Positions 1 through 40,027 of a stretch of DNA of 40,027 nt are shown in pieces. The notes under the pieces were generated by a model. That model made no database searches, was not told where the DNA came from, and saw only the letters and a program-made list of their open reading frames with translations. The translations under genes were made by a program, and so were the position numbers. Every line of letters starts with the position of its first letter. The first letter of the stretch is position 1. Source of the stretch: Thiomonas sp. X19. GTDB taxonomy: Bacteria; Pseudomonadota; Gammaproteobacteria; Burkholderiales; Burkholderiaceae_C. Where the stretch lies: assembly GCF_900089495.1 (NCBI RefSeq), contig NZ_LT605203.1, positions 2,886,065 through 2,926,091 on the forward strand. The letters are read 5' to 3'.

Positions 1-1460
1 GAGCCCTTGTGGCCAGCGTCTTGGGGTGCTGGGAAAGCTTGGACTGCGTCTTCAGCCGCTGGCGGCGAACTGCGCATGCAGATCGCAAAAGGCACGGGCT
101 GCCTTGTCGTTGGCGCCCAGTCCCAACCACAGCCGCCCGCCATGGTTGATCACGCGTGCTGCGCGGATGACAAGTTCCTGGATCACAGTCTTCAGACGCC
201 GTCGCCTGGCCGCATGGCGCACCGGTGCATGCGGCCCCAGCAGCCCTTGCTGCCCCATGAGGCGCAGCACGTTCATCGTCAGGGCCGCAAGCTGGCAGAC
301 AAGATCGTTCGTGTCGAACTTCCCCGAGGGCAGTCGCTCCAGATCCATGTCGGTTTTGAATTCCGCATGGAACTGCTCGTGCGTAGCGTGCCCGGCGTAC
401 AGGTCGATGATCGCCTCGGCGCTGATGGCCTTGGGCAAGCTTGTCGTCCAGCCCTCCAAGATGATCTCGGGGACCAAAAACTGCTGGCCACGGGCATCGA
501 CGGTGCGCTCCGTGATGCGCACAATGCGGCGCAGGCGATGGGCGATGCCTTCGACCTGCACGGCCACCTCCCAAACCGCCACGCGCTTGCCTGCGCGCGG
601 ATGCTGCCACAACAAACCCCCTTCCAGTTCCTGCCGTCGCAAGACCTCCAGAGGATCGGTCTTGCGGGGATTCCACTTGATCAGAACATCGACCCGGGGC
701 AGTCCTGGCCTGTTGCAGCGCTGCATGTCGGCCATCAAGGCGGCCGAGCAAAACCCCGCATCCATGCGCACGAGAATCGGCGCCTTGGGGCCTGCGGTCG
801 ACAGGCGCTGCGCCATGGGCACGGCCGTCTCGAGGTTGTAGGTCGTCTCCGAAGCCGAGTGCTGCGCGCCCGGACGTAGGGCGAACTCCAGGCAAAACCC
901 ATGCGTGCCCAGGTAGGCCGCCAGCGGGCAGTAGCCATCGACCCCCGCGTAGGTGCGGCTCACCCCATCCTTGGCTGTGCCCGAGTTGTCCATCGCGAAG
1001 GTGTCGATGTCCAGCGGCACATGACCGCAAGGCAAAAGACCATAGTCCGGTTGGCTCTTGCGCAGCAGCGCTTCAATCGCCTGGGAGGTGAAGTCAAACC
1101 ACAGGGCGGCCTGCGCATCCAGGCGCTGGCGCAGGGTGGGCGAGGACGGCACACCCACCAGACCCAGCGCCTCCTGGAAGAAACGATCGCCTCGAAAGCC
1201 TTCGATGGCATCGAAGTCGCTCTTGCTCTGCGCGAGCAAGCCAACATAGCTGCGCATCAGTGTGCTGGGCGGCAGTCCGCCGCGGCAAGGCCACTGGGCA
1301 TCCAGGCGTTTGAACAGAGGATCGAGGCGCTTGAGGTGATGACCGACAAGGGCCAGACCGGCCACCGGCGTCAGGTCATAGTCGAGTTGCTTGACGCGAA
1401 ATCCAAACCCCATGCCATACCCCGGAACGTTCACCCGCTGGGTGAGAAGACAAAGGGGTC
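1..1460 (-). mobile_element. IS1380-family insertion sequence (near complete)
   Basis: The element is defined by its transposase gene. The outer sequences look like imperfect terminal inverted repeats: the left end reads GAGCCCTTGT and the right end, read inward on the other strand, reads GACCCCTTTGT (9 of 11 with one gap). If so, the left tip sits at or just before the window start and the right tip is near 1460. IS1380 elements usually duplicate about 4 bp of target, which cannot be tested because the left flank is missing. The neighbouring membrane-protein gene is truncated about 70 bp beyond the right tip. The boundaries are inferred; the element's identity is firm from the transposase. 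Confidence 0.65.
52..1434 (-). CDS. IS1380-family transposase
   Basis: This 460-residue protein has the usual length and layout of IS1380 transposases (DDE class) and appears intact. Visible family landmarks are LDIDTFAMDNSGT near residue 140, YAGVDGYCPLAAYLG near 165, ILVRMDAGFCSAAL near 220, and the C-terminal HEQFHAEFKTDMDLERLPSG followed by NDLVCQLAALTMNVLR. The acidic residues in the first, third and fourth of these are probably the catalytic D-D-E set. The gene fills almost the whole element, as is normal for this family. The long open frames on the opposite strand are codon shadows. It would catalyse cut-and-paste movement of the element. Confidence 0.94.
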   Translation of the reverse strand: MNVPGYGMGFGFRVKQLDYDLTPVAGLALVGHHLKRLDPLFKRLDAQWPCRGGLPPSTLMRSYVGLLAQSKSDFDAIEGFRGDRFFQEALGLVGVPSSPTLRQRLDAQAALWFDFTSQAIEALLRKSQPDYGLLPCGHVPLDIDTFAMDNSGTAKDGVSRTYAGVDGYCPLAAYLGTHGFCLEFALRPGAQHSASETTYNLETAVPMAQRLSTAGPKAPILVRMDAGFCSAALMADMQRCNRPGLPRVDVLIKWNPRKTDPLEVLRRQELEGGLLWQHPRAGKRVAVWEVAVQVEGIAHRLRRIVRITERTVDARGQQFLVPEIILEGWTTSLPKAISAEAIIDLYAGHATHEQFHAEFKTDMDLERLPSGKFDTNDLVCQLAALTMNVLRLMGQQGLLGPHAPVRHAARRRRLKTVIQELVIRAARVINHGGRLWLGLGANDKAARAFCDLHAQFAASG

Positions 1461-1526
1461 ATTTTATCGAATAAACCATTATGCATCAACAACTTATGAA
1501 AATTCCGCATGCCCGAGCTCACGGAT

Positions 1527-2129
1527 TCAGGAAAAGGTAAAAACCTCATTCAAACCAAAGCGCGTAAAAGCCATGATCGGAATTGCAAAGAGCACAGTAA
1601 ACAAGATCGACGACCCTGAATATCCCAGGTGGAATGTGCTCGCGGTCATGTCGCCCGCGGCTGTTCCAAGAGCAAAGGCAGCGATCACAGCCGCCCAGTA
1701 AAAAAACTCCCGGCGCCGCGTATGGATGCTGTGAATGGAAATGGTTTTTTCAATGCGCCACCATAAAATAAAAATAATGGCCAGGGCCATTGTAAAAATC
1801 GTGGTCGACAATGCATAGGGAACGCCAAGCACGATGTGAACCACATCCGCCATCATCGTGCCAAAGACGCTCACCATGGCCACCATCAACCAGTAGACCC
1901 AGGCGATATGGCGATGAACGGCAAACTGCAGCGCAAAGGCCGCTAGAAATCCCGCCGCCCCAAGGCAAACGGCAAGATATGGGTTCAGATGCGACATCAG
2001 ATAATCTGAAGTCGCTTCACCCATCGCCGTCGTCAATAACTTGGCGACCCAGAAATACAGCGTAATTTCTGGAACCTTGGAGAAAATTTCAACTTCATGG
2101 TTGATTTCTGTCACAGGTGTGCTGATCAT
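1527..2129 (-). pseudogene. COG4705/DUF347-type membrane protein, C-terminally truncated
   Basis: The 200-residue product is a multi-spanning inner-membrane protein built of DUF347-like repeats. The first repeat holds KVPEITLYFWVAKLLTTAMG followed by EATSDYL, and later repeats hold VFGTMMADVVH and YWAAVIAAFALGTAAGD. Relatives I know are about 250 residues and end in a fourth repeat with an ILTRPLGASFADWL-like motif. Here the frame runs into a stop just after RFGLNEVFTFS, so roughly the last 50 residues are absent. The IS1380 right tip lies about 70 bp downstream, so the loss may be tied to that insertion or to an older deletion. The function of the family is not established; some members sit near metal-resistance genes. 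It may still be expressed as a shortened protein. Confidence 0.75.
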
Positions 2130-2214
2130 TGCTTATCGGTTTGGCTTCTGCATCGTGTTGCACCCTGTCGGCTTGGGTCTTGTCCCAAGCTCATGATTTC
2201 TTGTTGTTCGCTTT

Positions 2215-3061
2215 TCAAGCATGCCGCTTTGGCGCTTGCTGGAAACTCTCGCGCATACCCATGTAAAAACCACCCGTGAGCAAGCCGAGGATGACGGGTG
2301 AGCTCAACTGATGGGCAAAATAACCACTGGCGACGACGGCGCCGGCCACGGTGTCGGTCATCTAATGGCCGTGCGCCTTGATGCGAGCCGCCATGTCGAA
2401 CACGGGAATGGCCGCCAGCGCATCCACCTCCGGGTTGGTTTGGTGAGTGATACTCCAAGATGATGGGCGTGACCAATGCCGTGATGGACGAAACACCGCC
2501 ACTGGGAAAGCTCTGGTTATGCACGCCCTGAAACCGTCGACCGGGGTTGTTGGTGGCTGAGGGGCGGGTACGCTGAAAAGTCCATTTCAGCGCCTGTGTC
2601 GAAATTCCGGCCATGGCGGCAGCGTCCACGCTCTGCCACAGCGTTTTGCCAAGACGGTTGTTTCCCCCTTCCCAGACCGCGCCTGCCAGGGTCAGACCAA
2701 TCAGCTCGGCGGGAAACTGGGGAGATTTGGCAATGGACCAGATGCCGGAAGTGTTTTGCTGAACGGGATGATCCAGGCGGTACAGCCCCGCATAGTCCAG
2801 GACCCCGAGCGCCGCACCGATCAGATACGTGTCTGCGAGGCCAACGCCAAAAGTCGGGCTTGCAGGATAAAGACCCCAATTCGACCGCTGCGCAGGTGTT
2901 GTGGCAGGCACTTGACTGGGTGCCGATGCCAAGGCGATTGACGGAGGCAGGCCGATGAGATCTGGAGGGGATGGTTTCACGACCGTGGCCTGGGCAGGGC
3001 TGAGGCAAACGCCCGGGGCCAAGCCTCCAACAAAGCAATTCAAACCATCGGGCAGCATCAT
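2215..3061 (-). pseudogene. PAP2-family phosphatase, broken by frameshift and stop codon
   Basis: Read on the minus strand, the first part encodes a PAP2 (type 2 phosphatidic acid phosphatase) domain with the KX6RP motif (KWTFQRTRP) and the second motif SFPSGG. After ILEYHSPN the frame shifts near 2435-2445; the homologous reading continues one frame over as PEVDALAAIPVFDMAARIKA. There the third catalytic motif reads R-IKAHG-H-stop-MTD, with an amber TAG (2379-2381 region) where a Trp is expected, then continues to SSPVILGLLTGGFYMG and a stop at 2215. Two independent lesions make a sequencing error less likely. The start is uncertain; an ATG pair at 3061 precedes a weak signal-like segment. 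Intact members dephosphorylate lipid phosphates at the membrane. Confidence 0.8.
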
Positions 3062-3194
3062 CGGCAAGCCTTGAAGACCTCGAACGCAGGCGTTGGCTGG
3101 CCCAACCGGCCGGAACGACCCAAAAGGCCAAACATGCCAAGCTCGTGTGGCAGAGAAACCGTGGCCGTATTCTGGTCGGCGAACTCGCACGGGA

Positions 3195-3236
3195 ACATGA
3201 ACGTCAGATGACGATTTCGTCATCTGACGTTCATGT
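3195..3236. repeat. Perfect 20-bp inverted repeat with 2-nt loop
   Basis: The left arm ACATGAACGTCAGATGACGA (3195-3214) is followed by TT and then its exact reverse complement (3217-3236). It lies between the 3' end of the cytochrome b561 gene and the 5' side of the PAP2 pseudogene, both on the minus strand. There is no T-run after it on the minus strand, so it is not a standard terminator, although it could still stop or stabilise the cytochrome transcript. A near-perfect cruciform of this kind can also be a scar of a mobile element. Confidence 0.85.
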
Positions 3237-3318
3237 CGGACGGATCATGACTCCAAGCTCGCGGCGATCTCGAAGGTTCGTTGGCCTCACCGGGTTGGGT
3301 CAGCGCCCGGAGCCGCGT

Positions 3319-3867
3319 TCAGCCCCACATCCTGGCCAGCAGGCCGTCTTTGCGAACCCAGTGGTGATAGAGCGCTGCGCTCACGTGCAGGCCGATGAGC
3401 CCCAGCACGATGTAGGCCAGTGTGGAGTGCCATTCGCCCAGGTCGCGGCCTACGGTCGAACCCTGGCTTGCCAGCGCTGGCAGCGGCATGCCGAGCAGGC
3501 TAATGGACCAGCCCCGCGTGGAGGCGTTGATCCAGCCGAGAAGCGGCAAAACCAGGAGCAGCGCATAGAGCAAACCATGCGTGAGCTTGCTCGCCAGTTC
3601 TTGCCAGGCGGCGCCAGGGTGCGGTTCAGGGGCGCCCACTGCGCTGCGCCACCCGAGGCGCAGGAGCATCACGCTCAGGATGAGCGGGCCAATGGCCAGA
3701 TGCCAGGCGATCAGCCCGGCGGGTTGCGTGCCTTTACGGATGTCGGGCATCAGCCAAGCGAGGGAATATTCGCCAACCAGCAGCAGCACGACGGTCCAGT
3801 GGAACAGGCGGGCTACGGCCCCATAGCGCGACGTGTGCGTCGGGGAATGCACGGATGGATGCTGCAT
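3319..3867 (-). CDS. Cytochrome b561 family protein
   Basis: This 182-residue inner-membrane di-heme b-type cytochrome has four predicted helices. Candidate heme-binding histidines are in RLFHW (about residue 23), IAWHLAIG (about 55), GEWHSTLAY (about 146) and GLHVSAALYHHW (about 160), matching the spacing of the bacterial CybB/YodB group. Such proteins pass electrons between the quinone pool and other acceptors, for example in superoxide oxidation. The N-terminal motif RYGAVARLFHW is typical of the family start. No clear ribosome binding site precedes the ATG. It stands alone, with a small exported protein gene upstream on the same strand about 58 bases away. Family assignment is firm; the partner is unknown. 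Confidence 0.93.
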   Translation of the reverse strand: MQHPSVHSPTHTSRYGAVARLFHWTVVLLLVGEYSLAWLMPDIRKGTQPAGLIAWHLAIGPLILSVMLLRLGWRSAVGAPEPHPGAAWQELASKLTHGLLYALLLVLPLLGWINASTRGWSISLLGMPLPALASQGSTVGRDLGEWHSTLAYIVLGLIGLHVSAALYHHWVRKDGLLARMWG

Positions 3868-3925
3868 ATCGATGGTTGTTTTCGCGCCGGTTTTTCAAGA
3901 AGTGCTTCGGACTCGGTTCGTCGGC

Positions 3926-4243
3926 TCAACGATCACTGCCATCGCCATGATCGCCTTCGCCGCGATGGTCCTCACGCCAGCGGCGCGGCTGCTCGTACTG
4001 GTACTGCGGTACCGGGGCATAGGGCTGAGCCATGTAGTACGAGGGGGCCGGAACGTATTGCACCGGCGGCGCCATGTACACCGGCTGCGGGGCGACCGGG
4101 TAGGCATTGCCCAGATTGGCCACGACCCCCGGCACGCCGATGGCCAATGACCAGAATGGATTGTCATCCGCCTGGGCGGCGGGCAGTAGAACGACAGCCA
4201 GCGCAACGGCTGACAGACTCTTCAAAACGGTCGTGCGCATCAT
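3926..4243 (-). CDS. Small exported Pro/Tyr-rich protein of unknown function
   Basis: I chose the ATG at 4243 because a GGAG lies 8-9 bases upstream and because it begins a clean signal peptide (MMRTTVLKSLSAVALAVVLL then PAAQA|DD). An upstream in-frame ATG at 4312 would bury this signal. The mature part is about 83 residues. It opens with NPFWSLAIGVPGVVANLG, continues with a Pro/Tyr/Gln-rich stretch (APQPVYMAPPVQYVPAP and further PQYQYEQP), and ends in a charged, His/Asp/Arg-rich tail. Such low-complexity periplasmic proteins are common in Burkholderiales and have no assigned role. The product is 105 residues with the signal. Confidence 0.75.
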   Translation of the reverse strand: MMRTTVLKSLSAVALAVVLLPAAQADDNPFWSLAIGVPGVVANLGNAYPVAPQPVYMAPPVQYVPAPSYYMAQPYAPVPQYQYEQPRRWREDHRGEGDHGDGSDR

Positions 4244-4361
4244 GATTGGACTCCAATGGTTGTGTTCATCCTTCCAACCCCCCCAGCGGAATGGGGCGGC
4301 TTGCCGACTCATTCCAGGTCACTCTTTGTGTGCATCTTGCCGCTGACCACTTATACCACCC

Positions 4362-5237
4362 TTAGCCCACAAGACTGATGCCGCTTGCATTCAAACCCTG
4401 CGCCTGCCCCCAGAGATAGCCCTGTCCCCAGTCGATGCCGATGGCGCGTACGCATTCCAGCAGCTCACGGCCTTCGACGCCTTCGGCGATGGTGATCAGT
4501 CCCAGGTCTTGCGCCATGGTCTGCAGACGGCGCAAAACCTGCTCGGCGCGCAGTTCCGCCGACGCCGCCTGCACCAGGGATTTGTCGAACTTGAGATAGC
4601 GGATGGGCAAGCTCAGCAAGTAGGGAAAGGCGCTGTGCTTGCTGCCGAAATCGTCCAGCGCGAGCTCGAAACCCAAGTCCAGCAAAGGGGCCAGCGTGGA
4701 CAGCAAATGCTGCGGGTCGGCGTCGAGGTTGCGCTCGGTGATTTCCAGGATCCAGGGCGCTCCGGCCTGGGCCGCGCCCGGCCACGCATCGAGCCAGTCC
4801 TGATGCCGCTTGGCCAGCATCTCCACGTACAGCGGCTGCGCCAGAAAGGCGCTGCAACAGTTCATGAAGAGCTTGCCATGCGTCGCCGCGAACGGCCCGG
4901 GCCGGGCAGCGGCCGACATCACCTGGGCGGTGATGTCGGCGTCGATGCGCGGCTCCAGGCCAATGCTGGCCGCGGCGTCGATGAAACTCTCCGCGACCAG
5001 CGTCGCCCCCTGCGGCGTCAGCATGCGCGCCAGCGCCTCATGCCCCACCACCTGCAGATCGTCCAGGCGCAGGATGGGCTGATAGGCCACCCGCATCCGG
5101 CGCTCCTGCAGCGCCCAGCGCACCTGCGCCCGGGGAAAGGCGTCACGCAGATGACCATTTGCGCGATCCTGCAGCCAGAGGTTCGGGGAGCGGCGTGGTT
5201 CCCGGAACAACGGCGACACCAACTCAGGCGCGCCCAT
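4362..5237 (-). CDS. Stand-alone EAL-domain protein (putative c-di-GMP phosphodiesterase)
   Basis: The 291-residue protein is almost entirely an EAL domain (residues about 40-285) with no sensory domain or membrane segment, so it should be cytoplasmic. Conserved landmarks are HEALAR, LFMNCC, LEITER, ALDDFG, LKFDKSLV, IAEGVEG and WGQGYLWG, so the metal- and substrate-binding acidic residues and the catalytic-loop Lys and Glu seem present. One oddity is loop 6, which reads DDFGSKHS where most active enzymes have DDFG(T/A)GYS; activity may be altered. Its stop is 45 bases before the small exported gene's region, and its start is 3 bases from the stop of the lipoprotein gene upstream, so the two may be co-transcribed. 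Family assignment is firm; catalytic activity is inferred. Confidence 0.9.
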   Translation of the reverse strand: MGAPELVSPLFREPRRSPNLWLQDRANGHLRDAFPRAQVRWALQERRMRVAYQPILRLDDLQVVGHEALARMLTPQGATLVAESFIDAAASIGLEPRIDADITAQVMSAAARPGPFAATHGKLFMNCCSAFLAQPLYVEMLAKRHQDWLDAWPGAAQAGAPWILEITERNLDADPQHLLSTLAPLLDLGFELALDDFGSKHSAFPYLLSLPIRYLKFDKSLVQAASAELRAEQVLRRLQTMAQDLGLITIAEGVEGRELLECVRAIGIDWGQGYLWGQAQGLNASGISLVG

Positions 5238-5240
5238 GGC

Positions 5241-6920
5241 TCAATGGTCCTGGTTGGACAGGGTCTCCTGGAGTTTGTCCAGGGGGTTCTCGTTCATCGT
5301 GAACAGGCCATTGCTTGCCGGCGTGGTGCTGCTGCTGAACACCATCTCGTTGGCGCCCATCACGTAGTACGCCGTGCCAGAGACGCTGGCCAGCTTCGAC
5401 CCTGGCAGCGTCGCTGGTCCGCTGATCACGAACGGCATCGACGTCGCGCCCGTGCCTTGACTCAGATTGAAGGGATTGAAGCTCAGGGTCTGTGAGTTGG
5501 CCATGTGGTATTCATCTTCCCCACCCATCCCCTGCGCACTGGACTGGGACAGCGCCAGGCCAGTTGCCTGTGGAGCCACACAAGCCCCCAACACAATGCC
5601 ACCCACTGTGCTGCCATTGCCCATCAGACGGACGCCAAAGCCATTCTGGCAAGCCAGACCGTCCTCGCTGCGCCCGGCGTTGCTGGCCACGCCAACCCAG
5701 TTGGGCTGGGCTGCCGCTGGCACCAGCACGGCGTCCAGACGGGTGAGCGTCGGTGTGGAACCATTCGCTTGACCACCGGCCCGCATCGCAAAGCCCGTAC
5801 CGGCGCCAGAGCTTAGGAACGCTGCCGGCAGGATGCCCAGTTTGCCGGCGAAGGTGTAGCTGTTCTTGCTGGCGTCTGTCACGTTGAGCAGGACATAATT
5901 GCCCACGACGGTCCCCGTCACATTGTTATCCGTCGACATGATCTGCCCGGTGCTTGAGACTGTCACCGTCGTGTCATTGAACGGACTGGGAGCAGCAACA
6001 GAGGTGCTCGGTGCCGATGCGGGCGCCGTCGCCAGCAAGCCGGTCGGTGTGATCAGGCCCTGCAAGGTGTAGTTGCCTGCAGTCAGCACCGTGATGCCCG
6101 ACTGATTGATGTCACCTTGATCGAGCTCAGGCGCCCAAGTGCCGTTGGAGGCGATCGACTGCGTCAGATTCTGCAGTTCAGCATCGCATCCTGTGGCCGA
6201 ACCTGTTCCCAGCGTCGTCGATGTGGTGGTCGTGACGGTGGACATAGAGGTTCCACCCGCCAGCGTCGAGTTGTTGGCGATGTCCTCCGCCATCGACTCC
6301 GTATCTTGGAACTTCGCTGGCTTGGCACACAAATCATCGGTGACGGCTTGGATCGCCGCTGCGATCGGCAGAATGTCGTCGTGGTGTTGGGACAGCAGAG
6401 CCGCATACACAGCGGGGGTCAGGTTCGTGTAGGAACCGCCGCTGAGCTTTTGATAGACCGCCAAGGCTGCCGTGGTGACTTGGCTGATGACCAGATTGGG
6501 AATGTTGGCCGCCGTCAAGGTGCCGGAGGCAGACACCGTGTTGGCGGAACCCAGGTAGGCCGTCAACACGACTGCTGTGCCTGCTGGGGTTGTGGCCGTC
6601 GCGTTGGCGAAGACGGGGACAGAGGTGTTGGGCAAGGTCACAGTGACCGTATAGGCGCCGCCGGTGCCGCTGGTGGCGGTGCCAACTTGCGTCGCCCCGG
6701 GTTGGCTCAATGGCGCACCCGTGGTGATGACGATGGTTGCGCCCACGATGGGGGCGTCGATGACGGCTCCCGTCAGCGTCGATTTACCCGCCGCCGGTGT
6801 GGCCGAGGTGGACGCGATGCCGCCTCCACCGCCGCCGCAGGCGCTGAGGCTCAAGGCGAGTGCCGCCGCAACGGGCAGCAAGGTCCAGGAACGAACGGGG
6901 TTGATGATCGAAGGCTTCAT
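5241..6920 (-). CDS. Large Ser/Thr/Gly-rich lipoprotein of unknown function
   Basis: The ATG at 6920 has a GGAG about 10 bases upstream and gives a lipoprotein signal with lipobox LSAC (Cys28) followed by a run of Gly. An in-frame upstream ATG at 6974 would spoil this. The 559-residue product is rich in Thr, Ser, Ala and Gly. Residues about 40-130 (TLTGAVIDAPIVGATIVI and after) look like a beta-sandwich carboxypeptidase-regulatory-like module, as in outer-membrane-anchored proteins. A central helical part (PAVYAALLSQHHDDILPIAA) follows, and then a beta-rich C-terminal half. I do not recognise a catalytic motif. It probably sits in the outer membrane facing the surface. It is divergent from the DUF6502 gene and shares an AT-rich 138-base promoter region with it. 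Confidence 0.8.
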   Translation of the reverse strand: MKPSIINPVRSWTLLPVAAALALSLSACGGGGGGIASTSATPAAGKSTLTGAVIDAPIVGATIVITTGAPLSQPGATQVGTATSGTGGAYTVTVTLPNTSVPVFANATATTPAGTAVVLTAYLGSANTVSASGTLTAANIPNLVISQVTTAALAVYQKLSGGSYTNLTPAVYAALLSQHHDDILPIAAAIQAVTDDLCAKPAKFQDTESMAEDIANNSTLAGGTSMSTVTTTTSTTLGTGSATGCDAELQNLTQSIASNGTWAPELDQGDINQSGITVLTAGNYTLQGLITPTGLLATAPASAPSTSVAAPSPFNDTTVTVSSTGQIMSTDNNVTGTVVGNYVLLNVTDASKNSYTFAGKLGILPAAFLSSGAGTGFAMRAGGQANGSTPTLTRLDAVLVPAAAQPNWVGVASNAGRSEDGLACQNGFGVRLMGNGSTVGGIVLGACVAPQATGLALSQSSAQGMGGEDEYHMANSQTLSFNPFNLSQGTGATSMPFVISGPATLPGSKLASVSGTAYYVMGANEMVFSSSTTPASNGLFTMNENPLDKLQETLSNQDH

Positions 6921-7058
6921 GGTGGACTCCCAGAGGTGTGTCAAGCGCCCCGCAAGCGCGGGATGAAACTCCATAATAGCTGGGAAAAAATAACATTCAA
7001 TAAAAACTTTGCGCTAAACTCGCATCCGCACCCCGGCCCCTGCCGGATCCGAACGACC

Positions 7059-7964
7059 ATGGGACGCCCACCTCGCCTCTTGCCTGCCGCCAAACCGCCC
7101 GCGCATCCCCTGCCGCCGGCGGACGACGTGCTGCGCGCCCTGGGGCGCATTCTGGGACCCCTGGCGCGGCTGCTCCTGGCGGGTGGCATGGACTACACGC
7201 GGCTGGCGGCCGAGCTCAAACCGCTATTCATCGAACAGGCACGCCAGGAGCTGTTGCGCACCGGGCAGAAGGACACCGACTCGGCCATCAGCCTGCTCAG
7301 CGGCGTGCATCGCAAGGATGTGCGCGAGTGGCGCCAGAACGGCTTGAGCGGGCGCATCGCGCAGGAGCTGTCGATCAGCTCGCAGGTATTCGCCCGCTGG
7401 GTGCAAGACCCGCTCTACCGCGACCGCAGGAAGCGGCCCAAGCCGCTGCCCCGTCTGGGGGCCGCGCCCTCGTTCGAATCCCTGGCACGCAGCGTCACGC
7501 AGGACGTGCATCCTTATACGGTGCTGACCGAACTGCTGCGGCTTGGGCTGGTGCAGGTGCGGACCCTCAAGGGCGTGGAGATGATCGTGCCGCACCGCGA
7601 TGGCTTCGTGCCGCCGCCGGGCTCGCGCGAACTGCTGGATCTGTTCGGCGCCAACCTGGCCGACCATGCCGCCGCCGCCGTGGGCAACCTGCTCGGCCAG
7701 CCCCCGCGCCTGGAGCAGAGCGTGTTCGCCGACGGCATCAGCGCGGAGTCGGCTGCAGCGCTCGGAGAACTCGCGCGCAAACTCTGGGCCCAGGCCCGAA
7801 GTGAGATGATTGCCGAAGCCACCCGCCGTTTCGAGGCCGACCAGGGTCGCGACGATGCGACCCGCCGCGTGCGTTTTGGCAGCTATTTTTGGGCTGAGGA
7901 CGTACTGCCCGTCTCACCAGCATCCGACGACATGGCCCAGGGAGAACATCGTGACGAAACCTAA
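7059..7964 (+). CDS. DUF6502 family protein
   Basis: The 301-residue protein begins at ATG 7059; the much longer open frame upstream is antisense to the lipoprotein. It looks cytoplasmic and helical. Its N-terminal half (residues about 20-120) reads like a DNA-binding or winged-helix fold: LAAELKPLFIEQA, then SLLSGVHRKDVREW, then LSISSQVFARWVQDPLY. The second half carries HPYTVLTELLRLGLVQV. I recall this family as DUF6502, often encoded directly before a DUF5666 lipoprotein, and that is the arrangement here: its last 14 bases overlap the next gene's GTG start, implying translational coupling. It may be a regulator of the exported partner, but that is inference. Confidence 0.82.
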   Translation: MGRPPRLLPAAKPPAHPLPPADDVLRALGRILGPLARLLLAGGMDYTRLAAELKPLFIEQARQELLRTGQKDTDSAISLLSGVHRKDVREWRQNGLSGRIAQELSISSQVFARWVQDPLYRDRRKRPKPLPRLGAAPSFESLARSVTQDVHPYTVLTELLRLGLVQVRTLKGVEMIVPHRDGFVPPPGSRELLDLFGANLADHAAAAVGNLLGQPPRLEQSVFADGISAESAAALGELARKLWAQARSEMIAEATRRFEADQGRDDATRRVRFGSYFWAEDVLPVSPASDDMAQGEHRDET

Positions 7965-9627
7965 ATCCTTCATGGCCGCGCTGGGCTTGGGCCTGGCTGC
8001 CTTGCTCACCCTGCTGCTGGCTTCCTGCGGCGGCGGCAGTACCGTGGCGTCCAGCGGGGGCGGCGTGGGCACCGGGGGCACGGGCATGTCCTTCGGCACG
8101 GTCACCGGCTTCGGCAGCGTCGTGGTGGATGGCACGCCTTACAACAGCGCCAGTCCGCAATACTTCGCCGGCAACGATCAGGGTGAAGCGACGCTCACCG
8201 CCGCCACGGCCGTGCAGCTTGGCAACCAACTGCGGATCCAGTTGGACGCCCAGGGCACGCCGAGCATGGTGCTGATCGAGCCTGAACTGATGGGGGCGGT
8301 GGCCAATCTCTCGTCCACGGGGTTCTCCGTCAACGGCGTTCCCGTCCAGGTCAATACCAATCCAGCGGCAGGTCCGGTGACCTATTACTCCGGCCTGACG
8401 GATTACGCCGGGCTGAGCCCAGGCATGCAAGTGGAAGTGCATGGCGCTTATGGCGTGAACTCGAACGGCCAGGGCTACATTCAGGCGACGCTGATCGAGC
8501 AGTTGCCCCCCTCCAACCCCGTCACGCGCATCACGGGGGTGATCAGCCATCTGCAAGCCGCCAGCGGCACCTTCCAGATCGGCACCACGACGGTTCAGAT
8601 CGGCGCGGCCACCAGCGTCGTGCCTTCGGGCCTGAGTCTGGCCAACGGGCAACTGGTCAATGTCTGGAGCAATGTGCCTGTGACGGCCAGTGGCATCACG
8701 GCTGGTGTCGTTCGCATTCGCACCCTGCAAGGGGTTTCCGGGCCCGTGCAGGTGGGCGGGCTGGTCTCCATGCTGTCCGGCAGTCGCTTCCAGGTGTCGG
8801 GCGTGACGATCGATGCCAGCGCGCCGGCACTCGCATCCACCGTGCAAGGCCTCACGCTCGGTGAGTATGTGGTGGTGCTGGGCCAGGCCGATGCCAGCAC
8901 CGGCGTGGTGACGGCCAGTTCCATTCGCGCCTATGCAACCCAGCCCGCTCAAGTCGAACTGCGCGGCACCATCACCGGCTATGTGAGCCCGAGCAACTTC
9001 CTCGTGCGCGGAGTGCTGGTGGATGCCTCGGCGCCGGGCGTGACCTTCAACGGCGGCAGCGCCGCGTCGCTGGGCAACGGCGTGTTCGTGGACATCCTCG
9101 GCCATGTCGGCAGCGGCAATGGCAATGTGGTGACGGCCAGCAGCGTCACCGTGCTCCCTCAAGCACCCGATGGCGGCACGGTGGACTATCAGGGCATGGT
9201 CAGCGCCCTCAACACAGCCAACGGCACGTTCACGCTGACGTGGCAGAAAGAAGGGACGACGAGCACCTCGCAGGTCACGCTCGCGCCGAATGTGGTGTTC
9301 AGCAACGGGGCAGCGGCGCAACTGATCAACGGTGCCAACGTCGAGATCGAGGCAACCAACACGAGCAGCGGCTTGACGGCGTACAGCGTGTCGTTCCGGG
9401 GCGTCGGCAGCGGTGATGGTGGTTCCGGTGGTTCCTCATCGACTCTGGAGACCAAGGGTGTGATCTACAACTTGACCTCGACCAGCTTCCAGGTCAACGC
9501 CCTGACCATCCAGATCAATGGCGTCAGTCCCAACAGCGGCACACTGGCCAATGGGGTGACGGTCGAAGTCACGTTCACGCCATCGGGCAGCCAGAATCTG
9601 GCGAAGGAAATCAGCATCGACCGTTGA
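7951..9627 (+). CDS. DUF5666-domain lipoprotein
   Basis: I chose GTG 7951 because GGGAG lies about 8 bases upstream and the resulting N-terminus (MTKPKSFMAALGLG...) has the Lys residues expected of a signal peptide; an ATG at 7972 is the alternative. The lipobox is LASC with Cys26, then a Gly-rich linker. The 558-residue mature region is a chain of about six small beta-barrel repeats with recurring GxxxxxxxxFxVxGxxVxxxxxT patterns (for example TGFSVNGVPVQV, GTFQIGTTTVQIG, SRFQVSGVTIDAS, NFLVRGVLVDAS, TSFQVNALTIQING). This matches repeated DUF5666 domains. The likely location is the outer membrane or periplasm. The biochemical role is unknown. It is coupled to the DUF6502 gene by overlap. Confidence 0.88.
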   Translation: MTKPKSFMAALGLGLAALLTLLLASCGGGSTVASSGGGVGTGGTGMSFGTVTGFGSVVVDGTPYNSASPQYFAGNDQGEATLTAATAVQLGNQLRIQLDAQGTPSMVLIEPELMGAVANLSSTGFSVNGVPVQVNTNPAAGPVTYYSGLTDYAGLSPGMQVEVHGAYGVNSNGQGYIQATLIEQLPPSNPVTRITGVISHLQAASGTFQIGTTTVQIGAATSVVPSGLSLANGQLVNVWSNVPVTASGITAGVVRIRTLQGVSGPVQVGGLVSMLSGSRFQVSGVTIDASAPALASTVQGLTLGEYVVVLGQADASTGVVTASSIRAYATQPAQVELRGTITGYVSPSNFLVRGVLVDASAPGVTFNGGSAASLGNGVFVDILGHVGSGNGNVVTASSVTVLPQAPDGGTVDYQGMVSALNTANGTFTLTWQKEGTTSTSQVTLAPNVVFSNGAAAQLINGANVEIEATNTSSGLTAYSVSFRGVGSGDGGSGGSSSTLETKGVIYNLTSTSFQVNALTIQINGVSPNSGTLANGVTVEVTFTPSGSQNLAKEISIDR

Positions 9628-9774
9628 GCGTGCCTGCAGGTCCGGGGCGGTGGCGGCGCCATACCCCCCATGTGCCCCTTACCTTGGCTTACGTCGGGAC
9701 GCAATTGAATGCACATTCCCACGTACGCTTGCCGCAAAATGCGCAGTTCCCACAACCCAAACCCCGGAAAATCC

Positions 9775-10182
9775 ATGAACAAACTTGCTCTCGCATTCGT
9801 CCTCGCCGGCTTTGCCGCCGCTCCCGCCTTCGCGGCGATGAAGGAAAAACCCGTCAAGGTTGAGCTCGCCGCGCAAAACAGTTCCGGTGAAACCGGCTAC
9901 GCCATGCTCTACCCCCACGGCGCCAAGACCAAGGTCATCGTGCATCTGAAGGGCGCGCCCAAGGGTGTGACCCAGCCCGACCATATCCACAAGGGCACTT
10001 GCGCCAACCTCGACCCCAAGCCCGCCTATGTCCTCAAGCCGGTTGTGGGCGGCAAGTCCGTCACCATGGTGAACGCGTCGCTGTCCGATCTGCTCAAGGA
10101 GCCGATGGCCATCAACGTGCATGCAAGCCCGACCGATCTGAAAAAGTACGTGGCTTGCGGCGACATCACCGCAGCCAAGTAA
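9775..10182 (+). CDS. Small exported CHRD-like protein
   Basis: ATG 9775 opens a clear Sec signal peptide (MNKLALAFVLAGFAAAPAFA). The mature part of about 115 residues has features of CHRD-like or superoxide-dismutase-like beta-sandwich proteins: NSSGETGYAMLYPHGAKTKV, VIVHLKGAPKG, HIHKGTCANLDPKP and INVHASPTDLKKYVACGDI. Two Cys (in GTCAN and VACGD) could form a disulfide and the HIH could bind a metal; both points are inference. The ribosome binding site is weak (GGA only). An in-frame ATG at 9709 would give no signal peptide and is rejected. The gene is followed 8 bases later by a strong hairpin. Function is unknown. Confidence 0.82.
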   Translation: MNKLALAFVLAGFAAAPAFAAMKEKPVKVELAAQNSSGETGYAMLYPHGAKTKVIVHLKGAPKGVTQPDHIHKGTCANLDPKPAYVLKPVVGGKSVTMVNASLSDLLKEPMAINVHASPTDLKKYVACGDITAAK

Positions 10183-10189
10183 ACGCCTT

Positions 10190-10238
10190 TTGGGCACATG
10201 AAAACGCCGGCACGAGGCCGGCGTTTTCATGTGCCCAA
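10190..10238. terminator. Bidirectional hairpin terminator with 22-bp perfect arms
   Basis: The arms 10190-10211 and 10217-10238 are exact reverse complements with a 5-nt loop ACGAG. The core is GC-rich (GCCGGC) with AAAA on one side and TTTT on the other within the stem, so a T-run follows the GC core on both strands. It lies between the convergent CHRD-like and DUF1624 genes and can end both transcripts. Confidence 0.85.
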
Positions 10239-10270
10239 GCCGCATACAGAGCGCCGACCCGAACAGAACT

Positions 10271-11029
10271 TCAGATGGATATCGACTTCAGGTGGAAAGC
10301 CAACCACACCAGACCGACGAAAACCGGCTGGTGCAGCATGTAGATGGTGAGTGGCCAACGCCCCAGAAAAGCCAGCGGGCGCACGCTGGGCAGAACGGCC
10401 AGGGGCTTGAAATCAACCCGCTGCAACAACACCCCCAGGCCTGAGCCGACCCAGAACACGCCGATCCAGGGCAGCAGCGGCACGTAGTCTTCGGTGATGG
10501 GCTTTTGCGTGATCAGCCCGGTCCAGTTCCACAGCGGCGGGTTGAACAAGGGATGGCCCCAGAGTTGCGGTGCGGCAATGGCAAGGGGCGCCAGCAGCAG
10601 CACCCAGGCGCCGAGGCGGCGGCTGAGCAGGTGGTGCACCAGCAGCATTGCCGCCACGCCTTGCAGGATGCCGAAGTAGATGAAGCTCTGCGGAAACGCC
10701 AGATAGCTGCCGACCACCACCAGCAGGCCACAGCCGAAGATCTGCCCCCAGCGCTTCCAGAACGCCGCCTCGCGCCGGCCGCGTGCGTCACCATAGCTTT
10801 GCGCCAGGCCCGCGCTGAACAGGAACAGGCTGACGATGCAGATGCGCTGCCACAACCACCAGGGGCTGGTGTAGAAGTCGGCGTGGATGAAGCCGAACCA
10901 GTTCAGGTCGAAGCTGAAATGAAAGCTCATCATCCAGACGATGGCCAGGCCGCGCAGGGTGTCGAGCCCGCCCAGACGCACGCGTCGTGGGCCGAAGCTC
11001 GGGCTGGTGGCCTGGTTCATCGCAGCCAT
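10271..11029 (-). CDS. DUF1624 / acyltransferase-3-like integral membrane protein
   Basis: The roughly 252-residue protein has about seven to eight predicted membrane helices. It shows the DUF1624 (heparan-alpha-glucosaminide acetyltransferase catalytic-domain-like) signature: RLGGLDTLRGLAIVWMMSFH near the N-terminus, FLFSAGLAQSYGDARG, SFIYFGILQGVAAML, LPWIGVFWVGSGLG, and WPLTIYMLHQPVF near the end. Members are thought to move acyl groups across or onto envelope glycans; the substrate here is unknown. The start is uncertain: ATG 11029, ATG 11020, or ATG 11062, which would overlap the purL stop. I took 11029 because it lies just after the purL stop and precedes the conserved core. It is probably co-transcribed with purL as the downstream gene. 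Confidence 0.88.
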   Translation of the reverse strand: MAAMNQATSPSFGPRRVRLGGLDTLRGLAIVWMMSFHFSFDLNWFGFIHADFYTSPWWLWQRICIVSLFLFSAGLAQSYGDARGRREAAFWKRWGQIFGCGLLVVVGSYLAFPQSFIYFGILQGVAAMLLVHHLLSRRLGAWVLLLAPLAIAAPQLWGHPLFNPPLWNWTGLITQKPITEDYVPLLPWIGVFWVGSGLGVLLQRVDFKPLAVLPSVRPLAFLGRWPLTIYMLHQPVFVGLVWLAFHLKSISI

Positions 11030-11039
11030 GGCGAAGGGC

Positions 11040-14000
11040 TCAGGCACACCATGCCCGGGCATTGCGGAACATGCGCATCCAGGGCGAGGCGTCGCCCCAT
11101 TCGGGAGGCGCCCAGCTGAACTGCAGGCCGCGAAACACGCGCTCGGGGTGGGGCATGAGTGCGGTGAAGCGGCCGTCGGGCGTGGTCACGCTGGTGAGGC
11201 CGCCGGGGCTGCCATTGGGGTTGAAAGGATAGGTGTCCGTCGCCTGACCGGCACCATCGACGAAGCGCAAGACGGCATGCACGCTGGCGGCTTGCCCCTG
11301 TTGCGAGAAGTCGGCGTAGCCCTCGCCGTGGGCGACGACGATGGGCATGCGGCTGCCGGCCATGCCGCTGAAGAACAGCGAGGGCGAAGGCAGCACTTCC
11401 ACCATGGAGAGGCGGGCTTCGTACTGCTCGGATTTGTTGCGGGTGAAGCGCGGCCAGCTGCGCGCGCCCGGAATCATGGGTGCCAGCGCGGCCAGCATCT
11501 GGCACCCGTTGCATGCGCCCAGGGCGAAGGTGTCGCTGCGGGCAAAGAAGCGGGCAAAGTCGTCGGCAAGCCGGGGGTTGAACAGGATGGAGCGCGCCCA
11601 GCCTTCACCTGCGCCCAGCACGTCGCCGTAGCTGAAACCGCCGCAAGCGACGAAGCCACGGAAATCGGCCAGTTGCGCGCGTCCCTGGATGAGGTCGCTC
11701 ATGTGCACGTCAAACGCGTCGAAGCCGGCCTGGTGCATGGCCCAGGCCATCTCGCGCTGCGAGTTCACGCCCTGCTCGCGCAGGATGGCGACCTTGGGGC
11801 GGGCGCCGGTCGCGATGAAAGGCGCGGCAATGTTCTCGCGCACATCGAACGCCAGCGCCGCGTGCAGCCCAGGGTCGGTGCCGTAGACGGCGGCATGCTC
11901 GGCATCGGCACATTCCGGGTTGTCGCGCAGGCGCGCGATGGCGTGCGACACATGGTCCCAATGCAGCAGCAAGGCGGTGCGGGTCTCGCTGTAGATTTTT
12001 TGCGTGTCGCGCCAGACCTCGATGGCGTCGTGCTCGGTGACTTGCCCGACCACATGGCCGCAGGCCGAGAGGCCATGTACGCGCAGGACTTGCAGCACGG
12101 CGTCGCGGTCGGTGGCGCGCACCTGCAGCACGGCGCCCAGCTCTTCGTTGAACAGTGCGCGCAGGGCCAGGTCGTTGCGGCGCTCGGCCACCTGTCCAGC
12201 CCAGTTCTTCGCGTCGCCTTCATCGGGCATAGCCTCGGCCGCGGCAATCAGCAGATCGAGGTTGAGCGCCAGGCCGGCGCGGCCGGCAAACGCCATTTCG
12301 CACGCAGCCGCCCACAGGCCACCGTCGCTGCGGTCGTGGTAGGCCAGCACCCTGCCCTGTTCGCGCAAGGTGCAAAGCGCGGCCGTGAGGCGCAGCAGGT
12401 CTTGCGCGTCGTCCAGGTCGGGCACGGGCGAGGCGGCCTGTTGCAGCGCCTGCGCCAGAATGCTGCCGCCCATGCGCTGTTTGCCACGGCCCAGGTCGAT
12501 CAGGATGAGCACGCTGGGACCTGCGTCCAGCCGCAGTTGCGGGGTGAAGGCGCCGCGCACATCGGCCAGCACGGCGAAGGCCGAGACCAGCAGCGAGACC
12601 GGCGAGGTCACGCCACGGCTCTCGCCCTCCTGCTGCCAGCGGGTGTGCATGGACAGCGAGTCCTTGCCCACCGGCACGCCGATGCCCAAAGCGGGGCACA
12701 GCTCCATCGCCACGGCCTGCACGGTGTCGTAGAGCGCGGCGTCCTGGCCCGGCTGGCCGCAGGCGGCCATCCAGTTGCAGGAGAGTTTGACTTGCGCCAG
12801 CGACGCCACGGGCGCGGCCAGCAGATTGGTGATGGCCTCGGCCACGGCCATGCGGCCGGAGGCCGGCGCATCGCTCACCGCCAGCGGGGTGCGTTCGCCC
12901 ATGGCCATGGCCTCGCCGCGCACGCCGGCGTAATCGGCCAGGGTGATGGCGCAATCGGCAACCGGCACCTGCCAGGGGCCGACCACGGGGTCGCGGTGCG
13001 ACAGGCCGCCCACGGTGCGGTCGCCGATGGTGATGAGAAAGCGCTTGCTCGCCACGCTGGGGTGGCGCAGCACCTGGGTGCAGGCCCAGCCCAGCGTCAC
13101 GCCGGTGAGGTTCACGCCGGGCAGGTTCACGGCCTGGCGCTGCACATCGCGCACCATGCGCGGGGGCCTGCCCAGCAGCACCGACAGCGGCATGTCCACC
13201 GGCTGCTCGGGCAGCAGCGCGTCGCTCACCTGCAGCTGCGGCTCGGCCAGCGCGCGGCCCACCACGGCGTAGGGGCAGCGCTCGCGCTCGCACAGCGCGG
13301 CGAATGCGTCCAGTGCCTCGGGGGCGATGGCCAGCACATAGCGCTCCTGGCTCTCGTTGCACCAGATCTCGCGCGGGCTCATGCCGTGCTCGTCCACCGG
13401 CACGTCGCGCAGCTCGAAATGGGCGCCGCGTCCGGCCCCCTCCACCAGTTCGGGGAAGGCGTTCGACAGGCCACCGGCGCCGACGTCGTGAATCGCCAGA
13501 ATGGGGTTGGCGGCCCCCAGGGCGCGGCAGGCGTCGATCACTTCCTGCGCACGCCGCTGCATCTCGGGGTTGCCACGCTGCACCGAGTCGAAGTCGAGAT
13601 GCTCGGCATTGGCGCCGGTGGCCAGGCTGGACGCCGCGCCGCCGCCCACGCCGATGCGCATGCCGGGGCCGCCGAGTTGCACCAGCAGCGTGCCGGCATC
13701 GAACGGCAGCTTGTGGGTGTGGGCATCGGCCACCTCGCCCAGGCCTCCGGCCAGCATGATGGGCTTGTGGTAGCCCCAGGTGCGCCCGCCGGCGGGCTGC
13801 TCGAACACGCGAAACACACCGGCCAGGTTGGGGCGGCCGAACTCGTTGTTGAAGGCGGCCGCGCCGATGGGCCCTTCGATCATGATTTGCAGGGCGCTGG
13901 CGATATGCGCGGGGCGGCCGATGTCGTCGCGTTCCCAGGGCTCGGGCTGGCTGGCGTCCAGGCGCAAATTGGACACATGGAATCCGGCCAGGCCTGCCTT

Positions 14001-15023
14001 CGGCCGGCCGCCGCGCCCGGTGGCGCCCTCGTCGCGAATCTCGCCGCCCGCGCCGGTGGCGGCACCCGGGAAGGGCGAAATGGCGGTGGGATGGTTGTGG
14101 GTTTCCACCTTCATCAGCGTGTGCACCAGTGCCGGCTCGGCGGCGTAATGATGCTGCGCCCCTTGCGGCTGCCAGCGCTGCACCTCGCCCCCCTGCATCA
14201 CCGCGGAATTGTCGGAATACGCCACCACCGTGCCAGCCGGGCTGGTGGCGTGGGTGTGGCGAATCATGCCGAACATCGACAGCGGCTGCGGCTGGCCGTC
14301 GACGATGAAGTGGGCGTTGAAAATCTTGTGGCGGCAATGCTCGCTATTGGCCTGCGCGAACATCAGCAGCTCCACGTCGGTGGGGTTGCGCTTGAGCTGC
14401 TGGGTGAAGGCCTCGGCCAGATAGTCGATCTCATCGTCCGACAGCGCCAGTCCCTGCGCCACATTGGCGCGCGCCAGCGCCTCGCGCCCCTGCCCCAGCA
14501 CATCCACCGTCTGCAGCGGCTTGGGCGCGAGGTCGGCGAACAGGCGCTGGGCATCGACGCGCCGCAGCACCACGGTTTCGGTCATGCGGTCGTGCAGCAG
14601 GCCGCCGAGCGCCAGCAGGTCGTCATCGCTCAGGCTGGGGGCCTTGCCGAACAGACCCGCCGACTTCAATGCGAAGCGGTATTCCACCGCGCGCTCGATG
14701 CGCCGCACCGGCGCGCCGCAGTTGTGGGCGATGTCGGTGGCCTTGCTGGCCCAGGGGGAGATGGTGCCCAGGCGCGGCATCACCAGCAGCGCCGGGCCGT
14801 CGGTCGGGCCGTCGTAACTCGGTCCGTAGCGCAGCAGAGCGGCAAGGCGGTCCTGCAAAGCGGCGTCGGGCTGGCTGTCGGTGGCGGCGAAATGCAGCAG
14901 GCGCGCATGGATGTTGCTCACCAGGGCAGCCAGGCGAGGTTGCGCCGCTTGCAGGCGCTGCACCAACTCTTGACGGCGGAATGGCGACAGCGCCTGGGCG
15001 CCCTCGAAGGTGGAAATATGCAT
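11040..15023 (-). CDS. purL: Phosphoribosylformylglycinamidine synthase (large, single-chain)
   Basis: This enzyme performs the fourth step of purine synthesis, converting FGAR, glutamine and ATP to FGAM. The 1327-residue single chain is the gammaproteobacterial/betaproteobacterial type: PurS-like N-terminus, two AIR-synthase-like units in the middle, and a class I glutaminase at the C-terminus. Landmarks are [17 protein letters not shown] at the start, [17 protein letters not shown] near residue 220, [19 protein letters not shown] in the ATP-binding part, and the glutaminase motifs [25 protein letters not shown] (nucleophile Cys about residue 1170) and [11 protein letters not shown] chose ATG 15023 because homologues begin with this segment; the longer frame would need a TTG start. 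It is divergent from map. Full length and intact. Confidence 0.97.
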
Positions 15024-15242
15024 GGAAGGCGCGTGCGGGAAGGACAAGCTCGAAGAGAATGCCGGTGGAAGGGAATGGCAGCAAGGACGCCGACCCCTGG
15101 CGCCGCGACTTGGAGCGGGGCGATGCGCGCCGGGGCAGGCGGGGCCTGCGCGCTGCGCATTTTAGGGGGCCGCCCCGCTGCGAACGCGGCTACCGGCTCC
15201 AGGCCTGCCGGGCCGCATGAGCGGTGAGATAATTCGCCCACC

Positions 15243-16061
15243 ATGAGTATTTCGATCAAAACCCCTGACGATATCGCCAAGATGCGGGTGGCTGGCCGGC
15301 TCGGCTCCGAGGTGCTGGACTACCTCGCGCCGCATGTGAAGCCCGGCATCACCACGCGCAAGCTCGACCGTCTGGCGCACGATTACATCGTCAATGTGCA
15401 GCAGGCCATTCCCGCCCCGCTGAACTACGCCCCCCCCGGCTACACCCCCTACCCGGCGTCCATCTGCACCTCGGTGAACCATGTGGTCTGCCACGGCATT
15501 CCGGGCGACAAGGTGTTGAAGGACGGCGACGTCATCAACATCGACGTCACCGTCATCAAGGACGGTTTTCACGGCGACACCAGCCGCATGTTTCTCGTCG
15601 GCAAGGTGCCCGGCCATGTGCAGCGCCTGTGCCAGATCACGTATGAAGCCATGTGGCACGGCATCGTGCGGGTGCGGCCCGGCATGCGCCTGGGCGACAT
15701 CGGCCACGCCATCCAGGCTTTTGCCGAGGGCGCCGGCTACAGCGTGGTGCGCGAGTTCTGCGGCCATGGCATTGGCCGCATGTTCCACGAAGACCCGCAG
15801 GTGCTGCATTACGGCCGCCCAGGCACCTTGGAAGAACTGCGCGCCGGCATGATTTTCACCATCGAGCCGATGATCAACGCCGGGCGGCGCGACATTCGCG
15901 AAATGTCCGACGGCTGGACCATCGTCACCAAGGACCGCTCGCTGTCGGCGCAATGGGAGCACACCGTGCTGGTCACGGACAGCAGCTATGAAGTGCTCAC
16001 GGTCTCGGCCGGCACGCCTGCCCCGCCCGAGTTCGTGCGCGAGTTCGCCAACGCCGCCTGA
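15243..16061 (+). CDS. map: Type I methionine aminopeptidase
   Basis: The enzyme removes the initiator Met from new proteins in the cytosol. The 272-residue chain is the normal length for a type Ia enzyme and all metal ligands are visible: Asp in NIDVTVIKDG, Asp in HGDTSRMF, His in GHGIGRMFHE, Glu in FTIEPMIN and Glu in QWEHTVLV, plus the substrate His in VVCHGIPG. A GATAAT hexamer at 15228-15233 lies only 10 bases before the ATG, so transcription may begin very close to the start codon; there is no good Shine-Dalgarno. glnD follows 8 bases after the stop, a map-glnD pairing also known from enterobacteria. Confidence 0.97.
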   Translation: MSISIKTPDDIAKMRVAGRLGSEVLDYLAPHVKPGITTRKLDRLAHDYIVNVQQAIPAPLNYAPPGYTPYPASICTSVNHVVCHGIPGDKVLKDGDVINIDVTVIKDGFHGDTSRMFLVGKVPGHVQRLCQITYEAMWHGIVRVRPGMRLGDIGHAIQAFAEGAGYSVVREFCGHGIGRMFHEDPQVLHYGRPGTLEELRAGMIFTIEPMINAGRRDIREMSDGWTIVTKDRSLSAQWEHTVLVTDSSYEVLTVSAGTPAPPEFVREFANAA

Positions 16062-16069
16062 AGCATCCG

Positions 16070-18709
16070 GTGTCATTCCCGCCCACCAGCCTGACCTCCG
16101 AATCTGCGGTCGTCGTCCCCGAGCCGATCTCCACCGTCGACATGCGCCGCGCCTGGCGCGATGCACGGCAGGCTCTGCTGGCCGACTTCACCGTCCACCC
16201 ACAGCGCGTCAGCGGCCTGGTGCAAGGCTTGTCGCGCGCGGCGGACCAGTCGCTGCGAACCCTGTGGGCCGAAGCTGGGATGCCGGCCGACACCGCCCTG
16301 CTCGCCGTGGGCGGTTTCGGTCGCGGCGAATTGTTTCCCTATTCCGACGTGGATGTGCTCATCCTGCTGCCGGATGCCACCGGGCAAGCCACCCAGCAGG
16401 CCGCCGAGCGCTTCGTCGCCTCCTGCTGGGACGCCGGCATCGAAATCGGCCCCAGCGTGCGCACGGTGCAGGCCTGCATCGAAGAGGCCGCGCAGGACGT
16501 GACGGTGCAAACCACGCTGCTCGAAGCACGCGCCCTGGTTGGCGACGCCGCGCTGGTGCGCCGCTTCCGCAAGGCCTTCAAGGCGCACCTCGACCCACGC
16601 GCCTTCTTCCAGGCGAAGATGCTGGAAATGCGCCAACGCCACGCCAAGTTCGAGAACACGCCCTACGCGCTGGAACCCAACTGCAAGGAAAGCCCCGGCG
16701 GCCTGCGCGATCTGCAAATGCTGCTGTGGGTGGCACGCGCTGCCCGCCTGGGCGGAAGCTGGCAGCAATTGCGCAAAAGCGGCGTGCTGAGCAGCTACGA
16801 GGCCCACAAGATCCAGGCCAACGAGCGCACCCTCAAGCGCATCCGCGCGCATCTGCACCTGGTTGCCGGGCGGCGCGAAGACCGTCTGGTGTTCGACCTG
16901 CAAACCGCCGTTGCCAGCTCGCTCGGCTTGAAGCCCGATCCGACCAAGCGCGCCGGCGAAGGCTTGATGCAGCATTACTACTGGGCCGCCAAGGCGGTGG
17001 AGCAGCTCAACCAGATCGTGCTGCTGACCATCGAAGGCCGGCTCTGGCCGGAACTGGCGGCGCAGCCGGGCGTACCCATCACCCAGATCGAGGACATCGA
17101 AGACGGCCGTTTCCTCGACAAGGATGGCCGTCTGGAGCCGGCCGACCGATCGCTCTACGAGCGCGACCCGCCTGCCATCCTCGAAACCTTCGTGGTGTTC
17201 ACCCAGGCGCCCGGCATACGCAGCCTCACCGCGCCCACCCTGCGCGCGCTCTACCACGCCCGCGAGCGCATGGACGCCGCGTTCTGCCGCAGTCCACGTA
17301 GCCACGCGCTGTTCCTGCGCATCATCCAGTCGCCACAGGGCGTGACGCACGCGCTGCGCCTGATGAACCGCACCAGCGTGCTCGGGCGCTATCTGCGCGT
17401 GTTCCGGCGCATCGTCGGGCAGATGCAGCACGACCTGTTCCACGTCTACACCGTGGATCAGCACATCCTCATGGTGGTGCGCAATGTGCGGCGCTTTTTC
17501 ATCCTCGAACACGCGCACGAATATCTGTTTTGCTCCCAACTCGCCGCCAGCATGGAAAAACCCTGGCGCCTGGTGCTCGCCGCGCTGTTCCACGACATCG
17601 CCAAGGGCCGCGGTGGCGATCACTCCACCCTCGGTACGACCGAGGTGCGGCGCTTCGGCAAAGCCCATGGGCTGAGCACGGAGGACACCGAATTCGTCGC
17701 CTTCCTGGTCGAGCATCACCTCACCATGTCGCGCGTGGCGCAAAAGGAAGACCTGAGCGACCCCGAGGTCGTCACCCGCTTCGCCCAGGGCGTGGGCGAC
17801 GAGCCTCACCTCACGGCGCTCTACCTGCTGACCGTGGCCGATATTCGCGGCACCAGCCCCAAGGTGTGGAACGGCTGGAAAGCCAAGCTGCTGGAAGACC
17901 TCTACCGCGCCACCCTGCGCGTGCTCGGCGGCCAGGCGCCCAACCCGCAGGCCGAATTGCAACAGCGCCAGCAGGAAGCACGCCGCCTGCTCAACCTCTA
18001 CGGCATCGACGAGCACGGCGCCAAGGCGCTGTGGGACACGCTGGATTCCAGCTATTTCCTGCGCCACGAACCCGCCGATGTCGCCTGGCACACCCGCCAG
18101 CTCATGCGCCGCGTGCAAAGCGCCGACCCCGTGGTCAGCTCCCGCCTGGCGCCCTTCGGCGAGGGTCTGCAGGTGCTGGTGTACTGTCCTGACCAGCCGG
18201 ATTTGTTCGCGCGCATTTGCGGCTTTTTCGACAGCCACAATTTCAGCATTCTCGACGCCAAGATCCACACCACGCGCAGCAACTGGGCGCTGGACAGCTT
18301 CATCGTGGTCGAGCCGCATCTGTCCGAGCATTACCGCGAACTCATTTCCATGGTCGAAGTGGAACTGGCCCGCACCCTCGCCGCACGTGGCTCCCTGCCC
18401 GAGCCGGTGCGTGGCCGCGTCTCGCGCCGCGTGCGCCATTTCCCGGTGCAACCCCGGGTGGAACTGCGGCCCGACGAGCGCGGCCAGCGCTGGATCCTCA
18501 GTGTGCGCGCCAGCGACCGCACCGGCCTGCTCTTCGCCATCGCCCGGGTGCTGGCAGCGCGCGGCATCAGCGTGCAGCTCGCCAAGATCATGACCCTGGG
18601 CGAGCGCGTCGAAGACACCTTTCTGCTGCAAGCCCAGGAGCAGAATCTGGGCAACGAAAAATCCCAGATCGCGCTGGAAAACGAGCTGCTCGAAGCGCTG
18701 GCGAACTGA
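16070..18709 (+). CDS. glnD: Bifunctional [protein-PII] uridylyltransferase / uridylyl-removing enzyme
   Basis: GlnD senses glutamine and adds or removes UMP on PII proteins, setting nitrogen control. The 879-residue chain (GTG start) has the full architecture: nucleotidyltransferase motif GGFGRGELFPYSDVDVLI (residues about 81-98), a linker helical domain with CKESPGGLRDLQML, an HD hydrolase domain (ALFHDIAKGRGGDH near 505, EHHLTMS after it), and two C-terminal ACT domains (VYCPDQPDLFARICGFF near 705; SVRASDRTGLLFAIARVL near 810). All key residues are present. The GTG is 8 bases after the map stop; an ATG at 16142 is a weaker alternative. It ends 24 bases from the convergent cbpM. Confidence 0.97.
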   Translation: MSFPPTSLTSESAVVVPEPISTVDMRRAWRDARQALLADFTVHPQRVSGLVQGLSRAADQSLRTLWAEAGMPADTALLAVGGFGRGELFPYSDVDVLILLPDATGQATQQAAERFVASCWDAGIEIGPSVRTVQACIEEAAQDVTVQTTLLEARALVGDAALVRRFRKAFKAHLDPRAFFQAKMLEMRQRHAKFENTPYALEPNCKESPGGLRDLQMLLWVARAARLGGSWQQLRKSGVLSSYEAHKIQANERTLKRIRAHLHLVAGRREDRLVFDLQTAVASSLGLKPDPTKRAGEGLMQHYYWAAKAVEQLNQIVLLTIEGRLWPELAAQPGVPITQIEDIEDGRFLDKDGRLEPADRSLYERDPPAILETFVVFTQAPGIRSLTAPTLRALYHARERMDAAFCRSPRSHALFLRIIQSPQGVTHALRLMNRTSVLGRYLRVFRRIVGQMQHDLFHVYTVDQHILMVVRNVRRFFILEHAHEYLFCSQLAASMEKPWRLVLAALFHDIAKGRGGDHSTLGTTEVRRFGKAHGLSTEDTEFVAFLVEHHLTMSRVAQKEDLSDPEVVTRFAQGVGDEPHLTALYLLTVADIRGTSPKVWNGWKAKLLEDLYRATLRVLGGQAPNPQAELQQRQQEARRLLNLYGIDEHGAKALWDTLDSSYFLRHEPADVAWHTRQLMRRVQSADPVVSSRLAPFGEGLQVLVYCPDQPDLFARICGFFDSHNFSILDAKIHTTRSNWALDSFIVVEPHLSEHYRELISMVEVELARTLAARGSLPEPVRGRVSRRVRHFPVQPRVELRPDERGQRWILSVRASDRTGLLFAIARVLAARGISVQLAKIMTLGERVEDTFLLQAQEQNLGNEKSQIALENELLEALAN

Positions 18710-18733
18710 GCGGGGCTGAAACTCCCGCAGCCG

Positions 18734-19072
18734 TCAGTCGGCCACCCCGGCGCGTGCCAGCCGGGCGCGCAGTTCGTCGAGCTGCTGCATCAACTCCAGC
18801 GCCAGAGCGGCGCCTTCCAGGTTCACCCCCAGGTCCTGTTGCAGATGCTGCACCTTGCGCGCAGTGAACAGGGCCTGCCCCGAAAATCGCCAATCTCCCG
18901 GCTTGCCCGGTTTGCCGGGTTTGTGCGCCGCGCCTGGCAACGGCTCCAGGATGCCCACTTGCACCAGTTCCATCACCCAGGTTTCCGGTTGGGCGCAGGC
19001 ACGGGTGAGGTCGCGCAATTCGAGCAACACACCTTCATCCATGGTCGTGCAGGCCAAAGCATGGGTTTGCAT
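18734..19072 (-). CDS. cbpM: Chaperone modulatory protein CbpM
   Basis: The 112-residue protein belongs to the CbpM family of MerR-like helical proteins that bind and inhibit the J-domain co-chaperone CbpA. The N-terminal part has LLELRDLTRACAQPETWVME and LVQVGILEPLPG. The central WRFSGQALFTARKVQHLQQD and LGVNLEGAALALELMQQLDE are the typical helix-turn-helix and dimerisation segments. A short KPG triplet repeat (HKPGKPGKPGDW) is inserted before WRF and is longer than I expect in this family. A GGGAG lies 7 bases upstream of the ATG. It follows the cbpA gene by 14 bases, so the two are one operon. Confidence 0.93.
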   Translation of the reverse strand: MQTHALACTTMDEGVLLELRDLTRACAQPETWVMELVQVGILEPLPGAAHKPGKPGKPGDWRFSGQALFTARKVQHLQQDLGVNLEGAALALELMQQLDELRARLARAGVAD

Positions 19073-19086
19073 GGTTCAAACTCCCG

Positions 19087-20052
19087 TCAAACGCCCAGAT
19101 GCAGGCGCGGGTTGAAACGCAACTCGGTGGCCAGGCGCTTGTAGGCCTCGACCGCTTTCGGGCTGTCCGCCGGCGGCAGCACCACCTTGAGTTCGATGTA
19201 CAGATCGCCCGGCTCGGCGGCTGGCAAACCCCGCCCCTTGAGACGCAACTTGCGCCCGCTTTGCGAACCTGCGGGAATGTTCACGTCCACCTTGCCGGCG
19301 GGCGTGGGGGCGGTCACCTCGCCGCCCAGCGCCGCTTCCCAGGGTGCCACCGGCAGGGTGAGATACAGGTCCTTGTCGACCACGCGGTACCAGGAATGCG
19401 GCTTGAAGTGGATTTCGAGATACAGGTCGCCGCTGCGCCCATCCGGCCCCGGTGCGCCCTGGCCGGCAAGGCGCAGGCGCTGGCCCTCGCGCACGCCGCG
19501 CGGAATCTTCACGTTCAGGCTGCGCTCCTGCATCACGACATGGCCCGCGGCGTCCACCTGCGGGCTTTGCAGGGTGATGCTGCGCTCGACGCCGTGGTAA
19601 GCGTCGTCCAGGTCGATGGCGATGCGCGCGTGGTGATCGGCCGGCCGCGCGGAACGCGCTGCATACGCTTGAGATGAACTGCGACCGCGTTCGGCACCGC
19701 CAAACAGTGACTCGAAAAAGTCGCTGAAGGCAGCCGCCTCCTCGGCGCTCATGCCTTGCCCGCCCTGCGGCGCGGCGCCCGAGTACTCGAAGCCGCTGCC
19801 CCAGTCGGGCGGCGGCTGAAAGTCCTGGCCGGCCTGATAACTGGCGCCGAGACGGTCGTAGGCGGCGCGCTTCTCCGGGTCTTTCAACACCTCGTAAGCC
19901 TCGCCCAGTTCCTTGAAGCGCTCCTCCGCCTTCGGCTCCTTGCTCACGTCCGGATGGAATTTGCGCGCCAGCTTGCGGTAGGCGCGCTTGATCTCGTCGT
20001 CGCCGGCGCCGCGGTCGACGCCCAGAGTTTGGTAGTAGTCCTTGAATTTCAT
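19087..20052 (-). CDS. cbpA: DnaJ-class co-chaperone, curved-DNA-binding protein CbpA
   Basis: The 321-residue class II J-protein has an N-terminal J domain (residues 1-70) with the HPD motif in [16 protein letters not shown], a Gly/Phe-rich linker (about 75-130, with [11 protein letters not shown]), and two C-terminal substrate-binding domains ([43 protein letters not shown]). It lacks the zinc-finger module of true DnaJ. It stimulates DnaK and in E. coli also binds curved DNA. cbpM, its modulator, follows 14 bases later. A sigma-32-like promoter sits directly upstream, so heat induction is likely. The gene is divergent from the small heat-shock genes, forming a compact heat-shock block. Confidence 0.96.
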
Positions 20053-20082
20053 GCGGGTGCTCGCAAATACCAGTTCAACAGC

Positions 20083-20111
20083 AAATCGGTTCGACCGTGC
20101 CGGGTTTCAAG
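20083..20111 (-). promoter_or_regulatory. Sigma-32-like heat-shock promoter for cbpA-cbpM
   Basis: On the minus strand a perfect CTTGAAA (-35; plus-strand 20105-20111) is followed by a 13-base spacer and ACCGATTT (plus-strand about 20083-20090), matching 6 of 8 of the CCCCATnT -10 consensus. The predicted start of transcription would be about 20-25 bases before the cbpA ATG at 20052. This is a motif match by eye, not a measured promoter. Confidence 0.55.
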
Positions 20112-20231
20112 TCCTATTGTGGGACGACTTGGTGACTGGAGCGACTGATCCGCATCAAACCGCGGCCAACATCGCCTCCGAGATCCAGCTCGTAGCGGTC
20201 GGCCGTGAGCCGATTCATCGTCATCGTTGGA

Positions 20232-20271
20232 GTCGGGCTATGTGCCCGACCTGCCTTTCTTGAACAAGGAG
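20232..20271 (+). promoter_or_regulatory. Candidate RNA thermometer in the hsp20 leader
   Basis: Two stacked hairpins precede the first small heat-shock gene. The first has perfect 7-bp arms GTCGGGC (20232-20238) and GCCCGAC (20244-20250). The second pairs TTTCTT (20256-20261) with the Shine-Dalgarno AAGGAG (20266-20271) across a GAAC loop, using two G-U pairs. A U-rich strand masking the ribosome binding site of an hsp20 gene is the design of ROSE and fourU thermometers. The structure was folded by hand only. Confidence 0.45.
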
Positions 20272-20279
20272 CACGCATC

Positions 20280-20717
20280 ATGGTTGCCACATTATTTCGG
20301 ACCCCGGCGAGCCTGTTCGCCGATCTCGATCACCTTCAGCGCGAGATGGAGCGCAGCTTCGGCCTGCCCACCAGCATCCGCGCTGCGGGCGGCTCGGCCT
20401 TTCCGGCCATCAATATCGGATCCACGGCCGACGCGGTTGAAGTCTATGCCTTCGCCCCCGGACTGGATACCAGCAAGCTGGACGTGATGGTCGACAACAA
20501 CCTGCTGACCCTGGTCGGCGAGCGCAAACTGGCCGAGCCGCCCAAGGGTGGATCGGTCTACGCCGAGGAGCGCTTCGACGGCGCCTTCCGCCGCGTCATC
20601 AGCCTGCCCGACGACGTCGACCCGGCGCAGGTGGAGGCCCGCTACACCGACGGCGTGCTGCGCGTGCGCATCGCCCGCAAGGCCGCCGTGCAGCCCCGCC
20701 GCATCGCCATCAACTGA
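20280..20717 (+). CDS. Small heat-shock protein, Hsp20/alpha-crystallin family (first copy)
   Basis: The 145-residue holdase chaperone has an N-terminal arm starting MVATLFRTPASLFADLDHLQ and an alpha-crystallin domain (residues about 40-140) with VYAFAPGLDTSKLDVMVDNN, LLTLVGERK, FRRVISLPDDVDP, and the signature end GVLRVRIARK. The IxI-type tail is RRIAIN. I chose ATG 20280, with AAGGAG 8 bases upstream, over an in-frame upstream ATG at 20205. A weak sigma-32-like pair (CTTGGTG at 20128, CCGCATCA at 20150) lies upstream. The second hsp20 gene follows after 16 bases. It is expected to bind unfolding proteins as a large oligomer during heat stress. Confidence 0.94.
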   Translation: MVATLFRTPASLFADLDHLQREMERSFGLPTSIRAAGGSAFPAINIGSTADAVEVYAFAPGLDTSKLDVMVDNNLLTLVGERKLAEPPKGGSVYAEERFDGAFRRVISLPDDVDPAQVEARYTDGVLRVRIARKAAVQPRRIAIN

Positions 20718-20733
20718 TCTGGAGGACACCATC

Positions 20734-21123
20734 ATGAGCACCGAAGTCGTACAACGCGAAACCCAAAACGTTCCAACCGCCGCACGTCAGGCCCAGCCAC
20801 TGTCGCCGCGCGTGGACATCGTCGAGGATGCGGATGGCATCACCTTGTACGCCGACATGCCCGGTGTGCCGCGCGACGCCTTGCACGTGCAGGTCGAGGG
20901 CGACACCCTGACACTGCGCGGCGACATCGCCATCGCGCTGCCCCAGGGCATGGACCCGTATTACGCCGAGCTGCGCAGCAGCACCTGGGAGCGCAGTTTC
21001 ACGCTGTCGCGCGAACTCGACGCCAGCGGCATTGCCGCCAAGCTGAAGGACGGCGTGCTGGACCTGCGCATCCCCAAGGCCGAGCATGCCAAGCCGCGCA
21101 AGGTCGACGTGCAGTTGGTCTGA
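20734..21123 (+). CDS. Small heat-shock protein, Hsp20/alpha-crystallin family (second copy)
   Basis: The 129-residue protein is a second Hsp20 that differs clearly from the first (MSTEVVQRETQNVPTAARQA arm, then LSPRVDIVEDADGITLYADM, VEGDTLTLRGD, WERSFTLSRELD, GVLDLRIPKAEHAKPRK). GGAGG stands 9-13 bases before the ATG. The pairing of two diverged small heat-shock genes suggests hetero-oligomers or staged activity, as in other proteobacteria with class A/B pairs. Its last codons are involved in a 14-bp tandem duplication that repeats the stop codon. It is co-transcribed with the upstream copy. Confidence 0.94.
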   Translation: MSTEVVQRETQNVPTAARQAQPLSPRVDIVEDADGITLYADMPGVPRDALHVQVEGDTLTLRGDIAIALPQGMDPYYAELRSSTWERSFTLSRELDASGIAAKLKDGVLDLRIPKAEHAKPRKVDVQLV

Positions 21124-21138
21124 GGCAGTTGGTCTGAG
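21111..21138 (+). repeat. Perfect 14-bp tandem duplication across the hsp20 stop codon
   Basis: GCAGTTGGTCTGAG occurs twice in a row (21111-21124 and 21125-21138). The first copy encodes the final codons and TGA stop of the second Hsp20, and the second copy repeats that stop downstream. It is probably a recent replication-slippage event with no effect on the protein. Confidence 0.95.
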
Positions 21139-21224
21139 AAGCGCGGCACGCCGGGCCCAGGGCGGCGACGACCGTGGGCCTGGCGCAAGCTCGCGCGCGA
21201 CCAGGACGCGTGCGAGCTTGCATG

Positions 21225-21695
21225 TCATGCCCGCAAGGACGCCACCAGACGCTGCGGGCGCAGCAGCAACTCCAGCGCGTCGTCGATCGAGCGCGTCAGC
21301 ACATCGGCCGCCGCCAGGGTCGCCGCAGCGCACCCCTCCTCGCCCAGCACGGCAATGCCCAGCGCGGCGGCTTGCAGCATGCGCGCATCGTTGCGGCCGT
21401 TGCCGATCGCCACCACGCCGGCAGCGCCCAGCGCCAGCACGTAGTCGCGCTTGATGCGCGCCTGATCGGTGGGCGGCAACACATGCAGCCTGCAATCCAA
21501 GCCGTCCAGTTGCGCGGCCGCCGTGCCGTTGGTGTCGCCGGTGATGACATGCACCGTCAGGTCATTGGCCAGCCATGCCAGGCGCTCGGCCACGCCGGGC
21601 AGGAGCAGGCCATCGCTGGCCAGGGTGCCGTTGAAGTCCAGCACCAACTGGTCCAGGTGCAGGGTGCCGAAGTCGAGAATCTCAAAGCTGAGCAT
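21225..21695 (-). CDS. HAD-superfamily hydrolase (soluble P-type-ATPase-like)
   Basis: The 156-residue protein has the HAD fold core without a cap: motif I is LVLDFNGTLASDG (residues about 17-29), motif II is VHVITGDTNG, and motif IV is AIGNGRNDARMLQAAALGIA. The nucleophile Asp is present, but the usual second Asp of motif I is Asn, as in the soluble relatives of P-type ATPases (COG4087-like). Motif III Lys is probably in the IKRD segment. The substrate is unknown; a small phosphate ester is likely. GAGG lies about 7 bases upstream of the ATG. It is downstream of pckG in reverse order on the same strand, but a 66-base gap separates them. Confidence 0.85.
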   Translation of the reverse strand: MLSFEILDFGTLHLDQLVLDFNGTLASDGLLLPGVAERLAWLANDLTVHVITGDTNGTAAAQLDGLDCRLHVLPPTDQARIKRDYVLALGAAGVVAIGNGRNDARMLQAAALGIAVLGEEGCAAATLAAADVLTRSIDDALELLLRPQRLVASLRA

Positions 21696-21761
21696 CGCAT
21701 CGCCTCATGGGAAACAGGGGCAGTGTAGGGGTGCGCTGTTTTCCACTGAGGTCTGGATGCC

Positions 21762-23627
21762 CTAGCCAGCCAGCCCCGCCTCCATCGCCTGCCGGGCGTT
21801 TTTCAGCGACGCCGGCAGACGTGCGGCCAGGAGCTTGAACAACTCGTCATGCAGTTTCAACTCAGCCTGCCAGGAAGCGGGGTCGGCGCAGGTGATGCTG
21901 GCGTAGCGCTCGCGGCTGAAATCCAGGCCGCCCCAGTCGAGGTCGTCATACCGTGGGCTGATGCCGAACAGGTGGTTCTCGCCGGCGGCCTTGCCCTCGA
22001 TGCGCTCGATCATCCACTTCAGCACGCGGGCGTTTTCGCCGTAGCCCGGCCAGACGAACTGGCCATCGGCGCCCTTGCGGAACCAGTTGACGCAGAAGAT
22101 TCTGGGCAGCGTCGCGCCCTGCGAAGCAAGCCGGGATTCCATGTCCAGCCAGTGCTGGAAATAGTCGCCCATGTTGTAACCGCAGAACGGCAGCATGGCA
22201 AAGGGGTCGCGGCGCACCACGCCCTGCTGGCCGACCGCCGCGGCGGTGGTTTCGGAGCCGAGCGTGGCACCCATATAGATGCCTTCCATCCAGTTGCGCG
22301 CCTCGGTGACGAGGGGCACGGTGGTGGAGCGGCGGCCGCCGAAAATGAAGGCGTCGATCGGCACGCCGGAGGCGTCGTCCCAGGCCGGGTCGAGCGCCGG
22401 GTTGTTGGTCGCCGCGACAGTGAAGCGGGAGTTCGGATGGGCGGCTTTGGCGCCGGTTTCTTGTGCGATGGCTGGCGTCCAGTCGCGCCCTTGCCAGTCG
22501 ATCGCATGTTGCGGCGCCGGGCCCATGCCCTCCCACCAGACATCGCCATCGTCGGTGAGGGCGACGTTGGTGAAAATCACGTCGTGCTCCAGGCTGCGCA
22601 TGCAGTTGGGGTTGGTCTCGAAGTTGGTCCCAGGAGCCACGCCGAAGTAGCCGGCTTCGGGGTTGATGGCGTAGAGCCGGCCATCGCTGCCGGGTTTGAT
22701 CCAGGCGATGTCGTCGCCGATGGTCGTGACCGTCCAGCCGCCCATGGCGGCGGGTGGGATGAGCATGGCGAAATTGGTCTTGCCGCAGGCGCTGGGGAAT
22801 GCGGCGGCGACGTGGTATTTGCGCCTGGCCGGCGTGGTCACGCCGAGGATGAGCATGTGCTCGGCCAGCCAACCCTGGTCGCGCCCCATGGTGGAGGCAA
22901 TGCGCAGGGCGAGGCATTTCTTGCCCAGCAGCGCGTTGCCGCCGTAGCCCGAACCGTAAGACCAGATCTCCTGCGTTTCGGGGTAGTGGACGATGTACTT
23001 CTTCTCCGCATTGCAGGGCCAGGGCACGTCACGCTGCCCCGGCTGCAGCGGCGCGCCCACGCTGTGCACGCAGGGCACGAAGCGGCCATCGGTGCCGAGC
23101 AGATCGACCACGGGGCGGCCCATGCGGGTCATCAGCTTCATGTTGACGGCGACATAGGCCGAGTCCGACAGCTCGACGCCGAGATGCGAAATGGGCGAGC
23201 CCAGCGGCCCCATGCTGAACGGGATGACGTAGAGCGTGCGGCCCTGCATGCAGCCCTTGAACAGGGCGCGCTCGCCGGTCTGCAGCAGCGCGCGCATCTC
23301 GGCCGGGGCCATCCAGTTATTGGTCGGGCCGGCGTCGTCCTGGTTGCGGCTGCAGATGAAGGTGCGGTCTTCCACCCGCGCCACATCGGAGGGGTCCGAG
23401 CAGGCCAAAAAGCTGTTGGGGCGTCTGGCGGGGTTCAGCTTCTTGAAGGTGCCGGCGTCAACCAGTTGCTGGCAAAGCTGGTTGTATTCGGCGTCACTGC
23501 CGTCGCACCAGTGAATGGCCTTGGCAGCGGTGAGCGCGGCGATCTGCCCGACCCATTCGATCAGGCGGGTGTTTTTGACATAGGCGGGGGCGTAAGCCCG
23601 GGCTTCAGCCGAAGCAATTGGGTTCAT
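21762..23627 (-). CDS. pckG: Phosphoenolpyruvate carboxykinase (GTP)
   Basis: The enzyme converts oxaloacetate and GTP to PEP, GDP and CO2, the entry to gluconeogenesis. The 621-residue chain matches the GTP-type family. Landmarks include [16 protein letters not shown] (P-loop kinase-1a with the reactive Cys), [10 protein letters not shown] (metal-binding kinase-2), [19 protein letters not shown] and [14 protein letters not shown], and a C-terminal [15 protein letters not shown] chose ATG 23627, with GGAG about 8 bases upstream; the longer frame has no homology in front. The gene is monocistronic or followed by the HAD gene. Confidence 0.97.
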
Positions 23628-23774
23628 CTGCGTCTCCGTAGGAGAGGAATACCGTGTTGCACCCGGCGTCCGTATCCCTGTGTTTCTGTCGCTGTTATGT
23701 GCCGCCGGGTTTTCAATCCTAGTCCACCTGGAAGTCACTGAACATGCACGGTAGAGGCCAGGCCCAGGTCGGAT

Positions 23775-24296
23775 TTATTGCGGTGAAAGACCACCGGCCA
23801 TCGATGGCTCGCCGCGCACAATCCTTTCCACCTCGTCGACCAATGCGTCGTTGACCACCTGGGCTTCGCGCACCAAGCTCAAGGCTTCAGCGTGATCGCC
23901 GGCATCGGCTGCGACCTTCGCGCGCCGCGCCAGGGCGTGAATTTGCGCGTGGCGGCGGTGGAAATCGGCATAGCGGGGGTCGTTGCCATAGAAGAACTGT
24001 CCGGCACCATGCAACCATTGCCCGAGGTGACAGAAGCGTTCGGCATCGGCCTCCATCACCCGCTGCGGGAACGGCATGCTGCCCTCGGCCGCGGCATAAA
24101 GCCGGGTGAAGCGCTGCCGCTGAATTTTGGGCAGATTGGGCGAGGCATGCACCGAAAGCCGGGGCAATATCGGCGGCCTCCACGCCTGGATCCACGCGGA
24201 CAGTTCCTCCGCGGGCATGGGCCGGGCAATGCCGTACCCCTGTGCGTAGGAGCAACCCAGCGAGGCCAACAGGTTCAAGGTGTCGAGATCTTCCAC
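23775..24296 (-). pseudogene. C-terminal part of the GGDEF-EAL-CZB protein, separated by a frameshift
   Basis: This frame continues the EAL domain of the neighbouring gene: EDLDTLNLLASLGCSYAQGY then GIARPMPAEELSAW is the normal EAL ending. After it comes a CZB-like (chemoreceptor zinc-binding) domain with CHLGQWLHGAGQFFYG and FHRRHAQIHAL (residues about 88-120 of this fragment), then a long helix ending near the stop. The CZB Cys and HxxxH-type His are visible; the first His of the usual four ligands is not clear. The ATG at 24296 is unlikely to be a natural start. The lost base lies in the AEGVE motif of the upstream part. CZB domains bind zinc and tune diguanylate cyclases. Confidence 0.8.
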
Positions 24297-26737
24297 ACTT
24301 CGGCCACGGTGAACAGCCCCATCAAGGTGGCTATGTGCAGCAAGCCGGCGACGATGGCGTAGTCGCGCGGATCGTCGATCATGTCGCGCACGAACGCCTG
24401 GTCGATCTTGATGGCGTGCGTCGGCAAGCGCTGCAGGTAGCGTAGTGTGGTTTCACCTTGGCCGAAGTCGTCGAGCGCAACACGCACGCCGGCGGCGACG
24501 CTCGCCCGCATCACCTGCGCCGCCAGGTCCAGGTCGCGTAGCGCGCCTGATTCGGTGAGTTCGATCTCGATCTGTCCCGGCCGCACCCCGGGGTGCCCGG
24601 CGAGCGCTTCGCGCAGATCATCCAGCCAGGCGGAGTCGAGGAAGTGCAGTGTGCTGATGTTCACCATCACGCGCAAATCCAGCCCCTGCGCGTTCCAGAA
24701 TTGGGCCTGGCCCAGTGCCTGCTGCAACACCCAGCGCCCCACCGGCCGGGCGAGATGCGGCGCGTCCAGCGCACTGATAAAGGATTGTGCCGCCAGCACG
24801 CCATGCTCTGGGTGGCGGATACGCAGCAGCGCCTCCACGCCGATCACTCGGCCAACTTCGCGACCGCTGATGCCCACCACAGGCTGATAGTGCAGGCACA
24901 GCCAATGCTCGGTCAGCGCCTGGCGCAGCAGGTCGAAGGCGCTTTGCTGGGCGTGGACTGCCTCTTCCATCCGGGGCGCGAAGCGCTGCACCAGATTCTT
25001 GCCGCTCAGCTTGGCTGCGTACATGGCTTGATCGGCGTGGCGCAACAGGGCTTCGGGCTCGGTGCCATCCTCCGGGTAAAGCGCCAGGCCCAGGCTGGCG
25101 GTCACTTGCACGGCGTCTTGCGGGTTGAGTTCCACCAGCGTGCGGGCACAGTCCACCAGGCGCTGGCAAGCCTGCATGGCGTCGCGTCCCTGGGTGAGGC
25201 CCTGCAGCAGGATCGCGAACTCGTCGCCACCCAGACGCACGATCACATCGCCTTCACGCAACGCCTGCTGCAGCCTGCGTGACAAGACTTTGAGGAATTT
25301 GTCTCCCTCGGTGTGTCCGCGGGTGTCGTTGACGCGTTTGAAGTCGTCCATATCCAGAATGGCGACGGCGAAGCGCAGCGCCTCTTCCCTTTCCCCGGCG
25401 TCGCACAGCCTGCCCAGTTGGGCCATCAGGTACCGGCGGTTGGGCAGGGCGGTGAGATAGTCCTTGTCGGCAAGTTGACGCAACTGCCCGTTGTATGAAA
25501 GCAGCGCCTCATGGCGGGCGTTGATGGCTCGGGCCTCCGTGCGCATGCGTTGCTGCAACAGCACATAGGCCAGGGTCAGCGTGGCCAGGATCAACAGGGC
25601 AGCGGCCGCCGTGGGGGCCAAGCTCCGCCAGTAATCCGACCACAACACGGAGGCCGGCAGTGACACCGAGACCGCCAGATCCGGGGCACCTGGCCCCAGA
25701 CGCGTCCAGTAGCCCCGGCGCTCCTGGTTGATGGAGTGCACCACCCCATGAAAGGCTGTTCCCGACAAGCCCTCGTTCGCCTGCAGCGAACGCACCAGGA
25801 TGCCGGTTTGCGGACGGGTGTAATAGACGGTGAACTGCGCCGCAGGAACGTCAGGCCAGCGCGCCAGCACATAGCCATCCTGCCGCACCAGGATGAAAGC
25901 CTCGGACTGACGCAGGCGGTTTGAACCCATTTGCCGGGACATCAAACCGCCCCAGAATCGGTTGAAGGCCTCGCGGTCGATTCCGACACCGATCCAGAAC
26001 GCGGGTGTCTGGCCCTTGGCCGGATAGAAATGGACTTGCGGCAAGATCCACATGCCCAAGGCCGGCACTCGCACCAGCGGCCCCACCACCGGACGGCCCA
26101 GGCTGCGCGCCTGCAACAGGCCGGCCCAGATTTGCGGAGTGTTGCGCAACTCGAATGCCGGGCCCAGCGCCGCCGTGGCGCCAAGGATCACGCCCTGCGC
26201 ATCGACCACGCGCAGGATGGCCGTGCCCGCCATGCCGGTCCTCGCCTGCATGAGCCGGTGCTCGAGTTCCGCCGGGTTGGCCAACAACTGCGGATTGCGC
26301 CGCAAACTCGCTGCCAGAGCGTCCGCCAGCACCGTGTATTGGCCCAGCCGGCCCTGCGTGGCACTGGCCAGAAGTTGGGCATTGGAAGCCAGCCGGGTGT
26401 TCAGGCTGCGCTGCTGCGCCTGCCAGTGCAGTATGGCGTAAACGCCGAACAACACCAGGGTCAGCATCATGCAGATTGCATAACCCAGGGCGAACAAGCT
26501 GCGCACACGCAGCAAATCGGTCCGCTCGGTTTGAGAGCCGTCGGGATCGATGGCTTGGGCCAGGACGGGCGGAAGGGTTTCCAAGTTGGGGGCCGATTCG
26601 GTTCGTGGCTGTCTTGTGTCCGAGACTTTGGCGGGACGTGCAATGTCCCGTGCGGCCTCGTGCGGCAGTCTAGGTGCGCCACAAGGTCCACGATAGAGTG
26701 CAAACGCCACTGAGGCGCCATCCGTGAAAAATATCAC
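24275..26737 (-). CDS. Membrane GGDEF-EAL protein, truncated by frameshift in the EAL domain
   Basis: This c-di-GMP enzyme has two transmembrane helices (SLFALGYAICMMLTLVLFGV; and SLAPTAAAALLILATLTLAY, about 290 residues later) enclosing a periplasmic sensor of Cache/CHASE type. GGDEF follows (RLGGDEFAIL, with the RxxD inhibitory site REGD five residues before it), then EAL (GVEALLRIRHPEHG, VMVNIST, IEIELTESGA, VALDDFGQGE, IKIDQAFV). At LFTVAE the frame leaves the family sequence: the expected GAAGGTGTGGAA reads GAAGTGTGGAA, one G short, so AEGVE becomes AEVWKISTP-stop. The synthase half could still work; the phosphodiesterase half probably not. The start is unclear: GTG 26737 has GGGGAA upstream, and an upstream TTG at 26830 is another option. 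Confidence 0.88.
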   Translation of the reverse strand: MIFFTDGASVAFALYRGPCGAPRLPHEAARDIARPAKVSDTRQPRTESAPNLETLPPVLAQAIDPDGSQTERTDLLRVRSLFALGYAICMMLTLVLFGVYAILHWQAQQRSLNTRLASNAQLLASATQGRLGQYTVLADALAASLRRNPQLLANPAELEHRLMQARTGMAGTAILRVVDAQGVILGATAALGPAFELRNTPQIWAGLLQARSLGRPVVGPLVRVPALGMWILPQVHFYPAKGQTPAFWIGVGIDREAFNRFWGGLMSRQMGSNRLRQSEAFILVRQDGYVLARWPDVPAAQFTVYYTRPQTGILVRSLQANEGLSGTAFHGVVHSINQERRGYWTRLGPGAPDLAVSVSLPASVLWSDYWRSLAPTAAAALLILATLTLAYVLLQQRMRTEARAINARHEALLSYNGQLRQLADKDYLTALPNRRYLMAQLGRLCDAGEREEALRFAVAILDMDDFKRVNDTRGHTEGDKFLKVLSRRLQQALREGDVIVRLGGDEFAILLQGLTQGRDAMQACQRLVDCARTLVELNPQDAVQVTASLGLALYPEDGTEPEALLRHADQAMYAAKLSGKNLVQRFAPRMEEAVHAQQSAFDLLRQALTEHWLCLHYQPVVGISGREVGRVIGVEALLRIRHPEHGVLAAQSFISALDAPHLARPVGRWVLQQALGQAQFWNAQGLDLRVMVNISTLHFLDSAWLDDLREALAGHPGVRPGQIEIELTESGALRDLDLAAQVMRASVAAGVRVALDDFGQGETTLRYLQRLPTHAIKIDQAFVRDMIDDPRDYAIVAGLLHIATLMGLFTVAEVWKISTP

Positions 26738-26876
26738 GCATTCCCCGAAAAATTCACAGTGCTGGGGAAAATACCTCTCCTTAATATTCGGCAGACACAG
26801 AACAATCCTGACAACTTGATGACGAATCAAGCCCTAATGATTGATATTTCGCAATTTTTCAACCTGGGAGAGTGTC

Positions 26877-27179
26877 ATGAATGTTCAGATCGATACCCCG
26901 TTTCTCATCGATGCTGTGGGCATTGCCATCATGATCTATGGCTTCGCCGAAATCGTGATGCTGCGCAGCAAAGTGCCGGGCGGCATGGTGGGCAAGACCT
27001 GGAGGGCGCTCACGATGCTGGTCGGCCTGTTCGCACTCGGTTATCTGACGACACCATTCTTCGGGAGCCTGCCTGCCAACGCCATTCGCATGTTCGTCGC
27101 CATCATCTTTTTGTTCGGCGCGATCTACGTTGCCATCACGGTGCGGCTGCTGTTTCGCATCATCGAGGAACTGGCCTGA
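26877..27179 (+). CDS. Small membrane protein of unknown function
   Basis: ATG 26877 has GGGAG about 8 bases upstream. The 100-residue protein has three predicted membrane helices: DAVGIAIMIYGFAEIVMLR, ALTMLVGLFALGYLTTPFF, and IRMFVAIIFLFGAIYVAITV. I recognise no family motif. It is the first gene of a plus-strand operon with the 163-residue protein (17 bases downstream) and then a decayed GAF/EAL gene. It is divergent from the GGDEF-EAL gene across an AT-rich region that probably holds promoters for both. This context suggests a membrane partner or sensor for c-di-GMP signalling, which is inference. Confidence 0.78.
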   Translation: MNVQIDTPFLIDAVGIAIMIYGFAEIVMLRSKVPGGMVGKTWRALTMLVGLFALGYLTTPFFGSLPANAIRMFVAIIFLFGAIYVAITVRLLFRIIEELA

Positions 27180-27196
27180 GCCTGGGAGATCCCGCC

Positions 27197-27688
27197 ATGA
27201 GACACCCCGTGCAGCCGCATTGGATTTTGGAGAAGACACCGAAAGGCCGTGATGAGGTGGTGTCTCGTGCCCATCATCTACCCCCTCCCATTCGCAGCCT
27301 GCTGATCTTGGCCGATGGCCAGCGTCCAGCCCGCGACCTTTTGTCGGCCAGCACAGATCCGTTGCGCGGCCAAGCCAGTTTGTCGATGCTGTTGGACGAA
27401 GGTTTTCTCCAGTCCGTGGCCCAGCCCGCAGAGCCGCCCTTGGAATGGGCCGACATCCAGGAATCGGACCGCAAGCCGCGACTCATGGCACTGGTTCGGC
27501 AAATGTTCGGCGCTCAGGCCAAACTGCTGCAGAAATTCGAGCTCGCTCAGGACGATCCAGCGTCCCTGAAAGCCGCGATCGATGCGTCCTGCAAGTTCGT
27601 CCGCCTTTTCATCGATGGTCCGCAGGCTGATGTCTTCCAGCGACGCGCCTACGCCTTGCTGGACGAGCATCGAACCAGGGTGAACTGA
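27197..27688 (+). CDS. Unknown cytoplasmic protein of a c-di-GMP-linked operon
   Basis: ATG 27197 has GGGAG about 9 bases upstream. The 163-residue protein has no membrane segment. Its N-terminal half (about residues 20-75: HLPPPIRSLLILADGQRPAR, then SMLLDEGFLQ) looks like a winged-helix-type fold often found in one-domain regulators of Burkholderiales. The C-terminal half is helical (LMALVRQMFGAQAKLLQKFE, then KFVRLFIDGPQADVFQRRAY). Similar two-part proteins are seen next to c-di-GMP enzymes, but I cannot name a family with certainty. The following relic gene starts 2 bases after its stop. Confidence 0.72.
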   Translation: MRHPVQPHWILEKTPKGRDEVVSRAHHLPPPIRSLLILADGQRPARDLLSASTDPLRGQASLSMLLDEGFLQSVAQPAEPPLEWADIQESDRKPRLMALVRQMFGAQAKLLQKFELAQDDPASLKAAIDASCKFVRLFIDGPQADVFQRRAYALLDEHRTRVN

Positions 27689-27690
27689 GC

Positions 27691-28046
27691 ATGGCGATTT
27701 CTTGTTGTCGGGAGGTCGCCCCGACCACGGTAGCGAGTCATGTGCCGCCCCCAGAGCATGCTCAAGCCCACGAAGCGTGCGCGCTCCAAAAGCCGACATT
27801 GCCCACGCCGCAGGTCTTTGCAGATTGACAAGAACGCGAGGCCTTGCTGCAAGTCCTGGTGAAGTTCTCGACGCACCTGGAGCAGACCAACGATCCTTGC
27901 GCCGTCTTGCAGCGGCTTTGCAATGATCTCGTCGGCGCCTGTCCGCCTAGGGCATCGAATCCCGGCAAACCCGCGATCTCATGCGTGATATTGGGGTGGA
28001 TTGGGGGCAAGTCTATTGGTGGAGACAGTCGACCTTGGCCTCTTGA
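27691..28046 (+). pseudogene. Relic of a GAF...EAL c-di-GMP signalling gene
   Basis: The ATG at 27691 sits 2 bases after the previous stop. The frame reads ...KPTLPTPQVFAD, then an in-frame TGA (27826-27828), then QEREALLQVLVKFSTHLEQT followed by NDPCAVLQRLCNDLVGA, which looks like the beginning of a GAF sensor region. The middle of the gene is gone. In another frame (27951-28046) lies a clear EAL-domain tail, GIESRQTRDLMRDIGVDWGQ followed by VYWW and ending STLAS-stop, resembling the intact EAL protein at 4362-5237 (GIDWGQGYLWG). An internal deletion plus a nonsense codon is the simplest reading. The remaining bases 28047-28164 hold nothing I recognise. Confidence 0.65.
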
Positions 28047-28164
28047 TCGAGGTCAAGGCGGCATTGAACCCGTCCACCACGGCGGTGGTCGGGGCGTCAT
28101 GGGCAGAAGATGAAGCAAAAGGACGGGGCGATACACCAGGCAGGCGCCCTCAAAGTCCCGAACA

Positions 28165-28308
28165 TCACGCATCGGATTTCCGCGCTGGCTTTGGCGGCTT
28201 GCTACTGCGCCGCAGTGCCTGGCGCAGCGTCAGCAAGCCGACCGCGGCGAGCACCAAGCCAGCGTAAACGGCGAGCAAGCCATCGACATGCGCGTCGATC
28301 CAGTTCAT
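28165..28308 (-). CDS. 47-residue single-helix membrane protein downstream of pspA
   Basis: This gene is too short for usual gene finders. It starts 12 bases after the PspA stop codon. The product reads MNWIDAHVDGLLAVYAGLVL, then AAVGLLTLRQALRRSSKPPK, then PARKSDA. It has one predicted membrane helix (residues about 9-28) and a strongly basic C-terminal tail, so the tail should face the cytoplasm. Only a weak ribosome binding site is visible, so translation may depend on the upstream gene. Small single-helix partners of PspA (PspB/PspD-like) are known in enterobacteria; I see no sequence likeness to them, and a similar role is inference. Confidence 0.6.
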   Translation of the reverse strand: MNWIDAHVDGLLAVYAGLVLAAVGLLTLRQALRRSSKPPKPARKSDA

Positions 28309-28320
28309 GGCGGACGCCGC

Positions 28321-29025
28321 TTATTTCGGCGCCGTCATCTCGGCCTTGAGCCTTGCCAGGTCGGCGTCCACGCCGGTGGTGCTGCGCAGCTTGTCGAGTT
28401 CCTTTTCGGTGCTGTCGCGCGCGTCCAGCGGATCGCTCAGAATGCCGACCTCGGTCATGCCTTCCATCGCCTCGGCCTTGGCTTGCATTTGGGCCGTTTT
28501 GTCCTGCGCGCGGCGCATGGCGTCGCCCGCATCGGCCAGGCCCGTGCCCAGGCCGGAGAGCGATTCCGACACGCCAACTTCGGCGGCAGCGGCGGTCATC
28601 TGGGTTTTCATCACCTCTTTCTGGGTACGGAATTGCTCGATGCGATCCTGCAATCGGGTCTCGTAAGCGGTGAGTTTTTCCGCCTGCGTCGCAATGCCGT
28701 CGTGTGCCTGTTGCAGCGCGTCGATTTTCTGCAGCGCGGACTGTTTTTCAGCCAGCGCGGCACGGGCCAGGTCTTCGCGCTGGGCCTGCAGCGCCATGCG
28801 GGCGTCGGTCTCGGCCTTGTCGCTGTCGCGCTTGGCCGCGGCCATCTGGTTTTCCAGCGAGATGCGCTCGGTGATCACGTCGGCCAAGTGGCGCTTGGTG
28901 TCCTGCAACGTGGTGATCATTTTTTCGTAAGACAGGTCCAGGGTCTGCGCCGGATCGTCGGCGCGGTTGAGAAAGGTGTTGACCCTGGCTTCCAGAATTT
29001 CGGCGGCGTGTTTGAACATGGACAT
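28321..29025 (-). CDS. PspA/IM30 family membrane-maintenance protein
   Basis: The 234-residue protein is a typical PspA/Vipp1/IM30 ESCRT-III-like protein, nearly all coiled coil. It starts MSMFKHAAEILEARVNTFLN, then DPAQTLDLSYEKMITTLQDT, HLADVITERISLENQ and a long charged helix region to about residue 165. A Gly-rich hinge (VGVSESLSGLGTGLADAGDA) and a last helix follow. AGGAG lies about 8 bases upstream of the ATG. These proteins bind stressed membrane from the cytosolic side and form rods or rings. It closely resembles the PspA paralogue (YjfJ type) found in gene sets apart from the classical psp operon. Here it is encoded with two YbjQ-type proteins. Confidence 0.93.
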   Translation of the reverse strand: MSMFKHAAEILEARVNTFLNRADDPAQTLDLSYEKMITTLQDTKRHLADVITERISLENQMAAAKRDSDKAETDARMALQAQREDLARAALAEKQSALQKIDALQQAHDGIATQAEKLTAYETRLQDRIEQFRTQKEVMKTQMTAAAAEVGVSESLSGLGTGLADAGDAMRRAQDKTAQMQAKAEAMEGMTEVGILSDPLDARDSTEKELDKLRSTTGVDADLARLKAEMTAPK

Positions 29026-29055
29026 GGTGATTTCTCCTGAGCGGTTGAGCGGGCT

Positions 29056-29901
29056 TCAGTCATTGACTGGAATGACGAGTTGGGGATTGAGCGCATCCAC
29101 CATGGCGTCGGCCTTGGCCATCGCCTTCACCGCCGTGCCGATGGCAAAGAACTCGATGACATGCGGCTGCCAGTTGTGCGAGCCTTCGTGCAACTGCACC
29201 CCGGTGACGCCATCGGCCTGCGCCGCCGCAGCCTCGTGCTGCATGCGCTCCATCGCCAGTTCGCGGGCGTCGTACATGGCCTGGGTGAACTGCCCCAGCT
29301 CGACGTTGTTGCCGATATTGCCGAGCGAGCGCAGCGCGCCCTGGTGGGCGACGTGATAGACGCAGGAGCCCATCACCATTTCCATCGGCCGGTAGCCGGA
29401 CTTGAGCAGCATCCAGAAGTCCTGGCCCGACAGGTCGGAGGTGAAAGGTTTGCCACCCACGCCCTTGAAGCCGGGATCGCCGGTGCGGTGCGCAATGGCC
29501 GTGCCGATGGCCATGAACTCCAGAATGTCCTTGTCCCACTCCATACGCTTGACCTCCAGCCGCAGGCCGACCACGCCGTCGGCCCGCAGCAGGATGGCCT
29601 CTTGCTCCATGCGGCTCATGGCCAGTTCGCGCGCCTGGTACATGGCTTGCGACAGCACGTCCATTTCCATGTTCGTCGACCATTGGCCGTACTGGATGCC
29701 GAGGTGGTAGACGCAGGAACCGACCACCAGGCCGAGCGGCTCGAAGCCGGCCTGGCGCACCATGACGAATTCATTCACCGACAGGTCGGAGGTGAAGATG
29801 CCTTCGTGGCTTCCCTGGGAGCGCAAGCCTTTGAGGCGCTCGACGGCATGCGGGGCGAGTTGCTCGGCGGCTTGTTCTACGGGTTCGGTCATATCGGTCA
29901 T
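29056..29901 (-). CDS. Double-YbjQ-domain (DUF74-like) protein B
   Basis: The 281-residue protein contains two tandem repeats of about 105 residues. Each has FTSDLS...F near its start, then GSCVYH (LVVGSCVYHLG near 85; MVMGSCVYHVA near 190), then QAMYxARELAMxRMxxEA, ADGVxGxxL, and EFxAIGTA. This pattern matches the YbjQ family (COG0393, 'putative heavy-metal-binding', homopentamers in known structures). The conserved Cys and His in each GSCVYH are candidate ligands; metal binding has not been shown. The start ATG 29901 has AGGA 9-12 bases upstream; longer in-frame readings are antisense or shadow. It precedes pspA by 30 bases and follows a related protein by 65 bases. Confidence 0.88.
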   Translation of the reverse strand: MTDMTEPVEQAAEQLAPHAVERLKGLRSQGSHEGIFTSDLSVNEFVMVRQAGFEPLGLVVGSCVYHLGIQYGQWSTNMEMDVLSQAMYQARELAMSRMEQEAILLRADGVVGLRLEVKRMEWDKDILEFMAIGTAIAHRTGDPGFKGVGGKPFTSDLSGQDFWMLLKSGYRPMEMVMGSCVYHVAHQGALRSLGNIGNNVELGQFTQAMYDARELAMERMQHEAAAAQADGVTGVQLHEGSHNWQPHVIEFFAIGTAVKAMAKADAMVDALNPQLVIPVND

Positions 29902-29966
29902 GATGGGTCGTCCTGGTGGAATGGAGGCTATGAAGGCTGGGGTCGAGGTTGTGGTCAAGGCTGGAT

Positions 29967-30989
29967 TCAAGGTTGAGCCGGTGGGGCTTCGAGTTGGCGG
30001 TCGGCCAGACTGAACGTCGGCGTCAGGCTGGCCTTGGGCGGGCGGTCGCGGTCGTAAGCCACGGCCGTGCCGATGGCGATGTGGCGGCAGAGGTAGCGCG
30101 GCGGCTCCTCGTTGCCGCCCTCTTCGCGGAACAACTCGGAATACTGCGTGTGCGCCAGCACCGAGGCCTGCAGGCGCTGGCCGTCGCTGCGCAAATGCTC
30201 CAGCGCGCTGCGCCGCACATGCTGCTGAAAGGCCGAGAGGTCGGTGAGTTCCGCATTCATCCAGGGATTGCCGACGCCACCGTTGCCATAACCGCTGCCA
30301 TAGCCAGGCCCGGGCCTCAAACCCTGTTGGCCATAAGGGGCAAAGCTTGCATAGGACTGCGCCCCGGCGATGTACCAATCGAAGTGGGCGCCGATGGCGA
30401 TGCCCACCGGCACCGCGCCATCGTCCAGCAGGCGCACGAAATGCAGCGCCGACACCGTGGCCAGCGCCGGCTCGATCGACGGCGGCAGGCCGCGGACGCG
30501 CACCGCGGTGCCGCTCAGGGCATAGTCCATGTCGGTCGGGTTCTGCCCGCGCTGCCCGTGGAGCTGCACGTCCACCACGGCATTCGCGCCCAGGAGCGTG
30601 GCTTCCAGGCGCAGGCGGTCGATGGCCTGGTGCCAGCCGTCGACCTGCCCGTCGGACCAGGAGTAGCCGAAGTGGTACCAGCAATTGCCCGTGACCGTGC
30701 CCACGGGCTCGATGCCGTGGCTGCGTTGCGCCAGCATCTCGGCCGGGGTCGCGGTGCTGATCCAGGGCAGCTCGCGCCGCGCCGTGGCGCCCAACCTCGC
30801 CTTGACGAAGGCGGGCAGGTCGGCATGCGGCAGGGCGTCGGCCCAGGCTTGTTGCCGCGCCACTTCGTCGGGCGTGAGGCCGCGCGGCGCAACCAGGCCG
30901 TGGGCGGTGGCGGTCAGCCCGTCCACCGCATGCCGCGCGTCCTGCGCCACGTCCTCGACGCGTTTCTTGAGTTGATCCCAGATCGACAT
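29967..30989 (-). CDS. Double-YbjQ-domain-like protein A (diverged, 340 residues)
   Basis: The protein begins with an amphipathic helix (MSIWDQLKKRVEDVAQDARH) and a helical segment (LTPDEVARQQAWADALPHAD), then two YbjQ-like repeats. The first keeps GNCWYHFGYSW (cf. GSCVYH of protein B), a long helix with RLRLEATLLGANAVVDVQLH and SGTAVRV. The second keeps VRLLDDGAVPVGIAIGAHFD but has lost the Cys, and has AIGTAVAYDRD near the end. Between them is a Gly/Tyr-rich loop (PGPGYGSGYGNGGVGNP). AGGAGA is about 7 bases upstream of the ATG. The helix at the N-terminus could touch membrane. It sits 24 bases after the 139-residue unknown gene. Confidence 0.8.
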   Translation of the reverse strand: MSIWDQLKKRVEDVAQDARHAVDGLTATAHGLVAPRGLTPDEVARQQAWADALPHADLPAFVKARLGATARRELPWISTATPAEMLAQRSHGIEPVGTVTGNCWYHFGYSWSDGQVDGWHQAIDRLRLEATLLGANAVVDVQLHGQRGQNPTDMDYALSGTAVRVRGLPPSIEPALATVSALHFVRLLDDGAVPVGIAIGAHFDWYIAGAQSYASFAPYGQQGLRPGPGYGSGYGNGGVGNPWMNAELTDLSAFQQHVRRSALEHLRSDGQRLQASVLAHTQYSELFREEGGNEEPPRYLCRHIAIGTAVAYDRDRPPKASLTPTFSLADRQLEAPPAQP

Positions 30990-31013
30990 GCGGCTCTCCT
31001 GTGGTGTGCGGGT

Positions 31014-31433
31014 TCAGTTCATCAAAAAATCGTGCAGCGACTGGCTGGCGCGCTGCAACTCGCCGGACTGCGAGAACAAGGCGGCAAGCAGGTTTTCCAT
31101 CCATGCCGCCAGACTCAGCTCCTCGCGCTTGAGGATGACGCCGCCCACCACCCTGGCACGCTGCGTGCGCACGCCTGAGGGCTGTTTGTCGAGCAGGTAA
31201 TGGAAATCCTCGGTCCGCACCACGATGCTCTGCACATGGCTGGCCTTGGCGAACAGGCCGTCGCGCTTGCGCACGACGTCCACCTGCCCCGGAAGGTCGC
31301 CCTCCAGGCGCGCGGCCAGGCCTTCGACGAAGGCCTGGATGTCGGCCGTGGAACGACGGATCCAGGCGGTTTGCAGATCGATCTTGCTGGCGTCGTTCGC
31401 CCCGGGGTCATTGGGATTTGCGGTGTCGGTCAT
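31014..31433 (-). CDS. Unknown protein of the YbjQ-PspA operon
   Basis: The 139-residue protein has an acidic, disordered start (MTDTANPNDPGANDASKIDL). The rest is a mixed fold with TADIQAFVEGLAARLEGDLP, GQVDVVRKRDGLFAKASHVQ, VVRTEDFHYLLDK, VVGGVILKREELSLAAWMEN and LLAALFSQSGELQRAS. It has no signal peptide or membrane helix and I know no family for it. No good ribosome binding site is visible. It lies 72 bases after the ligase-acyltransferase gene and 24 bases before the YbjQ-like protein A, all on one strand. Its position at the head of the YbjQ-PspA set suggests it belongs to the same complex or pathway, which is inference. Confidence 0.72.
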   Translation of the reverse strand: MTDTANPNDPGANDASKIDLQTAWIRRSTADIQAFVEGLAARLEGDLPGQVDVVRKRDGLFAKASHVQSIVVRTEDFHYLLDKQPSGVRTQRARVVGGVILKREELSLAAWMENLLAALFSQSGELQRASQSLHDFLMN

Positions 31434-31505
31434 GGACTGGTGCGGCGGTTGAGCTTGCGCTGGAGAGGGATTCGTTGGGTGAGGCAGCAGCGGCGGCGAG
31501 AGCCA

Positions 31506-34361
31506 TCACGGGGTTGCGCCGACGGCAGCGCCCTCCCCCTTCTCGCCCAGGCGCTGCGACATCGCCGCACGCGCCGCGTCGCGCAGCGCCACGGCGGCGG
31601 CGAAGGGTTCGGCCGGCGCTTGGGCGGCGCGAATCGGCGCGTCGAAGTCGAGTTGGACGGGGTGGTGATGCGGCAGGCGCTCGCCATCGCCCAATACCTC
31701 GCGGGTACCCTGCAGGGTGGCGGGAACCACGGCGATGCGCGCCTGCACCGCGGTCTCAAAGGGACCGAGGTGAAAGCCCAGCAGGCCCGGCTCGGGCCGG
31801 AACGTACCTTCCGGAAACACGCAGAGCGACACGCCCCGCGTTGCCAGCTCGGTCAGGCGGCGGGCATCGGCCACGCTGCGTTGCGCGTCGAAGCGCTCGA
31901 CGAACACCGTGCCGAGCCTCCGCAGAAAAATGCGCACCGCCGGATGGCGCAGCAGTTCGCGCTTGGCGACGAAGCGGTGCGGCGCCGGCAGCGCCGCCAG
32001 CAGCATCAGCGCGTCGAGGTCGCTGGCATGGTTGGCGACGACGAGATGCGTTTGCAGCGGCACGGCCTCCAGCCCGCGCACGCGCAGCTTCAACCCGGTG
32101 CCGCGCAGCAGCAGGCGTGCCGCAACCCGCGCCCGCGCCCAGGCGCGCGCCGGGTCCGGCGCCAGCGCCACGGCCAGCCAGGCTGGTGGCGCCAGCAGCG
32201 CGAACACCAGCCAGAACCAGGCGGCGTAAGCCATGTGGCCAGCCTGCGCGGTGGCTTGGCGGCCGCGCAGCGCCGCGGCGTTCCAGCCCAGGCTGGCGAA
32301 CTGCCGCCACACCGGGCGCGAATGGGCGCCGATGCCGCCACGCTCGAACACCTCGCGCGTGGCGGCGCGGCGCAGCTTGCCGCTGGAGGTTTTGCGCACC
32401 GTATGCGGCGGCGCCAGCACCACGGTGTCGGCCGGTTCGCCGAGCACGTCGACGACGCGCTGCTGCACCGCTTCGCGCAGCCGCGCGCGTGCCTGCGGAC
32501 CGCTTTCGCGGGTTTCGGCCAGCAGCACCAGGCGCTCGGTGCCGCTGATGGGGTCGGCGCTGCCGAAGGCCACCACGCAGCCTTTGCGCACGCCCGGAAG
32601 CTCGCCAACGGCCTGCTCGATCTCGTGCGGGTAGAGGTGGCGACCGCCACGGATGATGATGTCTTTCACCCGCCCGGTGATGTAGATCTCACCCTCGGCA
32701 CGGTAAGCGCGGTCGCCGCTGTCGAGCCAGCCGTCGTGCATCAGCTTGCGGGTCTCGTCAGGCCTGCGGTAGTAGCCGGCCGTGGCCGACGGACCCTGGA
32801 ATTCCAGCCGGCCTTCGACGCGCTCGGGCACCTTGACGCCGGCGGCGTCCACCAGGCGCACGCGGTGCCCGGGGAGCGGATGGCCGCAGGCAACGAAGCG
32901 CAATGCATGCGGGTCGTGGTAGACGGCGGGCTGGGCGCGGTGCTCGCGCTCGAACACGGCGCGGTCGATGAAGTCCACCAGCGGCATGTGCTCCGGCTTT
33001 GAGATCAGCAGCGCCACGGTGGACTCGGCCAGGCCGTACACCGGGGTCATGGCCTGCGGCCGCAGGCCATGCGCGGCGAAGCGCTCGGCGAAGCGGGTGA
33101 CGGTTTCCGGGCTCACGGGCTCGGCGCCGTTGGCGGCGACGCGCAGGCTGCTGAGATCGAGCCCGTCGATGTCCTGCGGGCGCACATGGCGCAGGCACAG
33201 TTCGTAGGCGAAATTGGGTGCCGCGGTGTGGGTGCCGTGGTGGCGGTGGATGGCCCACAGCCAGTCCTGCGGGCGCAGCAAAAACGCCAGCGGCGACATC
33301 ACCACCAGGCGGTTGCCGGTGTACAGGCTGCACAGCCAGGCGCCGATCAGACCCATGTCGTGGTACAGCGGCAGCCAGCTGACGAACACGTCGGCGGCGG
33401 TGAGTTGCAGCACTTCGCCGATGGCGCGGATATTCGCCAGCAGATTGGCATGGGTGAGCGCCACGCCCTTCGGGTCGCCGGTGCTGCCGGAGGTGTACTG
33501 GATGAAGGCGATGTCACCCGCCAGCACCGGCACCGGCTGCCACGCCGGAAGGCTCTGCGTCGCGGGCTGCGGCGTGATGACCTGGCGCAGGCCGGGCACC
33601 AGGGCTTCGAGCAAATGCGCCACGGGCATCGCCTCGGCCACCGTGATCAGCACCTGGGTGCGTGCATTGGCCAGGATGCGGGCATGGCGCCGGACATGGT
33701 CTTCGATTTGCGACAAGCGCGTGGGCGGATAAATCGGCACCGGCACCGCTCCGGCCAGCAGGATGCCGAAGTAGCTGAAAAAGTAATCGGCGCAGGTCGG
33801 CAGCATGATGGCCACGGTCTGCTGCGGCGTCACCCCCAGCTGCTGCAGCCGCGCCGCCACCGTGCGGGCACCGCGCAGCAGCTCGGCATAGGTGAACGGG
33901 GTTTCACCCGTGTCGGACAGCAGCACCAGTTGGATGCGGTCGGGGTGGCGCTGGACATGCCAGTCCAGCATCTCGAGCAGCGTCGTGGCGTGGACCGGGC
34001 GGTCGGCGGGGTCTTGCGTTGCCTCTTGCGTTGCCGAATGGACACGGGCCAGGGGCGCAGCCTGGTTGGGGGCTGACTGCAGGGCGGCCAGCAAATCACG
34101 CGGGGTTTGCGCCTGGGCGAGCAGCGCCTCGGGCAGGCGTCGGCCGAACGCACGCTCGATGCGCATCAGCAACTCCACCCGCGCCAGGCTGTCGAGGCCC
34201 AGGTCGCGGTCGAGCACCGTGTCGAGGTCCACCGCCACCGGTTTGGCCGACTGCCGGTTCAATTCCAGATAGGTTTCGCGCACCAGGCCCAGCAGTCTGG
34301 CTGGCACGTCTCCGCCACCGGCGGTCGACAAGACTCCGGCGGGCGTCAGCGTGTGGTTCAT
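31506..34361 (-). CDS. ACP / fatty-acyl-AMP ligase / PlsC-type acyltransferase fusion
   Basis: The 951-residue chain has three parts. An acyl-carrier domain lies at residues about 20-95 with the phosphopantetheine Ser in DLGLDSLARVEL. A fatty-acyl-AMP ligase follows at about 125-690, with the adenylation motif IQYTSGSTGDPKGVALTHAN, the FAAL-like IYPPTRLSQIEDHVRRHARI, GLAESTV, GWLDSGDRAY and the late Lys region RKTSSGKLRR. A hydrophobic pair of helices leads to a PlsC/LPLAT domain with NHASDLDALML and FPEGTFRPEPG. I chose ATG 34361 because GGGGAG lies 6-11 bases upstream. The architecture suggests activating a fatty acid, loading the carrier, and passing the acyl group to a lysophospholipid or similar acceptor. 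It lies between the sigma/anti-sigma pair and the YbjQ-PspA genes. Confidence 0.9.
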   Translation of the reverse strand: MNHTLTPAGVLSTAGGGDVPARLLGLVRETYLELNRQSAKPVAVDLDTVLDRDLGLDSLARVELLMRIERAFGRRLPEALLAQAQTPRDLLAALQSAPNQAAPLARVHSATQEATQDPADRPVHATTLLEMLDWHVQRHPDRIQLVLLSDTGETPFTYAELLRGARTVAARLQQLGVTPQQTVAIMLPTCADYFFSYFGILLAGAVPVPIYPPTRLSQIEDHVRRHARILANARTQVLITVAEAMPVAHLLEALVPGLRQVITPQPATQSLPAWQPVPVLAGDIAFIQYTSGSTGDPKGVALTHANLLANIRAIGEVLQLTAADVFVSWLPLYHDMGLIGAWLCSLYTGNRLVVMSPLAFLLRPQDWLWAIHRHHGTHTAAPNFAYELCLRHVRPQDIDGLDLSSLRVAANGAEPVSPETVTRFAERFAAHGLRPQAMTPVYGLAESTVALLISKPEHMPLVDFIDRAVFEREHRAQPAVYHDPHALRFVACGHPLPGHRVRLVDAAGVKVPERVEGRLEFQGPSATAGYYRRPDETRKLMHDGWLDSGDRAYRAEGEIYITGRVKDIIIRGGRHLYPHEIEQAVGELPGVRKGCVVAFGSADPISGTERLVLLAETRESGPQARARLREAVQQRVVDVLGEPADTVVLAPPHTVRKTSSGKLRRAATREVFERGGIGAHSRPVWRQFASLGWNAAALRGRQATAQAGHMAYAAWFWLVFALLAPPAWLAVALAPDPARAWARARVAARLLLRGTGLKLRVRGLEAVPLQTHLVVANHASDLDALMLLAALPAPHRFVAKRELLRHPAVRIFLRRLGTVFVERFDAQRSVADARRLTELATRGVSLCVFPEGTFRPEPGLLGFHLGPFETAVQARIAVVPATLQGTREVLGDGERLPHHHPVQLDFDAPIRAAQAPAEPFAAAVALRDAARAAMSQRLGEKGEGAAVGATP

Positions 34362-34414
34362 GGCCATCTCCCCTCGAGTCGCTCCGGCACAGGTGTGCAA
34401 GAACACGAACACGC

Positions 34415-34440
34415 ACCTGCCGATCCCATTTCTGGCAGGT
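34415..34440. repeat. 7-bp inverted repeat in the leader of the ligase-acyltransferase gene
   Basis: ACCTGCC (34415-34421) and GGCAGGT (34434-34440) are exact reverse complements 12 bases apart; a partly overlapping CAGGTG...CACCTG repeat sits just beside it (about 34390-34419). The position, about 55 bases before the start codon and in a 200-base gap, fits an operator, an attenuating hairpin, or chance. Confidence 0.4.
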
Positions 34441-34561
34441 CTATTGAAGTGTGATCAAAACTCGGGGATAAAGTGCGGGATGGTCGAAGACCTTAAGCCT
34501 GGCGCAAGAATGCAGCCCCGCCGGATGGGAACTGTCGGCCCGGTGGGATGAATGCGCCAGT

Positions 34562-35380
34562 TCAGGACATCGGCCGCGCAGCGGGCTGTGCCTGCGGTGC
34601 CCGCGGGGCGTAGCGCTGGTACAGCACTTTGGCGGCCTGCAGCATTTGCGCCCGCGGCAACTCGCCGGTGAGGGCGTAACCCCAGTCGCGGTCCACCCAG
34701 TAGAAGGTGGAGGTGCCGTCGTGGTCGACGATGCGAAAACCGGTTTCGGCCGTGGGCTTGGCCATGGCGCGCAGGAAAACGGTGATGCGCTTGCCCTGCG
34801 CATCCTGGTACATGAGCTGGGCTGCGGGTTTGTCGGGCATGCCGGGCAGCAGGCGCCCGCCCATCAGCACCAGGCCACCGGGCAAGGCGTCGGGCGCGAC
34901 GATGGCGCGATTGAGCCGGCGCGACAGCCAGGTGGTGAGGTCGCTGCCGTTGCGCACTTCCACCGGGCGGCGCGGGTCGGGGGTGTAGACGGCGTAGGCG
35001 AGTTCGGCCTGTCGCACGAAGTGCATGGTGCCTTCGTCCTGCGCCTGCGCCACCACGGCTTGCGGCTGCGGCATGAAGCTGCGCGTGGCCAGGCTGCCGG
35101 CCAGCGCGCCCACGCCCAGCCACAGCGCCACCGAGGCGGCCTGCGCCCAATGCCGCGCCGGCGGCGCCGGGCGCAGCAGCAGACGCGCGGGCACGGGGTC
35201 GTCCAGCAGCGGGTCGAACGCGTCGCGCAAGGCTTGGCGCTGCGCCTGCAGCGCGGCGACCTCGGCAGCGAGCGCAGGGTCTTGCGCGCACCACTGCTCG
35301 ACTTCGGCGCGGTGGGGGGATGCGAGCTGGCCATCGACATAAGCCATGAGGGTGTCGCGGTCGGGGCGCGGTGCGCTCAT
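34562..35380 (-). CDS. Anti-sigma factor (RsiW-like membrane protein)
   Basis: The 272-residue protein starts with a zinc-less anti-sigma-like N-terminal region (RDTLMAYVDGQLASPHRAEV, residues about 8-28, EQWCAQDPALAAEVAAL), followed by one transmembrane helix (ASVALWLGVGALAGSLATRS, about 82-102) and a periplasmic domain of about 165 residues (HFVRQAELAYAVYTPDPRRP and STFYWVDRDWGYALTGEL). Its ATG overlaps the sigma factor's TGA by 4 bases (ATGA), so they are translationally coupled. It would hold the ECF sigma factor at the membrane until a signal releases it. The family match is by architecture and neighbour; the signal is unknown. Confidence 0.87.
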   Translation of the reverse strand: MSAPRPDRDTLMAYVDGQLASPHRAEVEQWCAQDPALAAEVAALQAQRQALRDAFDPLLDDPVPARLLLRPAPPARHWAQAASVALWLGVGALAGSLATRSFMPQPQAVVAQAQDEGTMHFVRQAELAYAVYTPDPRRPVEVRNGSDLTTWLSRRLNRAIVAPDALPGGLVLMGGRLLPGMPDKPAAQLMYQDAQGKRITVFLRAMAKPTAETGFRIVDHDGTSTFYWVDRDWGYALTGELPRAQMLQAAKVLYQRYAPRAPQAQPAARPMS

Positions 35381-35922
35381 CCCAAACTCCTTTGTCCTTC
35401 GATCACGCGCAGCGGTGGCCGCGCGGCGGATGCCTCGCCGTCGGTGAGCGCGCGCAACTGGCTGCGCGCGCGCGACAGGCGCGACATGACGGTGCCGATG
35501 GGGACGCCCAGGGCGCGCGCGGCGTCGGCATAGCTCAAGTCTTCCACCGCGACCAGCAGCAGCGCCTCACGCAGCGGCACCGACAGGTGTTGCAAGGCGG
35601 CAATCATGTCCAGCGCCTGCAGGTGAAGTTCCTGGGTGGCGGCCTGGGCGGGATGCAGGGCCTCGGGCAGATCGTCCAGCGCCTCGGGCGCGCCGACACC
35701 GCCGCGCACCGCGCATTGGTCGATGAACAGGTTGTGCATGATGGAAAACAGCCAGGGCCGCACACTGCCCACCCCGCGCCACAACAGCCACTTGCTGAAG
35801 GCACGCTCCAGCGTGTCCTGCACCAGGTCGTCCGCATCGGCCATGCGGCCGCCATGCAGCACCCTGGCGTAGCGCCGCAGGTGCGGAATCTGCTCGGTCA
35901 GCAGGCGGTGGCGGTCAAGCAT
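35377..35922 (-). CDS. ECF-family RNA polymerase sigma factor
   Basis: The 181-residue protein has the two sigma-70 regions of the ECF group. Region 2 (residues about 8-75) contains IPHLRRYARVLHGG, ADADDLVQDTLERAFSKW and RPWLFSIMHNLFID. Region 4 (about 105-160) contains ALQHLSVPLREALLLVAVED and LSYADAARALGVPIGTVMSR, the helix-turn-helix that binds the -35 element. It is encoded before its anti-sigma factor with a 4-base overlap. The target promoter is unknown, but autoregulation and control of the downstream envelope-type genes is the usual pattern for such pairs. No clear ribosome binding site is seen. Confidence 0.94.
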   Translation of the reverse strand: MLDRHRLLTEQIPHLRRYARVLHGGRMADADDLVQDTLERAFSKWLLWRGVGSVRPWLFSIMHNLFIDQCAVRGGVGAPEALDDLPEALHPAQAATQELHLQALDMIAALQHLSVPLREALLLVAVEDLSYADAARALGVPIGTVMSRLSRARSQLRALTDGEASAARPPLRVIEGQRSLG

Positions 35923-36047
35923 CGGTCATGGGACAAGAAAAAAGCAAAGTATGAGCACCCTACGTTGGACTGCCGCGAGGGTGCCGCCCCCTGGGGTCAG
36001 CACACCTCGGAGCGATCTCTGTGTTCCGCTCCCGAGTTCTCTCTTGA

Positions 36048-36076
36048 CCCCCTCGGGGGGAGTCCGCTGGCGGACT
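36048..36076. repeat. REP-like double hairpin
   Basis: Two small palindromes stand back to back: CCCCC-TC-GGGGG (36048-36059) and AGTCCGC-TG-GCGGACT (36061-36076). They lie directly 3' of the NTF2-like gene, where they could act as its terminator. Similar CCCCCTCGGGGGG elements followed by a GCGGAC hairpin are often repeated between genes in Burkholderiales genomes, as I recall. The rest of 35923-36047 shows a related GC-rich stretch and no gene. Confidence 0.6.
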
Positions 36077-36087
36077 GCTGGGGGCGC

Positions 36088-36552
36088 TCAATACCCAGCA
36101 GGCTTGGCGGCGAGTTTGGGGTCGATTTGCCAGATTTCATCGACCAGCTTGCCATCACGGTAAGTGAGCACATAGCGTACCGGCACCGTGGCCTTGCCCT
36201 TGAACACCACGTCGGCGGTCACCGTGGCGCCCTTGGGATTGGCGGCTTCCTGCAGATGGCCGATATCGGCCTTCAGCGGGCCGTTGGCCTTGGCGAACTT
36301 GGTCCAGGCTTCCTTGATGCCGTCCATCGACGCATAGCGCCCGTCGAGCGGGCCGCCCACCCATTCGAGCAGCGCATTCGGGCCGTAGCCGGCGGTGATG
36401 GCGTCGACATTGCCGGCGGCAATCGCCTCGATGCGGGCTTTGGCGGCCTCGGCCGGGGTTTCGGCCCAGGCCGTGCTGGCGGCGAAAGCCGCGGCGAGCG
36501 CCAAGGCGGCAGCGGCAAGGCGTGGGGTGTGGCGGGCTTGCAGGATGGTCAT
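36088..36552 (-). CDS. Exported NTF2/SnoaL-like protein
   Basis: The 154-residue protein has a signal peptide (MTILQARHTPRLAAAALALA, then FAASTAWA|ET) and an NTF2/SnoaL-type cone fold: EAAKARIEAIAAGNVDAITA, then GYGPNALLEWVGGPLDGRYA, KEAWTKFAKANGPLKADIGH and VTADVVFKGKATVPVRYVLT ending DGKLVDEIWQIDPK. Many such proteins bind small molecules, some are enzymes, and this one has no clear catalytic set. GGAG is 6 bases upstream of the ATG. The C-terminus is about 165 bases from the sigma factor gene on the same strand with REP hairpins between, so co-transcription is uncertain. Confidence 0.85.
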   Translation of the reverse strand: MTILQARHTPRLAAAALALAAAFAASTAWAETPAEAAKARIEAIAAGNVDAITAGYGPNALLEWVGGPLDGRYASMDGIKEAWTKFAKANGPLKADIGHLQEAANPKGATVTADVVFKGKATVPVRYVLTYRDGKLVDEIWQIDPKLAAKPAGY

Positions 36553-36638
36553 CGGTCACTCCATGAGGGTTGGGAATACCTGCATGGACGGCAGGGGCGC
36601 AGGTTTATTCCAGGCCCCTGCCAAAAACACCCAAGCCC

Positions 36639-37169
36639 TCAATCCGCCGGCAAATTCGGGACGTCCAGCACATCGAGAAAACCGAAACGGGTGAAGTCGA
36701 GCATGCGCATGGGGTAGAGCTTGCCGATGAGGTGGTCGCACTCATGCTGCACCACGCGCGCATGAAAACCATGCACCGTGCGGTCGATGGGCTGGCCGTG
36801 CTGATCGAAGCCGGTGTAGCGGATGCTGGCATGGCGCGGCACCACGCCGCGCAGCCCCGGCACCGACAGGCAACCCTCCCAGGCCTCTTCCTGCGCATCC
36901 GACAACGATGTGATCTGCGGATTGCACAGCACCGTGAACGGCACCTCGGGCGCGTCCGGGTAGCGCGCGTTGTGGGTGAAGCCGAAGATCACCACCGCCA
37001 GATCGACCCCGATCTGCGGCGCAGCAAGCCCGGCACCGTCGGCCGCCTTCATGGTGTCGATCAAGTCCACGACCAGCGCGTGCAACTCCGGTGTGTCGAA
37101 CGTCTGCACGGGTGGCGCCACACGCAGCAGGCGGGCATCGCCCATTTTCAGAATGTCTCGAACAGCCAT
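36639..37169 (-). CDS. def: Peptide deformylase
   Basis: The 176-residue metal enzyme removes the formyl group from new proteins. All three signature motifs are visible: [10 protein letters not shown] (residues about 45-54), EGCLSVPGL (with the metal Cys) and QHECDHL, the HExxH metal site. A strong AGGAGG is 7 bases upstream of the ATG. The length and motifs match the type 1/2 enzymes of proteobacteria; some genomes carry two copies, and the usual fmt neighbour is not present here. It therefore may be a second def copy, away from the fmt-def-dprA cluster, but I cannot confirm that from the window. Confidence 0.95.
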
Positions 37170-37248
37170 GGCAAACCTCCTCGATCGGTCCTTGAGGCTA
37201 CGTTTTCCGGGGGCAGGGCTTCTGGCCCCGAAGCTTGGAAAGCACTCG

Positions 37249-37911
37249 CTAGGCGGGCAGTTGCGCCAGCGCGGCCATCAGGTCGGCGAAGCGCTCGCCC
37301 TGGACCATGACATGCCGGCGCAGGGCCTGCGCGGCGCGCTCGCCGTCGCCGGCCTGGATGGCGTCGACGACGGCCTGGTGCTCGCTGTAGGACGCCTGCA
37401 GCCGGCCCTTGACGCGCAATTGCAGGCGCCGGTAGGGGCGCAGCCTGCGATGCAGCGTCGTGGCCTGTTCGCACAGGAAGCCGCTGTGGCTGCCGGCGTA
37501 GATCTGGTGATGGAAGGTTTCGTTGAGGTGGTAGTAGGCATCGGCGTCGCCGGCGTTGCGCGCGGCCTCGCAGGCCAGGTGCGCGGCTTCCAGCGCGGCC
37601 AGTGCCTCGGCCGGCATGCGCCGGGCGGCATGCCGCCCGCACATGGCCTCAAGCTCGGCCATGACCTCGAACATCTCGATCAGGCGCTGCGGGCCGAGCT
37701 GGGCCACGGCGGCGCCGCGCCGGTGCCGGATGTCGACCATGCCGGCCGATGCCAACTGCATCAGTGCCTCGCGCACCGGCGTGCGCGACACGCCGAAGCG
37801 CTGCGTCAGCTCGGCTTCGTCCAGCGGCGCCCCGGGGGGCAGTTCGCCAGTCGCGATGTCCTCTTCAATGGACTCGCGCAGCCGGTCGGCGAGGGAAAGA
37901 CTCTTGTCCAT
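37249..37911 (-). CDS. GntR/FadR-type (FCD domain) transcription regulator, probable mdc regulator
   Basis: The 220-residue protein has an N-terminal winged helix (residues about 5-75: [20 protein letters not shown], then [35 protein letters not shown]) and a C-terminal FCD ligand-binding domain with His/Asp candidates ([40 protein letters not shown]). It is divergent from the truncated mdcA, and GntR-type regulators of malonate decarboxylase loci (MdcY/MdcR type) take this position. The intergenic region has TTGTGTAC (37955-37962) and TGGTaaACC nearby, which resemble GntR-type half-sites. Its ligand is probably malonate or a related acid, by inference. Confidence 0.88.
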
Positions 37912-38031
37912 GCGCCAATACTACTTGGACTTGGAACGACACGGTGGATGTGTTTTGTGTACTGGTAAACCCAAAATTACGCATGCAATGCAATCAAATA
38001 AAAATACAAAAACAAATTGGGGTTGCTGCTG

Positions 38032-39543
38032 ATGCCGGGCGACCGCGTCGCGCTCGAAGGCAACAACCAGAAGCAGGCGGACTTCCTCTGGCGCAGCCTG
38101 GCGCAGGTCGATGCCCGCCGCGTGCACGATCTGCACCTGTTGATTTCGAGCATCAGCCGACCCGAGCACCTGACGCTGTTTGAGCGCGGCATCGCGCGGC
38201 GGGTGGATTTCGCCTTTGCGGGGCCGCAGAGTTTGCGCGTGGCCCAACTGCTGGAGGACGGCAAGCTGGAGATCGGCGCGATTCACACCTATGTCGAGCT
38301 TTACGCGCGCATGTTCATCGACCTGACGCCGCACGTGGCGCTGGTTTGCGCCGAGAAGGCCGACGCGCAGGGCAACCTCTACACCGGGCCGAACACCGAG
38401 GACACGCCCACCCTCGTCGAGGCCGCCGCATTCCGGCAGGGCATCGTCATCGCCCAGGTCAACGAGATCGTGGACGCGCTGCCGCGCGTGGACATCCCCG
38501 GCTCGTGGGTGGACTTCGTCGTGGTCGCGGACCGTCCCTTCGCCATCGAGCCGCTGTTCACGCGCGATCCGCGCCACATCACCGACTTGCAGGTGCTCAT
38601 GGGGATGATGGCCATCCGCGGCATCTACGAACGCTACCAGGTCACCTCCTTGAACCATGGCATCGGATACGACACCGCCGCGATCGAACTGCTGCTGCCG
38701 ACCTATGGCGCATCGCTCGGGCTGAAGGGCAGGATCTGCCGCAACTGGGCGCTCAACCCGCATCCCACGCTGATTCCGGCGATCGAGAGCGGCTGGGTGC
38801 AGAGCGTGCATTGCTTTGGCAGCGAAGTCGGCATGGAAAACTACGTTGCCGCCCGTTCCGACGTGTTCTTCATCGGCCGCGACGGCTCGATGCGCTCGAA
38901 CCGCGTGCTGTGTCAACTGGCGGGCCAATACGGGGTGGACCTGTTCATCGGCTCGACCTTGCAGATGGACGCCGACGCCAATGCTTCGACCGTGACGCTG
39001 GGGCGGCTGACGGGCTTCGGCGGCGCGCCCAACATGGGGCACGACCCGCGTGGGCGCCGCCATCCCTCCCCCGCCTGGCTGTCGCTGATCACCGCCGACG
39101 CGCCGGTTGTCCGGGGGCGCAAGCTGGTGGTGCAACTGGTCGAGACGTACCAGAAAGGCGGCGTGCCGGCGCTGGTGGATGCGCTGGACGCCATCGCGGT
39201 CGGGGAAAAGAGCGGGATGCCGATCGCGCCCATCATGATCTACGGCGACGACGTCACGCATGTGGTGACCGAAGAGGGCATCGCCTACTTGTACAAGGCG
39301 CAGGGCCAGGAGGAGCGGCGTGCCGCGCTGGCGGCGATCGCCGGCGTCACGCCCATCGGCCAGCGCTCGGACGCTGCCGTGGCGCGCAACCTTCACGCGC
39401 GCGGCATCGTCGCCTATCCGGCCGACCTCGGCGTCAGTCCGCTGCAGGCCAAGCGCTCCTTGCTGGCGGCGCGCAGCATCGAGGACCTGGTGGACTGGTC
39501 GGGCGGCCTGTATCAACCGCCCTCACGGTTCCAGAACCGGTGA
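38032..39543 (+). CDS. mdcA: Malonate decarboxylase alpha subunit, N-terminally truncated
   Basis: MdcA transfers the acyl carrier between acetyl and malonyl groups in the malonate decarboxylase complex. The 503 residues match the family well from GDRVALEGNNQKQADFLW to the natural end SIEDLVDWSGGLYQPPSRFQ. Internal landmarks include FERGIARRVDFAFAGPQSLR, IGAIHTYVELYARMF, GNLYTGPNTEDTPTLVE, LNHGIGYDTAAIELLLPTYG and MENYVAARSDVFFIG. Intact family members start with about 45-50 extra residues before GDRV; these are missing, and the preceding bases (37970-38030) are AT-rich, unlike the rest. A TTG at 38017 would add only five residues. No good ribosome binding site is visible. The partner genes mdcB and mdcC do not follow, and mdcD is a scrap, so this gene is probably non-functional. 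Confidence 0.85.
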   Translation: MPGDRVALEGNNQKQADFLWRSLAQVDARRVHDLHLLISSISRPEHLTLFERGIARRVDFAFAGPQSLRVAQLLEDGKLEIGAIHTYVELYARMFIDLTPHVALVCAEKADAQGNLYTGPNTEDTPTLVEAAAFRQGIVIAQVNEIVDALPRVDIPGSWVDFVVVADRPFAIEPLFTRDPRHITDLQVLMGMMAIRGIYERYQVTSLNHGIGYDTAAIELLLPTYGASLGLKGRICRNWALNPHPTLIPAIESGWVQSVHCFGSEVGMENYVAARSDVFFIGRDGSMRSNRVLCQLAGQYGVDLFIGSTLQMDADANASTVTLGRLTGFGGAPNMGHDPRGRRHPSPAWLSLITADAPVVRGRKLVVQLVETYQKGGVPALVDALDAIAVGEKSGMPIAPIMIYGDDVTHVVTEEGIAYLYKAQGQEERRAALAAIAGVTPIGQRSDAAVARNLHARGIVAYPADLGVSPLQAKRSLLAARSIEDLVDWSGGLYQPPSRFQNR

Positions 39544-39601
39544 GACTGCGCATGCTGCGCTCGGCGCAGGCGCTTCGCCTGCCCTTCGCCGACATGGCGC
39601 G

Positions 39602-39800
39602 CGCGGCACCCTGGACGGCCATGCCGCCGTGGCGCTGTCCATCGAAGGCGCATTCCAGGGCGGCAGCATCGGCGAAGTTCTCCGGTGCCAAGATCGCCGG
39701 CGCGCCGGAACTGGCCTTGCGCGACTGCGAGGCCGGCCGCCCCGTGCGGCCCCTGTTGCTGCTGGAGACCGGCGGCGCGCGCCTGCAGGAAGCCAACCTA
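39602..39800 (+). pseudogene. mdcD: Fragment of mdcD (malonate decarboxylase beta subunit)
   Basis: The reading GTLDGHAAVALSIEGAFQGG then SIGEV is continued, after a +1 shift near 39677-39680, by SGAKIAGAPELALRDCEAGR and LLLLETGGARLQEANL, which is a continuous internal piece of the MdcD (beta) subunit. The preceding start of the gene and the rest after EANL are missing. The 58 bases between the mdcA stop and this piece contain a 7-bp stem hairpin (39566-39582) and no gene; mdcB and mdcC, normally between, are absent. The remaining bases 39801-39846 show nothing. The whole 303-base gap between mdcA and efp is thus a scar of the lost operon. Confidence 0.8.
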
Positions 39801-39846
39801 CCAGCCCGCTCCAACCGGCTCATGGGAAATCTCGGTTGAGTCCTGC

Positions 39847-40027
39847 TCAGACCCGGCCTTTGTATTCGCCGGTGCGGGTGTCGATTTCGATCTTGTCGCC
39901 GGTGGCAACGAAGATCGGCACCGGGATTTCCACACCGGTGGAAATCTTCGCCGGCTTGAGCACCTTGCCAGAGGTGTCACCCTTCACGGCGGGTTCGGTG
40001 TAGATGATTTCGCGCACCACGGTGTTG
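39847..40027 (-). CDS. efp: Elongation factor P, C-terminal part (runs off the window)
   Basis: Only the last 59 complete codons are in the window. They read [20 protein letters not shown] then [20 protein letters not shown] then [19 protein letters not shown] and a TGA stop. This is the third OB-like domain of EF-P, with the typical [13 protein letters not shown] ending. EF-P relieves ribosomes stalled at polyproline. The modified residue (Lys or Arg in domain I) lies outside the window. Its 3' end is separated from the mdcD scrap by 46 bases. Confidence 0.94.

Follow-up and report, generated by a model that had tools for sequence, protein, structure and literature searches.

The genes encoding U139, YbjQ1, YbjQ2 and PspA form a conserved four-gene unit in Thiomonas sp. 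X19 and in other lineages. This unit is smaller than the system first proposed for the locus, and it appears to be a cell-envelope stress module that has not been described so far. The window, which is the whole stretch of 40,027 nucleotides that was analysed, contains all nine minus-strand open reading frames (ORFs) that the first-pass annotation had combined into one system (Table 1). Eight of them are backed by family matches or homologues, the exception being the 47-residue ORF. The last six genes are as closely spaced as claimed (gaps of 72, 24, 65, 30 and 12 nt), and the anti-sigma-like gene and the sigma gene share a 4 nt overlap. As regards the nine-gene system, the linkage of the four core genes stands, whereas the sigma pair, the ligase-acyltransferase and the 47-residue ORF fall outside the core.

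Table 1. Positions in the window of the genes and of the promoter-like motif discussed in the text.
Feature	Position	Strand	Basis
U139, core gene 1, 139 aa	31014..31433	-	homologues adjoin other core genes
YbjQ1, core gene 2, 340 aa, double-YbjQ	29967..30989	-	PF01906 and predicted model
YbjQ2, core gene 3, 281 aa, double-YbjQ	29056..29901 (ATG at 29901)	-	PF01906
PspA, core gene 4, divergent PspA/IM30 (ESCRT-III family)	28321..29025	-	PF04012
ACP, AMP-ligase (fatty-acyl) and PlsC-type acyltransferase	31506..34412	-	PF00550, PF00501, PF01553
Anti-sigma-like protein	34562..35380	-	weak NCBIfam anti-sigma matches, under cut-off
ECF sigma factor	35377..35922	-	PF08281, PF04542
SnoaL/NTF2-like protein, first gene of the sigma operon	36088..36552	-	PF12680
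Promoter-like motif GGAATAAA-N13-CGTC	36587..36611	-	upstream of NTF2
47-aa ORF downstream of PspA, unsupported as a gene	28165..28308	-	no tblastn homologue at E 1e-4

All four core genes occur together in 26 of the 27 loci of one scan, which comprises Thiomonas-type loci, the Acidithiobacillus group and Acidiphilium; the sole exception is a locus interrupted by a contig end. They are also together in 16/16 loci of one further family, and near-universality is seen in f327 (16/18). The gene order is rearranged in some loci, where the four genes are still clustered. In the genus of the window, full-length PspA is present in exactly those 4 of 25 genomes which have a double-YbjQ gene. The 139-residue protein, the two double-YbjQ proteins and PspA, which the first-pass annotation had suggested searching for as a set, are thus a conserved neighbourhood, and the linkage is accepted because it is repeated in other lineages.

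PspA scores 92 bits against PF04012 (cut-off 33.9) over residues 3–229 and is the single match to this family in its own genome; the cut-off is also reached by the PspA of L028, L043 and L044. The score against the pspFABC-type equivalog TIGR02977 is 87.2 bits, below the cut-off of 242.95. Proteins of the PspA family polymerise on stressed or leaky inner membranes. The presence of PspA in the conserved set makes the membrane-stress role that was first suggested plausible.

YbjQ1 and YbjQ2 are paralogues and both have two YbjQ units, as originally proposed, according to the Pfam stretches for YbjQ2 and to the predicted model for YbjQ1. YbjQ2 scores 71.2 bits against PF01906 (cut-off 23) in two stretches, in a scan that covered positions 29056–29703, i.e., its C-terminal 215 residues. 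YbjQ1 scores 27.4 bits in one stretch, and its predicted model consists of two α-β-α-β-β units with fold matches to YbjQ and, less clearly, to RcsF; the YbjQ folds may thus resemble that of this stress sensor. The PF01906 cut-off is also reached by proteins of L033, L092 and L044, and the equivalogs of single-domain UPF0145 proteins (e.g., PRK03732) give 36.4 bits, under the cut-off of 181. YbjQ2 is the most conserved protein of the core and has a G-S-C-x-Y-H motif once per repeat, the cysteines being at equivalent places in the two repeats. In YbjQ1, a C103-W motif is kept in the alignment and the N-terminus is amphipathic.

U139 has no Pfam or NCBIfam match above cut-off. Its predicted topology is α-α-β5-α-α, with a mean pLDDT of 76. 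None of 17 U139 members matches DUF2170 (YjfI, the CesT/Tir-like partner) at an E value of 0.01. At this threshold, two single-member matches to unrelated families were observed.

The ligase-acyltransferase has the motifs GLDSL, YTSGSTG, NHASDLD and FPEGT and appears capable of fatty-acid charging and transfer. It had been counted as a component of the system, but Thiomonas-type loci are the only ones in which it adjoins the core (5 of the 6 with upstream sequence, the window counted), and it is therefore considered a Thiomonas-type addition. The 47-residue ORF, presented at first as a new membrane protein, is not supported as a gene: tblastn searches of 27 loci (E 1e-4) found no homologue, and in the closest relatives its DNA aligns in parts only and no such ORF was found.

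The ECF sigma, anti-sigma and NTF2 genes constitute a separate, neighbouring operon. Indeed, the anti-sigma gene is present in 11 of 41 sampled genomes, 8 of which are without the module, and in L003/G1100 the sigma/anti-sigma pair is reduced to fragments beside an intact module. The motif GGAATAAA-N13-CGTC, which occurs once in the window at 0 mismatches and in none of 100 shuffles, precedes NTF2; the search of the window detected it neither before the ligase gene nor before the core. It is also present in L008/L061 and L060 and is possibly the sigma factor's own promoter, an assignment to this sigma that we infer; in several relatives an NTF2-like gene lies upstream of sigma. The alternative is a nine-gene regulon, in which the sigma pair, proposed earlier as part of the module, drives NTF2, the ligase-acyltransferase, U139, the YbjQs, PspA and the 47-residue protein for membrane repair. 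The shared strand and tight spacing in the window are consistent with it, as are the adjacency of sigma, anti-sigma and ligase in G1122 too and their proximity in G1110/L008, where another gene intervenes. Moreover, no minus-strand terminator-like site is listed in the gaps among the nine genes, and read-through is therefore possible. However, the occurrence of the anti-sigma gene without the module, the decayed pair and the position of the motif argue against such a regulon; of the 27 scan loci, only two, L003 and L008, gave a sigma or anti-sigma match (E 1e-4), the upstream sequence for this search being short in some of the others. We regard a common regulon as very unlikely.

In G356 and G1361, which belong to another family, TelA directly precedes the triad, in the place of PspA; visual inspection of the ORF lists of these two loci, part of which were scanned, revealed no Ter gene. 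To our knowledge, the mode of action of TelA is not settled. Its name, toxic-anion resistance protein, speaks for a function in the handling of chalcogens, metals or reactive sulfur, the Cys/His sites of the YbjQ proteins sequestering thiophilic species and PspA or TelA only mending the membrane damage. Most of the named hosts are sulfur/iron oxidisers or acid-mine bacteria, which agrees with this proposal, as do the equivalent cysteines of the YbjQ2 repeats and an archaeal selenium-binding protein described in PMC4092069 as a pentamer with the YbjQ/RcsF fold. On the contrary, metal binding by YbjQ is putative and comes from the Pfam name, and the flanks, annotated in part, showed no oxyanion gene that constantly accompanies the core; such a function appears unlikely. 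An anti-phage or conflict system, i.e., a cassette of patchy occurrence, at times carried on plasmids, with PspA or TelA guarding the membrane, would be in keeping with the distribution in the genus (4/25) and with the triad on two Streptomyces plasmids, a broken relative being present on an Aulosira plasmid. In addition, a superinfection-immunity-type membrane protein lies between PspA and U139 in L023, and YbjQ2 matches phrog_15412, a functionally uncharacterised phage family, in a stretch of about 54 residues (E 3.5e-6). Nevertheless, PADLOC gave no match for the YbjQ proteins or U139 and two weak ones, both for PspA; YbjQ2 is unmatched in 50,697 phage records and was not found in viral contigs scanned with exact peptide patterns, and the near-universality in f327 also counts against such a system. 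A role in phage defence or conflict is thus highly improbable. Neutral co-localisation of four unrelated genes, which could be suggested by the short intergenic distances frequent in compact genomes, has a negligible probability: it is already strongly contradicted by the linkage across distant proteobacterial lineages despite rearranged order and by the co-presence and co-absence of PspA and YbjQ2 in the genus.

The reading we prefer, to which we give about an even chance, is a Psp-type membrane-stress module in which YbjQ rings would serve an exchangeable membrane partner as its sensor or adaptor. It starts from the gene content, linkage, partner exchange, predicted folds and conserved sites described above, from which we infer the following order of events. 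PspA would polymerise on the stressed or leaky inner membrane. YbjQ1 and YbjQ2, with two YbjQ domains each, would form rings, by analogy with the solved YbjQ pentamers, and would make up a sensing and adaptor layer in physical contact with PspA. The Cys-x-Tyr-His site of each YbjQ2 repeat and the related Cys-Trp site of YbjQ1 would answer a cytoplasmic signal of envelope failure, candidates being a metal, a proton or a thiol-reactive species. U139 would connect the rings with the membrane-binding partner, which would be exchangeable, most of the lineages seen using PspA and another one TelA. The ligase-acyltransferase may have been added in Thiomonas for lipid remodelling.

A bolder proposal, possible but rather doubtful, is that the double-YbjQ pair, with its putative RcsF-like fold, and U139, as a new family, build a ring which responds to thiols or metals and works interchangeable membrane-associated partners. 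Such a ring would be a kind of cytoplasmic envelope-stress device not recognised before. ESCRT-III-type PspA would be its partner in Thiomonas, Acidithiobacillus, Acidiphilium and others and TelA in another lineage, and on the Streptomyces plasmids there may be yet another partner. If this were true, the YbjQ family would gain a cellular role, and TelA and PspA would share one functional slot. The Pfam name of the YbjQ family (PF01906) refers to nothing more than putative metal binding; a module linking YbjQ and TelA with a membrane-associated partner assigns to each of them a concrete role that can be tested. In the genus of the window, the PspA response may depend on the U139 and YbjQ partners, because full-length PspA is found only with these genes. 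Most of the named hosts are acid-mine and bioleaching organisms, and in that setting the leakage of protons and metals at the inner membrane is a main stress.

The loci in which TelA directly precedes the triad recall toxic-anion resistance, whereas the scanned genes of the window have no TelA match. Like the module, the classical pspFABC system contains a PspA/IM30 protein, for which binding to stressed membrane is expected, but the PspA described here is divergent by its TIGR02977 score, and the Pfam scan of window genes revealed no PspB, PspC or PspF. In the CesT/Tir-PspA dyads of the YjfI-YjfJ type, a small partner gene and PspA are the conserved core, as they are here. The larger versions of these operons also contain a potassium channel or a band-7 protein, as described by Ravi et al. 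2024 (PMC11237479), and in L023, likewise, a potassium channel gene lies just upstream. The terms "YbjQ", "TelA" and "heavy metal" are absent from the main text of that paper. The module differs from these dyads by its two double-YbjQ proteins and by U139, which has no DUF2170 match at E 0.01. RcsF, the sensor of the Rcs envelope-stress system, is an outer-membrane lipoprotein, whereas no export signal is evident by eye in YbjQ1 and YbjQ2; the comparison with RcsF also names the periplasmic domain of IgaA. The single-domain YbjQ/UPF0145 proteins (1y2i, 1vr4, 2gtc) share the fold and the Pfam family, and the solved members are pentamers (PMC4092069). Unlike them, the proteins described here have two domains per chain, are tandem paralogues, carry Cys-Trp or Cys-x-Tyr-His sites and are accompanied by partner genes.

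The nine minus-strand reading frames that the first-pass annotation had grouped into one envelope system all lie where it placed them (see the table). Pfam matches were obtained for the SnoaL/NTF2-like protein, the ECF sigma factor, the ACP-ligase-acyltransferase, the two YbjQ proteins and PspA. The anti-sigma protein is matched weakly, in NCBIfam only, and neither the 139-residue protein (U139) nor the 47-residue frame matches any Pfam or NCBIfam family over cut-off. The ligase-acyltransferase carries the motifs GLDSL, YTSGSTG, NHASDLD and FPEGT, which we take to be of the phosphopantetheine type (the first), of adenylation (the second) and of acyltransferases (the last two). PspA is matched once in the whole 4.67-Mb genome that holds the window. 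Of the named relatives seen, Thiomonas delicata (locus L008) is the closest; its core proteins are 93–98% identical to those of the window, hence the label Thiomonas-type for this genus. Residues 84–137 of YbjQ2 match phrog_15412, a phage protein family without known function (E 3.5e-6); phages may therefore hold single YbjQ-like domains. The 309-residue frame downstream of the module starts with GTG, has no match in Pfam and may be no gene.

Coordinates of the features discussed (L, loci of relatives; G, sampled genomes)
Record	Feature	Positions	Strand
Window	309-residue frame	26759-27688	+
Window	47-residue frame	28165-28308	-
Window	PspA	28321-29025	-
Window	YbjQ2 (281 residues; ATG at 29901)	29056-29901	-
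Window	YbjQ1 (340 residues)	29967-30989	-
Window	U139	31014-31433	-
Window	Ligase-acyltransferase	31506-34412	-
Window	Anti-sigma	34562-35380	-
Window	ECF sigma	35377-35922	-
Window	NTF2-like	36088-36552	-
L003	Sigma/anti-sigma fragments	2590-2899	
L008	Substrate-binding-protein-like gene (by eye)	about 5400-6580	
L008	Broken YbjQ1 frame	10001-11911	
L023	Potassium channel (Ion_trans_2 + TrkA_N)	1131-2363	
L023	96-residue superinfection-immunity-type membrane protein	5016-5306	
L033	Hypothetical protein	6248-6922	
L034	Hypothetical protein	6336-6974	
L037	SPFH/Band_7 protein (654 residues)	4579-6543	-
L037	Triple-YbjQ protein (374 residues)	6665-7789	-
L045	374-residue protein	8679-9803	-
L093 (G1233)	YbjQ2-like gene	9232-10149	-

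With YbjQ1 as query, 27 loci were found in GTDB genome contigs: seven of Thiomonas type (including three MAGs labelled no finer than Burkholderiales, Burkholderiaceae or Proteobacteria), 18 of the Acidithiobacillus group (14 named Acidithiobacillus, one Igneacidithiobacillus and three MAGs labelled Proteobacteria) and two from Acidiphilium. All four core genes are present in 26 of them, and the remaining one, L027, starts within YbjQ1; in L004 and L022 the outermost core gene is cut by the contig end. Most loci have the order U139-YbjQ1-YbjQ2-PspA. L020 and L023 read YbjQ1-YbjQ2-PspA-x-U139; the two Acidiphilium loci read YbjQ2-PspA-U139-YbjQ1. In the Acidithiobacillus group, all 18 loci have a 4-nt overlap between YbjQ1 and YbjQ2. 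In L008 and in genome G1110, which are probably one organism (T. delicata), the YbjQ1 frame is broken near residue 262 and the open frame from its start continues into YbjQ2. The potassium channel gene of L023 lies upstream of the module and the 96-residue protein between PspA and U139; L020 (A. sulfuriphilus) also has a gene in the same cluster as this channel.

The NTF2-sigma-anti-sigma genes, which the annotation had counted in, were rejected as part of the module: the same synteny occurs in module-less genomes (L062–L066). The anti-sigma gene was found in 11 genomes, three with the module and eight without, and in L003/G1100 and L072, where the ligase gene and the core downstream are intact, the sigma and anti-sigma genes are reduced to fragments. 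The motif GGAATAAA-N13-CGTC, a putative promoter of the sigma factor itself, stands upstream of NTF2 in the window, L008/L061 and L060. It has no other site in the window at 0 mismatches and one more at 2 mismatches, which is chance level; the more distant sigma loci L062–L068 have no exact match. No sigma-70-type site was found within 27900–36800 and no terminator-like site is listed for the gaps that separate the nine genes, so that transcription may read through from upstream. In T. delicata, the substrate-binding-protein-like gene lies between the anti-sigma and ligase genes.

The ligase-acyltransferase is upstream of U139 in five of the six Thiomonas-type loci with upstream sequence, the window counted; L007 has none within 8.8 kb. 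Its orthologues of at least 91% identity occur in exactly the genus's four module genomes, and 19 of 41 genomes match when relatives at 48–60% identity are included. In L005 and L006 its frame overlaps U139 by 4 nt, which makes it a likely operon member there, specific to this lineage. In 11 of the 18 loci of the Acidithiobacillus group, an ABC half-transporter is found instead, about 97–132 nt upstream; the best NCBIfam model for the one copy scanned (L016) is MsbA-related, below cut-off.

The membrane partner also varies. In G356 and G1361, from a family (f88) in the same phylum but a different class, probably Alphaproteobacteria, the gene immediately before U139 encodes TelA (PF05816, E 1.1e-16 and 5.5e-18). 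It is followed by U139, YbjQ1 and YbjQ2 (the triad) in unchanged order, and no PspA is detected by profile in these locus stretches (16 and 8.6 kb). In G356, TelA runs 4 nt into U139, given a GTG start for U139. G698 (locus L043) belongs to the same order as G356 and carries all four genes, PspA included. On two Streptomyces plasmids, genes for a YbjQ1-like protein, YbjQ2 and a U139-like protein stand side by side, with no membrane partner recognised; a broken relative is present on an Aulosira plasmid. The triad is therefore the deeper core, to which PspA or TelA is joined. Both Streptomyces loci (L033 and L034) have an annotated hypothetical protein ahead of the triad; that of L033 seems, by eye, to be exported, and it lacks a match in Pfam. 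In L037, a protein with three YbjQ stretches is encoded near a band-7 protein, and the L045 protein is similar in look. This is possibly another link of multi-YbjQ proteins to a membrane scaffold protein; the L037 pair, a single case, fits the association of YbjQ with membrane partners.

In evenly drawn samples, few genomes carry the module. The YbjQ2 profile matches 3/398 genomes of the phylum sample at E 1e-10 (in G007 the match is weak and to a different protein), 2/274 of the class sample at 1e-30, 3/249 of the order of G356 at 1e-30 (one weakly) and 3/198 of its family at 1e-60 (one a lone gene). The U139 profile matches 3/398 in the phylum sample at 0.01, one marginally, and a single-sequence search with U139 in 250 genomes of the order found nothing beyond its own genome. 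The module is concentrated in f327, a family of the window's class (16/18 genomes, versus 0/39 among the other genomes sampled from that order), where all 16 loci have the complete four-gene set. In the window's genus, YbjQ2 occurs in 4 of 25 genomes, and those four are also the only ones with a full-length PspA above the Pfam cut-off, a count that leaves out weaker, sub-cut-off partial matches in G1104, G1106, G1108, G1114 and G1117. L003, L004 and L008 probably come from organisms that are also among these genomes, so counts should not be summed across the two collections. G012, from another family, has PspA and no YbjQ2. The viral-contig scan and the phage records gave no relative. The lone YbjQ2-like gene of L093 lies near uppS-, recO- and glycyl-tRNA-synthetase-like genes (by eye) and has an MGSSIYH motif similar to the Streptomyces form; this assembly is possibly contaminated.

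The first-pass annotation pointed to a system for which no description was found and picked its most unusual members correctly, but drew its limits wrongly. The gene set is conserved and linked to a membrane-associated partner, PspA or TelA. The fold predicted for the YbjQ proteins appears to resemble that of an envelope-stress sensor, and their Cys/His sites are strongly conserved. We propose that the YbjQ proteins would assemble as cytoplasmic rings whose cysteine sites could sense a chemical sign of membrane failure, and that with U139 they would steer or help the partner's assembly on the membrane. We class the module among the PspA-type stress modules, as a new version of them, with a fair chance of the triad being a new type of device by itself. 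The words YbjQ, TelA and heavy metal are absent from the main text of PMC11237479. In that work, small CesT/Tir-type partners are proposed to aid PspA in building membrane-linked complexes, which is the nearest published idea to the role proposed for YbjQ and U139.
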